Shown in pieces: positions 1-64,000 of a DNA stretch of 64,000 bases. Location: positions 1 to 64,000 of IMG/VR virus record IMGVR_UViG_3300013101_002049. The stretch is one strand, 5' to 3'. Position 1 is the first letter of the stretch; each line of letters begins with the position of its first letter. The notes beneath the pieces were generated by a model, which was not told where the DNA came from, did not search any database, and saw only the letters and a list, made by a program, of their open reading frames with translations. A program made the position numbers and the translations under genes. The stretch comes from a virus.

Positions 1-337
1 ACAGACGCTATGCACGAATTTGATGCATGTTCTAACGGAACTAACAATCGAGGTGTATTTGGTGGAGGAGCTGGCAGCCCTGGTGTCGCATCAAATATAA
101 TGGATTATGTTACCATTTCATCTGTTGGAAACGCATCAGATTTCGGCGATTTAATAACAGCAAGATTTGGTTTAGCGGCAACATCAAACGGTTAATAGCG
201 GCGTGTTTGGAGGTGGTTATTCTGATGCTATTACTAATTTAATAGATTATATAACCATTTCTAATACTGGAAATGCTAGTGATTTTGGCGATCTAACAAT
301 GGGTAGGCAAAGACCCACTGCATGTTCCGATGCATAA
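1..337 (+). pseudogene. 3' end of a DFGDLT-repeat fibre-like protein, frameshifted
   Basis: The reading frame enters from outside the window (TDAMHEFDAC) and stops at a TAA at 193-195. Reading on one base later (from 194) continues the same repeat to a TAA at 335-337. Two copies of one repeat are visible, each with GVFGGG, then an N-x-x-DY-[VI]-TIS stretch, then GNASDFGDL. Such repeats occur in phage fibre or surface proteins, and I infer an appendage role. Frame 1 ends in AATSNG and frame 2 resumes at NSGVFGGG, so one extra T near 192-193 breaks the gene. This could be a genuine mutation, a sequencing error or, less likely, programmed slippage. Without the upstream part, length and domain order are unknown. 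Confidence 0.6.
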
Positions 338-443
338 TTTTAAGTTAAATTATAGTTATAGATAATATTATTGATATTAAGTTTAATAATTAACTAACCA
401 GTCTATAATTAGAGGAATACTTTTATATGGGGAGGATTGTGTT

Positions 444-1514
444 GTGTCTACTAATAAACCTATAAAATTAGAAGCAGAAATTCAAATATTAGAGGAAACT
501 GAAGAGCTGAGAAAAGAAGTCGCTGCTATGGTGGAGTTTCCGAAAAATAAAACCCCTGACATGTTGTTTTTTTCTGGGTGTTTTGTGTCTTCTGGTGAAA
601 ATTTGAATCATGCTTATTTCATGCCATCAGAGATGGTAAAGGCCCATTCTAGTATTGTGAATAAACCATTGGATATAGAACATGCTGAGGAAGAAATTGT
701 TGGTCATATTTATTCTAGCGCTTTTGTGGATCATAGTGGAAAAGCATTAGATATTAGTGAATTATCTGGTATGGATGAAGAAACTTTGGATAAAATGGAT
801 ATCGACGTAATGATTGGTGGTATAGTCTATAAAAGTCGTTTTCCAGAATTAGCCGAAGATGTTCAGAAGGGCAAATGGAAATTATCTATGGAGACTTATT
901 TTCAAAATTATGATGTTAAAGTAGGTGATTTAATTTTGTCTAAAAAAGAAGCGGAAGCCATGGGTTTGGCTTCATCTGATGTTCTAGGTAAGGCAGCTAG
1001 AATAGTTAAAAAAGGAGCCGCAATAGCTTCTGGAGAAATAGCAAGGGTGTTAAGAGATTTAATGTTTTCTGGATGTGGTTTAGTAAAACAACCTGCTAAT
1101 CCAAGGTCTTTAATATTTGAAACTGCTAAAAAACATGAAGAAGAAGGTACTATTGTTGTGGAATTAGATGAAGAAGAAAAAAAGGTACCTAAAGGAAAAG
1201 AAAAATCTGATATTGATACAGTGGATATTAGAAGACAAACAAGTGTGGGTATTTGTGTGAGTTATAAAAAGTATATTTATGCTAGTGAACCGCCTGGACC
1301 TGACACTGAAATTTTACATGAAAATTGGTGTACATTATTTGATGCTGAATGCACTTCTTTCGGTCATGATGTAACAGATCCTAATTGTTTACGTCGTAAA
1401 GCTGAAAGAAAAGCTGCGGAATATACCAAAGCTAGAATGCAAGAAGTTGAAGAAAACAACAATCGAGGCAAATTGTTGTTAGAATTAAAACAGTTATTAC
1501 AAAAAATTTCATAA
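444..1514 (+). CDS. Prohead (capsid maturation) protease
   Basis: Probably the serine protease that trims scaffold and capsid proteins during head maturation. I chose the GTG start because a GGGGAGG site lies 8 bases upstream. The core has the herpesvirus-assemblin-like prohead protease pattern: KPLDIEH (His80), a following VGHIYSSAF strand, and KLSMETYF with candidate nucleophile Ser148. It ends in the common segment GCGLVKQPANPRSL near residues 211-224. The position before scaffold and capsid genes fits. Unusual is a C-terminal extension from about residue 260 with a cysteine/histidine cluster (WCTLFDAEC, FGHD, DPNC) and a basic helical tail, which may bind a metal or act as a scaffold tether. 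The family call is good; the catalytic assignment comes from motif position only. Confidence 0.75.
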   Translation: MSTNKPIKLEAEIQILEETEELRKEVAAMVEFPKNKTPDMLFFSGCFVSSGENLNHAYFMPSEMVKAHSSIVNKPLDIEHAEEEIVGHIYSSAFVDHSGKALDISELSGMDEETLDKMDIDVMIGGIVYKSRFPELAEDVQKGKWKLSMETYFQNYDVKVGDLILSKKEAEAMGLASSDVLGKAARIVKKGAAIASGEIARVLRDLMFSGCGLVKQPANPRSLIFETAKKHEEEGTIVVELDEEEKKVPKGKEKSDIDTVDIRRQTSVGICVSYKKYIYASEPPGPDTEILHENWCTLFDAECTSFGHDVTDPNCLRRKAERKAAEYTKARMQEVEENNNRGKLLLELKQLLQKIS

Positions 1515-1528
1515 GGAGGTAATCGCTC

Positions 1529-1972
1529 ATGCCACAAGCAAAATTAACCGGACGTAGCATACCCAAGGTTGTTAGAGTTAATGCTGATGATGATAAGGCA
1601 TGTTTGTACAAAAACTTGGGTAATGGTCGTAGAATTCCATTTATTTGGGGTGATACGGTAACGTTGGCATCTGGTACTACCGAAGTGGTAGTAGCTAGCG
1701 GTGTTAGTTTTAATGACTTTACCCCCGAGACTGGTATAATCCAGGTTACTCCAGTATTTACAGTAACAAGTGGTGTTTCATATGATACTACTGTTCTCGG
1801 TAAAGTTTATGTTGAGAAAGATGTTACTAATAAGACACTTAAATTGAAGTCAACTGTAGCTGCTGGTCAAGATACTGATTTTGATGTCACTGTGTTTTTA
1901 GGTGATGAGGCTACATTTACTTCTAGCTCTTCAAACCAGATTTGGAAACGAAGAGATTCAAGTTCTATGTAA
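1529..1972 (+). CDS. Small beta-rich head protein, possible decoration protein
   Basis: 147 residues preceded by AAGGAGG. It is rich in Val, Thr and Ser and looks like an all-beta protein, with no transmembrane segment or enzyme motif. It lies between the prohead protease and the scaffold gene, a place where phages often encode head decoration or stabilisation proteins. The C-terminus is serine-rich and basic (WKRRDSSSM). I recognise no specific family, so the role is inferred from position and composition. Confidence 0.45.
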   Translation: MPQAKLTGRSIPKVVRVNADDDKACLYKNLGNGRRIPFIWGDTVTLASGTTEVVVASGVSFNDFTPETGIIQVTPVFTVTSGVSYDTTVLGKVYVEKDVTNKTLKLKSTVAAGQDTDFDVTVFLGDEATFTSSSSNQIWKRRDSSSM

Positions 1973-2093
1973 TAAACAAGATTTAAGGATATAGGGCAAG
2001 GTTTATAAGTAAATTTGGATGATTTTTAAATAACATGAGGTTGGTTTGACATTTGGCAAATTTACGAAAATTTTATAAGGAGGTTTATTTTCT

Positions 2094-2963
2094 ATGAATG
2101 ATCAACTAGTTACTAATGTCGAATCTATTGTTGATGAAATCTTCAAGAAAAAAGAGGAAGCAGAGATGAAGAAAGAGACTGAGGCAGCACTGAATAACGC
2201 TGCCGCTACTATTACGGAGCTTAATGCATCCTTAGAGGCAAAGGATAATGAGCATAAAGCCGAGGTTGAAAGTCTTCAGGAATCCATTACTTCTCTTGAA
2301 ACCCAACTAAATGAAGTTGCGGAAGCCAAAAAGGCGCTTGAAGATGAAAAAGCAAGTTTCGATGAAGAAAAAGAAAAGTTGACTAAGCGAGCTGAATCTG
2401 CTGAAGAAGAATTGGATAATATGAAGAAAGACCAGTTGGCTGCTGAAAGAATGGAAGATCTTAAAACAGCTGGTGTTGCTTCTACCGACGAGGAAGCTCA
2501 GCGTGATAAAGTCAGAGAAATGACTGATGAAGATTTTGCTTCTTATAAAGAAGAATTGGTTTCTGTTAGATCTTATGTCATTAAAGAACTTGAGGATGCT
2601 GGGAACAGCACCGATGGTTCTGAAGAGGCTAAGAAAGAGGAAGCCAGAAAGAAAGAAGAAGCGGAACAGAAAAAAGAATTATTGGCAACAAGGCTTGAAG
2701 AATTAAAGGAAGCCGGTGCAGAAATTACTGATGAAGAGGAAATTGCTAAGATTCAGGATATGACAGATGAAGATTTTGCGTCATATAAAGATGAAGCAGT
2801 TGCTGCTCTGAGTTCTAGTGATGATGATAGCATTGATCCAATGAAAGCTGTTGCCGCTGCTCTTAACATGGAGTTTGAACCAGCTAAAGATGTATTGGCT
2901 AAGTATCGTGAACTTGGTGCTCAGATGGCTGAAAATATTAAGAGTAAACAAGAGAGACAGTAA
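2094..2963 (+). CDS. Capsid scaffolding protein
   Basis: 289 residues, strongly charged (Glu/Lys/Asp) and almost entirely predicted coiled coil from about residue 10 to 200, directly upstream of head and capsid genes. That is the usual profile and place of an internal scaffold that is removed by the prohead protease. It contains an internal duplication: residues about 120-160 and 198-237 both read L-K-x-AG-x-x-x-TDEE followed by MTDEDFASYK. The C-terminal 45 residues (DPMKAVAAALNMEF onward) are less charged and may contact the capsid shell, as scaffold C-termini do. A good AAGGAGG site precedes the ATG. The family has little sequence conservation, so the call rests on composition and context. 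Confidence 0.75.
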   Translation: MNDQLVTNVESIVDEIFKKKEEAEMKKETEAALNNAAATITELNASLEAKDNEHKAEVESLQESITSLETQLNEVAEAKKALEDEKASFDEEKEKLTKRAESAEEELDNMKKDQLAAERMEDLKTAGVASTDEEAQRDKVREMTDEDFASYKEELVSVRSYVIKELEDAGNSTDGSEEAKKEEARKKEEAEQKKELLATRLEELKEAGAEITDEEEIAKIQDMTDEDFASYKDEAVAALSSSDDDSIDPMKAVAAALNMEFEPAKDVLAKYRELGAQMAENIKSKQERQ

Positions 2964-3009
2964 ATTTGAAGTCTTTTTTGCAAATTATATATAAGGAGGA
3001 ATGGTAATT

Positions 3010-3615
3010 ATGTTTATTCCCAGACATCCTGTAGTGGAGAATCAATTTTGTCAATTTAATGAGACAAGCACGTCTACTGGTGTAGGTGCTGTACTCGCAT
3101 ACGCCGGTGCCGTGTGTTATCTTGTTAATGCCGCGGCAAATCAGGACGCCATTGTTGACCTTTATACTGCTGGTGATACTTATACTTCTCCTGAGAATTC
3201 ACCTTTTGGATTCTTAATGCAGAAAGTTAAGACTGGGTATCATCAAGTACACCCATCCGGTTTTTATATGCCTGGAGATTTAGGATCTTCAGATGTTGTT
3301 GCACAGCCTAAGTATAATGCAAGTGGTCAAATTAGTGGTACTAAGTTTGCTCCTGTTGGTGTGGCACATTTAGGTATTTGGGATACAGTTCACTACACTG
3401 TTGCTACTAAGGGTACAGACGCTATGAAACCTGGTGATCATCTTTACATTGATAAAACCGGTGGGTACTGTAAAGTAAGTAATAGTAGTGCTAATCAGCC
3501 AGATGGTGTTAGTACATCTGTTGCTAGAGTAGTTAAGGGTGCTAGTGCAGCACAGGTCGAGGCTAATATCGACAATACTACTTTGTATCCTATTAGAATT
3601 AAACTTCTAGTGTAA
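3010..3615 (+). CDS. Head structural protein between scaffold and capsid genes
   Basis: Start placed at ATG 3010 (MFIPRHPVV) because AAGGAGGA ends at 3000, which leaves no spacing for the ATG at 3001. 201 residues, mostly beta, rich in Gly/Ala/Thr. The segment MKPGDHLYIDKTGGYCKVS near residues 140-160 resembles the 'G-D-x-L-Y-x-x-x-x-G' turn common in phage capsid decoration and fibre beta-domains. It lies immediately before the major capsid gene and is probably a head decoration or accessory shell protein. No enzyme motif is visible. Confidence 0.5.
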   Translation: MFIPRHPVVENQFCQFNETSTSTGVGAVLAYAGAVCYLVNAAANQDAIVDLYTAGDTYTSPENSPFGFLMQKVKTGYHQVHPSGFYMPGDLGSSDVVAQPKYNASGQISGTKFAPVGVAHLGIWDTVHYTVATKGTDAMKPGDHLYIDKTGGYCKVSNSSANQPDGVSTSVARVVKGASAAQVEANIDNTTLYPIRIKLLV

Positions 3616-3695
3616 TTTAGATTAAATATAAAAAGTTGAATTATGGATCAATGCGTTTATCGCATCCAAAACTCTTGAAGGAGGAAATAGCTATT

Positions 3696-4766
3696 ATGGA
3701 TAGAAAGGAAATGCAAAAACTTTTTAAGGCAACGGCTGCTATTAACACTCCGGAAGGTATGGCTGCATATAAGGCGTTTGCTGCAGCCCTTACTACACCT
3801 ATCCTTCAAGCGGTTGAGCGCGAATCCATCATGAGACAGCTGTTTGCTGTTGAAAGACTCGGCCCTGGTGCCCAGGCAGTTTACCCAGTAGCGGAAGATT
3901 TTGAAATCCCAGTGTGGATTCTGCCAGGTCTCGGTTATGTCGCTCAGAACTTCATTGAAGGTATCGGAGAAGAGGTATACGTTCCGACGTTTAACGTTGA
4001 TGCATCTGGTGATTGGAAGATTACTTATGCAAGGGATTCGAGAATTGATATACCTCAACGTGCCGCTGAGAAAGCCGCTAAAGCTATCGCTGATTATGAA
4101 GAAGAATGTGGATGGCGTGTGATTCTTCCCGCCGCTACATCTGCGTTTTCTGGTAAAGGACTGTTAGGATCACGTCCCGCGCCTATTTACGAGATCAATC
4201 CTGCATCTACTGGTGCTGGATATCTGTCAAAAGAATTGATCAATAGAATGATTGTTGGTTTTAAGAGAGTAGGAAGAACACTTACAGACCTGTACGTATC
4301 TCCTGAAGATGCTGCTGATATTCGTGAATGGACTGATACAGATATTGACCCAGTGACCCGAAGAGAAATTTTTCAGGCTGCTGGTATGGGAAGTATCTGG
4401 AATGTAACATTGCATGAAATTCAGCATCTTGGTGCAACTGGTCTTTATAATATTAATGGCAACTCTTCAGAATATGGTAAATTTATTGCTGACGCTGGTG
4501 ATGTATATAATGCATATACCTTAGATAATGCAAATGTTACTAATGCTGATGGTACTATTGCTACATTAGGTGAAACTCAGATAGTTGGTTTTGATCTTAG
4601 TGTTAATGACTCTCTTGTAATGCCTATTCGAAAAGAATATGATGCTTATGATGATCCTACATTGCTTCGTGTTCAGAAACAAGGTTTCTTCGGATGGGAA
4701 GAAATTGGATTCGCATGTCTTGATCCGAGAATGCTGGCTATTGGTGTGATTGATAGATCACTTTAA
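3696..4766 (+). CDS. Major capsid protein, HK97-like fold
   Basis: Forms the icosahedral shell. Start taken at ATG 3696 (MDRKEMQKLF), 8 bases after GGAGG; the in-frame ATG 20 codons upstream has no such site. 356 residues. It has the usual HK97-fold landmarks: an N-terminal helical arm, a beta E-loop region (PVAEDFEIPVWILPG), a spine-helix segment RIDIPQRAAEKAAKAIADYEE followed by GW, and a C-terminal region ending in QKQGFFGWEEIGFACLDPR, typical of capsid proteins that finish on P- and A-domain strands. Codon use is somewhat more C-rich than that of its neighbours, as expected for a very highly expressed gene. It is followed at once by a strong hairpin. Confidence 0.88.
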   Translation: MDRKEMQKLFKATAAINTPEGMAAYKAFAAALTTPILQAVERESIMRQLFAVERLGPGAQAVYPVAEDFEIPVWILPGLGYVAQNFIEGIGEEVYVPTFNVDASGDWKITYARDSRIDIPQRAAEKAAKAIADYEEECGWRVILPAATSAFSGKGLLGSRPAPIYEINPASTGAGYLSKELINRMIVGFKRVGRTLTDLYVSPEDAADIREWTDTDIDPVTRREIFQAAGMGSIWNVTLHEIQHLGATGLYNINGNSSEYGKFIADAGDVYNAYTLDNANVTNADGTIATLGETQIVGFDLSVNDSLVMPIRKEYDAYDDPTLLRVQKQGFFGWEEIGFACLDPRMLAIGVIDRSL

Positions 4767-4821
4767 TATCGTATAAATATACAGTGTCCTGTACTTTATT
4801 GTACAGGGCACTGATACGATA
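4767..4821 (+). terminator. Nested hairpin after the capsid gene, probable terminator
   Basis: An inner stem pairs 4782-4794 with 4801-4813 (13 pairs including one G-U) around the loop TTTATT. An outer stem pairs TATCGTAT (4767-4774) with ATACGATA (4814-4821). It begins right after the capsid stop codon. No long U-run follows, so it may instead be a 3' stabiliser or processing site that sets capsid mRNA apart from downstream genes. Confidence 0.6.
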
Positions 4822-4831
4822 GGATAAAGAT

Positions 4832-5188
4832 ATGTTGTTTTTTATATTAATACTTTTAGTAATAAATATAGAAGCAGTGACTAATATATTAAGTAAATCT
4901 GACCTCTTTAAACCTGTTAGAAAATTTTTATTTAACCGGTCTAATAATAGAGGCGCGAGATTTTTGCATGATCTATTAGATTGCTCGTATTGTACTTCGA
5001 TATGGGTTAGTTTGGTTTATGTTACTATATTTTATATAGTAGAGATATACGTATTATCGTCTGCGTTTATGTTTGTGATGTTAGTAATAGCTTTACATAG
5101 AATTTCAAATTTGTTACATCATATTATTGATCGAGTTGATAAGAACTCTGGATATGATATGATATTGGACAAGGAAAACGATATATAA
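4832..5188 (+). CDS. DUF1360-like small membrane protein
   Basis: 118 residues with hydrophobic segments at about 2-16, 57-72 and 75-90, so probably an integral membrane protein. The key signature is LLDCSYCTSIWVS with Cys51 and Cys54 at the start of the second hydrophobic segment; this C-x-x-C-[TS]-x-[FW] pattern marks the DUF1360 family, found in phages and Bacillus-type bacteria and of unknown function. The C-terminus is hydrophilic. The ribosome binding site is weak (AGGATA). A membrane protein in the head module is unexpected: it could act in infection, exclusion or assembly, but nothing here decides which. Confidence 0.65.
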   Translation: MLFFILILLVINIEAVTNILSKSDLFKPVRKFLFNRSNNRGARFLHDLLDCSYCTSIWVSLVYVTIFYIVEIYVLSSAFMFVMLVIALHRISNLLHHIIDRVDKNSGYDMILDKENDI

Positions 5189-5211
5189 GTTTTAAAAAGG
5201 AGGAAAAGGTT

Positions 5212-5691
5212 ATGGAAGGATATATTAAAAACAATTCTCCTACATGGAGACATGCTTTAAAAAGGTCTGTGGGACCCGGAGAAAAAATTTCTTTGGATGA
5301 TCTTTACGAACAATATGGTATTAAGCATGATATTGAAGAAGGTGATCAGTTTGTAAATTGGCTTCGTCAGGTAAAGTTACGTAATACAGATATTTGGGAA
5401 ATAAAGTATAAAGAATCTAAAAGCAAAAAAGAAAAGAAAATCGAATCTAGCGTAGAAGCTAAAAAGCCGTTGACGAAATCTACACAATTGGCTCCGTTTG
5501 TTAAAATCGAAGATAACCCTGAAGAATTAGCACAGCTGTCCGTTAGACAAGCTCGTGATATTATTCCCAAATCTACAGATCAAAAAATGTTAAAATACGC
5601 ATTAAATATGGCAAGTCAATTATCCAACAAAGATACTTTATGTAGAATGTTGAGAAAAAGAATACAAGAACTGGAACTTAGTAGGAGGTAA
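5212..5691 (+). CDS. Conserved phage protein of unknown function
   Basis: 159 residues after a strong AAAGGAGG. The N-terminal part (residues 1-65) is compact: TWRHALKRSVGPGEKISLDD, then LYEQYGIKH and FVNWLRQVKLRNTDIWEI. A lysine-rich linker (about 66-90) leads to a C-terminal helical domain (VRQARDIIPKSTDQKMLKYA to LELSRR). I have the impression that the N-terminal GPG-x-x-I-x-L-x-x-LY-x-x-YG pattern recurs in phage head modules, but I cannot name the family. The location after the capsid gene suggests a structural or assembly role. Confidence 0.5.
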   Translation: MEGYIKNNSPTWRHALKRSVGPGEKISLDDLYEQYGIKHDIEEGDQFVNWLRQVKLRNTDIWEIKYKESKSKKEKKIESSVEAKKPLTKSTQLAPFVKIEDNPEELAQLSVRQARDIIPKSTDQKMLKYALNMASQLSNKDTLCRMLRKRIQELELSRR

Positions 5692-5694
5692 TAA

Positions 5695-5961
5695 ATGAAT
5701 AGTTATATGCAGGGTTATGAGAGAAATACCCCATCTCCTAAGTTCTATAGCACTGTTGTAGGCCATGAGGGGTATAATCCCACTATAACTAACTATTACA
5801 TTACTGTTAGTGGTGGGGATGATAAATTAGTTAGAGTAGAAGAGGTGTTTAGAGGAAAAATGTTTGCTCGGACTATCTCTGGATCTAATTATGCGCAGCA
5901 ATGGCCTAATTATTCTTATTCTGTGACTTATGACGCTTGGGAAGAAACAACTGTATCTTAA
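5695..5961 (+). CDS. Small hypothetical structural protein
   Basis: 88 residues, ATG 3 bases after the preceding stop, with AGGAGG reaching into the previous gene, so translation is probably coupled. Tyr-, Ser- and Thr-rich and apparently all beta (NYYITVSGGDDKLVRVEEVF). No family recognised. It is likely a virion component, judging only from its neighbours. Confidence 0.45.
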   Translation: MNSYMQGYERNTPSPKFYSTVVGHEGYNPTITNYYITVSGGDDKLVRVEEVFRGKMFARTISGSNYAQQWPNYSYSVTYDAWEETTVS

Positions 5962-5992
5962 ATATAATTAGGATAAGAGAGGCAAATTACTG

Positions 5993-6913
5993 ATGATACG
6001 TCTGACTATAAGAGTTACGGATATAGAAAATGTAATGTTGTTGTATTCTTATATCAGAATATATCGGTCTGATGCGAGGGATGGGACTTATTCTCATTTA
6101 GCTTTTGTGCCTCTTGTACCAGGCCAATCGGAATATATTTATGATGATATTACAGGTACGCCTGATTATTGGTATAAGTCTTCATATTATAGAGATGAAA
6201 GCATGGAAAGTGCTTTATCTGATCCGGCTCAAGGTACAGCGCCTACTTTATACACAGGTGCAACTTATCCTAATGAGATTGATTTTGATACAGACCAATC
6301 AACTATAATAAGAAAAATAAGAAGATATATTGGAGATTTTAAAGGATTGTCTAGAATATATCTTGAAGATGGTGAAGATAGAAGTTGTAATTATATATCA
6401 GAGGATAACAAAACTTTAGAACTGGATGAAAAGGGATGGCCAGTTTATATTTCACTTCATTCATTGAGTAGTGATACGACAATAGAAAAAACTGATCTAA
6501 ATGATCCTGTAGTTCAAGGTTATAAATATCTTACATTCAGTGGTACTTTAATGAGTGGTACCCAGTGTGTGTATGATATTATAAATGTTTGGTATTATAC
6601 ATTTAAATATTCTGATAGAGAAGTTTATGAAGCTTATGGCGATGCTATGATACCGCCTAATGTACCTACAGATAGTGTTACGCAAGACCATTTGATTTTG
6701 CAGGCTTCGATTGATTTATTGGAAAACATGACTTCTGAAGATATGACTGAAGATGGAGCTACAATCAGAGATGATCAAAGTTTGTACGACCCATCTCCTG
6801 GTTTAAGGGAACGGGATAAGACAATCGGACGTCTTAAAGATATTTTGGACGCTTTGATTGATGAGTCTATTAAAAATGCGATAATAGCTCAAACAGGTGT
6901 ATTAATAGATTAA
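5993..6913 (+). CDS. Putative head-tail connector with N-terminal fibronectin-III-like domain
   Basis: 306 residues. Residues about 1-80 look like a fibronectin type III or similar Ig-like sandwich (YSYIRIYRSDARDGTYSHLA, then YIYDDI and YWYKSSYYRDES). From about residue 100 the sequence changes to IIRKIRRYIGDF and a connector-like body, ending in a helical segment (LILQASIDLLENM to IKNAIIAQTG). The R-x-Y-I-G-D start followed by beta structure and C-terminal helices resembles phage adaptor/connector proteins, but the match is loose. It sits between head and appendage genes. An alternative is a structural protein with no connector role. Confidence 0.4.
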   Translation: MIRLTIRVTDIENVMLLYSYIRIYRSDARDGTYSHLAFVPLVPGQSEYIYDDITGTPDYWYKSSYYRDESMESALSDPAQGTAPTLYTGATYPNEIDFDTDQSTIIRKIRRYIGDFKGLSRIYLEDGEDRSCNYISEDNKTLELDEKGWPVYISLHSLSSDTTIEKTDLNDPVVQGYKYLTFSGTLMSGTQCVYDIINVWYYTFKYSDREVYEAYGDAMIPPNVPTDSVTQDHLILQASIDLLENMTSEDMTEDGATIRDDQSLYDPSPGLRERDKTIGRLKDILDALIDESIKNAIIAQTGVLID

Positions 6914-6931
6914 TGTGAGGTAGGAAAAACT

Positions 6932-7213
6932 ATGGCTGTAATATTAACTAGACGACGTAGTGGTGGTGGTTCTGGATCTTACGTAAATTTATTAATAGTT
7001 AATGAAGCTGCTGTAGGTTCTAAAAATAACTTAAATCGTATTTTTCAAACCGCTTATAACTATGTAGCTGGGACATTATCAGTTTATTATAATGGGCAGA
7101 GATTAACTAAAGACAATGATTATATGGAGCAGGATTCTAACGCATTTAGATTAGTTTATGTTAAGCCTTATAGCGATGATAATTTAGTTGTAGATTATCA
7201 AATACCTAATTAA
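6932..7213 (+). CDS. Small fibre-tip-like beta domain protein
   Basis: 93 residues, with a basic Gly-rich N-terminus (RRRSGGGSGS) and a C-terminal half LSVYYNGQRLTKDNDYMEQD, then FRLVYVKPYSDDNLVVDYQI. The C-terminal half is the common phage-fibre beta module 'V-Y-x-N-G-Q-x-L ... D-Y ... D-x-[IL]-x-x-x-Y'. The last ~70 residues of the proteins encoded at 7263-8591 and 8619-10028 have the same layout, so this gene looks like a free-standing copy of that module. Likely an appendage subunit. Confidence 0.5.
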   Translation: MAVILTRRRSGGGSGSYVNLLIVNEAAVGSKNNLNRIFQTAYNYVAGTLSVYYNGQRLTKDNDYMEQDSNAFRLVYVKPYSDDNLVVDYQIPN

Positions 7214-7262
7214 TACTTAATATTTAAGCGAGCCAAAATTCAAATAGGAGGAAGCATACAAA

Positions 7263-8591
7263 ATGGCTAGAAGTTTAATAAGGCAGTTAGAACAAATTAG
7301 GCGTTCTGCTACTTATAATGATCAGGTAGCTAACGTTACTTCTGGTACTGTAGCAGAGCCTACTGTATCTGGTTCGTTAGAGGACGACCTTAATGCTCTT
7401 CGTTCAATTATGCGTTTGACTAAGGGGTCTGCTAAATGGTATACTGATTTGGGTAATTATTTTGACCCAACTAATACTACTAGCGGAAGTGCAGAGCAGA
7501 AGGCGTTGAATCTAACTAATTTAAAGAATAACACCCTTGATGCTAAAACTGTTATTCTGGCTGTACAGGAAGACAATAGTGGAAATGGTTATACTGTTTC
7601 TGGTACTTCGACTGGTATACTACTTACAAGTGGCAATTCGACAGTTTATAATAAAGCGTATGCAACTGCGACTGATCGTACCGGTGGCTCAAGCGGTGCA
7701 CTTCCGATTTTTTCTTCTGTAAGTGGTGATTATTGGGATGAAGGTGGTGCAGATCGTGTTTGCCGTGTAGATGTGTTAAATTCATCTAATGATTCACAGA
7801 TGCAGGATACAAATGGTAATACTATTTACGCTAAGTTACATGATGGTGCCGATAATAGTGGAACTGGTGATGGTACCGATGTGTATGTGAGATTTTATGC
7901 TAATGATGCTGTATGTGACCTTTCAACTGTTACTGGTACTGTAACTTCTGTATATTTTATCGTTCCTGAACGTAGACGTATGACAGATGTTGAAGAGTAC
8001 GAATGGCAGAGAACCGATTTTGTTAGTTCTTGGGAAGGTGATGTTGAGCTTCTTGAAGATATTATGAATTTATGGAGTTATACAGGTGCAAGTGATGGTA
8101 TAGACAGTACCGCTGGTTCTTGGACTAATGCTACTGGAAATTACCCACTATCTGGTAATCCATCAGATTTACAGGCAGCTAGTGACGCATTGAATGATGC
8201 CGCTGGCGATAGAACTTATACTGAACAAAATTATGTTACAGATGCAGAAAGTTTTGCTGATTCTCTGGATGCATTGGATCAACAGGTAAAAGATAATGCT
8301 GACGCTATTGCAGCTGGTGCTGCTGATAAATATGTTGAAGAGGTTTCTGGTGATATTACGGCCGGTGTTGAGCACTCACTGCCTAATGGTTTGACTTATA
8401 CTCCTGATGCAACCGTTGGTCAAGAAGGAAGTAATATGGATGTTTATGTTGGAGGTCAGTTACTTGCTGCTGATACTGGTGCGGCTGGTGTTAATGCCGA
8501 TAGAGACTATGGTGAAACAAGTACATCTGGTATTACATTCCGCTTTAATGTACAGGACGGTAGGAATATTACCTATATGATTAGACAGTAA
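7263..8591 (+). CDS. Appendage/virion protein A of a tandem paralogous pair
   Basis: 442 residues. Layout: helical N-terminus (LIRQLEQIRRSATYNDQVAN), a segment EDDLNALRSIMRLTKGSAKW, a Ser/Thr/Gly-rich beta middle with YWDEGGADRVC, helical repeats near residue 300-365 (ALDQQVKDNADAIAAGAADK), and a C-terminal fibre beta module (MDVYVGGQLLAADTG to ITYMIRQ). The next gene has the same layout with many identical stretches, so the pair arose by tandem duplication. The helical trimer-like stalk followed by a beta tip suggests a fibre or whisker. No enzyme motif seen. Confidence 0.6.
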   Translation: MARSLIRQLEQIRRSATYNDQVANVTSGTVAEPTVSGSLEDDLNALRSIMRLTKGSAKWYTDLGNYFDPTNTTSGSAEQKALNLTNLKNNTLDAKTVILAVQEDNSGNGYTVSGTSTGILLTSGNSTVYNKAYATATDRTGGSSGALPIFSSVSGDYWDEGGADRVCRVDVLNSSNDSQMQDTNGNTIYAKLHDGADNSGTGDGTDVYVRFYANDAVCDLSTVTGTVTSVYFIVPERRRMTDVEEYEWQRTDFVSSWEGDVELLEDIMNLWSYTGASDGIDSTAGSWTNATGNYPLSGNPSDLQAASDALNDAAGDRTYTEQNYVTDAESFADSLDALDQQVKDNADAIAAGAADKYVEEVSGDITAGVEHSLPNGLTYTPDATVGQEGSNMDVYVGGQLLAADTGAAGVNADRDYGETSTSGITFRFNVQDGRNITYMIRQ

Positions 8592-8618
8592 AAAATCCAA
8601 TAAAGGAGAGTATAACAA

Positions 8619-10028
8619 ATGTCTAGAAGTCTATTAACTCAGTTAGAACAAATTAGGCGTTCAGCTACATATGATGATCAGGTAGCTGGTGCAGTTTCCG
8701 GTACTATAGCTGAGCCGACAGTCTCAGGTTCTCTTGAAGACGATCTGAACGTTTTTAGAAGTATTATGAGACTAGTTAAGGGAAGTACTAACTGGTATGA
8801 TAACATAGGTAATTATTTCGATCCAACCAATACTACTAGTGGAAGCGGTGAGACTAAATCACTGGATTTGACTAATTTAAAAAATCACAGTATGGATGCG
8901 AAAACTGTTATCGTGCCGGTAGTTTCTGACAATAGCGGCTCAGGCTATTCAGTCAGTGGTACACAAGACGGTTTCTTAATGAATATCACTACTAGTTATG
9001 CTACGGCTACTGATAGACGTGGTCTTCCTATTTATCAAAGTACTAGCGGAGATTATTGGGATGAAGGTGGTGCTTTAGATGTTTGTGCTGTGGATATTCT
9101 TAGCGTGGCTAACAACGCATCTATAACAACTAGTGGTGGGGATGTTATTTATGGATTGTTCTATGACGCCGCTGATGAAGGCGGAACTGGAACTGGTACT
9201 GATGTTTATGTTAAATTTTATGCAAATGGTTCTCCTATAGGTTTTCCAAGTGGGTATACAACTACAACTACAACTATTAGTGGTGGTTACACGCCTCCAA
9301 GTGGCGATGATGTTGATTTCGATTTTGGTGGCGGATATGTCACACCAAGTGGTAATCTTGTTAATTTTGATTTTAATGAGTATTCTACTACTGGTGGTAT
9401 TAAGGTAGTTTATCCTCATAGAAAGATAATGACTAATGTTCAGGAATATGAGTGGTTCAGAACAGATTTTATTACTAAGGTAGAAGGGGATCCAATTTTT
9501 GTTGAAGATATTAGTAATCTTTGGGGTTATACTGGAGCAGTTGATGGAGTGGAATCTACTGCTGGTAGTTGGAATGCAACTAATGGTAACTACCCGTTTG
9601 CTTCTGATCCATCAGATTTACAGATAGCTATTGATGTAATGAATACAGCTTTAGGTGACACCACGTTTACTGAAGGTAATTATATGTCGGATGGGGACAC
9701 TATAGCTTCAGGTATTAATGCATTAGATGAGCAGGTTAAAGATAATGCCGACGCTATTTCTGCAAATTTAGGTGTTAAATATACCGAAGACGTTAGTGTA
9801 ACTATCCCTAGAAATACTTTACATGGTTTGCCTGCTGGTGTTACTTATACACCTGATTCAACTGCTGGCCAGGAAGGTAAAAATATGGATGTTTACGTCA
9901 ATGGTCAATTGTTAATGGTTGATGCAAGTGGTGAATTAAGAGATTATGAAGAAACGACAACTTCTGGTGTTACATTTAGGTTTAATGTGGTAGCAGATTC
10001 AAATATAGTTTATATGGTAAGGCAATGA
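8619..10028 (+). CDS. Appendage/virion protein B of a tandem paralogous pair
   Basis: 469 residues, paralogue of the preceding gene: the N-terminus LLTQLEQIRRSATYDDQV, the stalk LDEQVKDNADAIS and the C-terminus MDVYVNGQLLMVDASG all correspond. It differs by a short insertion around residues 212-255 holding two copies of P-[PS]-G-[DN]-x-V-[DN]-FDF (GDDVDFDFGGGYVTPSGN), a low-complexity repeat seen in phage surface proteins. It ends just before a GC-rich hairpin that closes this small cluster. Probably a variant fibre subunit that can replace or pair with protein A. Confidence 0.6.
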   Translation: MSRSLLTQLEQIRRSATYDDQVAGAVSGTIAEPTVSGSLEDDLNVFRSIMRLVKGSTNWYDNIGNYFDPTNTTSGSGETKSLDLTNLKNHSMDAKTVIVPVVSDNSGSGYSVSGTQDGFLMNITTSYATATDRRGLPIYQSTSGDYWDEGGALDVCAVDILSVANNASITTSGGDVIYGLFYDAADEGGTGTGTDVYVKFYANGSPIGFPSGYTTTTTTISGGYTPPSGDDVDFDFGGGYVTPSGNLVNFDFNEYSTTGGIKVVYPHRKIMTNVQEYEWFRTDFITKVEGDPIFVEDISNLWGYTGAVDGVESTAGSWNATNGNYPFASDPSDLQIAIDVMNTALGDTTFTEGNYMSDGDTIASGINALDEQVKDNADAISANLGVKYTEDVSVTIPRNTLHGLPAGVTYTPDSTAGQEGKNMDVYVNGQLLMVDASGELRDYEETTTSGVTFRFNVVADSNIVYMVRQ

Positions 10029-10035
10029 TTAAATA

Positions 10036-10061
10036 TATAGGCGCGCTTCGGCGCGCCTATA
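10036..10061 (+). terminator. GC-rich hairpin with UUCG loop
   Basis: Positions 10036-10046 pair perfectly with 10051-10061 (11 pairs, core GGCGCGC/GCGCGCC) around the loop TTCG, an unusually stable tetraloop closed by C-G. It lies 8 bases after a stop codon in an otherwise AT-rich spacer. A short AT-rich tract follows but no clean U-run, so it may be an intrinsic terminator or an mRNA end stabiliser. Confidence 0.7.
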
Positions 10062-10093
10062 AATATTTATAGATTTAGGAGGAAAAGGTAAAA

Positions 10094-10420
10094 ATGAATA
10101 TGAATCAATTTAGAAATGTTATAGATAATGCGCGTGATAACGAAGTAATTACTAAAGAAGAAGCGGGATTTATAGTTCTGTTGGCTAAGCGATTTAGACA
10201 AGATATTGAACGGAAATCAAAGGCAATGATAGCTTTACAAGGCGAAATCGCTCAGTTAAAGGCTAATGAAAAAGTAATTATTGATATTGTGCAGAATTTA
10301 GTTGCAGCTCAACAAAGAGCTGATGACCGGTATAGGATTATGAATGATATTAAGGAAAATAAGAGTAGGAAAGGCGTGGCTGTCGTGGAGTCTGAAGAAA
10401 GTAAAGACGACAACACATAA
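10094..10420 (+). CDS. Small coiled-coil protein
   Basis: 108 residues after TAGGAGG, nearly all helical. Residues about 35-85 are a likely coiled coil (KAMIALQGEIAQLKANEK to AAQQRADDRYRIM), followed by a charged tail (VESEESKDDNT). It starts a new block after the UUCG hairpin and precedes the fibre genes. It could be a fibre chaperone or an oligomerisation partner, but no family is recognised. Confidence 0.45.
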   Translation: MNMNQFRNVIDNARDNEVITKEEAGFIVLLAKRFRQDIERKSKAMIALQGEIAQLKANEKVIIDIVQNLVAAQQRADDRYRIMNDIKENKSRKGVAVVESEESKDDNT

Positions 10421-10460
10421 TATATATATATTTTAATATCAATTAATAGAGGAACCAAAG

Positions 10461-11114
10461 ATGGCTAGAAGTCGTTTATCAGAGACACAAGTCTTCGATT
10501 CTGATTTTATGTCGGAGACCGAATATGCAGCTCAATTCACAACGATGTCTGGCCATTTGTATGATCAGATGGTATTGATTTCTGGTAGTTTGTCATATGA
10601 AATTAATGCTATTACTGATACTCTCACCAGTGGTTGTGTCCCATATTTCATTTCAGATACATTTAGTGATTCCCCAATAACAATTTCAAATATAGATATT
10701 GTGAATATTGATGGTAGTATAGAAATACTAGCTGACCCTGGAGAAAATAATAAGGGTAGAGGCGCAATAACTACTATGATTGTAGACGCTAATACATATG
10801 GTGTAGGTTCTGCTTTACATTTAGATACTGATGGCCATTGGATAGAAGCAAATGCTGAAACATCTATGCCTTGTGGGGCGCTTGCTTTAGAAGCTGGTGT
10901 TGGTAGTAAAAGAGTACTTATGCAAGGATTTATTCGTAATGATAATTGGAATTGGACTACTGTTGGTGGTCTTATTTATGTATCTTGTGTTACTGGAGAA
11001 CTTACACAAACAGCACCTAATGGATCGGGAGATTTTGTACAAATAGTGGGGCTTGCTACTCACGCCAATCGAATGTATTTTAATCCTCAATACACAATGG
11101 TAGAGATAGTTTAG
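10461..11114 (+). CDS. Tail fibre/appendage protein with shared C-terminal beta domain
   Basis: 217 residues. The N-terminal ~60 residues are helical (FMSETEYAAQFTTMSGHLYD). From about residue 95 a beta domain begins that also ends the next protein: ALALEAGVGSKRVLMQGFIR, then GGLIYVSCVTGELTQTAPNG and a VGLATHANRMYF ending. This 'G-x-K-R-V-L-x-x-G ... G-x-[IL]-Y-V-S-x-x-x-G-x-L-T ... P' layout is a recurring phage appendage module. It appears to be a minimal fibre made of an attachment helix plus a tip domain. Confidence 0.5.
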   Translation: MARSRLSETQVFDSDFMSETEYAAQFTTMSGHLYDQMVLISGSLSYEINAITDTLTSGCVPYFISDTFSDSPITISNIDIVNIDGSIEILADPGENNKGRGAITTMIVDANTYGVGSALHLDTDGHWIEANAETSMPCGALALEAGVGSKRVLMQGFIRNDNWNWTTVGGLIYVSCVTGELTQTAPNGSGDFVQIVGLATHANRMYFNPQYTMVEIV

Positions 11115-11133
11115 TTGGAGATTATAACAATCT

Positions 11134-12957
11134 ATGTGGATACTTGCGTTTTTTACAAATAACGGTGAACCAGCTTTAGGTCTTAGCCCTCTCGTTAAAG
11201 TTTTAGATGTTGAAACTGGATTGACAGTTGTTAATGACGAGAATATGACAGAGACCGGGGATGGTTTCTATAGATACAGTTTCGAAACGTATGAGCCATC
11301 ACGTGATTATGCTGTTATATGTGATAGTGTCACGCTTTCTGGATCTGAAAGGTACACCTATGCTTCAAGTGGGGAGTATGCTGAGGTACTTGATTCAATT
11401 GAATCCACTGTGGGTTTGGTAGATATACGGACTATTCTACTTAGAAAAATACAGACAAACAGATTAGAACTTTCGGACGGTGATACAGATAACTGGATAT
11501 TATATGATGACGATAAGTCTACGCCATTTTTAACATTTAGTGTTCAAGATAAATCTGGAAGTTTAATTATTCAGCAACCCCATACCCCTTCTCGCCGAGG
11601 TATGGCAGATGGGGATATTTGTGGGTCTGGCATTTCACCGAGTGTTGAGATTTATATGCGTAAGTCTGTATATGATCCTGATGATGATGGTATAGTAAGT
11701 GTAGCAGAAGGGGTTAGTGATGGTATTTATTCATCTACAGCATCTGGAATAAAATTTTCAGTTGATAATGCACATCATCCGTGTTATTTGGGAACTAAGT
11801 GTATTGATGAAAGCGGTATGGCTGATCAGTTTGTAGTTAAGTATGACGCTGCGGCTGATCGTTTAATTTATGGAGTTACAAATATTTCGGGTACTTTATC
11901 AGGTACTATACCACATCATTGGTTATTGCAATTAGATGCCGATGATCATCCACAATATATATTAGCTGATGGTACACGACCATTTTCATCTACTGTATCT
12001 GGTGTTTATCCTATTGAGGATGCACATTTAACAACAAAGCAGTATGTGGATGAACAGGTATCAACTGTAAGTGGTAATTTATCCAATAATTACTATACTA
12101 AGCAAGAGGTTCTTGATTTAATAGGTCAAAATCAGGCTGGAATAGTACCGTTAGGTTATAAAGATAATCAAACTACTGTTGTATTTAACACTGCTTTTAC
12201 TAGTGGTGAATATGCACTATTAGTTAGTCTTGATAATCAGCATGATTCAAAATCATCTGAATATGCACTGACTATAACTGATAAGACCGCAACTGGATTT
12301 ACAGTTAATTATTCTGGTAAAATTGATTCAGATAATTATGTATTAAATTGGTATGCTACATTATCTGGTGTAGCAGGCGGGGTTACTCGTACTCTATCAA
12401 ATGGTTTATTGAGGAGTATACCAGTATTACCAGAGGCTAGAAGTTTGCCAGCGGTACCTACTGGTAATTATGTTATAAATGAAATACCTGATACTTCTGG
12501 TGTATTAGAAAATGATTTAGAATTAGGAAATAATAGTATAATACTAAATACAACTCCAAGTGGATATATTACAAACGGATATATTGTTGGATGGAGCGGT
12601 GAAGTGTCTACTGTGAAGATCCAAGAGAATTTTAATGGTTTTGGCATTCCTATGCATGTTCAGCCTAACGGTAAGTTTGGAATGTGTATGGCTGCTAGTG
12701 GCATCAATCATATGCCATGCATAGCATTATCTTTGGACGAGGGAACTGGTAATAAAAGAGTACTATGGAGAGGGATAGCTAGAAAGGGATCTTGGCACTG
12801 GAAGCCGGGGAATACAATATATGTATCTACCGTTGAGGGCGCATTAACAAATAAAAAGCCGAATGATGGGTCATGGGCACAGCCAGTCGGTATAGCTATT
12901 GCTTCTGATACAATACGGTTTGATCCAGGTTTTAATGTTGGCGGAGTAAATAAATAA
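11134..12957 (+). CDS. Multi-module tail fibre protein
   Basis: 607 residues with at least four modules. 1: residues 1-135, starting MWILAFFTNNGEPALGLSP with GDGFYRYSF, shared with the protein at 21753-22241. 2: residues about 260-310, one fibre repeat (LLQLDADDHPQYILADGTRP, then HLTTKQYVDEQV). 3: residues about 335-415, a beta domain with TATGFTVNYSGKIDSDNYV resembling H-type lectins and shared with the end of the next protein. 4: residues about 480-607, the tip domain of the preceding gene (GTGNKRVLWRGIARKGSW, GNTIYVSTVEGALT). It is a mosaic fibre; the lectin-like module may bind a receptor. Confidence 0.65.
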   Translation: MWILAFFTNNGEPALGLSPLVKVLDVETGLTVVNDENMTETGDGFYRYSFETYEPSRDYAVICDSVTLSGSERYTYASSGEYAEVLDSIESTVGLVDIRTILLRKIQTNRLELSDGDTDNWILYDDDKSTPFLTFSVQDKSGSLIIQQPHTPSRRGMADGDICGSGISPSVEIYMRKSVYDPDDDGIVSVAEGVSDGIYSSTASGIKFSVDNAHHPCYLGTKCIDESGMADQFVVKYDAAADRLIYGVTNISGTLSGTIPHHWLLQLDADDHPQYILADGTRPFSSTVSGVYPIEDAHLTTKQYVDEQVSTVSGNLSNNYYTKQEVLDLIGQNQAGIVPLGYKDNQTTVVFNTAFTSGEYALLVSLDNQHDSKSSEYALTITDKTATGFTVNYSGKIDSDNYVLNWYATLSGVAGGVTRTLSNGLLRSIPVLPEARSLPAVPTGNYVINEIPDTSGVLENDLELGNNSIILNTTPSGYITNGYIVGWSGEVSTVKIQENFNGFGIPMHVQPNGKFGMCMAASGINHMPCIALSLDEGTGNKRVLWRGIARKGSWHWKPGNTIYVSTVEGALTNKKPNDGSWAQPVGIAIASDTIRFDPGFNVGGVNK

Positions 12958-12975
12958 AGGAGGAACATATAAACT

Positions 12976-14547
12976 ATGGCTAAGTTTAGAGGTAATGAAT
13001 TATATTTAGCAGATGGGCAGCGCGTTCGTTTTGGTGACCACCAAGATGCTAATATGTGGTGGGATTCAGACGCTCAGCATCCTACTACTAGTGGTGATTT
13101 ACGAGTAAATACTACTATTAGTGGCGTTGATCCTATCTATGATTATCATATAACAACTAAGAATTACGTAGACAGCGAAGTGGCCACATTAAGTGGTACT
13201 ATCCCTTATGATCATGGTGAGTTGATTGGTTTATCTGATGACGACCATATACAATATGTGCCCACGAATGGAAGTCGAGGTTTTACTGGTACCGTGTCTG
13301 GTATTGATCCTACTCAAGATTATCATTTGACCACTAAGAATTACGTAGATGGTGAAATAGATACATTAAGTGGAACTATACCATATAGTCATAGTTATTT
13401 AACGGGGCTAGATGTAGATGATCATACTCAATATTCTTTGGTAAATGGAACAAGAGCATTTACTGGAACTGTTGGTGGTATTTATCCGACAGCTACAAAC
13501 CATTTGACTACTAAGGAATATGTAGATCAATTAGTTCAAGGATTAGATTGGCAAGATTCGGTATTAGATTTTTCATTAGCTGTTTCTGGTGTTGCTGTAG
13601 AGGGTAATAGATATATTGCTCTTGATACTAGTGGCAATTGGACAGAAGATTATATTATGGAGTACACTGGTACCGCATGGAGCGGTACAGCGCCTAATGA
13701 AGGCTTTGCTACATGGGTTGAAGATGAAGATGCTTTATATGTGTATAATGGGTCAGATTGGGTAAAATTTGGTAGTACTATTACACATAATAATTTGAAT
13801 GGATTACAAGGTGGTACTTCTGATGAATATTATCATTTAACTTCAACTATGTACACTGATTTAACTAGTGCTGGTGGAGTTGGTAATGCTAGCTCGGAGC
13901 ATATCCATGATGATAGGTACTATACTGAGTCAGAGGTTGACACTATTAGTGGAGCGCTTTCAAGTGAAATTGATGCTGATATAGCCGCTCATGCTGCTAT
14001 TTCAAGTGCTCACCATGTTAGATATACTGATGAAGAGGCCCAAGATGCTGTTGGTAATATCATGAGTGGCGCATCGTTTGTAACTGTTACATATAATGAT
14101 ATTGCTAATACTATTACTATTAGTGGTTCGGCTTCAGCTATAGATCATGGTTATTTATCAGGATTAGAGGATGATGATCATACACAGTATATATTGGTTG
14201 ATGGGACTAGGGGTTTTACTGCTACTGTATCTGGTGTTTATCCTACTGAAGATTATCATTTAGCTACTAAGTCATATGTTGATGCAGCCATTATTTCTGG
14301 CACTATTGACAGGCATGGTAGATCAGGCCCTATTACTTATAAAGCTTCACAATGGACTGTTAATTTTGCAGATTTAGGACATACTGATTATACAGTGAAT
14401 GTTACTATGGAAAATACAGCTGATTCACCGCCTTCTATTTATTCCTATATTATTAGTGCTAGAACATCTAGTAGTTTTACAGTTGATTTTTCTGGTAAGA
14501 TGGATTCATCTAATTATTATTTAGATTGGAATATTATAGAAGACTAA
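12976..14547 (+). CDS. Tail fibre protein with DDDHxQY repeats
   Basis: 523 residues after AAGGAGGA. The N-terminus (MAKFRGNELYLADGQRVRFG) matches that of the next gene. The body holds repeats of about 55 residues with HGxLxGLxDDDHxQY, then an FTxTVSG strand, then HLTTKxYVD; clear copies begin near residues 76, 133 and 394. A further segment, HDDRYYTESEVDTISG, lies between. The last ~75 residues form the lectin-like domain seen inside the 607-residue protein (SSSFTVDFSGKMDSSNYYLD). The repeats form the fibre shaft in many phage proteins of this type. Likely a receptor-binding or decorating fibre. Confidence 0.65.
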   Translation: MAKFRGNELYLADGQRVRFGDHQDANMWWDSDAQHPTTSGDLRVNTTISGVDPIYDYHITTKNYVDSEVATLSGTIPYDHGELIGLSDDDHIQYVPTNGSRGFTGTVSGIDPTQDYHLTTKNYVDGEIDTLSGTIPYSHSYLTGLDVDDHTQYSLVNGTRAFTGTVGGIYPTATNHLTTKEYVDQLVQGLDWQDSVLDFSLAVSGVAVEGNRYIALDTSGNWTEDYIMEYTGTAWSGTAPNEGFATWVEDEDALYVYNGSDWVKFGSTITHNNLNGLQGGTSDEYYHLTSTMYTDLTSAGGVGNASSEHIHDDRYYTESEVDTISGALSSEIDADIAAHAAISSAHHVRYTDEEAQDAVGNIMSGASFVTVTYNDIANTITISGSASAIDHGYLSGLEDDDHTQYILVDGTRGFTATVSGVYPTEDYHLATKSYVDAAIISGTIDRHGRSGPITYKASQWTVNFADLGHTDYTVNVTMENTADSPPSIYSYIISARTSSSFTVDFSGKMDSSNYYLDWNIIED

Positions 14548-14563
14548 ATTTAAGGTGTAAAAT

Positions 14564-14908
14564 ATGGCAAGAATAAAAGGTAGAGATATATATTTAGAGA
14601 ATGACGACCAGATTTATTTTGGCGATAATCAAGAAGCTGCTATGTGGTATGGAGCAGATGGTGAACTCCATCTGAACCATACCATTAGTGGTGTTGAACC
14701 AACGTCAGCTTACCATTTAACTACTAAACATTATGTTGATGATGTAATACTTTTAACAACAGGATTTCCATTATATTATATAAAATCTACAGTAAGTTTA
14801 CAGGTGCCTGATTGGGGGCAGTATGTGATACATGAAACTGGATATTTAGAAGTAGCAGGCACTATTGAATTTGGAGAAGGTGGAATGTTAATAATACAAG
14901 GAGTATAA
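14564..14908 (+). CDS. Short fibre paralogue, one repeat only
   Basis: 114 residues. The N-terminal 40 residues (MARIKGRDIYLENDDQIYFG) match the N-terminus of the 523-residue fibre, followed by half a shaft repeat (ISGVEPTSAYHLTTKHYVDD) and then a short beta tip (LEVAGTIEFGEGGMLIIQG). It looks like the same attachment domain joined directly to a small tip, perhaps an alternative or collar-type fibre. It could also be the remnant of a deletion, but start, stop and ribosome binding site are intact. Confidence 0.55.
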   Translation: MARIKGRDIYLENDDQIYFGDNQEAAMWYGADGELHLNHTISGVEPTSAYHLTTKHYVDDVILLTTGFPLYYIKSTVSLQVPDWGQYVIHETGYLEVAGTIEFGEGGMLIIQGV

Positions 14909-14910
14909 TT

Positions 14911-17900
14911 ATGGCAAACGCAGGTAAAATAATACTACCATATGGTGATATGAATGAAACACCAAGTACTGGTAAAGTGGCATTTTATGCCAAGAATAAA
15001 ACTGAATTATATTATAGAGATGATGATGGTGTAGACCATTTAATAACAGCGTCTGGGACTGGTGGTGTTACTGACCACGGTGATCTGACAGGATTATCTG
15101 ATGATGATCATCTACAATATCATACTGATGCTCGTGGTGATGCTAGGTATTATACAGAGATCGAAATTGATACCACTTTGTCTGGTTATTCTCAAATTGG
15201 ACATACCCATATTGAGTCTAATATTACTAATTTGGATAAATATACACAGGTAGAAGTTAATACTATATCTGGTGTGTTACAGACGCAGATAGATAATATA
15301 ACTGTTAGTGGTGCCACAACATTTATAGATCTTGCTGACACCCCTAATGTATATGCTGATGGTAGAAATTATTTATTAAGGGCTACTACATCAGGTATAG
15401 AATATCATTTTTTAGGTCATAATAATCATTTAGTTTGTGTATCAGCTGATAGAGGAACATCTGATGGTGATGGTAGCACCATATTTCCTGTTAGTAGTAT
15501 AGATGAAGCTATAACTCATATAGAAAGCATTGCTGTGTCTGGTACTAATTATGTTATAAATTTATTACCAGGGGTATATGAAGTAGATAGTTTAAATATA
15601 AACAATTATAATGTTGTGTCTATAGTAGGTGAATGTAGTGAAGCTACTATTATTAAACCTGTAAGTAATACTCCAAATACATTTATTACTATTCCATATA
15701 CTACATCTTTAAAATCTATTACTATTGATGCTACTGATTACCCCTCATTAGCAACGGCTTCTGGATCCATAGGTATAGATGTGCGAGATGATAGTTATAA
15801 TGAGGTTGTTTTTAGTGATGTATATATAAGAGGTTTTGGAACAAATTTAAATACTGATGCAAAATCTAATATTTATTTATTTAATTGTGATTTTAGATAT
15901 TCTAATGTTGGTATAAAAGCTGCTGCTGGAGCTATGATTGATGCTGACATTCTTTTTGTAGATGAATGTTATGATAAACATATTCATGCGCTTGGCGGAG
16001 CAGAGGTTTATTTAGCAAACACAGAAATTTGCTCTATGGATACGTTAAGTGGTACTGGATTATATGTAGAAGGTGCTGATACCAATGTTGAAATTTTCAG
16101 CGGAACTAATATTTGGAGTTGTGATAAAGATATAGTTGTAAAAGACACAGCAACTGTTAGAGTTGATAATTGTATTTTGGAAGAGTCGGAATCTAGGCCA
16201 ACTATTGAACAAAAAGATACTTCTACATTAATTATAATAAATTCAAGAGCGCCTTTAGATAATGAAAGTTTTGTTGTAGAAGATTCTACTAGTGTATATG
16301 TGAATGCTTATGATCTTGATGAACAAATAACTTCAATAGGAAATAGATCTGGTCAAGATCAATCACTTATAAATATAATTAATGGTAGTACAGAAAGACC
16401 TAATCTTGGTTATATACATGATAGTTGTGGTACTTATAGGTCATTAGGTTGGTCAATACCTACAGATGGCGAAGATGCCGCATTTTATACACAAGCAAAT
16501 AATGGTAATGCTAGACTTTGTTGCCATTCTATTGGGGAAAGTGCGTGGGATAAAAAGGCTGAAGTTGTTTTAATGTCTGATCAATCTACAGTAAAAAGAG
16601 GTTGGTTTATAAGAAAAGAATCTGGTGCTACACCACGGCTACTTTTAGAATACATAGATGGAACAAGAGCTTTGTATGCTAATTATGATGGTTCTATAAC
16701 ATTATGCTCCGGAGTTTCTGTTGATAAAATTTTAGACGAAGATGATTTTGCATCTAATGATGCGTCAGCTTTGTCTACACAACAGGCTATTAAATCTTTT
16801 ATAGATACGGTATCTGGATCTATAGATAACAATATTTTATATGCTGATGGTAGTAAAGAGTTGATCGCTGATTGGGATGTTGGTGATTATTCTATAACTG
16901 CTGATGGATTTAGAAAAGATAATATGGAGATAGAGTTATCTCCTTATTCAAATTCTACTGGTATATTATCTGGTGGAGATTTATCTATAAATAGTTCTAA
17001 TCCATATATGATAGATGTTACATCAGGCACCGCACTATATGTCGATGTAACTGATTCATCATTTCCTATTGTGGAAAAATTATCTTGGCCGTCTCAAAGT
17101 ATTAGTGGCTCATTAGATGGTAGTTTTTATAAGTGGTTAGGTGTTTATAGATCTTCGTCTAAAACCGGTGATTTAGTCATAGGTACAAATTTTTCGCATT
17201 TAGAACGTAGAACTACGGCAGTTTTAGGTAAATATTGGTCAACTATTTCTGGATCTGATCAAATTACTAATGTCGCAAATTATACAACTACTGGTTATGG
17301 AAGTGCTAAAACACTTGAAGATTTTATTGATGCTTACGGTGTGTTGAATATAGAAGGCAATAGATATTCAGCTTCTTTAATAACACCTATGACTTTGGCA
17401 AGAACTGCTGGCCAAGCTTTTAGAAGAGGAGCTAATAGATCTGCTCAACCTACAAGCCCTAATATATATGAGTCATCAGCTGATGATTCAATTTCATCTT
17501 ATTATTATCAAATTTCTAATAGTTATGATTATACTGTTAAAAATGTGATAGATCCAAATTACTATGATTTAAATGGTGTATTACTTCCTGTTCCTACTGG
17601 AAAATGGACAGTTCAAAGACTTTATTATTTTCCAGTTTCTAATGTAACAGTTATTTATTGGGGGCAACATTATTATGATTCTGATACGCAAGCCTATGAT
17701 GGTGTTTCTAAAGATACATTTGACAGCTTACCTAATGCAATAGAAGGCGCAGTTTTACGAGGTTATTTGATAGTAAAACAAGGAGCTACTGATTTAACAA
17801 ATTCAAATCAAGCGGTTATTTATACTACTTATGGACGTGATGGTATTTTGCCTGGTTTTTCAGATCATGGTGCGTTAGGTGGGTTAGATGATGATGACCA

Positions 17901-20349
17901 TTTACAATACCACACTGATGCTCGTGGTGATGCTAGATATTATACTCAAAATCAAGTGGATACATTAAGTGGTACTTTATCACAATCTGAGAACATTGAT
18001 TACACAAATACAAATTGGTCTCTTACTGATGTTGGAACAGCATTGGATAATTTAACTGATTATGTTGAGAACACACATGGAACTGGAAGGATTAGTCCTA
18101 TTGAAACAACTATTTCTGGATTTTTACAATCCACATTATATATAAATGCTGGTGAGGGTTATATAAATTATGATGGTCTACATAAAAAAGTTACGTGGCC
18201 ATATGAAGAAATAGATGTATCTGGTTATGTTACAGGTATCCATTATGTGTATATAGATTATAATGGAGATAGTCATATAACCACTACCTATCCAGGTACC
18301 TCAGCTAATATTTTGTTGGGATCTTTTTATTTTACTGGCAGTGATGTTATAGGACTTACTCAAACATGTGGTTGTGTTTTAGAAAACTTTTTTAATAGAA
18401 TAATTGATTATATGTTTAATTTAGGTGTATTTTTAACTTCTGATAGTGGATTAATACAAGTTGCTTCTGGTGTTGATAATACAAGAATAACATCACCTGT
18501 ATGTTCTGCTCAGTATGGTACTTCAATAATAGATTTACCAGAAAGAGGAAGTGATGATGCTGTTATAGGTAATTTTTTAGCAATATTTACATATAATGAT
18601 GGTGTAATGAATAGTTGTGATTATTTTAATTCTTCTGTTGGTTGGAATGGTTCTCTTCCTATAAATAGATGGAATAATACAACTAGTTATTCTGGCACAT
18701 TATTATCATCTGGAACATGTACCTTCACGCAATATTCTGATACAGTTTCAGTGTCTGGTACTACTGGTGATATGGAAATAGGTGATTTTATTTGGTATGG
18801 TGGGGATGCCTGTGATTATCAAACGCCTATTATAGATATAACTGGTAATACAATTACATTAGACGCTATATATATGGGTTCTGGTGGGACCGGTCACGCT
18901 CGTATAGAAAAATCTTTACCATTGATACCCGATGGTAAATGGGCTAAACATTTAATAGGAAGAACATTAGATGGAAATATGCAATTTATATTTTCTCAGA
19001 ATTATTTTGATTCTGAAGAGGACGCTAACAATGCTGGATGTCCTGTCATACCATCAATTATAGAGCAGGGCGGTATAAAAATGGCGTATGTGGTTTGTTC
19101 TGGTACAGAAACTGATATTTCTAATTGTTTAATAGATATACGGCCATTACCATTTCATGATAGAGAGGGTGGTAGTCAGACAGGTGGAATCGCTACAGAT
19201 CATGGTGATTTGACTGGTTTAGCTGATGACGACCACAGACAATATATTTTATCTAATGGTTCAAGAAATTTTGTTTCAAAAGTTAAATATGAATTTCATC
19301 CAAGTTTTTCAACTGATACTGATATAGTTGATAAGAAATATGTTGACGATCACCAATTTGATCACGGTGGTTTAGCTGGATTAAGTGATGACGATCATAC
19401 ACAGTATTTTAATCAAGCCCGAGGTGATGCTAGATATTTTACTCAAGAAGCTGCTGCTGTTATTTCTGGAACATTACAAACTCAGATAGATGGTAAATCT
19501 GATACAGGCCATACTCATACTGAATCAGACGTAACAAATTTGGATAAATACACACAAGCTGAAGTTACCACAATTTCAGGAAATATTGTAGATCAAATAC
19601 CTTCAAATTTTGATGATAGATATTATACTGAAACAGAATTAGACAATGGTCAATTGGATAATAGATATTATACTGAAGCTGAAATAGATGATACTTTATC
19701 TAGTGGAACATCAGTTAAACTTCAAGATGAAGGTGGAGACGTTACTAATACACCTCATAGTAGATTGAATTTTACTGGTGTGGGTGTAACAGTTTCAGAT
19801 GCTGGATCTGGTGTTGCAACTATTAATATTCCAGCAGCTTCTGGAGGAATAATTGTTAAAGACGAAGGGACTACGGTGTCTGGTGGTCCTCATAATACTG
19901 TGGATTTTATAGGTCAAATGGTAACTGCCACTGATGCTGGTGGTGGAGAAGTTACAGTAGATATTCCCTATCCAACTTTTGGTACTTATTATGGGTGGGG
20001 TGGGGATACTAGTGCACAATCTACTAATTCAACTAGCTGGGTACAAGCTGTACGCGTAAATGTTCCTTCTATACCTGATTCTTATTTTAGGGTAGGTTGG
20101 TATTTTGAATGGCGCAGAAATACAGCATCTAATGATTTTAAAGCACAAGTTCAAATAGACGATACAGAAACTATAATGTCTATGAATGAAGAAAGTAAAG
20201 ATGTAAATTCTTGGCACCCAGCTAGTGGTTTCGCTATATTGGATTTAAGCACTGGTACGCATACAATAGATGTTGATTTTGCCGGTGAAACTACTGGAAA
20301 TACTAGTTATATAAGAAACATAAGAATAGAATATTGGAGGGTATCATAA
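14911..20349 (+). CDS. Giant tail fibre with beta-helix domain
   Basis: 1812 residues. N-terminal shaft repeat near residue 55 (DHGDLTGLSDDDHLQYHTDA, then ARYYTEIEID). Residues about 170-450 look like a right-handed parallel beta-helix of the pectate-lyase type (INLLPGVYEVDSLNINNYN, many short strands, ANTEICSMDTLSGTGLYVEG). More shaft repeats begin near residues 985, 1430 and 1484, with two copies of a GHTH-[IT]-ES segment. The C-terminal ~130 residues form a beta-sandwich tip (YYGWGGDTSAQSTNSTSW onward). A beta-helix can cleave or bind polysaccharide; I see no assured catalytic residues, so depolymerase activity is only possible. Its stop overlaps the next start by one base. Confidence 0.7.
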   Translation: MANAGKIILPYGDMNETPSTGKVAFYAKNKTELYYRDDDGVDHLITASGTGGVTDHGDLTGLSDDDHLQYHTDARGDARYYTEIEIDTTLSGYSQIGHTHIESNITNLDKYTQVEVNTISGVLQTQIDNITVSGATTFIDLADTPNVYADGRNYLLRATTSGIEYHFLGHNNHLVCVSADRGTSDGDGSTIFPVSSIDEAITHIESIAVSGTNYVINLLPGVYEVDSLNINNYNVVSIVGECSEATIIKPVSNTPNTFITIPYTTSLKSITIDATDYPSLATASGSIGIDVRDDSYNEVVFSDVYIRGFGTNLNTDAKSNIYLFNCDFRYSNVGIKAAAGAMIDADILFVDECYDKHIHALGGAEVYLANTEICSMDTLSGTGLYVEGADTNVEIFSGTNIWSCDKDIVVKDTATVRVDNCILEESESRPTIEQKDTSTLIIINSRAPLDNESFVVEDSTSVYVNAYDLDEQITSIGNRSGQDQSLINIINGSTERPNLGYIHDSCGTYRSLGWSIPTDGEDAAFYTQANNGNARLCCHSIGESAWDKKAEVVLMSDQSTVKRGWFIRKESGATPRLLLEYIDGTRALYANYDGSITLCSGVSVDKILDEDDFASNDASALSTQQAIKSFIDTVSGSIDNNILYADGSKELIADWDVGDYSITADGFRKDNMEIELSPYSNSTGILSGGDLSINSSNPYMIDVTSGTALYVDVTDSSFPIVEKLSWPSQSISGSLDGSFYKWLGVYRSSSKTGDLVIGTNFSHLERRTTAVLGKYWSTISGSDQITNVANYTTTGYGSAKTLEDFIDAYGVLNIEGNRYSASLITPMTLARTAGQAFRRGANRSAQPTSPNIYESSADDSISSYYYQISNSYDYTVKNVIDPNYYDLNGVLLPVPTGKWTVQRLYYFPVSNVTVIYWGQHYYDSDTQAYDGVSKDTFDSLPNAIEGAVLRGYLIVKQGATDLTNSNQAVIYTTYGRDGILPGFSDHGALGGLDDDDHLQYHTDARGDARYYTQNQVDTLSGTLSQSENIDYTNTNWSLTDVGTALDNLTDYVENTHGTGRISPIETTISGFLQSTLYINAGEGYINYDGLHKKVTWPYEEIDVSGYVTGIHYVYIDYNGDSHITTTYPGTSANILLGSFYFTGSDVIGLTQTCGCVLENFFNRIIDYMFNLGVFLTSDSGLIQVASGVDNTRITSPVCSAQYGTSIIDLPERGSDDAVIGNFLAIFTYNDGVMNSCDYFNSSVGWNGSLPINRWNNTTSYSGTLLSSGTCTFTQYSDTVSVSGTTGDMEIGDFIWYGGDACDYQTPIIDITGNTITLDAIYMGSGGTGHARIEKSLPLIPDGKWAKHLIGRTLDGNMQFIFSQNYFDSEEDANNAGCPVIPSIIEQGGIKMAYVVCSGTETDISNCLIDIRPLPFHDREGGSQTGGIATDHGDLTGLADDDHRQYILSNGSRNFVSKVKYEFHPSFSTDTDIVDKKYVDDHQFDHGGLAGLSDDDHTQYFNQARGDARYFTQEAAAVISGTLQTQIDGKSDTGHTHTESDVTNLDKYTQAEVTTISGNIVDQIPSNFDDRYYTETELDNGQLDNRYYTEAEIDDTLSSGTSVKLQDEGGDVTNTPHSRLNFTGVGVTVSDAGSGVATINIPAASGGIIVKDEGTTVSGGPHNTVDFIGQMVTATDAGGGEVTVDIPYPTFGTYYGWGGDTSAQSTNSTSWVQAVRVNVPSIPDSYFRVGWYFEWRRNTASNDFKAQVQIDDTETIMSMNEESKDVNSWHPASGFAILDLSTGTHTIDVDFAGETTGNTSYIRNIRIEYWRVS

Positions 20350-21014
20350 TGTCTATGTATGAATATGTAAAAAGTATTGTTGATATTGATAGATTATCAT
20401 ATGAAATAGGAGAATCTGTAAATATAGTTACTGAGTTAGATTATATTACTTATAACAGCAGTTCTACTATATTACGTATTTATTTTATTGGTGATTTGTC
20501 AAATGACGAAGAAGTTACTTTAAATGATATTGTTACAAACCATGGTGGTCAACAACTGCCACAGACACCGGAGATATTAGCGACTACAGGTATTGATAGA
20601 TCATATACTCTATTTGCTGATGGTGAAAATAGTGCCGTATGGCTTCCAGCTAAAGAATATATTTTTACTTTTAAATCAGGATATAGAGGCGTGATTACTG
20701 ATTATGTGAAGATATATAGAAATACGATATGGACTTCTTGTGCTACTTTTATATTTAAAGGTAATCTATTTACACCAGTTTCTACATTTAAAATATGCGC
20801 CTGGGTTGGTGGATCAAAAGATCTTGGTTATGTTAGATTATATGATTATTACAACAATAAAGAAATATGTGAAGTAAAGGTGAGTAACGAAAAGAAATAT
20901 ATTTATACTTTGGAAACTCTTTATAATATACCAGATAACGAAACAATTTTTGAAATACATGGTATGGTAAAGCCAAGTAGTAAATTATATTTATCGTATG
21001 TTACTTTATATTAG
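20349..21014 (+). CDS. Hypothetical appendage protein
   Basis: Start set at ATG 20349, which overlaps the previous stop and follows GGAGGG; a TTG five codons upstream is less likely. 222 residues, mostly beta, rich in Tyr, Ile and Ser, with no recognised motif. Being coupled to the giant fibre gene, it may be its chaperone or a partner subunit. Confidence 0.45.
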   Translation: MSMYEYVKSIVDIDRLSYEIGESVNIVTELDYITYNSSSTILRIYFIGDLSNDEEVTLNDIVTNHGGQQLPQTPEILATTGIDRSYTLFADGENSAVWLPAKEYIFTFKSGYRGVITDYVKIYRNTIWTSCATFIFKGNLFTPVSTFKICAWVGGSKDLGYVRLYDYYNNKEICEVKVSNEKKYIYTLETLYNIPDNETIFEIHGMVKPSSKLYLSYVTLY

Positions 21015-21027
21015 GAGGATATAAATA

Positions 21028-21753
21028 ATGACGGACGTATATAAATATAGATTATATTGTGAAACAGAAGATTTGTGGGTAGAAACATGGGCTGAAAATA
21101 CCCCACAATATTGTCCTAATAATAATACTCATACTATAGTATCAGGGTCTATCACTATAATAGATAGTAAATTAGATGAAGGTCCTACAGTATTAGACGA
21201 TGGTCGTCCTATAGTTAGATCTGATAGCCGCCCATTAAATCATTATACTTATTTTACTATGGTTGGTGATTCTGAAACTGATATTGGTAATGGTAAAGTA
21301 ATGTTTTGGGATTTTTCTAATGACGATGATATTGTAACTACTAGTGGTGTAGTTCCAGATGGATATAAGATGAAAAGAATAATAATGAAATTCGTAGATC
21401 CTGTGTATATGAAAGAAGGTACTAATTATTTTTTCAGCGCTTTAAAAGGATCATATGTCACCTTTTCTATTGTATGTCCACAAGGGCAATACTATTTGAA
21501 CTATGATGGAACTCCCGCATACGCGTCCGATGACGTAGTGATAGTTAGATATGTGAATAAACATTATTTTAGTGGTGATTGTCCTATGGGTGATGAATTA
21601 AATACTGAAGGTTGTGCTGAAAACGCTATGCCTTCTAATTATGAATTATGGATTGAGGTATTTGTTCCAGAAAATGATAATTCAAGTTATGGTTATGGTG
21701 AATTAGAATTATATAGATTAAGAACTTGTTTGAGACCAGGAGATACAGTATAA
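21028..21753 (+). CDS. Appendage protein with C-terminal beta domain
   Basis: 241 residues after TAGGAGG. The N-terminus YKYRLYCETEDLWVETWAEN, followed by PQYCPNNNTHTIV, is a small module (C ... P-x-x-CP-x-N-x-x-HTI) that I have seen in other phage fibre-associated proteins. The rest is beta-rich with several Cys. The stop codon overlaps the next start. Role inferred from context: a fibre or base-plate associated protein. Confidence 0.45.
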   Translation: MTDVYKYRLYCETEDLWVETWAENTPQYCPNNNTHTIVSGSITIIDSKLDEGPTVLDDGRPIVRSDSRPLNHYTYFTMVGDSETDIGNGKVMFWDFSNDDDIVTTSGVVPDGYKMKRIIMKFVDPVYMKEGTNYFFSALKGSYVTFSIVCPQGQYYLNYDGTPAYASDDVVIVRYVNKHYFSGDCPMGDELNTEGCAENAMPSNYELWIEVFVPENDNSSYGYGELELYRLRTCLRPGDTV

Positions 21754-22241
21754 TGACTTGGGTTGTAGCATATTTTGAAAGACAAGGAGAACCTGCTATT
21801 AATTTAAATCCAGTAATTAGAATACGATATGTGGAAACTGGTAGTATAGTAGCTGAAGATGTTATGGATGAAGTTGGCAGCGGTTTTTATAAATTTAATT
21901 TTCACAGTTATGATATGACTAAAGACTATACTATGTTAGCCGATGGTGGTATTAGTTTAATACAAAGAGATCGATTTCTTGAAGGTGCTACTGGTGAATA
22001 CGGAGATATTTCTAGTAATATTTATTTAATGTCTGATAATATTGGTTGTAGAATTTTGTTAATGAAAAAACTTTTTGAAAATAAATTAGAATTGGAGAAT
22101 GGAGATCAAGATAATTGGATATTATATGATGATGATGGTGTTACGCCATTATTAGTTTATGATGCAAGTGATGTAAATGGTGATGATATTTATCAAATCA
22201 CTGGAATGGTTTCAAAAAGGTCAAAAGCGAAGGAAGGATAA
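21753..22241 (+). CDS. Fibre attachment-domain protein
   Basis: Start set at ATG 21753, overlapping the previous TAA; the upstream TTG at 21726 lies inside the previous gene. 162 residues. It corresponds to the N-terminal module of the 607-residue fibre: WVVAYFERQGEPAINLNP, VETGSIVAEDVMDEVGSGFY, an AxGxYxD segment and LENGDQDNWILYDDDGVTP. In the large fibre this module is followed by shaft and tip; here it stands alone, so it may be an adaptor that anchors other fibre chains to the virion. Confidence 0.55.
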   Translation: MTWVVAYFERQGEPAINLNPVIRIRYVETGSIVAEDVMDEVGSGFYKFNFHSYDMTKDYTMLADGGISLIQRDRFLEGATGEYGDISSNIYLMSDNIGCRILLMKKLFENKLELENGDQDNWILYDDDGVTPLLVYDASDVNGDDIYQITGMVSKRSKAKEG

Positions 22242-22245
22242 TAAC

Positions 22246-22713
22246 TTGAGTAATATATCAGTATGGGGATGGGGAGCAACCACAATTTCTGTTTGGGGAT
22301 GGGGCACACCTCACCATGAATATATTCCAATAATTTTAGCAGCTTTTATAGAAAGCCATGCCTATACATGTGTTTTAACTAGGGATTATGTAGAAGTATT
22401 AGTTCGTGAAACCGGTGAAATTGCTTTAAGACTTCGTCCAGATCAAATTCCACAAAGAGGTTATGGTGAAGTATTAAGTAGAATGAGGGAGGGTGATTTA
22501 TTAGTTAGAGCCCGACCAGATCAGATTCCAGAAAGAGATTATATTGAAGTTGTAAAACGATTACGAGAGGGAGATGTTGTATTGAGGGTACGTCCAGATC
22601 AAATACCAGTCAGAGAACGCGGAGACATTATTAGTAGGGTTGTAGATGAAGTTACTGCAAGGAGCAAGGGCTGGCCTTGGCAGGAAGATCCGTGTTTGGA
22701 TGACGAGGAATAG
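22246..22713 (+). CDS. Short tandem-repeat protein (RPDQIP repeats)
   Basis: Start set at TTG 22246, 7 bases after AAGGAAGGA; longer in-frame starts lie inside the previous gene. 156 residues. The N-terminus has two ISVWGWG copies. The body has three ~31-residue repeats with RPDQIPxR followed by G/D-Y-x-EV and R-x-REGD, the last degenerate, and a Trp/Asp-rich tail (GWPWQEDPC). No family recognised. The regular spacing suggests a small repeat shaft or a binding protein. It is the last gene of the fibre block. Confidence 0.5.
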   Translation: MSNISVWGWGATTISVWGWGTPHHEYIPIILAAFIESHAYTCVLTRDYVEVLVRETGEIALRLRPDQIPQRGYGEVLSRMREGDLLVRARPDQIPERDYIEVVKRLREGDVVLRVRPDQIPVRERGDIISRVVDEVTARSKGWPWQEDPCLDDEE

Positions 22714-22724
22714 AGAGGAAGCTT

Positions 22725-23264
22725 ATGGCTAGAAATCGAAAAATAGGCTCAAAAGCCAAGAAACGATGGAAGCAATCTATGACAAGGCTCATAGATGGTT
22801 TAGGCCGTCGTATTATTATTTATTTGCCAGATAGACGGGCAGAATGTCCAAATTGTTATTATGATAAAGTACATGACAAGAGTTCTGGTGTGTGCAAGGC
22901 AAACCCCTCTAGCCCTAATTACTTTACCCATGGACGGTGCCCAGTTTGTAGTGGTAAAGGTGTGATAACTACTTCTCGTAGAAAATGTATACAAGGTATA
23001 GTTATTTGGAATCCTCAAGGTAATGCTACTAATAATTTAACTTTTAGTGAAGCCGGTATGGAAGGAGCAACGTCGGTAGAAATAAAAACTGATGTATGTT
23101 ATTTAGATTTAATTAAAATATCTAAATATGTCATAATTGACGGAATAAAGTGTAAATTATCTAACCCGCCTATAATTAGAGGAATAGGTGGTAAATCTGT
23201 TTTGATAGCTGCTTTTATCACTATGGATAAACCAAGGAGAGGTAGCGGTGAATACGTCAATTAA
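22725..23264 (+). CDS. Head-tail joining protein with zinc ribbon (head closure candidate)
   Basis: 179 residues. The N-terminus is basic (MARNRKIGSKAKKRWKQS). Cys41-Pro-Asn-Cys44 and Cys72-Pro-Val-Cys75 form a four-cysteine zinc ribbon. The C-terminal half (DLIKISKYVIIDGIKCKLS, then IRGIGGKSVLIAAFITMD) is a small beta-barrel-like segment as in head-closure (stopper) proteins, which define a position such as 'I-D-G-x-x-Y/C'. It opens the neck gene group and its end overlaps the next start. The function is inferred mainly from gene order. Confidence 0.5.
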   Translation: MARNRKIGSKAKKRWKQSMTRLIDGLGRRIIIYLPDRRAECPNCYYDKVHDKSSGVCKANPSSPNYFTHGRCPVCSGKGVITTSRRKCIQGIVIWNPQGNATNNLTFSEAGMEGATSVEIKTDVCYLDLIKISKYVIIDGIKCKLSNPPIIRGIGGKSVLIAAFITMDKPRRGSGEYVN

Positions 23265-23811
23265 GGAAGGATTAATTAATCTTATAAAGGTAGATATTAA
23301 AAACGATATTATATCTCAGCTTATGGAAAGGTTTGATAACGAAATCGTAGTGTTAGAGGACGAAGAGGATCCTATGCGGCCATCTGTTTGTCGGGAGGAA
23401 TTTGAATCTTTTTTGGAAGAAACGATAAATGATAGTTTGGTAATTACTAAAGATCAAATAAAATTTGGTGTTGGTGATGAGCGTAAATTGGGATTCGATG
23501 AAGAATTAGATCCAGATACTACAGATTGTATAAAAATAATAGGTACTATTTTACAAGGAATCACTGGTGAGTATGTTTTGGTTACTACGGAAATGGCAAG
23601 GGAGATGTTTCCCAAAGAACGTTATAGTCGTTTAGGTCGAACTGGTCAAGCATATTTAATGTCTAGAGAAGAATATAATCAAGGTATTGAATTACGGGGA
23701 TGGCCTGAAAAACCTAATTGGAGGTTTTCTAATTTTCGTGGGATACCCGATTTCTTTGAGCAAATTCAGTTAGATATGAATAAATATAAAAAGAAATTAG
23801 GGGCTAGGTAA
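23248..23811 (+). CDS. Neck/tail completion protein, unknown type
   Basis: GTG start at 23248 inside the end of the previous gene, with AGGAG about 8 bases upstream. 187 residues: an N-terminal helix-rich part with many acids (ERFDNEIVVLEDEEDPMRPS), then a mixed region with EMARE-MFPKERYSRLGRTG and a Trp-containing C-terminus (GWPEKPNWRFSNF). The place between the zinc-ribbon protein and a tail-terminator-like protein suggests a neck component. No family recognised. Confidence 0.45.
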   Translation: MNTSIKEGLINLIKVDIKNDIISQLMERFDNEIVVLEDEEDPMRPSVCREEFESFLEETINDSLVITKDQIKFGVGDERKLGFDEELDPDTTDCIKIIGTILQGITGEYVLVTTEMAREMFPKERYSRLGRTGQAYLMSREEYNQGIELRGWPEKPNWRFSNFRGIPDFFEQIQLDMNKYKKKLGAR

Positions 23812-24617
23812 TGAAAAGAGTACGCAAAGAAGACATTAGCTTACATCATTATATAAAAAATTACGTACTTTCTGATTTTGTGGAAACCGATACCACCACC
23901 TTATCTTATTTGGAAGACCAGTCATCTACGGGTTCATATGTGTATGAAGCTCAGTTTTCAGTGGTACCAAGCCCTGTAAGTTTAGGACGCGGTTGGAGAT
24001 ATTTAGATAATCCATCGGATTTAACTGAACAACAAAATGCTATCACCGTTTATGATGAATTTGGATCGGTAATTAGTGGTTCAAACTATCGTGTTGATTA
24101 TATTGATGGACGTATAATAATGCCTAATCAGAGCATAACCCCATCGAGTGTGATGTATAAATGGAATTATGTGGCCGTTGTGGATGAATGGTCTGCGGTT
24201 GAAAGCTCAGAAGTTCCCATAATAGTTATCGATATTTCAGGATTTATTAAAGAGGGTTTTCAATTAGGTGCTGGTAAAAGAGTTCCTAGACGTGTTAATT
24301 TAAACGTATTTGCAGTAGATACGGCTGAACGGGATGATATAATGGAAACGTTATATGACGGCTTGTATCTTAAAAGCTGCGCCAATCAGCAATTCTCTAA
24401 AGGAACTATGCTTGATTGGGACGGTACATTTAATAATGATTATGAATATTCTACAATCAGTGGTTCTAGCTCTTTGAAGTTTGAAGATGTAGAAGCAAGA
24501 TCAATTTTTGTACCTTTAATGACTATCCCAAACAGAGAAATGATGATGTTAAGTGATTTGAATAGATATAGAGGACGAGTTAGATGTGAAATGTTTCATT
24601 GGGACGAAGGGTGGTAG
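23811..24617 (+). CDS. Putative tail terminator/completion protein
   Basis: 268 residues; the ATG overlaps the preceding stop. Two parts: a beta domain (residues about 1-120, with FSVVPSPVSLGRGWRYLDNP, then SNYRVDYIDGRI) and a second domain about 130-268 (IVVIDISGFIKEGFQLGAGK, VNLNVFAVDTAERDDIMETL) whose strand-helix order is like that of tail terminator proteins that cap the tail tube and join it to the neck. It sits directly before the major tail gene, as tail terminators usually do. The domain call is by impression, not by a diagnostic motif. Confidence 0.45.
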   Translation: MKRVRKEDISLHHYIKNYVLSDFVETDTTTLSYLEDQSSTGSYVYEAQFSVVPSPVSLGRGWRYLDNPSDLTEQQNAITVYDEFGSVISGSNYRVDYIDGRIIMPNQSITPSSVMYKWNYVAVVDEWSAVESSEVPIIVIDISGFIKEGFQLGAGKRVPRRVNLNVFAVDTAERDDIMETLYDGLYLKSCANQQFSKGTMLDWDGTFNNDYEYSTISGSSSLKFEDVEARSIFVPLMTIPNREMMMLSDLNRYRGRVRCEMFHWDEGW

Positions 24618-24781
24618 CCTCACTACTCTTCAAAACCAAAGCTTTAATGCTTGGAAAAGGGTAAGGCGTTTAAACTATCAGATAATGCCTCTATCTGTAA
24701 GGTTTGAACAAGGATTGGATTAACAACACAATAAAACCAACCTCAATTGTGTTAGATTAACTTAAGGAGGAATATTAGATT
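24618..24781 (+). other. Untranslated leader with hairpin before the major tail gene
   Basis: About 160 bases with no credible gene. AACACAAT (24725-24732) pairs with ATTGTGTT (24746-24753), an 8-bp stem with a 13-base loop. A second small inverted repeat, AAGC (24639-24642) with GCTT (24649-24652), lies upstream. The strong TAAGGAGG of the next gene follows at 24762-24769. In this tightly packed region such a gap suggests a late promoter, a processing site or an mRNA-stabilising leader for the very highly expressed tail tube gene. I cannot identify a promoter with confidence. Confidence 0.4.
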
Positions 24782-26344
24782 ATGGCTAGAAAGAGAAATA
24801 GAATTATCTATGGTTCTCAGTCAGTATGGTGTAATGGTGAAATTCTTTATAGAGTGCAAACTCTTGGTAGCACCACTACTTTTACCTCTGAAGATATTTT
24901 CGAGCTAGGCCATTTGGACATCATTGATGTTGTCGATGACGTGCCTGCTGTTGCGGTCACTCTGAATACAAATGACTGGGGAGATGTAAAAACTATGGCG
25001 GTTCTGGCACAGGTTACAGCTGATAAACTTGCTATGGATGCTACGGCATCTGGAAGCAACGCTAACCTTATTGCTGGTGGATCCGATTATTTACATGGTG
25101 TTTCTCTAGCCGATTTCGCGGTAACTTGTGGTAATTTGACTGGTGTTTCTCTATGGGCTCCTATTCAAAATGAATGTGATCTTGGTACTTTGGCTGATAA
25201 CATTGACCAAACCCTTTATATGGATGAAGTTTATGTTAATAGTCTTGAGTTCAGTTATACAACTGGTGCAAATGCGACCGAGAATTATGGAGCTGAAACA
25301 GACCAGAAAATGTGGTTACTGAATGCTGGTAGGTTTGTAAACTGGGAAGAGTCTGTGTACACAACTTTTTCTGGTGGTAGTTTTACAGTGGGTAATGGAG
25401 TAACAATTCCAGTACTTTCTGATGGTTCTTTGGCATTCCTTAGAACTTCAGAAGATGGTGAAAGATCTGTAAGTTTTTATGATAGTAGCGAAAATGAAGT
25501 TATTAATTACGCAGTAGTTTCAGGAGTAGCCGCTGATGCATCTGATTTTGTGTACAATGAAGCTACAGATACTATGTATGTACCTACTGGATTAACTATT
25601 GGAGCTGGTGATAAAGTTTATGCACTATTTGGTGCTGATGGTTATACAGCTGCTATGGGTAACAAATATTTTGAAGCCTTAAGTGATGTGGATCGTCCGG
25701 CAACTGTTGGTGCGTTGAGACAGGGTCAGGTGGAAGTTTATGTTGTTTCAGACAGTGACGCTTCTTATGCAAATGCATGGAGATTAACTGGTGTGACAAT
25801 TACTTCAGACCTTACTCGTGAGCCTCTTGCTGAACTTGGTCACCTCGGTCCATATGATAGACCGTTGACATTACCTATTCCTATTACAGTAACTATCGAT
25901 ACCACTGCGGGTGATTTAGAGCATTGGGCACGCTTTGCTGATAAGTATGCGGATTATGCAGCTGGCGATCTTGATGATATCGACCTTGCGGATTTAACTG
26001 CTTCTGAAGATCTTAAACTTGTTGTTAAGGTTTATGCGCAAACCGATGAGGAAGCTGGTGGAACTGGTGCAAATAGAAAGATTGCCCAGGGATCAGATCT
26101 TATTGGTAAGTCATATTTTAACGACGGGGTAAAGGGTACTTATGCAGCTGCTGGTGAACAAGAGTACGCTCTTAAAACCATCACTGTTGAGCATATTAAG
26201 ATTACCGATGAAGCGTATACAATAGATATGGGAACTAATGCTACACAAACGTTTGGTTTCCGTTCTACTAATGATTTGTATGTGGTTAAGGGTGATGTAT
26301 CACTTAGCTTGGTTCAGAGTAGTATTCGAAGAAGCACCACATAA
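24782..26344 (+). CDS. Major tail (tube) protein with duplicated tube domain
   Basis: 520 residues. Two tube-type segments are visible: from about residue 41 (ELGHLDIIDVVDDVPAVAVT, followed by TNDWGDVKTMA) and from about residue 351 (ELGHLGPYDRPLTLPIPITV, followed by TTAGDLEHWA). Each combines the 'L-G-H-L ... P-x-x-V-T-[LI]-[ND]-T' pattern typical of phage tail tube proteins. Between them lies an insertion-like region of beta structure (residues about 185-320). Duplicated tube domains are known from long-tailed phages such as T5, whose tube rings are trimers rather than hexamers. It is isolated between a leader and a strong hairpin, as expected for an abundant protein. No tail sheath gene accompanies it. 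Confidence 0.75.
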   Translation: MARKRNRIIYGSQSVWCNGEILYRVQTLGSTTTFTSEDIFELGHLDIIDVVDDVPAVAVTLNTNDWGDVKTMAVLAQVTADKLAMDATASGSNANLIAGGSDYLHGVSLADFAVTCGNLTGVSLWAPIQNECDLGTLADNIDQTLYMDEVYVNSLEFSYTTGANATENYGAETDQKMWLLNAGRFVNWEESVYTTFSGGSFTVGNGVTIPVLSDGSLAFLRTSEDGERSVSFYDSSENEVINYAVVSGVAADASDFVYNEATDTMYVPTGLTIGAGDKVYALFGADGYTAAMGNKYFEALSDVDRPATVGALRQGQVEVYVVSDSDASYANAWRLTGVTITSDLTREPLAELGHLGPYDRPLTLPIPITVTIDTTAGDLEHWARFADKYADYAAGDLDDIDLADLTASEDLKLVVKVYAQTDEEAGGTGANRKIAQGSDLIGKSYFNDGVKGTYAAAGEQEYALKTITVEHIKITDEAYTIDMGTNATQTFGFRSTNDLYVVKGDVSLSLVQSSIRRSTT

Positions 26345-26374
26345 TTTGTGAGTTTGTGTGAATTTATAGGATGT

Positions 26375-26408
26375 TGTGTGCGGGGGTTTCCTTACTCCCG
26401 CGCACACA
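26375..26408 (+). terminator. Hairpin after the major tail gene
   Basis: GTGTGCG (26376-26382) and the following G-run face CTCCCGCGCACAC (26395-26407) across a short TTTCCTTA-like loop, giving a strong, GC-rich, slightly imperfect stem in AT-rich surroundings. It lies about 30 bases after the stop. No U-run follows; terminator or mRNA 3' stabiliser, in line with high-level, separate expression of the tail tube. Confidence 0.65.
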
Positions 26409-26435
26409 TAATTATGGAAAGGAGTAAAATTGATT

Positions 26436-26693
26436 ATGGGAAATGATAGAGTGGATAAGCACAAGGAAAAGATGAATCACATGGTTAAAGAGGAAGTAAC
26501 AAAAATGTTTGAAAAAATTTTGGATTATGCTGAAGTTGCTGTGCCAAACAGTGACCAATATAAAAAGCTCAGATCTAAAATTTTGAGAGTCGGAAATAAC
26601 TGTATAAGAAACATTCAAAAAGATGTTGACAGGCATTATGATGTTAAGTACAGGGCATCGGCTGAAACTATTGTTGAAGTAATACAAAAATAA
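26436..26693 (+). CDS. Small helical protein before the tail chaperone genes
   Basis: Start at ATG 26436 after GGAAAGGAG; a TTG two codons upstream is possible. 85 residues, almost all helix and highly charged (KEKMNHMVKEEVTKMFEKIL, then SKILRVGNNCIRNIQKDVD). No family recognised. It stands between the tail tube and tail chaperone genes, so an assembly function is plausible. Confidence 0.45.
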   Translation: MGNDRVDKHKEKMNHMVKEEVTKMFEKILDYAEVAVPNSDQYKKLRSKILRVGNNCIRNIQKDVDRHYDVKYRASAETIVEVIQK

Positions 26694-26725
26694 GGTAAAG
26701 GTTAGATTGAAAAGGAGTATTTATT

Positions 26726-27499
26726 ATGGCAGATGAAAAAAAAGATAAGTCTATGGAAGAAAGAGAAGGTAGAAGAGTTTTTCAGGACCCTGAAAATGAA
26801 AAGGATTATTATATAGCGGCGCCTACTGCTGATGATATTCGAGGTGCTGATTGGCAATATAGTAAAACTTATACCAAGTCTTTGGTGGAAGGCATTACGA
26901 CTTCCGCTGAGATGATGGATATTTTGATGCGTCGAGGTGTTATTGGTCCAGAATTTGAACAGCGTCAAAGAGAATTGTCGGATAATTTAGCTGCTAAAGT
27001 TTTGGAACTTCAAACTACTGATAGTGTAGACGAAAAACAAATGTTGGCTATGGCAGTAGCTAATGCTCGAGAAGAGTTGTTTAATTGGAATCAAAGGCTT
27101 AATGGCCCAATGTCTAACACTTGTGAACAAATAGCAGATGATGCGCGATTAGAATATTTAACATCACGAATGGTTGAGCATGAAGATGGTTCTAAATTCT
27201 GGGAATCTTATGAAGATTTTCTTAAGGAACGAAGTCAGGCTTTGGCTGTTAGAGCACGATTTGAAGTTATGCTTTATTTGCAGGGGTTGGAATCTAATTT
27301 TATGGAACAAACCCCAGAAGCTGTAGCTATGAAGGAAGTTGAATCTGAATTGAAAAAGAAGGCTACCAAAGCTATTGAAGATTTGGCTAAAAAACAAGAA
27401 GAGGAAGATAAAAAGAAGTTAGAATCGAAGTCTAAAACAGATAAGCCTAAAAGAAAAAGAACCACTAAGAAGAAATCTACTAAAAAATCTTCGGAGTAA
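26726..27499 (+). CDS. Putative tail assembly chaperone 1
   Basis: 257 residues, helical. After a charged start it reads YYIAAPTADDIRGADWQYSK, EMMDILMRRGVIGPEFEQRQ, then a helical region and WESYEDFLKERSQ, and ends in a very Lys-rich tail (KPKRKRTTKKKSTKKSSE). The position between tail tube and tape measure genes is that of tail assembly chaperones, which coat the tape measure before tube polymerisation. The following gene shares its order of motifs (x-M-x-D-[IV]-[IL]-x-x-R-x-[LV]-I, then W-[ED]-S-x-EDF-x-x-E), so the two look like distant paralogues. The basic tail may bind the acidic parts of partners. Confidence 0.5.
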   Translation: MADEKKDKSMEEREGRRVFQDPENEKDYYIAAPTADDIRGADWQYSKTYTKSLVEGITTSAEMMDILMRRGVIGPEFEQRQRELSDNLAAKVLELQTTDSVDEKQMLAMAVANAREELFNWNQRLNGPMSNTCEQIADDARLEYLTSRMVEHEDGSKFWESYEDFLKERSQALAVRARFEVMLYLQGLESNFMEQTPEAVAMKEVESELKKKATKAIEDLAKKQEEEDKKKLESKSKTDKPKRKRTTKKKSTKKSSE

Positions 27500-27501
27500 A
27501 A

Positions 27502-28512
27502 ATGCAATTAACTCATGAAGAGGTAGAGGAATATTTGGAGTTTATTTCTATAGGCTCCAAAATAATAGATATTGATAGTAAAGGTATTTTATTTAAATAC
27601 CCGAATATGTATTTAAGAATGCTCTCTAGACGTGTATATAAATCTGATTATAATATTGCCATCGAAGAAGGGTTGTTGACTTATGAACAGATGGCAGATG
27701 TAATTAAACAGCGAAATTTAATTGATGAATCTGAACGAAAGAAATTAACTAAATTAGAATCTCAGATAGAAGCTCAGAAAGTATTATTAGCTAAGACTAC
27801 TAGAGTTAAGGCTAATCAAAATCGTATAAAAGGTATTATAGCGGATTTAGAAAAACAAAAATCTAAGATTGAAGCAAAAGAAAGATCAAAATTCGCTATG
27901 ACTGCTGAAACGCGAGCTGAGGAAGCTAAGATTTTATTTTTATGTTATAGTAGTACTTTTGATGTTAATACTGATAAGTTATACTGGGATAGTTTAGAAG
28001 ATTTTAAAAATGAATCCGATTATATATTTCGACAGGCTGTTTTGTCAGAATTTATAAGTTTTTATACAGGTATCAGAACGCCTGTAATAAGGGCTATCGC
28101 TCGTAGTAATTTGTGGAGGATTAAATACATTACTAGTGTAAAAACCGGAGATTCGTTATTTAATGTACCTATTTCTGAATACACTGGTGATATGTTGAAT
28201 TTGGTGTATTGGTCTCATTATTATCAGAACTTAAACGAAATGATGCCCGAAGATCAACCACCAGATGATATTATTGAAGATGATGAGGCTTTGGACGCTT
28301 TTATGCAAGATTATCACAATGAAAGGTCCAAGGATATAGCGGAAAGGAAACATAGGAAAGGTAATAAAGGCACTCTGTCAGCTTTTAATCAAGAAGAGGT
28401 AATCGTAGCTCGAACTAATGAGTTGTTTGAAGACATTGAGTTTGATGAACCTAGAGAAGCGGCAGCAATTAAAAATAAGGCATTAGTTCAAAAGAAAACA
28501 CGCCGAAGATAA
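27502..28512 (+). CDS. Putative tail assembly chaperone 2
   Basis: 336 residues; ATG two bases after the previous stop with GGAG just upstream. N-terminal compact region (GSKIIDIDSKGILFKYPNMY), EQMADVIKQRNLI, a coiled coil (residues about 75-130), YWDSLEDFKNESDYIFRQAV, FYTGIRTPVIRAIARSNLWR, an acidic stretch (PDDIIEDDEALD) and a basic end. It parallels the preceding protein motif by motif but is longer. Unlike lambda G/GT, the two genes are separate reading frames with their own start site. Role from position immediately before the tape measure gene. Confidence 0.5.
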   Translation: MQLTHEEVEEYLEFISIGSKIIDIDSKGILFKYPNMYLRMLSRRVYKSDYNIAIEEGLLTYEQMADVIKQRNLIDESERKKLTKLESQIEAQKVLLAKTTRVKANQNRIKGIIADLEKQKSKIEAKERSKFAMTAETRAEEAKILFLCYSSTFDVNTDKLYWDSLEDFKNESDYIFRQAVLSEFISFYTGIRTPVIRAIARSNLWRIKYITSVKTGDSLFNVPISEYTGDMLNLVYWSHYYQNLNEMMPEDQPPDDIIEDDEALDAFMQDYHNERSKDIAERKHRKGNKGTLSAFNQEEVIVARTNELFEDIEFDEPREAAAIKNKALVQKKTRRR

Positions 28513-28568
28513 CCTACATAATACAGGCTCAGATAGGTAGGGAAATTTTTAGTTTTAGTGATTAGGGC

Positions 28569-28592
28569 ATATACAAATACATAATTGTATAT
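28569..28592 (+). promoter_or_regulatory. Hairpin abutting the tape-measure ribosome binding site
   Basis: ATATACAA (28569-28576) pairs perfectly with TTGTATAT (28585-28592) around an 8-base loop. The Shine-Dalgarno run AGGGGGAA begins at the very next base (28593), and the start codon is the weak TTG at 28607. The hairpin could modulate ribosome access or protect the 5' end, holding the giant protein to few copies per virion. The stem is AT-rich, so its stability is modest. Confidence 0.45.
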
Positions 28593-28606
28593 AGGGGGAA
28601 TGAGCC

Positions 28607-31600
28607 TTGCCAGTCCAAGAGTTCAATTTTAATATAAAATCACAACCTATTGGAGATGAGGCTAAAAGTCTTATCAAAGCATTAAATGATTTGAAACAAA
28701 TCATAACCACTAAGCAACCGACTTCTGTGGATGTGGATACGTCTGCTCTTGAAAAGTCAATTAATAAACTTATTAGCAGTTTAGACAAACAAAGTGGTGA
28801 TTTTGGTAAGAAACTAAAAGAAGTAGCCGGTCAGCTCAAAGTTACATCAAAAGTTGAAGGTGCTGTCTCAACTCCGGATATAAAGCTATTAGATCAAAGT
28901 TTGAAAACTTTATCTAAAAAATTAGATAAACTTTCTGCGGAAGATTTGTCTAAAAAAGTGGCTATAGTTGATTTAGAAACTGCTCCAGTAAAACGTGGTG
29001 GCAAGTTAGCTGGCAAAACAGACTTTATTACTCAAGTAGGTGTTATTGAAGCTACGCTTAAAGATATTCTTACTAAAACCGCTGAGGAGTTACAAAAAGC
29101 TGGTAAGATTAAAGAGATTAATATTAAGCCATCTGCTGGTATGACAGAAGCGGATTATAAAAAGATATTTGAAGATATTGTTAAAAAAGGATTTAAACCT
29201 GTAGATTTTAATAAGTTAGTTCAACAAGGTAAACCTTTCGAAGAAGCTATGAAGGAAGTCGGTGATATTCTTAAGGATTCGGCTATTGTTGCAGGTCATA
29301 ATTTAGTTAGTTTTGATGCCAAGGTGCTTGATGCGGCTTTAAAACAAGCTAAAGTAGATATAGATCTTGCTGGTAAAGAGTATTTAGATACAGTAAGAGA
29401 AGCTAGAAAAGCATTTCCAACCCGTAAAAGTCACGCATTGGAATCTTATGAAAAAGATTTAGTTGATGCGGGAAAGACATATAGTGGTGTGGCTCATGAA
29501 GCAGCTCATGATGTTGCTGTTACTGCGGATGTTATGAAAGCGTTGGCTAAAAGTAGTAAAGAATTAGAAGCTGCTGAAAATAATTTAGGTAATTTATTTG
29601 AGCAAGTTTCAAATAAAATAACCGGATTGTTTACATCATTAACTAGAACAGAAGAAAATCTGAGTAATTTTAGTGATATTATATCGAAAGATGTTAATGC
29701 TTTTAAAGCATTTAATAATACTGTTACAGCTACAGATCAAAGTTTGGCTGAATTGACAGGTAAAGCTGATCAAGCAGCAAGAATTACTTCTGATTATGCT
29801 AAGAAGGCTAAAATTCAAATAGATGATCTTGCTAAAGTTAGATCTATGCAGGCTGCTGTATTTAAAGAGTCAACAGTTTATCCTACTGGACCTGATGTAT
29901 CATATAAGCAAACTTTTTATCCTGGTGTTAAGGCAATTAAAAAGATGGAAGTTCTTGTTGATAATTTGTCTAAATCACTAAATAAACTTCAAACAAATAT
30001 TGTTAAATCATTAGAAGGTGGTTTACGAAGTGGATGGAAAGTTCTTCAGGGTGAGCAAGGCGAAAAATTTCAACTTGGTAAAGGTGGTAGAGAATGGGAA
30101 CTTACTGTTGTAGATGTAAATAAAATACGTAGACAGTTAAAGCAGTTTAATGTAAATTTGGGCCCTGATGTTGATCCTAGAGACGCTATTCAAGCTTATA
30201 AAGAAGCTTTTGTTAAAAGAGAAGAGAGTCGTACAGAAACAAGGGAAGATGTTGCTGCTAAGGTAGAACGGTGGTTATCTCGTGTAAATCCAGAAGATTT
30301 AAGTAAATTTTCTGATACTACTAAATTATTAGCTGAACAAGTAAAAGGCGGTAAACTTACTGGAGCACAATTGGCGAATGCTCCTGCCCTACAAGATATT
30401 TATAAAGCTACTGTTTTAGAAACTAAGGCGATTGATGATTTACGTAAACAATTTTTTAAAACTATAACAGTACCAGCTGCCAGATTGACAGCACAGGGTA
30501 CTTTAGGTATAGAAACTAAATATGGAGCAGAAAGATCACTTGCTAATTTTGCTACCATAACAACTGGTTTAGAAAGATTGGCACAAGAATTTAAATTACT
30601 TGGTGGTGATTATAATGAATATTTACGTCAACTTAATAGAATAACTGAATTACCTTTTAGACCGGATCCATCAAAACAACCTGAAAAATTTAAAGCTACT
30701 GGAGATTTAGCTACTGAATTAATACAAAGAGTTAAATCAGTTGGTGGTAAAGAACTTATTTATAAAGGTTTGAGCGAAGCCGTGCAGTTACGTATGACTG
30801 AACGTGGTATGCCGACAGAGGGTTTTGATACTACTTATAGATCATTGGCTCAATTAGAGGAACAAGCATCTAAATTGGGTGTAACATCTTTGGACGTTGC
30901 TAAAGCGTTAGACCAAGTAAATTTTGAAAATTTTTATGATGTGTTAGATAGATTATATCAAACTGGTAAAACCCCGTTTATAACTGAAAAAGCTAAAGGT
31001 ATTAGTGGGGTAGAAGGAGAACGAAGTGTAAGACAGATAGCAAAAATAAAAGACGAATTATTAGGTATAATGCCGTTAGTTGAACCTGGTAGACCTAAAA
31101 GGCGCGCTTATGACGAGGAAGTTGTTAAAATTTTAACTCGTAAGGTAGCCAGTGCTAGCCCTTACGCCACTACTTTAAGACCTGAAGAACAGAAAAAACA
31201 TATAGTAGATGTTGCGTTAGCTTGGCAAGAAATGGCTGATAACGCTCGTAAATTAGGTAGAGCTGGTTTATATGCTAATGCACCAGGCTTAGGTATTCCT
31301 GAAGCGAAGCCTATTGATCTTAGTGACTCCGCTAGTTCTCAAATTAATGAGTTTAATAAAACTTCTACATCAGCGTTGAGGGATTTAAATAAAACCGTAG
31401 TAAGTGCTAGTACGGCAGGTATTCGTGGATTGGCGCCTTTTGAAAAATTTAGTTCTATTAGTCGTCAAATGTCTTATTCAGCTAACGCGCTGGCTGGTGC
31501 ACTTCCTAAAGGTGGTTTTGAATTACCTTCTCTTGTAAGTGAACGTGAGAAGGGTATGATTGAAGCAGGTAAATACGGAAAAGGTGGTTATGGTTTAAAT

Positions 31601-34600
31601 GTGTTAACCGAGCTACGTAATACTGCCGCAACATTTGAAGATCAAATAGTTATTTCTGGTAGATTAGCCGAAGCTTTTACTCGTATAGTTAAACCTTTAG
31701 TTGGACCTGCGGCGTCCATGATACAAGATATTGGCGAGATGGAACGTGGTAAATTAGTAGGTGTTACTGCTAGAGGTAAAGCTTTAGAAGCCGAAGCTAG
31801 AGGTATGGATCCAAAAGATTTTGAAAAATTGGTAGGTAAAGTAACTTCTAAATATCAAGATATACTTGGAGTGCCTAAGACATACCAAGGTCGAGCTGAT
31901 GTTGCTCAAATATCAGAAGAAATACAAAATGTAATGCGTATGCATCGCGGAGAATCAATAGAGGTTCAAACCGCAAAGTTAAGTGAAACATTTTTAAATT
32001 ACTTTGGTCGTAAATTGTCCACTAGATTTGGAACTAAAGGTGTTTCAGTTACTCCTGGTAAAATTCCTACAGATATACAAGAAATTCAAGATGTAGCTAA
32101 AGCTATGGCTGGTGGTTTAGTGGCTAAAGTTGAACCTGGCGCAGGGCTTGGTTTTGCTAAAATGCCTAAAAGTGTCGGCGAGATGATATCCGATATGTTA
32201 GAAAAGACTTTGTCAGGCGAAGATCTTGGTTGGGCAGATATGTTTAGTCAAGAAATACTTGACGATTTAATAACAAGATTACGTGCATCTGGTAATAAAT
32301 TTATAGTAGATTTATTTACTGAAGCTAGTTACGGTATAGTTTCTAAAGAAGAAGCTGAGAAACAAAAGAAATTATTTTCAGAGACAGCTAATGTTTATAG
32401 TGAACTTTTTGGTAAGTCTTTAATGGGCGGTGTTAAAGGCATAGAACAAGTTCAAGAGGACTATGTTGATAAATTAGGTCAAGCACCTTTTAAATTACAA
32501 CCTATTGAAGCCCGTATCAGTGCTCGTGGTGTAGCTAAACGCGGGTTGATGCCAGAAGTACTTGAAGGTATGGTTAATAATTTAATTGGATCTTTAGAAG
32601 AGTCTACAGCTATAAAAGATGTTGATTTAACTGCTGATCCTGGTGTTCGTAAAAAGATGAATGATTATTTACGAGCATTAACTTATTCAGCATTGGATTC
32701 GGCAGAGCAAAAAGCTGTAACTAAAAGATTAAGAGCTGAAGGTGCTAGTGAACAAGACATAGAACGTTTAAAAGATTTTGAAAAACAATGGTCTGTGTAT
32801 ACTGACATAGTTAATGAGTATGGAAAGACTATGAAGAGTTTTGTTTCTCCAAAGTTTTTGCAAATTGTGGAGGAACCTCATCTATTTAAGGAATGGTCAG
32901 AACGTGATATTTCTAAAGGTGTACGTGGGGAAAAATTAAATTTTCAAGCTTTTGCCGCTTATGCTGGTATTTTTGGTGAAGGTTCTAAAATGATGGAGGA
33001 ATTGTCTGGGGCTACATCGTTAGCGTCTCGTGAAGGATGGGAACTAATACGCGCTTTACAAATGTTAGACCCATCTATGAAAGATTTAGCTAAAACTATG
33101 ACCGAAAGTTTGAAAACTGTGAAGTTAAGTGATGTGGATGTTTTCACTGGTCGTACAGCAGAAATTGGAGAACTAGAAGAGACTATTTTTGATGTTGGTA
33201 AATTTCCAGCACCTTTTAAATTAAAAATTCCATCTACTGCTCCGGGTAAATTGGGTGAATTTGAAGATCTTTATGTACCTGGACCTGCCGCACGCGCCAC
33301 TTATGCTGAAGAATTGATGGGAGGACGCGTATCCCCTACGAATATAGCAAGATATTTGAGTAATTTAGTTGAAAGGGCTAAAAACGTTGAAAATTTGATG
33401 GCGCTTTCTAAGGAAGGCGAGTTGGATCTAAACGATGAATCGGCTCGAAAATTCGCTAATACAATAAGAGCAGAGCTTACTGAAAAATTAACTTCTACTT
33501 ATAAAGAATTTGCAGGCATTGAGCAGAAACAAGTTGTTACTCCTGCAAATATTGAATTTATGCAGAGCTATATAGATCAATTGAAAAAATCTCTTTCTCC
33601 AGTACGTCATGTAGCCCCAATATATATGACTGCTGAAGCTAAGCGTGGTAATTTAAGGTCTCAAACGGAATTAGAGTCCGTGGAATCTTACGAGCGCCAG
33701 TTAAGAAAAACAGATCCTGGCAAAATGTATAGTAAACTGCTTAGTCGTATTATGGATATTTTAATTGGAGCTCAGCCAGAATCATTGAAAGCTGAGGAAT
33801 CAAAGATAGAAAGGGCTAGGAAGAAATTTACAGAAACTGGTGATGTTCCTAAAGAATATGCTAAGCAATTTCAAAATTTGGGTAAGTTTTATGAAAATGA
33901 TTTTGATAAAATGTTGGCTGCTTTTCAAAAACGTGTTGAAGAACGACGCGCTGCTAGAGCCGCATTTGATATAGAATTAGAAGCAGGTAATTTAAAAGAA
34001 TTTTCTGAAAACGTCGGTCTTAATTTACATATGACTGTTAAGGAATCTTTAGAAAGAGCTTTGCAGTCGTTAAGTCGTGCACGAGTTTCTTATTATGAAG
34101 AATTAGCTAAACAAGTTATTGGTCCAAAACATGGTATAGAACAAACATTTTTCCAAAGAACTATCCCATTTAGTGTAACGGCTAAAGCGGTAACTGCTGT
34201 TACTGATAAAACCAAAGAGCTCGATAAAGCTATCACCAATTTGTCTAGCAGAAGTGGGTCTAATTTTGATAACATAATCGATAAACTTAAAGAAATAAAA
34301 AAAGAACATGTTGATTATATAGCAAAAGCCAAACAATTGGGTATGCCAGTACTTAAAGAAGGTGAGATTGGTATACATCCTGAGATGGCTGAACAAATTA
34401 AATTAAAGCAAGCGGGCCGAGAAACTGATTTATCTAAATTACTTTCAGAACAATTAGAAGAAGCTTATGTGACTACTGTACGATATCCATTTACAGGAAC
34501 ACTCAGTGTTCAACCTCATAAAGCTAAATTAATGGAAACCGGATTAGCCAGACAGTCATTGGCTGTACCTGGTGCACCAGAAATGAATATAGCTTCTATG

Positions 34601-37600
34601 ACAGAAGAAGTTGTTAAGCCGTTAAGAGAACATATCGATAAATTGGTAGCTGAACGGGAACAACTATGGGAGCGTGGTGGTGATGATGCCGCACAAAAAG
34701 CTGCCGAGTTGTCTAAAGAAATAGAGGGTTTAATATCATTAACTAAGGAGTTGACGCCTAAGTTTGTTAATATGGAACAGAAGCTTGACTTTGATGGTGA
34801 TGCATTATTTTTGCATACTGGTCAAGTTGAAGATTCTCGTATGGAGATTAAGAAGCATTTTGAAGCACTAGGTGATGATGTTACATCTGTGAGATCTTTG
34901 TTTAACACATTATTTACTGCCGTAGAAGAAACTAATGTAAAAGCTCTTTCTGAAATGGCTTATATATTCGGTAAGAAGCAGCCAATGGAAAAGGGCTTTA
35001 AATTTTTGGAAAAGCCTTATATTGAAAAAGAAGTATCTAATCTTGGTTTAGATGAAGTATTTAAATCTTTGTCTACGTATGAATCTAAAAAACCAGAAAC
35101 TGATGTTGATTTTAAAAATTGGGTTTCTAAATATTTAACAGAAAATGTTTTTCCTGAAGTATTTAGAAAAGCCGGTGGTACTGAAGCCGAAAGAGCCGCA
35201 TTTGCCGGAAAAGCTACTGCTGCTTTTGCGGGCGGGGGAGCTGGCATCCCTATGGGGCCTGGTGCTGGTGAGTTTGAAAAAACTGCATCTAAATTATTGG
35301 AAGAATTAATTAGGCGTCGTTTATGGGAACAAAAATATAGTGATGCTATTGTTGGTCAGTTATATAAATTACAAACTGGTCAGACTGTTGAAGGTATTAG
35401 TAGAGTAGCTCGTTTAACTGAGCTTGAAACTGGTTTCGGCGCTGGTTTAGCTGGAACTGGTAAGCGTAAATTTGAACCCGCTACGGAATTTTTAGAAAGA
35501 TGGCCTAAGGAAAGTATAGTATTAGGAAATAGACCTGTTCAAGAATTTGCAGCTCGTATGAATGAAATTTTAAGATTTGTTATTCAAAAAGGTCTTGATG
35601 AAAAACACGCTGGTGTAGAGGCAGTTGGTAAACACATTATAGCTAATGTTGGCAAAAAAGGTGGAGCCGAAGCTATAATGAATATTATGGAGAAAGAGGA
35701 AGATCAGTTTAAGGATTTATGGAAGTTTAATGATCAGATAAAACAAGAAGCTAAACTTAGATTAGGTAAACATCCTACTGAAACTCTTCGTGAAGAATTA
35801 AAGAGATTTCAACCAGATATAGCTGAAGATATGTTAGCTGGGATGTCTCGACAAGAATTAATTGATAGAATTACTAAACAAATAGATTTAAGTGCTGTAT
35901 TTGAAGAACTGTTTAGAATGATTAAGAGACAAGCTATTAAAGGTTACGTTAAAGAATTACGTGGTGGATTAGAAGATCTACCAGTTGAGCAACGAGCTAA
36001 AACTGAAGCGGAAGTAGCTCGTATGGGTGGATTTGAACCTTATGCTCGTAAAAAGATAGAAGAAGAATCTATGGAAGATAGGGGTATTAGCATATTAAAA
36101 TATGTTACTACCAATTTAGAGCCATTATATAAACTACGTACTAGTATGGAAACCATTGGTACTGTAGGTAGTCGTGCTGGTATAAAACCTGATGTTGATA
36201 TTATTTTACCAGAGCAGAAAAGAGAAGCTGAACGACTTAGTGATGTTTATGAGAATACTTTAAAAACCGCTTATGTATTATCTAGGTCTATGAAAGGTAT
36301 TGTTTCTGGGGCTCAAGGTGGCGCCCATTCTATGATGGTATTAAGCTCTGTTCAAAAAAGATTGGAAGAGCTTAGTGCTATAGCTAAGAGGGCGGAAGAC
36401 CTCGGAGTGCCTATGGCAGCAGAAGCCCCAATACCAACAAAACGTATGGAATATGCTGGTGGCGCCTATATGGCAGAGGCTCCTACTCTTTTTGAGGATA
36501 TATGGTCTAAAGCTTTGATGTCTCAAACTAGATTGGGACCAATAGAACAATTAGATCCTTTAGAATCATGGAATAAAAATATAGAACGTTTAAATAAAGT
36601 TAAAAAACAAACTGAGAGTGAGTTAGAAAATTTATCTCAAACTCTTGGTATTCCTATGATTGGTAAGGAAGAAAAGAGTAAAGTTTTCTTTGAATTTGGT
36701 GAAAAAAACGAAGATGTAGTAAAAGCAATAGATCTTAGATCTAAGGCGTTTGGTGAATTTCTTTCAACTAAGCAACCAGAATTAACACCGGAAGAAGTAA
36801 GAAAATCAACAGATGAATATGCTAAATTTATGACTGATTTACTTAAGTTTCAGGTATCAATGTCTGAACAGGCTAGACGTGTATCTGAAGCTATGAAGGC
36901 AGTTCCATTTCAGAAAACCTATCTAGAAAAATCATTCGCTGGCTTGGCTTCTCGAGCCGGAAAATCCCCAACCGAAATAGCAAATGAAATGTCATCTATG
37001 GAAGAGTCATCTTCTAAAGCATTTGATAAAGAGATAGTTGCTAAAAGAGAACGACGTTTGCAAGATATACAAGATTATTTTGCTAAGCAACGAACATCAA
37101 CAGCTCAATCTATGATAGATGTAGCAGCTACTGATCAACCGCAGGTAATACCTGATAGAGATCTTGCTGATAAGGTTAGACAGGCTGCACAGGATTCTAT
37201 ACAACAAATAGCTGAGGTTGTTAATGAAACGGTTGTGTATAAAACTCGTCAGGCTTTGAAAGGTTTGGAGCGTAGAGCTGGCGGTGGTGCTTCGGCTGGT
37301 GGTGAGGAAAAAAGATTAGCTGAATTATATCGTGCTAGTGGTATAGCTGGTGGTGGCGGTTACGGAGGTGTGCCACAACCAGAGGCTATTTTAAGACAAA
37401 TGCTCGGGTTAACTGAACCTAATATGCTTATGGAAGCAACTGCTTTTAGAGGCACTGCTTTACATAGACGTAAGCAATTAGAGATGGGCCGTAAGTATAA
37501 ACAATTTGGTGGTTTTGAGTTAGAAGGTTTGACCAGATATATTGAAGAGGGCCAAGATTTAATGACTGGGCATTTTGATGTAATTTATAAAGAATCTGAA

Positions 37601-40600
37601 GATGCTCAGAGAAAATTGGCCGATATTAAAACTATTTATAGTGGTAGAACATTTAAAGCATTGGAAACTTTAGCTAATAATATTAGTAAAGGCGGTATAA
37701 CTTTAGATTCAGCGTTAAAGAAATTTGAAGAAAGTCAATCGGCTTTTGACAAAGAGTTAGCTAGAAGATTGAATAGTTATATTAGTCAAATTAATTTTTA
37801 TTTAGAATCTAATAAAGACGCTATTGGAGAAATTATTGTAGTTAGTGCGGAAGATCCTACTAAGGAAGCTAAAATCGAAATTGGTGGATTTGATCCAGCA
37901 TTATTTGCTAAGGATATTCAAGTAGTAAAAGATGCGAAAATGAAAGTAGCTGAATTATTAGAGGCATTATCTAAAACAGATGATCCTGAAACAATAAAAT
38001 CTTTATTTAGTGATTATAGAGGTGTCTATGAAGCTTTAGTTGATAAGTTAGGTGAAGTTACATTTGAAACCGTATCAGCCGCATTGCCCACCAGACCTAC
38101 TTTTGAAGTACTTGAACAGTCACGTTTAAAAAGTTGGGAAGAATTTGCTTCCACTTTGAATAAGGAAGATCAAGATTTATTTGAAAAGCTAAGCGCTGAA
38201 TATTTAACAGCGTTTGAAAGAATGCGTGGTCCTCGTGCTGAGAAAGTATTTAAGAAATGGCGTATGGAAGGTGTTCCAGCTGGTGGTGCGGGAGCTCCAC
38301 CTGCGGGGGGAGCTCCTCCTGGTGGTGCTGGAGGCGGCGACGGTTTTGATGATGATGAGTTTAGTGAGTTTAATAAAAAAATACAAGCCATTTTAAATAA
38401 GTTGCGTCAGGGTATTGAAATTGATCCAAGCGAAATACTTAAATTAATGGAATTGTATGAACAGGCTCGTAGAAAGTTTAACGAATTGATGGGTAGTAGA
38501 GATCCAAAATTATTTAAGGATATGACTGCTAAATATCAAAAATTAATCGAGGAAATTAAACAAACAGTATCTACAGAATATAAAGGTGGATTTGAATCAG
38601 CTTATAGAATGTATAATATGCGAGAAAAAGTTGATTCTAATATGGCTGATAATCTTAAAAAGATGGAGAAAGATTATAGTCGATTCAGAACTTTAGATAT
38701 TGAAACTGAAGCACCAGATAGACCGGAAGCAATGCATAAGAATTTAAAGGCTTTATTTGAAGTGGCTCGTCGAAGACATGGTCTTGTTGGATCTGATACT
38801 AAAAAGTTTGGTGCTGATATTGAAAGCTTGATTAAATCAGTGACAGAAGAAGGACCTGGTTTAGATATTTCACGTCAAATAATAGCTGCAGTAGATAAAC
38901 TTCCTAAAGAAAAACGTGGATACACAGTAAGTATATGGAAACATTATAGGAAGGCTGTAAGTGAATACTTTTTGAAAGAATTAGATAGATTACAAGAAGA
39001 AATTGAAAGTGCTCGAACTGAAGATGAGGCTCGTGAATCTTATGCTCAATATGAAAAAACACTTCGTCATTTTAGAGAAACTATAGTTAAAAATTTGGGT
39101 AAAGTTAGTGATATATATACTGAAAAAGCATTTGGTGGAACTCGTGAATTTGTAGATCCTGGGTTGGCTAAATTAACTGGTACTTTTAGAACTAAGGATG
39201 AAATCTCTGAAATTGCTCGAGCAAGTTCGAGATTATCAGGTGAGTTTCAACCTATAGTTGATATGCTTATAGGTGAAGGTTCTGGGGAAGATATCGAAGC
39301 ATTAGTGCCGCCTATTGAAAAAGTGCGACGTGCATTCGAAATGTTGACTTCTGATGCAGAGGAATTTAAAAAGACGTTAACTGATGAAGATGCTTTTAGA
39401 AGATTTGGTGATCAAATAGCTAAACAGTGGGATTTTACTAAAACTGTTAAAGGTGTTACTCAGTTAAGAGCCGCTTTAGAATCCTGGAATAGAATGCAAG
39501 TAGCAGGTATTGGTGATGTTGGTCCGAGTGCTTCTTATACCGAAGCTCAACGTAAAAATATTGAAGAGACTATTAAATTATTGAGACAGTTGGAGAAATC
39601 ATTTGTACCAACTGGTGGGACGGCTGCGTCCGAAATGGGTTTGGTAGGAGTACCCGGATTTTTGTCTACTTCCGAACAAGAGGCTTTACATAAAAGAAAT
39701 ATAGCAATGACTCGTAAGTATTTTGCTACTCCTGAAGAGGAAGGCGGACCAGAGAGAGGCCGTGCATTTACTTATAGATATAAAATAGTAGATCCTTCCA
39801 CAAAGCAAATAGTTCGTAATGTAGCGGAAGAGTTTAGAGGTCTTGGTGATACTGTTGATAGTACTGGTAGAAAGATGGGTGTATTTAGACAGAGAACTGA
39901 AGACCTATTAAAACAATTCCAGGAAAGACGTGGATTTGGTCAGGCATTCGGTCGTGTTATTAGATGGGGTTTGGCAAGTAATGTGGTTTATGGGTCTGTT
40001 AAAGCTCTTAAAGGTATGGTTAATGTTATAAGTGATGTAGAATATGGTATCGCTGTTTTACGTCAAGTTATGAGCCCTCTTGAAAGTGATTTTGAAGGTA
40101 TTACTATGGCAGCAGTGGATTTTGCTAAAGAGTTTGGATTGCCTATTAGAAATGTTATAGATTCTATGAGGGTGTTTGCTCAGCAAGGTTTGGCACAAGC
40201 AGATGTTATTGATAGGACTAGAACGTCTACTTTAGCTGCGAACGTTACCACATTAAATGCGGCAGATGCTACAGAAGCTTTGACAGCTGCAACAAAAGTT
40301 TATGGTTTACAAGGTCAGAGTACTCTTAGATTTTTAGATTCATGGAGTCAAGTAGAAGCTCGACACGCTATTACATCTGCTGATTTAGCGAATGCGTTGA
40401 AAAAGGCTGCGGCAGCTGCTAAAACATCTGGTGTGGATTTTGATCAGTTGAATGCAATTGTTACTGGTATCGGCGAAACTTCACGTCAAACTGGTAAGGA
40501 AATTGGTACTTCATTGAGATTTATGTTTAGAAGGCTACAAGGTGAAAAAGGTCCTAAAGAACTTGGTAAAATAGGTGTTCCGGTTCTTACACCTCAAGGT

Positions 40601-43600
40601 GATATTAGATCTGGGTTTGAAGTACTTGGGCAGTTAGCTGATAAATGGGGTGATTTAAATCAAGCTCAGAGATTAGCTATAGCTCAAGCTATTGGTGGTC
40701 GTCGTCATTATAATAGTTTAATTATTTTAATGGACCATTGGGGTGATGTATTAGATACATTACAAGATAGTATAAACTCAAAGGGCGCTGCTGAACGACG
40801 AAATGCTATCGTAATGGATACATATGCAAAGAAGCTCGAACAGGTAAGAGCATCTCTTACTGAATTACAAATTCAATTTGGTAAATTCGCATTACCTATA
40901 GCTAAAGGTGCATTAACTGGACTTAAATTACTTATTGAAACTATTTCAAATATACCTACATCTATTAAAGTAGCTTTTGCTGCTGTAGCTTCGTTCTTTA
41001 CTTTATTAACAAAAGGTGGTAGTTTGTTTGATAAAGTTGCTATGAGTTTTACTAGTTCTGGTAATATATTTGGAGATTTTATTAAGACTGCAAAATCTGA
41101 ATTAAGTAAAGGTGTGTATGAGATTTTTGGAGAAGGTATTGGTGGATTTAGTTTAGATAATGTATTTAAAGATATAAATACCGAAGGTTTGAAACAGTTT
41201 ACTGAAGCTACTAAGATGGGAGATCTTGAGTCGGGATTAGGTAAATCTGTATATGTACTTGCCAAAGTAGGTAGATCTTGGAATAATTTTTTAACTGATA
41301 TAACTAAAGGTAGTGCGTCCGCTACTAATAAAATAGCACATATGTTTGATTTTATAGGTGATAAGTTAATAATGGGAGGTGCGGCGTTAGGTGAAAAAGG
41401 TGGACCTGCGGGTATAATTACTGGAGCTTTAACAGCTGCTTTGGGATCTGTATCTGAAATGGCTGGTTATGGTACTGAGAAAGTAGCCAAGATGTTGGGA
41501 TTGACCGCTGAGCAAATGGCCAGATTGACTAGATCAAGCACTGGAGTTGTTGGCGCATTAGCACCTATGATAGGTTCATTTTTCGCTTTAAAACCTTTAT
41601 TGTCTGCTGCATGGGATAATTTTAAGAAATTAGCTTTATCAGCCAGTGATTATGAAAAATCTATGAGTGGTTTACGTATGCTTCATAGTGGTGAGTTAGA
41701 ACGTATAAAAGACCTTGGTTATGAATATGATAAGTTATCTAAACGAATGTCAGATATAAGCATTTCTATGCGACCAGATGTAAAAGCTCGTCAGCAAGAA
41801 AGAGAAGAATACAAAAGTCCGCTGCATGAATTAGGTAAGTTGTATGGTGAGGCTACTGATTATGGTAACAAATTAGCAGAAACTAATATTGATTTAGTTA
41901 GTGGATTTGATAAATTTGGTAATGCAATTTTAAAAACCACTGATAACATGAAAGGCTATTTGGAGGTATTAGAATCTGCACAGCAACGTAAAATGGCTGA
42001 AACTGAATTGGGTGTGTTAGGTGTTTATGTAAAAGATTTAACCAAAACTACTGGTTTGGAGTCATTTAAAAACGAGTTTAAAAAGTTTTTAGCTGAAATT
42101 CCAGTGATAGGTGAATCGTTAGCTAAAGCTATAAAAGTATCTCCTGCTAAATCTATAGAAGAATTAAGAGAAAAAGTAGAAGATTTAATAGCGTTAAGAA
42201 ATAAATATCCTTTGACTACTTCATTTGATATTGATTTAAATAAATATAATCAACAATTAGCTGAAGTTAGAAAGTCTTATAAACAGACTTATAATGATTT
42301 TTTAAGAACATTAAGTAATATTCCTGTCGAAGGTTTAAATCCAGCTCAAGTGTCTGAGATGTTTAGTAGACCTGAATTTAAGGAAGGTTTTGAAGTAATA
42401 GCCAATATAGAGCCAAGATTACAAACTGGTGCTTTAAGAGGTAAAGTAAATTGGCAAGATGTTCTTGGTACAGAGGTTCTTAAAAAGTTGTATCCGAGTA
42501 AGCCGTTAGATTTTACAGCACAGTTAACTAAAGGTTTGCTAGAACAAGCTAATATTAGTCCTAGAGACGCAGAAGCTTTTTCTGGTGATATTGTATTGTT
42601 TACGGATGAAATTGCTAAGAAATATGAAATGGCTGGTAACCAAGCCATTTTGAAAATGCAGGAAACTAGTGAAGGTATTGTTAAATGGACAGTACAATTT
42701 TTTGATAAAGAATTATCTACTATTAAAGAATTGCCATTTGATAAGGTATCCAAATTTGTAGATTCTATATTTCCAGTACAAGCAATATCTGATAGATTAT
42801 ATGAAAATATTGAAGTATTAAAAGAATTTGTAGCGGGTGCGGGTGCTGGTCTTCGTGGTATTACTGAAAAAACTTTTAAAAAAGATTTTAGTTTAGGAGA
42901 AAGATTTTTTAGCCAGTTACCTACAACTACGTTGCTACAAACTACTAAGGGGTATGAACCTGGGCGTGGTTTTGGTGAAGTGCCTTTTAAGTCAGGATGG
43001 GATAAATGGATAGATGATAATTTTTTCAAACCTATGACTGAATATACACGGCTGTTGGAACAATTAAAACCAGCTGATTTACCAACTGGTGAATCTGAAT
43101 TAGCACCAGGTCTTACAGAAGATATTGCTTCTCTTCAAGATATATTGAAAAATAATCAAGTTGTGCTACAATATAGAGCTGTTCATGAAGATTTAATAAA
43201 ATCCATATCTGAAGGTAGTCGAGTTTTAAAAGAAAATATTGCTGCTGAACGTAATAGAAATGAATATATTGTACAAAGTAGTGGTTATTTGAAGGGCCTT
43301 GCCGAAGATATGGCTGATGTTAATTTAGGGGTTAAAAAATATACTGATCTTACATTACAACAAAGACTAGCTTTGGCTGAAGTTGGTAGAAATATGCAGC
43401 CATTTACAACAGCACGTCAACAATATAGGGAAGGTACGGTAGAAAGACAATCGATAGTAGATTCTATAACTAATATAGATAAATCATTGATAGCTGTACG
43501 TGAAATAGGTGATGTAGCTAGAAGTTTTGGGGCTGCTTTACCTACTCAAGATCTTGCAAACTATATAGAAGAAATTGCTAAAACTGGTGATCGTGGTACT

Positions 43601-46600
43601 GGATTACTTCTTGGTGAAACAAAGAAAGTGGAAAGTAATACAGCTGCTACGGTAGAAAGATTAGACCAGATATTGGAACAAGGTGGTGACTCAGCTGCTA
43701 TTGAGCGGATTGTTGAACGTACCAGTGGTCGTCGTAATATTATAGATAAGTTGGAATACTTAACAGAAAGACGTAATAAAGCAGCTAAAAAAGATAACAC
43801 AGAATTAGTAACGACTTATGATAGAGCCATTGATAAACTTACCTCTAAACTTGTTAGTGAAGTTGGGCCAGAAAAAGCTCTCAAATATGTTGGCAAAAAC
43901 GCTCCAATGTTTTTTGGTAAGCAAGATTATACTCAGGCTGAGTTTATAAAAAGAGCACTTGGAAATACTAATTTTGAAGGATTTAGTAAAGCTTTAGAAA
44001 GAGTTCAGCCAGGTATAACTAAAACCAAAGAATTCACAGATCTTGTTGCACTACAACAAGAGCAGTCTACAGAACAGGTGGTAAGTAATAAAAATCTTCA
44101 GAAATTATTAGCTATATACAGTACTATAGAACATTTTAATAAGGTTTCAACTAATAGACAAATAAAAGCTTTAGATTCTCAATTAGGCGAACTTGAAGTT
44201 CAAAGAAAAGAATTACAAAAAGCTGGTACACCTACAGAAGATATAACAAATAAAATAGCTGAACTTACTACACAGCGCGGAGAACTTGCAACAAGAGCTT
44301 CTGGACAAGCTATGCGTGAGGTTATAGCTCCAATAGCACTAGCTTCGCAAGAAATAGCTAAATCGTTTGGTGTTACAGATAGACAGTTGCGTATACTTGG
44401 CGGAACTATTGGTGGTACTTATCTTGCTTGGAAAGCTTGGAATAAATTAACTGGAGAACCAATTCCAGAATATATAGAAGAACTCGGCGCTAAGTCAGCA
44501 GAAGCAGCGCAACGTATGTCTCAAGAAGGTATTTCTGGTAAGGCGTGGAGAACATATTATGCTGCTAAAGATGTTGTGTTTGGTAAAAATCTTGATGAAA
44601 AGTTAAAAGAAGCAGAGAAGAAAATTAAAGAAGAAAAAGTATTAACTGAAGAAGAAACAAAACGAGCTACAGAAAAGGTTATGTATGCCGGTAAAGGCAA
44701 AGAAGCCCCACTTTTATTAGAGAGCGGCATGACTGATAAAAAGAAACCCACTGATGTGCTTAAAGATATGTTGAAGGATTTTAAAAATGATTTTAAGCAG
44801 AGCGGTGAAACAATAATTCAAGGTGCGGAAAAAGCCGAAGATAGTGTTGTTACTGGGGCAGAGGGATTTATGAGTAGGCTTAAAAAAGCTATACCAGATA
44901 AAGAGAAATTTGGTGAACTTAAAGAGGCCATGAAAGATGTATTTAAAAAGTATTACGGTAAAGGGACTGCTACGGGGGCTGGTATATTAGGAAGTGCTGG
45001 CATATATTCAGAAGAAAAGGCTGCTGAACAGAGAGAAACTAGTGCCAAAATTATGTCGGAATTGCGTAGATTGATGCGTAAATATGGTATTAAGCCAGAA
45101 GAAGATACTGTTATTTTTGGTGGCGAACGTGCAGAAGAAAGCGAAGTTAGACGAGCTGGTAAAGCTGAAAGTTTAGGGCAGGCTGTTAGACGCGCTGTTG
45201 AATATACAAAAGCCAAAGACAAAGCCAGACCAGCGGAAGATAAAATATTAGACGAAAATTCTGCTCAAACTGGAATACTACATGGAATATATGAACAAAC
45301 TAAACGTACAGCCGAAAACACTAATACTTTCTCTGAGAATTTAAGCGATGAATTAAAAGCTGGACGTGAAGATCGTAGAGATGAAGTAGATAATATTTTA
45401 ACCAATGTTGATAAATTGAGAGGTGAATATTTAGAAAGAGCTGGGACTAGAGTTAGTCCATTGAAACAAATCGTAGCAGCTTTGTTGGCGGCTACTTCTG
45501 CTGGTTATGTAAGTGAAAAAAGTGAGCAGCGTCGAAGAAATAATGAGTTAGAAAATAGAGCTGAAAAACAAGTAGAGCTTGTTGATAATATTATAGAAAA
45601 ATATCCAGATGTTATTAGCAAAGCTATCGGTGATTTTAATACTACCATCGTAAATGCCGGAGAGGGTTTATCAGTTGAAACTGAAAAAGTTCAAAAAGCT
45701 GTTGATACTGAAGCCTCAGAAAAAACTATGGTAAGCCGATTGGAAGATTTGCGTAATCGTATGACTGAAGCATATGAGAGTGTGAATGAGTCTATGGAGG
45801 AAGCTGCACAACGAATGTCTGAATTAGAATTAGCAGAAGAAATGAAAAAACAGCTTGAAGATTTAGATAACGCTATAAAGAGTTCGACAGCTATACAAAA
45901 TCTTGAAAAAAAATTCAGCGTAGAAACTAGTGGTGTATTAGCTGGTAAACGTGCTCCGCAATTTCAACTTGGTACTCAGAGCATGTTAGATTTGTCTCCA
46001 GCTGAGTCATTAACATTTAAAGAAGATTATAGTAGACCTATAATGGGTAGTATTAAACGCACAATGAATAATTTCACAGGTGCTATTGGTTCTGTTTGGG
46101 AAAAAGCTATGGGGTCCATCGGTAATGCTATTAGCACTGTTACTTTACATATTTTTGATGACACCTATTCTGATTTAGCTGAACAATATGAGCAAGGCAC
46201 TTCTGAACTATCACATTTGATGGAGGTTGCGTCTAGTATAACTACTGAAATGACTGCATTACGAGCAGCTCCTATGACAGATGAATCAAAAGCTAGATAT
46301 GAAGCTTTAGAAGATAATCTCGGTGAAATAACTGATAGGATGGGTGATTTAAATGAAAGTTTGATCAAAACTTCTGTTAGTTTACAAAGTGTTATAGCTG
46401 CTGAAGAATTTCGTATTAGAACGCTTAAAACTGAAGTTGAAGCGAGTGCTAAATTTAGCCAAGCATATGTGGGCACTATGATTCCTACTGATCCTTTTAG
46501 TTATCTTGGTAAGCAGGGATTAGGAGCTGGGGGTTTTGATTTACAATTGGCTAAAACTTCTGATGAGTTAACTAATAGTGAAAGACTTTTATTAGAAGCT

Positions 46601-49600
46601 AGAAAATCTAATAACACTGATCTTATAGATAGTATACATAAATATACCGCATTAACTTCAGTATTGGATGGTCAGAAACAACAAGCTGCTGAAACCGCTG
46701 GAAAAATCAGTAAATTAATAATAGAGTATCGAGAGCAATCTAAGGTTTTAGGAATAAATCACGATAAAGTTAAATTGATTAAAAATAGTTTAGATTCTCA
46801 GATAAAGTCATATATGACTTTAAAAGACTCTATGGATAAACATATAGAATCATTGAAAGAATTAGATGCAGTGCAATCAGGTTTAAATTTTAGTAGATTG
46901 ATTAATGAATTGCAAGGACTTAAAAAGAGTTATTTAGAGACATCTAGAGCTAATGAATTTAAACGTATTACTGAGGGTGTGGATAAGATATTAGGTGGCT
47001 CGCATCCTTTGGCTAAAGTAGCTCCATCATACGCTGCTTTACAAGCTGGGGTACCGGAAGATCAATTGTTAAACATGAATAAATATCAATTGAGAATGGC
47101 AGAGTTAGTTGCTCAACCGGGGCCTGGGCCAACACTTGAACAGGTAAATGCCATTAGGTTTGGTAAAACAGTAGATGTATGGGCTTATGAGCAAGCTAAG
47201 CAAAATGATGAATTGAGACGTCAGCGTGAACAGGCAATTCAATATAACAATGCTTTTTCTAGAGCTATTAAAACCGCCGAAGCTACTGGAACTGAGCAGG
47301 ATGTAGCGAAATTGAGAGAATTACAAGGCGCTTTTATTAAAGAAGCTAAAACAATGTATGAAGTAAAAGAGGTTGATGAGAGCGGAGTACGTTATTATAA
47401 AGGTATAGATTTCGATAAATATATAAGAGCGAGTGAAGGTTTATTTAAAGATTTAGGTTTAGGGGATATGGAATCTAATGTAACTATGCCTATTGTTACT
47501 TCTATTGATAATAATACTAAAAGAATAATAGCAGCGCTTCAAGGCAAAGATCTTTATAAAGATACAGAGAGAGGCTTTTTCAGTAAACTTTTTGGATTTG
47601 GTAATGATGATTTGATTGATAAAAAACAATCTGGTGGGTTTATTACTGGTCCTGGAGGTCCGCGAGAGGATCGTGTATTAACTAGAGTAAGTCCTGGTGA
47701 ATATGTTATAAAAGCAAGTTCGGCAAAAAATATAGCTAATAAGTATGGAGCTGGTGTATTACATTCTATGAATAATACAGGTGAGATGCCTAAAGTTGCT
47801 AAAGGAGGATTAATACCTAGATTTCAAGACGGTGGTCGTCCTGATGAATTTATAAAAGCTTCTAGCACAGATGAAGTACCTGAAGGTATGGTTTATGATT
47901 ATGATTTAGGTGGTTTTAGAAAGAAAGTAACTATAGAGGATGTGGAAAGAACTCATTCTGAGGTCAAAGGCATGCTAAAAAGTATGGAAGCCTTTGATAG
48001 ATATTCACAAATGAAGGCAGAACAAGAAACCGAGGAATATATGGATCAGCTAGATGAAAAGATGAAGCAAAAATATTCCATTAGCGGTGTATTTAGGTCT
48101 TTAGGAGACAAACTAAGTGCTGCTCGTAAAAAAAATCAAGGGTTAGGATTTGATTTTTCTAAAGATAAAGGAACTGTTGGTAATATTGCTGAAGCTGTGG
48201 AAGGAGTAACCAGCACAGGTAAAGTGTTTTCTTTGGGAGTATTGGAATCTGTACCTAGATTATTCCAATGGGTTGCTCAGATTGGTGAGGGGATGTTTGG
48301 ATTAGGTAAAACAGCCATTACTAAAGGTACTAAAGCCGAAACTTATACAAAGGGTTTTAAAAATATAATTGATTTTTATACTAAGAAAGATGTATTGAAA
48401 GAAACAGGGTCTATACTTAAAGATACTGGTATCGGTTTAACTAAAGGTATAGGTGATATGTTTGTAAGACTAGGCGAAGGTGATATGACAGCCGCTTATG
48501 ATGTAGCTTCTTTGGTTGCTCCTATTAAAAGTGGAGCTGCTTTAAAATCAGGCAAGTTTTTTAAAGCAGGAAAACTTGCGCCTTCTAAGTATTACAAAGA
48601 GCTATTATCGAATAGAAGTACTGATACAATTGCTAAAAGTTATCGTAAATTGTTTCCTAATAAAAAGGTTTTTGAAGATACTATGGAAGCTTATTATAAA
48701 AAAGTTTATTCTGAAACGATGGATCCAAGTAAAATAGACGCGTCTATTCGTTTGATAAATGAAATTAGGAAAGGTGCTATAATTGAGCCGTCTTTAGGTG
48801 AAAAAGTAATGGGGGCAGGAATTGGAGTTAAAACTAAGGCTAGTGAAATTTTTAGTGGTATTAAATCTAAATCTAAAGATGCTTGGAGTTTTGGTAATAA
48901 AAATATTGATGAAGCAATACGCATTATGAGTGATAAGTCTAAGAAATATAGAAAGGGGTTTAGTGAAAAATATAAACAAGCTGGTGGTATATCTGGTATA
49001 GCTGATAAAGCGGCTAGTAATTTGAATAAATTTGATGATTGGGTGGATGAGCTTGTGAAATCAGCTGGCCCAAAAGTTTCTAGTATGGCAAATACTGCTA
49101 AAGAATATACTAAAACTGGTATTGGAAAAGCTAAAACTGCTGCATTTGGAGTAACTAAGAAAGCTGCTAAATATACGGCTTTAAAAGGACTGGATCTGTT
49201 AACACCAAGGTCACTTAAATGGTTGTATAATTTTATAAAAGAAAGACCAGAGATTTTTTCTGATATGGCAAAGAAAGGAAAGTCTTTTTATGAGTCATTT
49301 GCTAAAAAATTTAGCGGCAGCGAAAGTGCTGATTGGGGTAAAAAAGCTAGTGGTTTTTGGAACCGTTGGGATGCTGGAGAATATAGTAAAAAGTCTGGTA
49401 ATTATAGATGGAGATCAGGTTCTAGTGAAAAAGCAGAATCAGGTAGTTATAGAAATAGAAGAGATTTTTGGGAAGAGGGTTTAAAAAATGAGGATCCTGA
49501 AGCTTATAGAAAGTATCAACAGTATAAAGAAACCGCAAAGGAAAATATGCGTCGTCGCGCTGAGGAACAAGCGGCATATAAGAGTAGTCGAAAGTCAGCA

Positions 49601-51202
49601 AAAGATATTAGAGATGAATTACTACGGGCTAAAGCTAAATATGGGTCTCAATCAAAAGAATATCAAGATTTATTTAATGATTTTTTAAATAAATATGTTC
49701 GTGGAAAAGGTGGGTCAGTTGATAGTGGTATAAATAAGTTTTCATTGAGTGTTGCTCATCCAGAAGGTTTTGGAGAAGGCGGTTTAATAAAATCGCTTTG
49801 GAAAGCTATATTTGGTCAGGCTAAAAAAGAAGATAAAACAATTACTTCGGTATTTCAAGCATCCGATGTGATTAATAAGCGTAAAAAATCTCAAGCTGAA
49901 CAGATAAAAGCTATTTTTGGTGAAAAAAAATCTGGTGGGTTAATAGGTTTTAAAGATGGTGGTGGTGTATTATCTACTAAGGCTTACCAAGATGTACATA
50001 AGTATTTTGTAGATGAAGAAGCCGAGACGCCCGAATGGAATAAGGAAATAGCTGGGTATCTTAGAACAAGAATAAGTAAAATAGAAGATTTAGACGCTTA
50101 TTATTTATCTGAAGATTTAAAAAAGATTGAAGAAGGAGATAAAAAAAGTTGGAAGGAATTTTATAATAAGATATTAGATTATGAAGATATTGCTGATAAA
50201 GTTTTTGAGTCTATTCCAGCCCCTATTATTCCGAAAAAAGAATCTGGTACTGGTGGTTATAATTTAAAGAAAGGAATGAAGGCTGCTAGTGGTAGAACTC
50301 GTGCTGCGCAATTAAAAGAAATTATGGATGCTACGAAAGCACAGGGTGGTTTGTTAAAGGGGTATGCTAAAGGCGGCGGTACTGATAGTATGCTAGCGGC
50401 TTTAAGTCCTGGTGAATTTGTATTAAATAAAGAGGCTACTGATAAAATAAGTAGTAAATATGGGCTAAAATCACTTGAATTTATGAATAAAGAAGGTGAA
50501 CTGCCTGGGTTTGCTTTAGGCGGTATTGTAGCTAAGCGGAGTTATGCGGATGGTGGTCCAGTTTATGATAGTAAAGCTATAACTAATGTATCTGTAGATA
50601 CTTTAAATACACAGCAGTTGGGTGAAGAGATAGGGGATAGTATTGCTAGAAAACTTGAATCTGTTACATTTAAACCAGTCGAGCTTGCTGAAGATTCTAT
50701 TGAAATTTCCTCAGATTCTATTAAAGGTATATCAGATGCCATTGAGAGTGTAAATAGGGGTGTAACGGCTGTAGGAGCTGAGGAGGCCACTACAAAGATT
50801 GACGAATTTATCGACGCTGCTAACTCTAGATTAGAAACATTTTCTGTAAAAATAGATGAGCAAAGTGAATCGATTGAGATACTACATACAAGTATTGAAG
50901 AAGCTACTGATAGAATTAATGATATAGATGTTACTTCTATAAATATGAAGTTGGGTGAGTTAGAACTAAGTGTTTCCGAATTAGTTACTAAAGATGAATT
51001 AAATGTTTCAGGTAGTGATCTTGATTCGAATATAGATTATAAAATACATGAAGCTATTAATTTTATAGAAGAGAGATATATATCTGGAGTTAAAACAGAT
51101 ATAAATATCATTAATGGTAAAATAAGTGATTTACAATATGACCTGGATGATACAAAAGATCACCTTAATGGTGAAGTAAGTAGATTGGGATGGGGGATTT
51201 AA
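28607..51202 (+). CDS. Giant tape measure polyprotein with RNA polymerase and two nuclease domains
   Basis: 7531 residues in one open frame; TTG start after AGGGGGAA. Order: coiled N-terminus (1-115); DEDDh exonuclease (about 118-320); RNA polymerase beta-like barrel motifs (about 940-1190); beta-prime-like barrel motifs (about 1838-2075); Gly-rich linkers (about 2208-2221 and 2891-2925); PD-(D/E)XK nuclease (about 2925-3110); Gly/Pro linker (about 3225-3245); TP901-type tape measure core (about 3770-4130) with hydrophobic stretches near 4121 and 4313-4335; long coiled-coil and helical region; two C-terminal Gly-Gly/PGE[FY]V modules (about 6343-6400 and 7247-7300) and a final coiled coil. It follows the chaperone genes and overlaps the hub ribosome binding site. 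As tape measure it sets tail length; the enzyme half suggests cargo delivered into the host. Cleavage into separate parts is possible but not shown. Confidence 0.85.
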   Translation: MPVQEFNFNIKSQPIGDEAKSLIKALNDLKQIITTKQPTSVDVDTSALEKSINKLISSLDKQSGDFGKKLKEVAGQLKVTSKVEGAVSTPDIKLLDQSLKTLSKKLDKLSAEDLSKKVAIVDLETAPVKRGGKLAGKTDFITQVGVIEATLKDILTKTAEELQKAGKIKEINIKPSAGMTEADYKKIFEDIVKKGFKPVDFNKLVQQGKPFEEAMKEVGDILKDSAIVAGHNLVSFDAKVLDAALKQAKVDIDLAGKEYLDTVREARKAFPTRKSHALESYEKDLVDAGKTYSGVAHEAAHDVAVTADVMKALAKSSKELEAAENNLGNLFEQVSNKITGLFTSLTRTEENLSNFSDIISKDVNAFKAFNNTVTATDQSLAELTGKADQAARITSDYAKKAKIQIDDLAKVRSMQAAVFKESTVYPTGPDVSYKQTFYPGVKAIKKMEVLVDNLSKSLNKLQTNIVKSLEGGLRSGWKVLQGEQGEKFQLGKGGREWELTVVDVNKIRRQLKQFNVNLGPDVDPRDAIQAYKEAFVKREESRTETREDVAAKVERWLSRVNPEDLSKFSDTTKLLAEQVKGGKLTGAQLANAPALQDIYKATVLETKAIDDLRKQFFKTITVPAARLTAQGTLGIETKYGAERSLANFATITTGLERLAQEFKLLGGDYNEYLRQLNRITELPFRPDPSKQPEKFKATGDLATELIQRVKSVGGKELIYKGLSEAVQLRMTERGMPTEGFDTTYRSLAQLEEQASKLGVTSLDVAKALDQVNFENFYDVLDRLYQTGKTPFITEKAKGISGVEGERSVRQIAKIKDELLGIMPLVEPGRPKRRAYDEEVVKILTRKVASASPYATTLRPEEQKKHIVDVALAWQEMADNARKLGRAGLYANAPGLGIPEAKPIDLSDSASSQINEFNKTSTSALRDLNKTVVSASTAGIRGLAPFEKFSSISRQMSYSANALAGALPKGGFELPSLVSEREKGMIEAGKYGKGGYGLNVLTELRNTAATFEDQIVISGRLAEAFTRIVKPLVGPAASMIQDIGEMERGKLVGVTARGKALEAEARGMDPKDFEKLVGKVTSKYQDILGVPKTYQGRADVAQISEEIQNVMRMHRGESIEVQTAKLSETFLNYFGRKLSTRFGTKGVSVTPGKIPTDIQEIQDVAKAMAGGLVAKVEPGAGLGFAKMPKSVGEMISDMLEKTLSGEDLGWADMFSQEILDDLITRLRASGNKFIVDLFTEASYGIVSKEEAEKQKKLFSETANVYSELFGKSLMGGVKGIEQVQEDYVDKLGQAPFKLQPIEARISARGVAKRGLMPEVLEGMVNNLIGSLEESTAIKDVDLTADPGVRKKMNDYLRALTYSALDSAEQKAVTKRLRAEGASEQDIERLKDFEKQWSVYTDIVNEYGKTMKSFVSPKFLQIVEEPHLFKEWSERDISKGVRGEKLNFQAFAAYAGIFGEGSKMMEELSGATSLASREGWELIRALQMLDPSMKDLAKTMTESLKTVKLSDVDVFTGRTAEIGELEETIFDVGKFPAPFKLKIPSTAPGKLGEFEDLYVPGPAARATYAEELMGGRVSPTNIARYLSNLVERAKNVENLMALSKEGELDLNDESARKFANTIRAELTEKLTSTYKEFAGIEQKQVVTPANIEFMQSYIDQLKKSLSPVRHVAPIYMTAEAKRGNLRSQTELESVESYERQLRKTDPGKMYSKLLSRIMDILIGAQPESLKAEESKIERARKKFTETGDVPKEYAKQFQNLGKFYENDFDKMLAAFQKRVEERRAARAAFDIELEAGNLKEFSENVGLNLHMTVKESLERALQSLSRARVSYYEELAKQVIGPKHGIEQTFFQRTIPFSVTAKAVTAVTDKTKELDKAITNLSSRSGSNFDNIIDKLKEIKKEHVDYIAKAKQLGMPVLKEGEIGIHPEMAEQIKLKQAGRETDLSKLLSEQLEEAYVTTVRYPFTGTLSVQPHKAKLMETGLARQSLAVPGAPEMNIASMTEEVVKPLREHIDKLVAEREQLWERGGDDAAQKAAELSKEIEGLISLTKELTPKFVNMEQKLDFDGDALFLHTGQVEDSRMEIKKHFEALGDDVTSVRSLFNTLFTAVEETNVKALSEMAYIFGKKQPMEKGFKFLEKPYIEKEVSNLGLDEVFKSLSTYESKKPETDVDFKNWVSKYLTENVFPEVFRKAGGTEAERAAFAGKATAAFAGGGAGIPMGPGAGEFEKTASKLLEELIRRRLWEQKYSDAIVGQLYKLQTGQTVEGISRVARLTELETGFGAGLAGTGKRKFEPATEFLERWPKESIVLGNRPVQEFAARMNEILRFVIQKGLDEKHAGVEAVGKHIIANVGKKGGAEAIMNIMEKEEDQFKDLWKFNDQIKQEAKLRLGKHPTETLREELKRFQPDIAEDMLAGMSRQELIDRITKQIDLSAVFEELFRMIKRQAIKGYVKELRGGLEDLPVEQRAKTEAEVARMGGFEPYARKKIEEESMEDRGISILKYVTTNLEPLYKLRTSMETIGTVGSRAGIKPDVDIILPEQKREAERLSDVYENTLKTAYVLSRSMKGIVSGAQGGAHSMMVLSSVQKRLEELSAIAKRAEDLGVPMAAEAPIPTKRMEYAGGAYMAEAPTLFEDIWSKALMSQTRLGPIEQLDPLESWNKNIERLNKVKKQTESELENLSQTLGIPMIGKEEKSKVFFEFGEKNEDVVKAIDLRSKAFGEFLSTKQPELTPEEVRKSTDEYAKFMTDLLKFQVSMSEQARRVSEAMKAVPFQKTYLEKSFAGLASRAGKSPTEIANEMSSMEESSSKAFDKEIVAKRERRLQDIQDYFAKQRTSTAQSMIDVAATDQPQVIPDRDLADKVRQAAQDSIQQIAEVVNETVVYKTRQALKGLERRAGGGASAGGEEKRLAELYRASGIAGGGGYGGVPQPEAILRQMLGLTEPNMLMEATAFRGTALHRRKQLEMGRKYKQFGGFELEGLTRYIEEGQDLMTGHFDVIYKESEDAQRKLADIKTIYSGRTFKALETLANNISKGGITLDSALKKFEESQSAFDKELARRLNSYISQINFYLESNKDAIGEIIVVSAEDPTKEAKIEIGGFDPALFAKDIQVVKDAKMKVAELLEALSKTDDPETIKSLFSDYRGVYEALVDKLGEVTFETVSAALPTRPTFEVLEQSRLKSWEEFASTLNKEDQDLFEKLSAEYLTAFERMRGPRAEKVFKKWRMEGVPAGGAGAPPAGGAPPGGAGGGDGFDDDEFSEFNKKIQAILNKLRQGIEIDPSEILKLMELYEQARRKFNELMGSRDPKLFKDMTAKYQKLIEEIKQTVSTEYKGGFESAYRMYNMREKVDSNMADNLKKMEKDYSRFRTLDIETEAPDRPEAMHKNLKALFEVARRRHGLVGSDTKKFGADIESLIKSVTEEGPGLDISRQIIAAVDKLPKEKRGYTVSIWKHYRKAVSEYFLKELDRLQEEIESARTEDEARESYAQYEKTLRHFRETIVKNLGKVSDIYTEKAFGGTREFVDPGLAKLTGTFRTKDEISEIARASSRLSGEFQPIVDMLIGEGSGEDIEALVPPIEKVRRAFEMLTSDAEEFKKTLTDEDAFRRFGDQIAKQWDFTKTVKGVTQLRAALESWNRMQVAGIGDVGPSASYTEAQRKNIEETIKLLRQLEKSFVPTGGTAASEMGLVGVPGFLSTSEQEALHKRNIAMTRKYFATPEEEGGPERGRAFTYRYKIVDPSTKQIVRNVAEEFRGLGDTVDSTGRKMGVFRQRTEDLLKQFQERRGFGQAFGRVIRWGLASNVVYGSVKALKGMVNVISDVEYGIAVLRQVMSPLESDFEGITMAAVDFAKEFGLPIRNVIDSMRVFAQQGLAQADVIDRTRTSTLAANVTTLNAADATEALTAATKVYGLQGQSTLRFLDSWSQVEARHAITSADLANALKKAAAAAKTSGVDFDQLNAIVTGIGETSRQTGKEIGTSLRFMFRRLQGEKGPKELGKIGVPVLTPQGDIRSGFEVLGQLADKWGDLNQAQRLAIAQAIGGRRHYNSLIILMDHWGDVLDTLQDSINSKGAAERRNAIVMDTYAKKLEQVRASLTELQIQFGKFALPIAKGALTGLKLLIETISNIPTSIKVAFAAVASFFTLLTKGGSLFDKVAMSFTSSGNIFGDFIKTAKSELSKGVYEIFGEGIGGFSLDNVFKDINTEGLKQFTEATKMGDLESGLGKSVYVLAKVGRSWNNFLTDITKGSASATNKIAHMFDFIGDKLIMGGAALGEKGGPAGIITGALTAALGSVSEMAGYGTEKVAKMLGLTAEQMARLTRSSTGVVGALAPMIGSFFALKPLLSAAWDNFKKLALSASDYEKSMSGLRMLHSGELERIKDLGYEYDKLSKRMSDISISMRPDVKARQQEREEYKSPLHELGKLYGEATDYGNKLAETNIDLVSGFDKFGNAILKTTDNMKGYLEVLESAQQRKMAETELGVLGVYVKDLTKTTGLESFKNEFKKFLAEIPVIGESLAKAIKVSPAKSIEELREKVEDLIALRNKYPLTTSFDIDLNKYNQQLAEVRKSYKQTYNDFLRTLSNIPVEGLNPAQVSEMFSRPEFKEGFEVIANIEPRLQTGALRGKVNWQDVLGTEVLKKLYPSKPLDFTAQLTKGLLEQANISPRDAEAFSGDIVLFTDEIAKKYEMAGNQAILKMQETSEGIVKWTVQFFDKELSTIKELPFDKVSKFVDSIFPVQAISDRLYENIEVLKEFVAGAGAGLRGITEKTFKKDFSLGERFFSQLPTTTLLQTTKGYEPGRGFGEVPFKSGWDKWIDDNFFKPMTEYTRLLEQLKPADLPTGESELAPGLTEDIASLQDILKNNQVVLQYRAVHEDLIKSISEGSRVLKENIAAERNRNEYIVQSSGYLKGLAEDMADVNLGVKKYTDLTLQQRLALAEVGRNMQPFTTARQQYREGTVERQSIVDSITNIDKSLIAVREIGDVARSFGAALPTQDLANYIEEIAKTGDRGTGLLLGETKKVESNTAATVERLDQILEQGGDSAAIERIVERTSGRRNIIDKLEYLTERRNKAAKKDNTELVTTYDRAIDKLTSKLVSEVGPEKALKYVGKNAPMFFGKQDYTQAEFIKRALGNTNFEGFSKALERVQPGITKTKEFTDLVALQQEQSTEQVVSNKNLQKLLAIYSTIEHFNKVSTNRQIKALDSQLGELEVQRKELQKAGTPTEDITNKIAELTTQRGELATRASGQAMREVIAPIALASQEIAKSFGVTDRQLRILGGTIGGTYLAWKAWNKLTGEPIPEYIEELGAKSAEAAQRMSQEGISGKAWRTYYAAKDVVFGKNLDEKLKEAEKKIKEEKVLTEEETKRATEKVMYAGKGKEAPLLLESGMTDKKKPTDVLKDMLKDFKNDFKQSGETIIQGAEKAEDSVVTGAEGFMSRLKKAIPDKEKFGELKEAMKDVFKKYYGKGTATGAGILGSAGIYSEEKAAEQRETSAKIMSELRRLMRKYGIKPEEDTVIFGGERAEESEVRRAGKAESLGQAVRRAVEYTKAKDKARPAEDKILDENSAQTGILHGIYEQTKRTAENTNTFSENLSDELKAGREDRRDEVDNILTNVDKLRGEYLERAGTRVSPLKQIVAALLAATSAGYVSEKSEQRRRNNELENRAEKQVELVDNIIEKYPDVISKAIGDFNTTIVNAGEGLSVETEKVQKAVDTEASEKTMVSRLEDLRNRMTEAYESVNESMEEAAQRMSELELAEEMKKQLEDLDNAIKSSTAIQNLEKKFSVETSGVLAGKRAPQFQLGTQSMLDLSPAESLTFKEDYSRPIMGSIKRTMNNFTGAIGSVWEKAMGSIGNAISTVTLHIFDDTYSDLAEQYEQGTSELSHLMEVASSITTEMTALRAAPMTDESKARYEALEDNLGEITDRMGDLNESLIKTSVSLQSVIAAEEFRIRTLKTEVEASAKFSQAYVGTMIPTDPFSYLGKQGLGAGGFDLQLAKTSDELTNSERLLLEARKSNNTDLIDSIHKYTALTSVLDGQKQQAAETAGKISKLIIEYREQSKVLGINHDKVKLIKNSLDSQIKSYMTLKDSMDKHIESLKELDAVQSGLNFSRLINELQGLKKSYLETSRANEFKRITEGVDKILGGSHPLAKVAPSYAALQAGVPEDQLLNMNKYQLRMAELVAQPGPGPTLEQVNAIRFGKTVDVWAYEQAKQNDELRRQREQAIQYNNAFSRAIKTAEATGTEQDVAKLRELQGAFIKEAKTMYEVKEVDESGVRYYKGIDFDKYIRASEGLFKDLGLGDMESNVTMPIVTSIDNNTKRIIAALQGKDLYKDTERGFFSKLFGFGNDDLIDKKQSGGFITGPGGPREDRVLTRVSPGEYVIKASSAKNIANKYGAGVLHSMNNTGEMPKVAKGGLIPRFQDGGRPDEFIKASSTDEVPEGMVYDYDLGGFRKKVTIEDVERTHSEVKGMLKSMEAFDRYSQMKAEQETEEYMDQLDEKMKQKYSISGVFRSLGDKLSAARKKNQGLGFDFSKDKGTVGNIAEAVEGVTSTGKVFSLGVLESVPRLFQWVAQIGEGMFGLGKTAITKGTKAETYTKGFKNIIDFYTKKDVLKETGSILKDTGIGLTKGIGDMFVRLGEGDMTAAYDVASLVAPIKSGAALKSGKFFKAGKLAPSKYYKELLSNRSTDTIAKSYRKLFPNKKVFEDTMEAYYKKVYSETMDPSKIDASIRLINEIRKGAIIEPSLGEKVMGAGIGVKTKASEIFSGIKSKSKDAWSFGNKNIDEAIRIMSDKSKKYRKGFSEKYKQAGGISGIADKAASNLNKFDDWVDELVKSAGPKVSSMANTAKEYTKTGIGKAKTAAFGVTKKAAKYTALKGLDLLTPRSLKWLYNFIKERPEIFSDMAKKGKSFYESFAKKFSGSESADWGKKASGFWNRWDAGEYSKKSGNYRWRSGSSEKAESGSYRNRRDFWEEGLKNEDPEAYRKYQQYKETAKENMRRRAEEQAAYKSSRKSAKDIRDELLRAKAKYGSQSKEYQDLFNDFLNKYVRGKGGSVDSGINKFSLSVAHPEGFGEGGLIKSLWKAIFGQAKKEDKTITSVFQASDVINKRKKSQAEQIKAIFGEKKSGGLIGFKDGGGVLSTKAYQDVHKYFVDEEAETPEWNKEIAGYLRTRISKIEDLDAYYLSEDLKKIEEGDKKSWKEFYNKILDYEDIADKVFESIPAPIIPKKESGTGGYNLKKGMKAASGRTRAAQLKEIMDATKAQGGLLKGYAKGGGTDSMLAALSPGEFVLNKEATDKISSKYGLKSLEFMNKEGELPGFALGGIVAKRSYADGGPVYDSKAITNVSVDTLNTQQLGEEIGDSIARKLESVTFKPVELAEDSIEISSDSIKGISDAIESVNRGVTAVGAEEATTKIDEFIDAANSRLETFSVKIDEQSESIEILHTSIEEATDRINDIDVTSINMKLGELELSVSELVTKDELNVSGSDLDSNIDYKIHEAINFIEERYISGVKTDINIINGKISDLQYDLDDTKDHLNGEVSRLGWGI
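28958..29566 (+). other. Domain: DEDDh (DnaQ-like) 3'-5' exonuclease
   Basis: Residues about 118-320 of the giant protein. ExoI: VAIVDLETAP with Asp122 and Glu124. ExoII: AGHNLVSFDAKVLDAAL with Asp237. A following EYLDTVREARK resembles the 'L-D-T' strand of the family. ExoIII: HEAAHDVAVTADV with His297 and Asp302 in the H-x-A-x-x-D spacing. All four metal-binding acids and the general-base histidine are present, so an active nuclease is expected. An insertion of about 60 residues lies between ExoI and ExoII, normal for the family. It could act on DNA or RNA. Confidence 0.85.
31421..32206 (+). other. Domain: RNA polymerase beta-like catalytic region
   Basis: Residues about 940-1195. LAPFEKFSSISRQM with Arg953 aligns with the beta segment LIPFLEHDDANRAL (E. 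coli Arg678). TFEDQIVISGRL with Glu1011-Asp1012 aligns with NFEDSILVSERV (Glu813-Asp814). GRKLSTRFGTKGV with Lys1136 and Lys1144 aligns with GDKMAGRHGNKGV (Lys1065 and Lys1073), with exactly the same 8-residue spacing. A weaker match, KMPKSVGEMI near 1185, resembles GVPSRMNIGQ. The order of motifs is that of the bacterial beta subunit. E. coli numbering is from memory. Confidence 0.8.
34118..34835 (+). other. Domain: RNA polymerase beta-prime-like barrel with DFDGD
   Basis: Residues about 1838-2076. GPKHGIEQTFFQRTIPFSVT resembles the beta-prime segment [20 protein letters not shown] that opens the barrel. TVRYPFTGTLSVQ (Arg1959) keeps the R-x-P-x7-Q spacing of LNRAPTLHRLGIQ (Arg425). KLDFDGDALFLH carries Asp2061, Asp2063 and Asp2065 and His2070, aligned residue for residue with ADFDGDQMAVH (Asp460/462/464, His469). 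About 65 extra residues, coiled-coil-like, lie between the second and third motifs. I could not find a bridge helix or trigger loop by eye. Confidence 0.8.
37379..37935 (+). other. Domain: PD-(D/E)XK nuclease, RecB/Cas4-like
   Basis: Residues about 2925-3110. Signature in order: FRGTALHRRKQLE (His2953), MTGHFDVIYK (Asp2991), LADIKTI (Asp3006-x-Lys3008), and ISQINFYLES (Gln3061-x3-Tyr3065). The H...D...DxK...QxxxY set is that of RecB-family and Cas4-type nucleases. All expected catalytic residues are present. It is flanked by Gly-rich linkers, as if tethered as a separate unit. Cysteines of the Cas4 iron-sulphur cluster were not seen, so a RecB- or lambda-exonuclease-type relative is more likely. 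Confidence 0.8.
39898..41010 (+). other. Domain: TP901-type phage tape measure core
   Basis: Residues about 3765-4135. FGQAFGRVIRWGLASNVVYG, then EYGIAVLRQVM, LAANVTTLNAADATEALTAA, GIGETSRQTGKEIGTSLRFM, AIAQAIGGRRHYNSL and LQIQFGKFALPI, followed by a hydrophobic stretch (KVAFAAVASFFTLL). This is the characteristic conserved core of long-tail tape measure proteins and the basis for calling the whole gene a tape measure. Confidence 0.9.
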
Positions 51203-51205
51203 TAA

Positions 51206-53344
51206 ATGCCTATAAATTCAGATGATAGATTTTATGAATGGGAAGGGATAGGAGAAAGGTGGATCACTAAAGAAGAATCTTTTGATAGTGAATACCCATC
51301 TAAGCCTCAAAAAGAAGGAGATTCTGTAGCTAAATGGGTTATTGAAGATGTTTTTGGTTTGACTTTGGATGATGATTCTAGAGATATAGGCAGTACTTTA
51401 CCTGGTTATGATATTATTGGGCGTGATCCTTATGATGTTGTTAGATTGTCTCTTATAGCTGATGTGGTAAAAGAAGGAATATTTTATGAGTGTTATATGG
51501 ATGGTGAAGGTATTGTTCATTATTATAGTATAGGCGTAGATCGTAGTGATATAGATAGGCATATTTTGTACTCAATAGATAATGGTGAGATGCAGATGAA
51601 ATGTGATAATGTAATGGTTACAGGATATGATCCACCACCGAAACGATATGCTGGTAATGAATTTAATTTATTAACATTTGCTAATTCCTTAATAAATTCT
51701 GGTGATCAAGATTTATGGGATTTGGATAGAGGTTCATATCCATTATATACTACTTTTGCAGAAGTACTTGGTCCAGAGGCATGTCCATTTAAGTTTGAAG
51801 GATCTATAGAATATGGCGGTAATCCAGATACGTTGGATGATATAGAACCGGAACAATTTGAAAGACTTTTAGTATATAATCCAGAGGAATTTGAGAGTGT
51901 TGTTAATTATTTTTATAAAATAGAAGTCGATTTTTTTGATCAATATAATACTACAGTATCTTTTTCTGATACTAGTGTTAGATATCAAGAATTAGATGGT
52001 TTTGGTAAATTGCAAACACGAAATTGGGTATCTAGTGATAGATATATTAGTAAATATTGTTTGGAAGGCCGCCTTGACGAACCAGATCCTGATGTTGGAG
52101 TTAGATTACCCAGAAGTAATGAATATAAATTTAAAGGTGTTGCGGATGTTTATATTTATGGTTATAAATTAAAATCGATAAAGCTTAATTATACTTTTAG
52201 TTTGGATAAGGAAAAAATTAATGATCCATCTGGTTCAGAAGTATTTGTTGTTACTTTGGATACAATGCTAAGCGAACCGTTTAAATTAACTAAGGATGAA
52301 GATTATATTATAGTACAAGACCCAGCCAATCCAAAATATTCTAAGATAGTGTTTTCATGTAATGTGAGCGAAAATCATCTTCATTATTTTGGTGGTAATT
52401 TTGATTCTGGAGATAATATAAAATTTCGTGTAAGTGAAAAGTGCATATATAAAAATCGTGAAGGTAACGATTATTCTATGGCCGATTTATTAAGCGATGG
52501 TACTCAACTTTACAGAAGCGGTTATTTGAGTGATCAGCGAAGTACTGCTATAGTTGATAGTAGAGATTTTTATACTGCTGTTATTTTTCCTACTGGTGAA
52601 GGAAGTTCAGGTTATGTGGTAGAAAAAATAGTAGTTGTTTATCAATGGAATAATCCATCGATTGTTATAAAAGATCTTAGAAATGATATAGATAGTAATA
52701 AATTAGCAGAGTCAGTGAGAGCAAGTTTTTATCCTATGATCTTAAAAGATGCACCGGCGCCTATTGCTTTTTCAGGGCCTGGTGATTCTAGTGCCTCATT
52801 ATTAGATCAGAATGAGGTTAGACCTGATTACGATCCTAGTACGGCGCAAAATTTTCAACCCACTGAATATGCACGAGCAATGTCTTCGATGGAAGCTGGA
52901 GATGTCCGAGTGTCTATGCCTTTTGCTGATGATGATGAGTGTATTTTTATTGCTGAAAAAATAAAAGAGATGCAAACTGATGTAGCTCATAATGTTGTGT
53001 ATATGTGTTCGCCAGATGCAGAACCAATTTTGGGTCAAAAAATTAATGATGGTGTTATAAATGAAATTGAATATTCTTATCAAGATAGTAGTCAGTATTT
53101 GATATCTGTTACAGCTGGTCCACAATGGCGAGGTGGTGATTCTTGGGATAATTCTTTGTATAAAATGGAAACTGATAATCCAGTTTTAACTGGTACTGTA
53201 TTGAAAATTAGTGACGATAATGTTAGATGTAATGTTAGGGTTAATAAAGTGGGCGTTGTGGAATGTATAAATGGTACTAGAGATTTATTAGGTGTAGGTG
53301 ATAAAGTTAAGGTTACGTTATATAATAATCCAGTAAGCTTATAA
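51206..53344 (+). CDS. Tail hub / tail-tip protein (putative)
   Basis: 712 residues; the ATG lies 3 bases after the tape measure stop. The position directly after the tape measure gene is that of distal tail or tail-associated hub proteins. Features: N-terminal EWEGIGERWITKEESF, a region AKWVIEDVFGLTL with a following YECYMDGEGIVHYYSI ('v..D..G.l...'), as in hub proteins that carry a repeated field, a long beta middle, and a final segment (PVLTGTVLKISDDNVRCNVR to GVGDKVKVTLYNNP) that looks like a small OB-type barrel as in hub/spike proteins. No peptidase or lysozyme motif was noticed. Confidence 0.55.
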   Translation: MPINSDDRFYEWEGIGERWITKEESFDSEYPSKPQKEGDSVAKWVIEDVFGLTLDDDSRDIGSTLPGYDIIGRDPYDVVRLSLIADVVKEGIFYECYMDGEGIVHYYSIGVDRSDIDRHILYSIDNGEMQMKCDNVMVTGYDPPPKRYAGNEFNLLTFANSLINSGDQDLWDLDRGSYPLYTTFAEVLGPEACPFKFEGSIEYGGNPDTLDDIEPEQFERLLVYNPEEFESVVNYFYKIEVDFFDQYNTTVSFSDTSVRYQELDGFGKLQTRNWVSSDRYISKYCLEGRLDEPDPDVGVRLPRSNEYKFKGVADVYIYGYKLKSIKLNYTFSLDKEKINDPSGSEVFVVTLDTMLSEPFKLTKDEDYIIVQDPANPKYSKIVFSCNVSENHLHYFGGNFDSGDNIKFRVSEKCIYKNREGNDYSMADLLSDGTQLYRSGYLSDQRSTAIVDSRDFYTAVIFPTGEGSSGYVVEKIVVVYQWNNPSIVIKDLRNDIDSNKLAESVRASFYPMILKDAPAPIAFSGPGDSSASLLDQNEVRPDYDPSTAQNFQPTEYARAMSSMEAGDVRVSMPFADDDECIFIAEKIKEMQTDVAHNVVYMCSPDAEPILGQKINDGVINEIEYSYQDSSQYLISVTAGPQWRGGDSWDNSLYKMETDNPVLTGTVLKISDDNVRCNVRVNKVGVVECINGTRDLLGVGDKVKVTLYNNPVSL

Positions 53345-53360
53345 ATAGGAGTTATTTTGT

Positions 53361-53987
53361 ATGGCTACAATAGAAAGAGAGGCTATAAGGGCTTCTATTA
53401 CATTGGGAGATATTGAAATAAGCACACCAGATGTGATTTCTTTTAATGTTAGAAAGTCTCGTGGTCAAAAAGCGGCTACTTTTTCAGCTAGTGTTAAAAT
53501 GGACGCCGCTGCTATGAGTAATGGTGGTTTGTCTTTAATATCTAAAGGTGTTGTTATAGAAGCAGGTGTTAAAGGATCGGAAAGGACTATTTTTACTGGT
53601 GTAGTTCAAAAAGTTACAGTTAATCCAATTAGAACAGACGCTTTAAAGGTTATGGTAAGTTTAGCCGGTAAAGATAATATGAGTGTAATGGAAGGACAAA
53701 AGATAAATAGAAGAGTTAAGACTTATAGAGATGGCGACACACCGCCAGAACGTTGGGGAGTAGTAACTGCTATCGAGGAAGATAATACACCAGTTAAGAC
53801 TGGTTTCGGATTTAAGAGATTTTCTAAGAAAAAAACAGCAGTATTTAATATTGGTAAATTAGCTGTAACTTTTACTCAAGGTGCGTATGTTGATCAAGAA
53901 TTAATTAGAGAATCTTTTGGTGTACCTGTTGGAAATATATTGGTTGAAAAATTAGAAGTAGAAGATTCAACTACTGATGAAGATTAG
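53361..53987 (+). CDS. Tail hub-like protein, gp27-type N-terminal domain (putative)
   Basis: 208 residues. Strands ITLGDIEISTPDVISFNVRK, KAATFSASVKMDAAA, then a FTGVVQKVTVNPIRTDALKV segment and VSLAGKDNMSVMEGQKI fit the small barrel of hub proteins, where 'F-x-G-x-V ... V-x-[AG]-x-D' recurs. The C-terminal half contains a basic stretch (FGFKRFSKKKTAVF) and an acidic tail. It lies among tail-tip genes. Role by layout; moderate confidence. Confidence 0.5.
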   Translation: MATIEREAIRASITLGDIEISTPDVISFNVRKSRGQKAATFSASVKMDAAAMSNGGLSLISKGVVIEAGVKGSERTIFTGVVQKVTVNPIRTDALKVMVSLAGKDNMSVMEGQKINRRVKTYRDGDTPPERWGVVTAIEEDNTPVKTGFGFKRFSKKKTAVFNIGKLAVTFTQGAYVDQELIRESFGVPVGNILVEKLEVEDSTTDED

Positions 53988-54006
53988 TTATAAGAGGTGA
54001 TGTATA

Positions 54007-54402
54007 ATGGCACTTACACGTGAAGCTGAGGATAAATCACAAACAGTTATTAATTGTGCAGTTAATGATGTTATTAAATTAACACGTCCTTTATATTATA
54101 AAGGAATTGAGCAAGGCGATGATAAGACCGTTTCAGTTAATGGTTTTAAAATACTATATCCAGAATTAGGTAGTTTTATTAATTATAGCACCGATGAAGG
54201 TAAGACTTGGGTTAAATACAAACATCAAAAAAGCGGACAACAAATTATTGAATTTATATCACATGATTTAGGTATTCATACATTTACTTGTATTATACAA
54301 GGTATAAGTGTGCATGACCATGCGAGTATTCCGATGGGCGGTCCTGCATACGCTACTTATTATAGTGAGCCTAGCACACATAGTGATGAGGAGGGGGGAT
54401 AG
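54007..54402 (+). CDS. Small distal tail protein
   Basis: 131 residues after AGAGGTGA. An Ig-like or FN3-like pattern: VNDVIKLTRPLYYKGIEQ, FINYSTDEGKTWVKYKHQ and HTFTCIIQGISVHDHASIP. The 'Y-S-x-D-x-G-x-T-W' core is like that of carbohydrate-binding or sialidase-type (Asp-box-like) beta turns, but a single turn is not decisive. Probably a virion tail-tip decoration. Confidence 0.45.
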   Translation: MALTREAEDKSQTVINCAVNDVIKLTRPLYYKGIEQGDDKTVSVNGFKILYPELGSFINYSTDEGKTWVKYKHQKSGQQIIEFISHDLGIHTFTCIIQGISVHDHASIPMGGPAYATYYSEPSTHSDEEGG

Positions 54403-54404
54403 TA

Positions 54405-55019
54405 ATGGCATGGTGTACTTGTAATATAGCAGCTGAATTTACAGAATTAGCTGGATATGGTATAATTTCAGCTAATTTAAATGCTAGTACTCCTATAACA
54501 CTTACAGCTGATGGATTAGCTATGTATGGTCCCGCTACTGGTAATTTATCTATTACAGCTTATTCTCCACTTATTAATGATTTAGAGTGTCCAGGAAGGG
54601 CCGGAACCAGTTTTGGATGGACGCAAAAAATTGATTGTGATACTGAAGATTCGATACTTAAAGTTTATTTTATTCCAAATGGTATAGCTAAAGCTTATAT
54701 GGAGGGTGATGTAACAGATCAAATTACTATGACAGATATAGCTGGTAGGTCAAATTATATAACTTTAGAAGCAAGTGCGGCTAATGGGCCTGCCAGCCCC
54801 GCTTTAAAATTATCTCATCAAGATGGGCATAGTTTATTATATAGTGGAAGACCTATACAAGTAACTCCAAATAGTGGTACGGATAATACTATTTTGGAAT
54901 TTATGGCTAATATATTGCCTGTTGGATCAGAGTTATATATGAATAATTTTACTTGGACCTACGATCCGCCTGGTATTCCAAGAGTTAGCTATTCTTTTTT
55001 ATTTAAGTACAATAATTAA
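54405..55019 (+). CDS. Hypothetical tail protein
   Basis: 204 residues; ATG two bases after the previous stop, with a GAGGAGGGGGG site. All-beta in appearance, with an N-terminal MAWCTCNIAAEFTELAGYG and a C-terminal WTYDPPGIPRVSYSFLFKYN. No family recognised. It is part of a run of small genes from 54007 to 57361 that probably encode tail-tip subunits. Confidence 0.45.
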   Translation: MAWCTCNIAAEFTELAGYGIISANLNASTPITLTADGLAMYGPATGNLSITAYSPLINDLECPGRAGTSFGWTQKIDCDTEDSILKVYFIPNGIAKAYMEGDVTDQITMTDIAGRSNYITLEASAANGPASPALKLSHQDGHSLLYSGRPIQVTPNSGTDNTILEFMANILPVGSELYMNNFTWTYDPPGIPRVSYSFLFKYNN

Positions 55020-55033
55020 TGGAGGTGTGTAAA

Positions 55034-55327
55034 ATGGACGGCGAAAGCTACTCTTCAGATATATATAAATTAAGGTCTGCTGGACCTACGCCAGTTAGTC
55101 CTGGTAGATTTGTAATTCAAACATTTGGTATAGATCACAATACAGTTAAAACATATCCTGCTACTACTACAATTAATAATTCAGATGATATGGCTGGTAT
55201 TTATGGTGGTATATATATTTCAGCGAATTGGCAAAGATTACCATATTTGAATAGTGTAGGCAAACGTTTGTTTAGTGGTAGTACTGTAAGTAAACCAGAT
55301 TGGATAGATCGGGACGAATTAACTTAA
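55034..55327 (+). CDS. Small hypothetical tail protein
   Basis: Start set at ATG 55034 after GGAGGTG; an ATG at 55019 overlaps the previous stop and would lie on the ribosome binding site. 97 residues, Ser/Thr/Gly-rich and beta-like (PGRFVIQTFGIDHNTVKTYP). No motif recognised. The same cluster of short genes suggests an assembly unit. Confidence 0.4.
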   Translation: MDGESYSSDIYKLRSAGPTPVSPGRFVIQTFGIDHNTVKTYPATTTINNSDDMAGIYGGIYISANWQRLPYLNSVGKRLFSGSTVSKPDWIDRDELT

Positions 55328-55338
55328 AGGAGGCTATT

Positions 55339-55590
55339 ATGGCTAGAGGAGAAACTATCGAATTTATTGATTGTGGATCTTTATCTATTAGTTATGATGC
55401 TACTGGTAAAGCAACTATTTCTTGTAATGTTATTCGTAATGATGCTACTAGTTTACAAAATGATTACAATACATGGAGATTAGGCGGTGTATTTTTTGAC
55501 GGGAATGTTATGAGTTTAAATCAATCGCCTATGATAGGTAGTGGTGGTTGGAATCAGTGGCAATTAAGATGGGAAGGAGTTGGAAATTAA
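55339..55590 (+). CDS. Small hypothetical tail protein
   Basis: Start set at ATG 55339 (MARGETIEFIDCG) after AAAGGAGG; a longer frame from 55300 overlaps the previous gene. 83 residues, all-beta in appearance with a Trp-rich end (GGWNQWQLRWEGVGN). No family recognised. Confidence 0.4.
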   Translation: MARGETIEFIDCGSLSISYDATGKATISCNVIRNDATSLQNDYNTWRLGGVFFDGNVMSLNQSPMIGSGGWNQWQLRWEGVGN

Positions 55591-55591
55591 T

Positions 55592-55780
55592 ATGGCTTGT
55601 TGTGGAAAACGAAGTACCCAGCCATTTTCAGTAATGGGTGGGTATAAATATCTTACTAATTCTCAAATAAATGCTAGGCTAGAAGTTTTTAAACGGATTT
55701 ATTGTAAAGCTTGTAGTGAAAGGTATAATTGTAATTTTGATATTTATAATAAATGTACAATTAGACCTCAGATTAAATAA
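55592..55780 (+). CDS. Small cysteine-rich protein
   Basis: Start set at ATG 55592. 62 residues with seven cysteines: an N-terminal MACCGKRS, then YCKACSERYNCNFDIYNKC. The C-x-x-C-x6-C-x7-C spacing suggests a zinc site or, less likely, disulphides. Small metal-binding proteins in tail-tip clusters are unusual; the metal may stabilise a tip complex. AAGGAG lies about 13 bases upstream, a little far. Confidence 0.5.
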   Translation: MACCGKRSTQPFSVMGGYKYLTNSQINARLEVFKRIYCKACSERYNCNFDIYNKCTIRPQIK

Positions 55781-55791
55781 GGAGGTTTGTT

Positions 55792-56478
55792 ATGGCTATT
55801 CTAATTGGAGCTAATACACAGGTAACGGGAGATGTACAAGGTGTGATTTCAGCACAATGGGGTATTAGTCCACAAATAAATAGACTATGGCAATTAGGGT
55901 CTTGGGATCCCTATAATCAACTGGCAACACGAGTTACTAATATAAGTTTAACTATTTATGCAGGCGGTGGTCCAACAATTAGTTTACAACCTGCTACTGC
56001 TTGTGTGGATAGCAGTGCAGTTCTTAATATCACCATCACCCCGGGTTCTTGTGGCACTGTGCCAGCAGGTTTAGGTGGTAATTTCACAGTTTATTTATCT
56101 AGTTATTCTTATAATAAGGGTGATGCTATTGGCTTTGGTCAACAGAGCTATAGCGGTCAAACTTGGCCCGGTGGGGCTGGTCCAGGTGGTGGAGGAGCCA
56201 ATGTTGAATTTACGGATGCGCCAACTGTTGTTTTACAAGGAAGAGCTGAAGGTAATTCTACAATTGATGCTGGTTTAGGCACAGGTGTAAGTTTTAGTAG
56301 TGGTTGGGACGTTTATGGTACGCAAGGAAGTGTAAGTGCTGGGTTTCCTGGTACTGGTCAGGCTAACGAAGTAAGGCATGGTTTAGTAGATCAAATTTCT
56401 AATGGTGATTTACGAAATGATGGTAAGTCTGGTCAAGCGAGTGTTAATATACCACATCAACCATTGTATTTCGGATAA
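55792..56478 (+). CDS. Glycine-rich tail protein
   Basis: 228 residues after AAGGAGG. Ser/Gly/Gln-rich with a run GGAGPGGGGANVEF around residue 125-137, and many short beta segments (LTIYAGGGPTISLQPATACV). The N-terminus MAILIGANTQVTGDVQGVIS looks like an attachment strand. No enzyme motif. Likely a tail-tip or fibre protein. Confidence 0.45.
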   Translation: MAILIGANTQVTGDVQGVISAQWGISPQINRLWQLGSWDPYNQLATRVTNISLTIYAGGGPTISLQPATACVDSSAVLNITITPGSCGTVPAGLGGNFTVYLSSYSYNKGDAIGFGQQSYSGQTWPGGAGPGGGGANVEFTDAPTVVLQGRAEGNSTIDAGLGTGVSFSSGWDVYGTQGSVSAGFPGTGQANEVRHGLVDQISNGDLRNDGKSGQASVNIPHQPLYFG

Positions 56479-56492
56479 GGAGGAGAGGTATT

Positions 56493-56921
56493 ATGGGATT
56501 TTCAGTGTCAGAGCGTTATAGATTGGAATTACATTGGAGTAAGGCTAAGTATAAGGTAGATCAAGAAACAATGTTGGAAGGATGCTACTTTTCTGGTCCA
56601 GTTTTAAATGAGGTATGGCAGTTACAACAAGAAGATTATATTGATTTAGATTTTGGTGGTCAGTATATGATTTTTATGAATTTTTATTATATAGCTCGAT
56701 TATCATGGAAAGGTGTCAAACATACTACTGAGAAAATAATGTTATCAAAAGTTGTATTAAAGAACAAAAATTTGAATGTCATTCCTAAATTAAAAGATGA
56801 TGATTATATAGTGATTGATACACAAAACCATGAAGATCAACGACATTTATATAGTTTGGTTTATCCATCTTATTTAATAAGAAATGATGGGGAACTTTAC
56901 GATTTTGGGAGTAAAAAATAA
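56493..56921 (+). CDS. Hypothetical tail protein
   Basis: 142 residues after AAGGAGGAG. Mixed composition with aromatic and basic residues (RYRLELHWSKAKYKVDQETM, DFGGQYMIFMNFYYIARLSW). Its stop overlaps the next start by one base (TAATG). No family recognised; the coupling suggests an equimolar partner of the next gene. Confidence 0.4.
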   Translation: MGFSVSERYRLELHWSKAKYKVDQETMLEGCYFSGPVLNEVWQLQQEDYIDLDFGGQYMIFMNFYYIARLSWKGVKHTTEKIMLSKVVLKNKNLNVIPKLKDDDYIVIDTQNHEDQRHLYSLVYPSYLIRNDGELYDFGSKK

Positions 56922-57361
56922 TGCCAAGTGATGAGTTTATAGCACATAGAAAAGGAGCTGCGGCTCATTTAAAAGAAATAGGATGGGAAAGATATTTTGG
57001 TACTACTACAAGTGGTAATTTACCACAATACAAAGCTACATCTAATCCATGTAATGTGAATGTGGGTGCTTTAAATCCACAATTAGTGGATGATTTGGAT
57101 ATTAAAGGTGGATCATTTCGATTTTATCATATTAAATGTCATTATTCTACAGAGTCAGGTACGCATGAAATAGTAGATAAGAATCCTTTAAGTCCTACTT
57201 ATGGGCAAATGATTACTATACCAGCTGGCGATATTGCTGCTCATACTGTGACCAGCGGCATTATGATAAAGCATAATCGTGGCTCAAAGTATGGTTGGTT
57301 ATGCGTCGATGATAATTGCCCATATTATCAAAATACTGGAAGACGCTATTTTTATTTCTAA
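56921..57361 (+). CDS. Hypothetical tail protein with Cys/His sites
   Basis: 146 residues, translationally coupled to the previous gene. FRFYHIKCHYSTESGTHEI and the C-terminal GWLCVDDNCPYYQNTGRRYF have Cys/His pairs (C-x4-C) that may bind a metal. Otherwise beta-like. It ends the run of small tail-tip genes. Confidence 0.4.
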   Translation: MPSDEFIAHRKGAAAHLKEIGWERYFGTTTSGNLPQYKATSNPCNVNVGALNPQLVDDLDIKGGSFRFYHIKCHYSTESGTHEIVDKNPLSPTYGQMITIPAGDIAAHTVTSGIMIKHNRGSKYGWLCVDDNCPYYQNTGRRYFYF

Positions 57362-57376
57362 TAGGAGGATATTGAT

Positions 57377-58354
57377 ATGGCTGTTAATGTTACAGTATAT
57401 GATTTAGATAATTACCCCGACAATAGTAAAACTGTTACTACTGACCAAAAGACATTGGTGCCTGTAGGTTATGAAGGGGATGAACAATGGGTATTGTCAT
57501 TCTCGACTACGGCTTATAGTGATAACACTAATAGAACTGCTATTCAGGATATTTATGTTCGTGAAATGAAAGCTGGTTGGATTAAGAGTTCTGGTTTTAC
57601 TGGAACAAGTGGGAAGTTTACTTTAGTTTCTGGAAGTTCTAATCAACTAAAAGTTAAAATGGATGCAAGTGCTGGTGCTACTGGTCAGGGCGGTTATTAT
57701 GTAATTGAACTTACCGCAGGTGTAAATTTAACTGGTGATGCTATTGCTGCGGATATGGAAGATCAGATTAGAGCAATACCAGATAGTGCTAGTTGGAATT
57801 CATCTGATGCTGGTTATCAACTTTCTTACAAAAATGCTATGGTAGATTTTACTGATGGTAGGTTTTGGATTGTGTCTGGAAATGTTGGGAAATATTACAC
57901 TGGTACAGAAAGATCTTCAGTAGCAGTAGCTAAATATAGTACTGATACTTGCTATGAAGATTTAGGTTTTGATTTGGCTATTAGCAGTGAAAGTATAGCG
58001 GGTACTTCTGCTAAAGAAGCATTATTGGCGTCTGATTATACTACTGATACTGCTTCAATGGTTATCGGGGCTGGTACTGGCGTAGCCGCTGGTGATTGTA
58101 TGTTTATTACTGATGGAACTAATACTGATTATTTCGAGGTTATTTCTGTTAGTGGTACAACTTTAACCGTTGCAACAAGTGGTGCCAATGGATTTACTGG
58201 TGTATCCAATAGTTATACAGCTAATGTAAGTAAAGTTCAATTGTTGAAGTATCAGGATCCAGAACAAGTTCCAGCTGCATATCATAATACAATAGATAGT
58301 ATAACCAGGTGGGGAATAATGTCGATTGCTAACGTCATTGATTTCTCTTCTTAA
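57377..58354 (+). CDS. Virion structural protein, unknown type
   Basis: 325 residues after AGGAGG. Ser/Thr/Ala/Gly-rich beta protein. The N-terminal DLDNYPDNSKTVTTDQKTLV leads to AAGDCMFITDGTNTDYFEVI and SGTTLTVATSGANGFTGVSN around residues 240-275, a module of 'x-G-D-x-x-[FI]-[IV] ... V-x-S-x-x-x-x-x-[LV]-T-[LV]' type found in many phage structural proteins. Complete reading frame. The insertion of an endonuclease remnant after it left it intact. Confidence 0.5.
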   Translation: MAVNVTVYDLDNYPDNSKTVTTDQKTLVPVGYEGDEQWVLSFSTTAYSDNTNRTAIQDIYVREMKAGWIKSSGFTGTSGKFTLVSGSSNQLKVKMDASAGATGQGGYYVIELTAGVNLTGDAIAADMEDQIRAIPDSASWNSSDAGYQLSYKNAMVDFTDGRFWIVSGNVGKYYTGTERSSVAVAKYSTDTCYEDLGFDLAISSESIAGTSAKEALLASDYTTDTASMVIGAGTGVAAGDCMFITDGTNTDYFEVISVSGTTLTVATSGANGFTGVSNSYTANVSKVQLLKYQDPEQVPAAYHNTIDSITRWGIMSIANVIDFSS

Positions 58355-58388
58355 GTTATTTCAACTAGTTATGGAAAAGGAGTATTAA

Positions 58389-59019
58389 ATGAAAGTTAAA
58401 TGGTTACCGGAAGAGGTCGAATTTTTAGAAAATAATTACGAAGAAATGCTATATAAAGATATTTGATAGATAACTATAATGAAATGCCTGTTGTTAAAAT
58501 TGCTAAAAATTTGAAATGTGTGACAAATATGTGTTGAAAAAGATAAAATTGTTTACAGGCTATAAAAATAAGATTGTAGAACTTGAGCCAGATAAACCCC
58601 ACTATAAGACACCTTATCAAATAACATTTCATGGTAATAAGGTTTGGCAATTTTTTAGACGATTAGGTATGGATAATAATAAACTACATAATGCTGTTTT
58701 TCCTAAAAATATTTCTGGTGAGTTTATACCACATATTATTAGAGGGTTGTTTGATGGTGATGGATCTATATCTATGAGTAAAAATACTGGTTACCCTTTT
58801 GTTCGTATATGTGGTACTAGAAATGTAGTGGATTATGTAACTGATTATATTGGGTTATATAACACATTACATCAGAATAGTGATATTAATTATACTATTC
58901 AATATACTGGTGAAAGAGCTTTACAATTTCTTAGTTGTATTTATAATAATTCTATTAATTACACTAGGATGAATAGAAAATATGATAAGTATATTAAAGC
59001 TTTAAAATGGGGCAATTGA
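58389..59019 (+). pseudogene. Decayed LAGLIDADG homing endonuclease
   Basis: Three pieces in different frames. Piece 1 (58389-58466): MKVKWLPEEVEFLENNYEEM, a helix-turn-helix-like N-terminus, ending in a TGA. Piece 2 (58463-58537): NYNEMPVVKIAKNLKC. Piece 3 (58516-59019): HGNKVWQFFRRLGMDNNKLH and FIPHIIRGLFDGDGSISM, the second LAGLIDADG motif, with a following FVRICGTRNVVDYV. The first LAGLIDADG motif expected upstream is missing, so at least one deletion and two frame changes have destroyed the gene. Homing endonucleases of this type sit between phage genes and spread by cutting the uninserted allele. An intact source may exist in a relative. No intron or intein splice structure was found. 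Confidence 0.75.
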
Positions 59020-59122
59020 TATGTCCGAGTTTTATGTACATAATAGTTTAAACATAACTAAGTCTGTTAAATTTAATATAACTCTGCGATATTTCGTTAT
59101 TAAAGGCGAAAGAGGCGAGCAT

Positions 59123-59533
59123 ATGTGGGTATTGGAAATTGGAACTACCCATCCTGATAGGAACGGTGATCCAATATCTGCTAAAAAAATTCATCGAATT
59201 TCGGCTGAGGATTTGGATGAAATTATCGAAGATGCTCTTTCTGATCTATGCTCTCAAATAGATTGGACTCCGTTTGTAGATGATGTAGATGCTCCTTATG
59301 TTGATACTTTATATCCAGATGACAGAACTACTGTGTCCATAGGATCTGATGTATATATGGTTATAAAAGAAAAATTGCCTGCCGCTGGTATTGATTTATC
59401 TAATTTGAAAGTGACTTTGAATAATAGTACTGTTGATTTTGATATAACTAGTGAAGTATCTATCGAAGGTGACCCATATGAATATAGTTTAAAATGGTCG
59501 CCACCACTAAGAGTTTATGATACATATGATTAA
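59123..59533 (+). CDS. Tail/appendage protein with C-terminal Ig-like domain
   Basis: Start set at ATG 59123 (MWVLEIGTTHPDRNG) after GAGGCGAG. The frame is open from 59021 but the first 34 codons lie against the endonuclease remnant and look unrelated. 136 residues: a helical region (RISAEDLDEIIEDALSDLC) and a C-terminal Ig-like sandwich (APYVDTLYPDDRTTVSIG, SLKWSPPLRVYDTYD). It stands between the remnant and the paralogous appendage genes. Confidence 0.5.
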   Translation: MWVLEIGTTHPDRNGDPISAKKIHRISAEDLDEIIEDALSDLCSQIDWTPFVDDVDAPYVDTLYPDDRTTVSIGSDVYMVIKEKLPAAGIDLSNLKVTLNNSTVDFDITSEVSIEGDPYEYSLKWSPPLRVYDTYD

Positions 59534-59544
59534 GGGAGCTTATT

Positions 59545-60804
59545 ATGGCTGAAAATATTAAATTGCGAAAAAGAAATTTTACGGTTGATCAAGGTTATTT
59601 CTATACCATAGAGGAAGACCGTGATAATTTACTTCAGAAGACTGATGATGGTAATACAGCATTTTCATATCCATTGGATACATTAATTACTAATACGCCT
59701 TTAAGTTTAGAATTTGATGGTGTATATTTTTGGTCTCTTGAGCAGGCTAGTGCTAACAATGTTGATATTAAAAGATGGAAAATAGATAATTATGTTTGTA
59801 AATTACAACAAACTATTAATTTAACTGCTGGTACACATTATTATAATTCAGAGGCTTTTTCTGTAGAACATTATCATACTGAGTTAGCTATGGTGGCAAC
59901 TAGTGGTACCAATACTGTTAAATTTGATGACTATTGGGATAATTCTGATTTAATGGGTTTTACAACTACTAGTGGTGATGGTTTGACTATTCATTTGGGA
60001 CCAAATTCTAATGGTGAGGAAGAGGATGTTGAAGTTGTAACTACTGTATCTGGCGGTGTGATTATTTCGGGTACTTTACAATATAGTTATGCTGAAGATG
60101 ACGCTGTTAATTTTTATACGCATATATGGTTGTTTAATAACAACGATGAACAAAGTACAGCTACTGGTGCTTTATATAAAATAGATGCTTATACAGGAGA
60201 ATATATTAAACATTATCCTGGTGGTGCGTATAAAGATATTGATGCGGCTACTTTTTATACAGTTAATTCTTTTACTGAATATGGTGATGTTGATACGTTG
60301 GCTTATGTAAAAAGTACAAATACTTTATTTGTCAATATAAGTGCTGAAAATGATGTTGGCGGACTTGATTATTATGGTTCGATGGTTATGGAGAATATTC
60401 AAAGTAATGAAGCTTCTGTTTTAACTATTTATGATTTAGCTATGGATGATCAAAATATTTATCGATTACAAAAAGGGCCTGATGGTGGTGGTGGAGAAAG
60501 TTGGAGTTATTATAGTTATGAGTTATCATCTCTTGATAGTTTTGTAACTTCTATTTCATTAGCAGCTTATCCATCTGTTATAGCGGCGAATGGTGTAAGT
60601 ACTACTGATATTAAAGCAATTGTGCGTGATCAATTTTTACAGCCAATATCTAGTAGATTGGTTTATTTTTCTGATGATGATTCTAGTGGCTATATTATAA
60701 CTTCACCAGTAAGTACTAATTCTAATGGTTTAGCTGCAACAGTATATAAATCAGGTACTAGCGCTCGAGAAGTGAAGATAACTGCTGTCGTGGAACAAGT
60801 TTAA
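59545..60804 (+). CDS. Appendage protein A with C-terminal bacterial Ig-like (invasin-type) domain
   Basis: 419 residues. Begins KLRKRNFTVDQGYFYTIEED, with a repeated-strand body containing LEFDGVYFWSLEQASANNVD and IWLFNNND, ALYKIDAYTGEYIKHYPGG, and LTIYDLAMDDQNIYRLQKG, a layout compatible with a beta-propeller. Residues about 332-419 form a Big_1-type domain (VTSISLAAYPSVIAANGVST, IKAIVRDQFLQPISSRLVYF). It shares its plan with the next two genes, so the three are paralogues. Likely a tail appendage. Confidence 0.55.
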   Translation: MAENIKLRKRNFTVDQGYFYTIEEDRDNLLQKTDDGNTAFSYPLDTLITNTPLSLEFDGVYFWSLEQASANNVDIKRWKIDNYVCKLQQTINLTAGTHYYNSEAFSVEHYHTELAMVATSGTNTVKFDDYWDNSDLMGFTTTSGDGLTIHLGPNSNGEEEDVEVVTTVSGGVIISGTLQYSYAEDDAVNFYTHIWLFNNNDEQSTATGALYKIDAYTGEYIKHYPGGAYKDIDAATFYTVNSFTEYGDVDTLAYVKSTNTLFVNISAENDVGGLDYYGSMVMENIQSNEASVLTIYDLAMDDQNIYRLQKGPDGGGGESWSYYSYELSSLDSFVTSISLAAYPSVIAANGVSTTDIKAIVRDQFLQPISSRLVYFSDDDSSGYIITSPVSTNSNGLAATVYKSGTSAREVKITAVVEQV

Positions 60805-60815
60805 GGGGTATTTAG

Positions 60816-63113
60816 ATGGCTTATGAGAATATTCGCTTTGTAAAACCTAATATGGAGTTTGTAGATGGTTATTTTTATACCATGGATGAAAGCTCGGATA
60901 TGTTGGTTCAAAAAGTGGATGATGGATCAACCGCTTATTCTTATCCTTTAGATGTTCTTATAGGGGGTACTGTTAGCTCTTTGCAATATGATGGAGCTAA
61001 TTTTTGGACTTTACAAGACAGTGGTAATGGTTTTGTAATTAAAAGGTGGCGAATTGAAAATCATATAGCTAAACTTAAAGACAGTTTTACTTATACAGAC
61101 ACAGCTGAAATTAATTACGACGCAGATACTTTTGCGGTGGAAAATTATAGAACCGAATTTGACTGTACTGTTTCAGGTGGTGATTTGATAGTTTGCCCTG
61201 ATGAATATTATGATTCAGTTATTACATCTGGTACGGTTTTAACTTTAGGCCCAAACAGATATGATCAACGAGAGGAAGTAACTGTTAGTGGGGTTATCGG
61301 CTCAGATGTGATATTAGTTAGTGGGACTCAATATACTTATGAGTCAGGCGATTCAATAAGTATGTATCGAAGTTTTTTTGTATTTAATAACTATACTGGT
61401 TTAAGTTCAGCTAAAGGAAATTTAATGCGATTTAATGCTTATACCGGGGATTTAATAGCATCTGATTCAAGAACAGATTATAAAGATATAACTGCTTGCA
61501 CTTTTGCGCGGGTTCAGAATTTGTTACGTGATTATGATGATGCTCATACTGTTATTTTTGTAAAAAGTACTAGCGCAAGGTTTCGAAATATATCAGATTT
61601 AGTAGATATATTACGAGCTGATAGTGTAAATGATAATTTTAATGGGCCAAATGGGTCATCTCCTAATACTACTAGATGGTCTACAACATATGGAAATCCG
61701 ATAATTTATAATAATCAATTGTTTTGTTCAACTGTTATAAATGGAAAAGATGAAATAGTATCAAATTATGAGTTAATTGGAGATTTTAGTGCTCAGATAA
61801 GTGGATCTCTTGATGGTTATACAACTTTTTCTGGTGCTGAATTTGAACATTATATGCGATTTATATTTAGTAATGATGAGTATTGTACTATTAGTAGGGT
61901 TTACAATAGTTTATTTGGAGACGCTATAATTGCGGATTATTATGGATTTACACAGAGTGACATTGATTTAACTGAACCAGGTGGTACTATTGCAGCAAGA
62001 AATTATTGGAGTAGTGATTATCCATCTAAAGCGATAGATAACAATACTAGTACTTATTACCAGTCTAACGGAACTTCATGGCCTAAATGGCTAGCCTATG
62101 ATTTTGAAGTTCCTACAATTATTAATAAAGTAAGGATATATTTTTATCCAAATCATTTTTCTAGTACTGTATATGTACAAGGATCTAATGATTTAAATCC
62201 TGATTGGGATAGTAAAGCATGGAATGTGGTATATACTATGACAGGATTAAGTTCTGGGTCTTGGCAAGAGAGGGAGTTTAGTAATACTGATGTATATAGA
62301 TTTTATAGATTGTGGGGTAATTCTGGCGGACCTGGTAGTAATGGTTGGTGGTGTATATATGAAATAGAAATGATGGGTTCTCGTTACATAGGAGTAGCTG
62401 TTACTTCTAGTGGTGTTAGTTTTGATGAGTATAGGTTTAAAATTAATAGAACCGATTCGGATTTAAGTTTTTATTATAAAGCTTTAACTTCTGGTATATT
62501 AGATACCACATGGAATGACCTTGGGTCTATGTCTTTATATGAATATGATGGTTCTATGTGTTTAGGATTACATAGTGCTTCAGTAACAGTTTCTGGTGCA
62601 TATTTTGATGATTTAATTTATAATTCAGGACATGTTAGATATCCTCCTGTGGATATTCCTTATTATGATGTAATGGTTATGGATAATATAAGATCAAATC
62701 AAAGTACTATAATTCCAATAACAGATATATCATATTATAATGGGAATTTATATAGATTACAAGATGAAGGCACTTATTACGGAGTAGATAATGATTGGGG
62801 CTCACAATATAATTACGTTTGTTCTCCTGTTAGATCTTTTATTGATTCAATAACAGTAGATGCTTATCCAATTATTTTACCAGCAAATGCTCGGAATATA
62901 TCAACTATAACCTGTATAGTTTTAGACCAGTATTCAAACGGCGCAATTAATAAACCTATAAATTTTACCGATACTGATGATTATGGTTATATTACTATTA
63001 ATCCACAAAATACTGATGCTCTTGAAGGAACTGGGGAAGCTGTGACGTATTATGTAGCAGGTGTTGATGTACACACTGTTACTATACAAGGTACAGTTAC
63101 TCAGTATGATTAA
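60816..63113 (+). CDS. Appendage protein B with nested F5/8-type C and Ig-like domains
   Basis: 765 residues. It shares the 419-residue protein's body (LQYDGANFWTLQDSGNG, FFVFNNYTG, DLIASDSRTDYKDI). A concanavalin-like sandwich starts near residue 272 (DNFNGPNGSSPNTTRWST) and ends near 604 (YFDDLIYNSGHV). Inside it, residues about 385-520 form an F5/8-type C (discoidin) domain (SKAIDNNTSTYYQSNG, YDFEVPTIINKVRIYF, IYEIEMMGSR). The C-terminus (about 671-765) is a Big_1-type domain (ILPANARNISTITCIVLDQY). The discoidin module often binds carbohydrate or lipid, suggesting a receptor-binding addition. Confidence 0.65.
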   Translation: MAYENIRFVKPNMEFVDGYFYTMDESSDMLVQKVDDGSTAYSYPLDVLIGGTVSSLQYDGANFWTLQDSGNGFVIKRWRIENHIAKLKDSFTYTDTAEINYDADTFAVENYRTEFDCTVSGGDLIVCPDEYYDSVITSGTVLTLGPNRYDQREEVTVSGVIGSDVILVSGTQYTYESGDSISMYRSFFVFNNYTGLSSAKGNLMRFNAYTGDLIASDSRTDYKDITACTFARVQNLLRDYDDAHTVIFVKSTSARFRNISDLVDILRADSVNDNFNGPNGSSPNTTRWSTTYGNPIIYNNQLFCSTVINGKDEIVSNYELIGDFSAQISGSLDGYTTFSGAEFEHYMRFIFSNDEYCTISRVYNSLFGDAIIADYYGFTQSDIDLTEPGGTIAARNYWSSDYPSKAIDNNTSTYYQSNGTSWPKWLAYDFEVPTIINKVRIYFYPNHFSSTVYVQGSNDLNPDWDSKAWNVVYTMTGLSSGSWQEREFSNTDVYRFYRLWGNSGGPGSNGWWCIYEIEMMGSRYIGVAVTSSGVSFDEYRFKINRTDSDLSFYYKALTSGILDTTWNDLGSMSLYEYDGSMCLGLHSASVTVSGAYFDDLIYNSGHVRYPPVDIPYYDVMVMDNIRSNQSTIIPITDISYYNGNLYRLQDEGTYYGVDNDWGSQYNYVCSPVRSFIDSITVDAYPIILPANARNISTITCIVLDQYSNGAINKPINFTDTDDYGYITINPQNTDALEGTGEAVTYYVAGVDVHTVTIQGTVTQYD

Positions 63114-63123
63114 GGGGTAATTT

Positions 63124-64000
63124 ATGGCTGATATTAGATTCGATGACGGAAATTTTTGTATAGGAACTTATCCTGGTACTTTTTGTAGTATGAATGATGC
63201 TAATGACCTATTAGTAACCAAAAACACTTCAAATGGTACGGTTGGTATTCAATATACACTAGAGCCAGAATTAAGCTTGCAAGTGTTGAGTTTAGAGTAT
63301 GTTGGACCAAAAGATCTTACAGCCACTGAGTTTGGGGGGCCATTACCTTTTTTTAGTTTGGATTCAAGCTATATTCGTAAATGGGAATTAAACAATCCTA
63401 TTTCATTGGGTAGTGTAAGTAGTGGTATTAATAATGGTAATTATACTACTATGGCTGTTGAGCATTATACTACTTCATTTAGCGCTGCTACAGCTACTGG
63501 AACTGGTAGAATAAAAGTTGATGATGATACTTATATAGATGTGGGAACAGAGCTTTTATTAGGGCCTAGTGATGATGCAGGAGATGACGGGGCTTATGAA
63601 TATGTTGAAGTTACTAGTATTTCTGGTGGTTGGGTTTATATAACATCAGATGGTGTTACTCCTCCACATCATCAATATGATAATGGAAATGATATTACTT
63701 TTGCTAAATATATTTATGTGTTTAGTAATGATGGGTATTTGAGAAAACTTAATTTAGATTATTCAGTAGTTGAAACAAAATACAGTGACATATATGCAGG
63801 TGTAAGTGCAGCTGCTTGGAGTGATAATTATAAAGCTGTGGGGTTCGTAAAAGACGGGGGTTATAGTCTGTTATACGTAGACCCATATCAGAATTATCAG
63901 ATATTGAAATCACATACTTTGAATACTGTGAAGGCTGATAAGGCGCTTACTTGGACTGTGTATGATTTAGCTTTTGAAGGGGCATCTATTTATAGGTTAC
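63124..64000 (+). CDS. Appendage protein C, third paralogue (partial, runs off the window)
   Basis: Begins at ATG 63124 after AAGGGG and is open to the last base. Readable residues start MADIRFDDGNFCIGTYPGTF and include FSLDSSYIRKWELNNP, NYTTMAVEHYTTSFSAATAT, YIYVFSNDGYLRKLNLDY and LTWTVYDLAFEGASIYRL. The same order of segments (…EHY-x-T…, VFSN-x-x-G, VYDLA-x-x-x-x-x-I-Y-R-L) is present in the two preceding proteins. The C-terminal domain cannot be seen. Presumably a further appendage subunit. Confidence 0.6.
   Translation, partial: MADIRFDDGNFCIGTYPGTFCSMNDANDLLVTKNTSNGTVGIQYTLEPELSLQVLSLEYVGPKDLTATEFGGPLPFFSLDSSYIRKWELNNPISLGSVSSGINNGNYTTMAVEHYTTSFSAATATGTGRIKVDDDTYIDVGTELLLGPSDDAGDDGAYEYVEVTSISGGWVYITSDGVTPPHHQYDNGNDITFAKYIYVFSNDGYLRKLNLDYSVVETKYSDIYAGVSAAAWSDNYKAVGFVKDGGYSLLYVDPYQNYQILKSHTLNTVKADKALTWTVYDLAFEGASIYRL

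What the first reader, a model, noticed from the sequence alone, without database searches (positions are those of the whole stretch)
6932..22713. Modular shuffling in a 16-kb appendage block
The same modules recur in different combinations: attachment domain (11134 and 21753 genes), tip domain (10461 and 11134), lectin-like domain (11134 and 12976), FRGNELYL-type N-terminus (12976 and 14564), DDDHxQY shaft repeat (11134, 12976, 14911), GQ-L tip (6932, 7263, 8619). This looks like an actively recombining host-range region.
Basis: seen in the sequence. Interest (0 to 1): 0.6.

Follow-up and report, generated by a model that had tools for sequence, protein, structure and literature searches.

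The report
Phage fibre genes with swapped tips
A long-tailed virus of bacteria known only from metagenomes carries a row of fibre genes whose probable docking ends stay put while the probable receptor-binding tips have been exchanged with related viruses, a real and well-supported case of a common way in which phages vary what they can attach to.

Summary
Five of the six shared modules are real at protein level. The sixth is not: the GQ-L tip of the 6932 gene is not statistically detectable, and 7263/8619 are simply full-length tandem paralogues. Within this genome the repeated modules are old, and the attachment and tip copies keep their own gene positions across relatives, so recurrence inside the genome does not itself show active shuffling. 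Comparison with relatives does show exchange. The closest contig with the whole block (G002, capsid protein 98% identical) is collinear with the window at 82-96% DNA identity from 0.35 to 11.94 kb. Identity drops abruptly at a DDDHPQY shaft codon and recovers at about 21.75 kb. In between, tips are exchanged (the 21028 tip groups with other phages, AU p = 2e-6), sit on another gene, or are absent. The likely mechanism is homologous recombination between co-infecting relatives through conserved N-termini, shafts and flanking genes. The phage encodes RecA; no reverse transcriptase, invertase or integrase was found. A new member of a well-known kind of mosaic receptor-binding locus.

The parts
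5993..6913 (+). Conserved left flank gene (306 aa); 92% aa to G002, 89% to G003
7263..10028 (+). Two full-length tandem paralogues (442 and 469 aa, 54% identical); conserved between sisters (94% and 91% to G002), lacking from the block in several relatives
10461..11114 (+). 217-aa protein with TIP domain (10461-type); 85% to its G002 counterpart, so not exchanged between sisters
11134..11607 (+). ATT adaptor (attachment domain), first-position copy, 92% aa to G002
11940..12076 (+). Left junction of the variable block: DNA identity to G002 falls from about 86% to background at the DDDHPQY shaft codons (11941)
12139..12357 (+). LEC: H-type-lectin-like domain of the 11134 protein (aa 336-408)
12490..12933 (+). 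TIP domain of the 11134 protein (aa 453-600); no closer to the sister (58%) than to distant relatives (54-57%)
12976..14547 (+). Second fibre: FRG adaptor, three DDHxQY shaft sites, DUF2793-like domain, LEC tip (aa 452-519) that groups with G017, not with the sister
14564..14908 (+). 114-aa FRG protein without a recognised tip; the counterpart in G002 (400 aa) carries CT14
14911..20349 (+). 1812-aa long fibre: own N-terminus, four shaft sites, a middle shared with G002 at 54%, CT14 tip (19972-20343)
20349..21014 (+). 226-aa (TTG start 20334) or 221-aa (ATG 20349) protein: N20 adaptor plus C20 tip; in G002 an N20 adaptor heads the 1965-aa long fibre instead and C20 was not found
21028..21753 (+). 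M21 protein; tip groups with G017/G052, and the sister G002 is excluded (AU p 2.3e-6)
21753..22241 (+). Stand-alone ATT protein, last-position copy; DNA identity to G002 recovers at about its start (85% aa)
22177..23264 (+). Conserved right flank genes (22177 and 22725), 89-90% aa to G002

Best explanation
The 11.9-21.8 kb block is a multi-gene receptor-binding locus of an uncultivated long-tailed phage lineage. Most of its proteins join an N-terminal adaptor (ATT, FRG or N20), which probably docks on the virion, to a shaft (often with DDDHxQY repeats) and one of several C-terminal tips, some lectin-like, which probably bind host surface glycans. Adaptors and flanking genes are mostly inherited vertically and hold their places. 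The tips, and whole genes, are replaced by homologous recombination with co-infecting relatives, which is tolerated at conserved N-termini, shafts and flanking genes; the phage's own RecA could drive it. Shown: shared modules, sharp junctions, tip incongruence, tips on different genes, variable gene number. Inferred: RecA as the agent, the docking and receptor-binding roles, and the effect on host range.
For: Sharp two-sided identity drop between sisters, 82-96% outside and partial or no match inside, with the left edge in a shaft codon. Backbone W-G002 85-99% aa but M21 44% (65% to G017 and G052), CT14 44% (54% to G030) and 12976 LEC 65% (77% to G017). AU rejects W+G002 for M21 (p 2.3e-6) and for the 12976 LEC (p 0.008), while both ATT copies keep W+G002 (99/98 and 100/100). 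CT14 and N20 sit on different genes in the two sisters. Three N-termini and two tip subtypes occur in four combinations in the M21 gene. Exact 86-bp tandem shaft duplication in G002 at the junction. Second and third pairs, G024/G051 and G030/G039, also vary in this locus. RecA in the genome (E 4e-79). H-type-lectin-like fold of LEC, also found in pyocin fibre and tailspike tips.
Against: Only one close sister spans the block. AU tests for TIP, CT14, N20 and the 11134 LEC do not reject the sister grouping, so exchange is not proven for those. The middle of the long fibre is shared with G002 at 54% only, which divergence could also give. No reads, no host, no binding data; the tip models are poor except LEC.
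Confidence: 0.85

Rival explanations
1. The tips are vertical orthologues that simply evolve very fast under selection from the host; no exchange is needed.
For: Parts of the block (13.4-14.5 kb and 16.9-18.0 kb) remain collinear with G002 at about 74-76% DNA identity; several tip trees do not reject vertical descent.
Against: M21 and the 12976 LEC group with phages whose backbone is far more distant (AU p 2.3e-6 and 0.008). CT14 and N20 sit on different genes, and C20 is absent from G002. Divergence does not explain a drop within one shaft repeat.
Confidence: 0.08
2. A dedicated diversity generator (diversity-generating retroelement, or site-specific inversion of fibre ends) creates the variation.
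For: Such systems are known to vary phage fibres (general knowledge).
Against: No reverse transcriptase, serine recombinase or tyrosine integrase in the 150-kb record. The only inverted repeats in the region are three short imperfect ones (18-20 nt); all the fibre genes point the same way. The changes are whole domains and genes, not point changes in a short region. Caveat: the record may be incomplete.
Confidence: 0.03
3. Gene conversion driven by homing endonucleases at the cassette edges is the main engine of exchange.
For: In G029 a gene next to the ATT gene has a weak HNH match (Pfam HNH_3, E 0.001, below the curated cut-off), and G053 has an extra 202-aa gene directly after ATT2 that looks HNH-like by eye but had no Pfam match.
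Against: No such gene was seen inside the block of the window or of G002, the pair that shows the clearest exchange; endonucleases and inteins also occur elsewhere in this genome.
Confidence: 0.08
4. The junctions are metagenome assembly chimeras.
For: All contigs come from metagenomes, and repeats invite misjoins.
Against: Identity returns to about 88% on both sides of the block. Independent pairs G024/G051 and G030/G039 also differ in this locus. Frames are intact with ribosome-binding-like sites, and near-exact repeats in the window are too short to explain it (longest 65 bp at 88%).
Confidence: 0.04

Closest known systems
Domain mosaicism of phage receptor-binding proteins (Smug et al. 2023, PMC10684548)
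   Same: Near-identical N-termini with non-homologous or strongly diverged C-terminal binding domains in close relatives; reported for tail fibres and neck passage structures.
   Different: Here several adaptor classes in one operon-like block exchange tips in parallel, in a lineage without a match among deposited phages by capsid protein.
Ackermannviridae tailspike cluster TSP1-TSP4 (PMC8432352)
   Same: Several adjacent receptor-binding genes with preserved N-terminal docking domains and exchangeable C-terminal modules, with a conserved motif proposed as the recombination point; the shaft motif could play that part here.
   Different: No vriC or XD/TD homology was tested; the adaptors here (ATT, FRG, N20) gave no known family match, and branching of the fibres is not shown.
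Phage tail repeat like, Pfam PTR (PF12789)
   Same: The 1812-aa fibre passes the PTR cut-off (33.7 against 27 bits), best stretch at the last DDDHxQY shaft site.
   Different: The other shaft-bearing genes did not reach this family.
H-type lectin fold (Helix agglutinins, discoidin; pyocin fibre and tailspike tips)
   Same: Fold of the LEC domain by Foldseek; weak Pfam Gp53-like_C match, E 0.001, below the cut-off.
   Different: No sequence relation shown; sugar binding untested.
Neck passage structures of lactococcal phages (PMC6669499, PMC10684548)
   Same: Variable carbohydrate-binding virion proteins; the gene position here, between capsid and tail genes, would suit a neck or head appendage.
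   Different: No sequence link was tested; the virion location here is unknown.

Membership tests
Mosaic (modular) receptor-binding locus | N-terminus conserved between close relatives while the C-terminus is exchanged | tested here: met
   ATT 92% and adjoining aa 170-247 90% against TIP/LEC 58% and M21 44% between sisters; junction at a shaft codon
Mosaic (modular) receptor-binding locus | Tip phylogeny in conflict with backbone phylogeny | tested here: met
   M21 AU p 2.3e-6, 12976 LEC p 0.008; not significant for TIP, CT14, N20 and the 11134 LEC
Mosaic (modular) receptor-binding locus | Proteins bind a host receptor | not testable with these tools
   Only the lectin-like fold of LEC points to it
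Ackermannviridae-type branched tailspike cluster | XD/TD docking domains related to T4 gp10 | not tested
   Adaptors gave no Pfam or strong PHROG match and no PDB sequence match for ATT; no structural test of the adaptors succeeded
Diversity-generating retroelement | Reverse transcriptase in the genome | tested here: not met
   PF00078 absent from the 150-kb record, positive in controls; record may be incomplete
Invertase-driven fibre switching | Site-specific recombinase with inverted sites at fibre ends | tested here: not met
   PF00239 and PF00589 absent; no long inverted repeats
H-type lectin fold | Same fold over the domain | tested here: inconclusive
   Probability up to 1.00 and TM-score (target) 0.44-0.55 to snail agglutinins, but E-values 0.05-0.3
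Neck passage structure | Located at the head-tail neck of the virion | not testable with these tools
   Only gene position is known: between the head gene and the tape measure gene

The most novel reading that the evidence does not exclude
The locus is an expandable docking rack: adaptor classes in a conserved order, bracketed in several genomes by two attachment-domain proteins, into which tips and whole genes are slotted or from which they are lost (from an ATT protein alone in G029 to the full set here). Homing endonucleases lodged at its edge in some relatives (G029, perhaps G053) would help drive lateral spread of the cassette.
Probability: 0.2. Interest if true: 0.5.

Novelty: new member of a known kind. 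Interest (0 to 1): 0.33.

Why it matters
It gives a well-resolved natural example, in a phage lineage without deposited relatives, of which parts of a multi-fibre system stay fixed (adaptors, flanks) and which are exchanged (tips). That makes the adaptor classes usable as markers to find fibre tips in metagenomes and pair them with hosts. It also corrects a tempting inference: repeats inside one genome are not by themselves evidence of active shuffling; sister comparison is.

Tried and rejected
No near DNA match in deposited phages, and no tblastn match for the capsid protein or the 11134 protein, so the comparison rests on IMG/VR contigs. PDB sequence searches of the 11134 and attachment-domain alignments, the long fibre and 8619 gave nothing credible: neuroserpin and a stress protein at E 0.004-0.11. 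AlphaFold of the whole 11134 protein failed outside LEC (mean pLDDT 36). The M21 model (pLDDT 53) gave only generic beta-sandwich matches, mostly viral capsids, judged not informative. Reverse transcriptase, invertase and integrase searches were negative. The GQ-L link for 6932 was tested with single sequence and profile and rejected. Genome-contig hits for the capsid protein lie in MAGs named Geobacteraceae, WOR-3 and Fermentibacteria; binning does not identify a host, so none is claimed.

Full report
What the window is. The window is the first 64 kb of a 150,128-bp IMG/VR virus record. The gene at 3636 is a major head protein (PHROG 2522, E 1e-15), and the 7531-aa frame at 28607-51202 is a tape measure protein (PHROG 4211, E 1e-77), so the finding lies between the head gene and the tail genes. 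Deposited phages have no near DNA match to the block and no tblastn match to the capsid protein or the 11134 protein. IMG/VR has many relatives: 186 stretches encode the capsid protein, the best at 98%.

Checking the observation. Blastp among the window's own proteins confirms the attachment, tip, lectin-like and FRGNELYL modules (E 7e-37 to 2e-18). The DDHxQY shaft motif is confirmed, 8 copies against 0.003 expected in shuffled proteins. The 6932 gene's GQ-L similarity is not detectable, and 7263/8619 are full-length tandem paralogues (54%), not a shared tip. At DNA level the copies inside this genome are mostly 60-75% alike, the best stretch being 65 bp at 88%, so the duplications are not recent.

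Are the internal repeats active shuffling? For the attachment domain, the first-gene copies (with the lone copy of G029) form one clade of ten (100/99) that excludes all last-gene copies. For the tip, the 10461-type and 11134-type copies fall into separate groups. These pairs are therefore old duplications that keep their positions.

Is the region recombining? Yes. G002 (IMGVR_UViG_3300040801_001718; capsid protein 98% identical) is collinear with the window at 88.5% over 11.7 kb, and at 86% again from 21.58 kb. In 500-bp steps identity is 82-96% up to 12.0 kb, partial or absent between 12.0 and 22 kb, and 86-90% from 22 kb. The left junction falls in the codons of the DDDHPQY shaft. There G002 has an exact 86-bp direct repeat of the shaft, a trace of recent repeat-mediated change. 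Against G003 (capsid 98%), the left part up to its contig end at window position 9.7 kb is collinear at about 83% apart from an insertion just after the capsid gene. So the 6932-11.9 kb part is not the variable part among these close relatives.

Exchange or fast divergence? Backbone proteins link the window to G002 at 85-99%, but several tips do not. The 21028 (M21) tip is 65% to G017 and G052 and 44% to G002. The tree places the window with G017/G052 and G002 with G053, and AU rejects window+G002 (p 2.3e-6). The 12976 lectin-like domain groups with G017 (AU p 0.0077). AU tests for TIP, CT14, N20 and the 11134 LEC (two pairings) are not significant, so exchange is not proven for them. Seven such tests were run: M21 survives any correction, while the 12976 LEC is borderline after it.

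Rearrangement between genes. The CT14 tip ends the 1812-aa fibre here. In G002 it ends the preceding FRG-type protein, while the long fibre ends in another tip family, shared with G052 and G030. The N20 adaptor heads a 226-aa protein here and the 1965-aa long fibre in G002. In the M21 gene three N-termini and two tip subtypes occur in four combinations. Gene number varies: between the left and right flank genes G029 has only a 161-aa attachment protein and an HNH-like gene. G051 goes straight from the second fibre to ATT2, where its roughly 80%-identical relative G024 has three more fibre genes. In deeper relatives (G030, G038, G039) the fibre genes lie before rather than after the left flank gene.

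How it most likely works. Shown: conserved adaptors and flanks, shared shafts, exchanged or relocated tips. Inferred: homologous recombination during co-infection between relatives, using the flanks, adaptor regions and shafts as matching sequence. The phage encodes its own RecA (E 4e-79), which is consistent but not proof. No reverse transcriptase, serine recombinase or tyrosine integrase was found in the 150-kb record, which may be incomplete. The receptor-binding role is inferred from architecture and from the fold of the lectin-like domain, whose best matches are pyocin fibre and tailspike tips and H-type lectins, at weak E-values. Whether the appendages sit on tail, neck or head is open: the gene position between head and tail genes would also suit neck or head fibres.

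Known or new. Conserved N-termini with exchanged C-terminal binding domains are well documented (PMC10684548), including clusters of tailspikes with preserved docking domains (PMC8432352). The lineage and its adaptor families have no named counterpart as far as these tools show, but the kind of system is known. Hence a modest interest score.

Noticed in passing
window 28607-51202 (+): A single 7531-aa frame is a tape measure protein (PHROG 4211, E 1e-77) with an N-terminal exonuclease-like domain (PHROG 192, E 1e-13; Pfam RNase_T, E 4e-7). It is longer than the 5,002-residue tape measure of P23-45, which carries a fused RNA polymerase (PMC10770324), and at about 0.15 nm per residue (general rule) would imply a tail over 1 micrometre. 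Relatives G017 (at least 7152 aa) and G038 (at least 5842 aa) have similarly long frames.
   Followed up: partly
G000 about 105-123 kb (L099:1094-19359): A run of co-directional genes that look like surface-glycan biosynthesis: glycosyltransferases, UDP-GlcNAc 2-epimerase (E 6e-92), GFO/IDH oxidoreductase, hexapeptide acyltransferase, PfkB kinase, cytidylyltransferase-like. It could alter the host surface that the fibres bind.
   Followed up: partly
L099:2244-4691 and L100:3688-6891: Inteins in a glycosyltransferase gene (with LAGLIDADG) and in the ribonucleotide reductase gene (with HNH) of this phage.
   Followed up: no
L114:6160-7059 (G029), L164:7128-7736 (G053): Extra genes directly after the attachment-domain gene at the cassette edge: the one in G029 has a weak HNH match (E 0.001), the one in G053 looks HNH-like by eye but has no Pfam match.
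   Followed up: partly
G052 and G053 capsid gene; G053 24782-type gene: The capsid gene is split by about 1.1-1.2 kb inserts in both, and the 24782-type tail gene by about 1.1 kb in G053, possibly introns.
   Followed up: no
G000 145966-147972 (L101:1966-3972): A 668-aa protein near the contig end shares the N-terminal module of the 7263/8619 pair (profile E 2e-6), so that adaptor also occurs far outside the block.
   Followed up: partly
window 25-307: About 270 bp at the contig start match at least seven places in the upstream part of G002 at 66-72% DNA identity: a repeated element or repeated protein domain of unknown nature.
   Followed up: no
L098:6386-10453 (G000 about 90.4-94.5 kb): A 1355-aa protein with five concanavalin-A-like lectin domains (Laminin_G_3, E 2e-82) and DUF2341: further adhesin-like genes outside the finding.
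   Followed up: no
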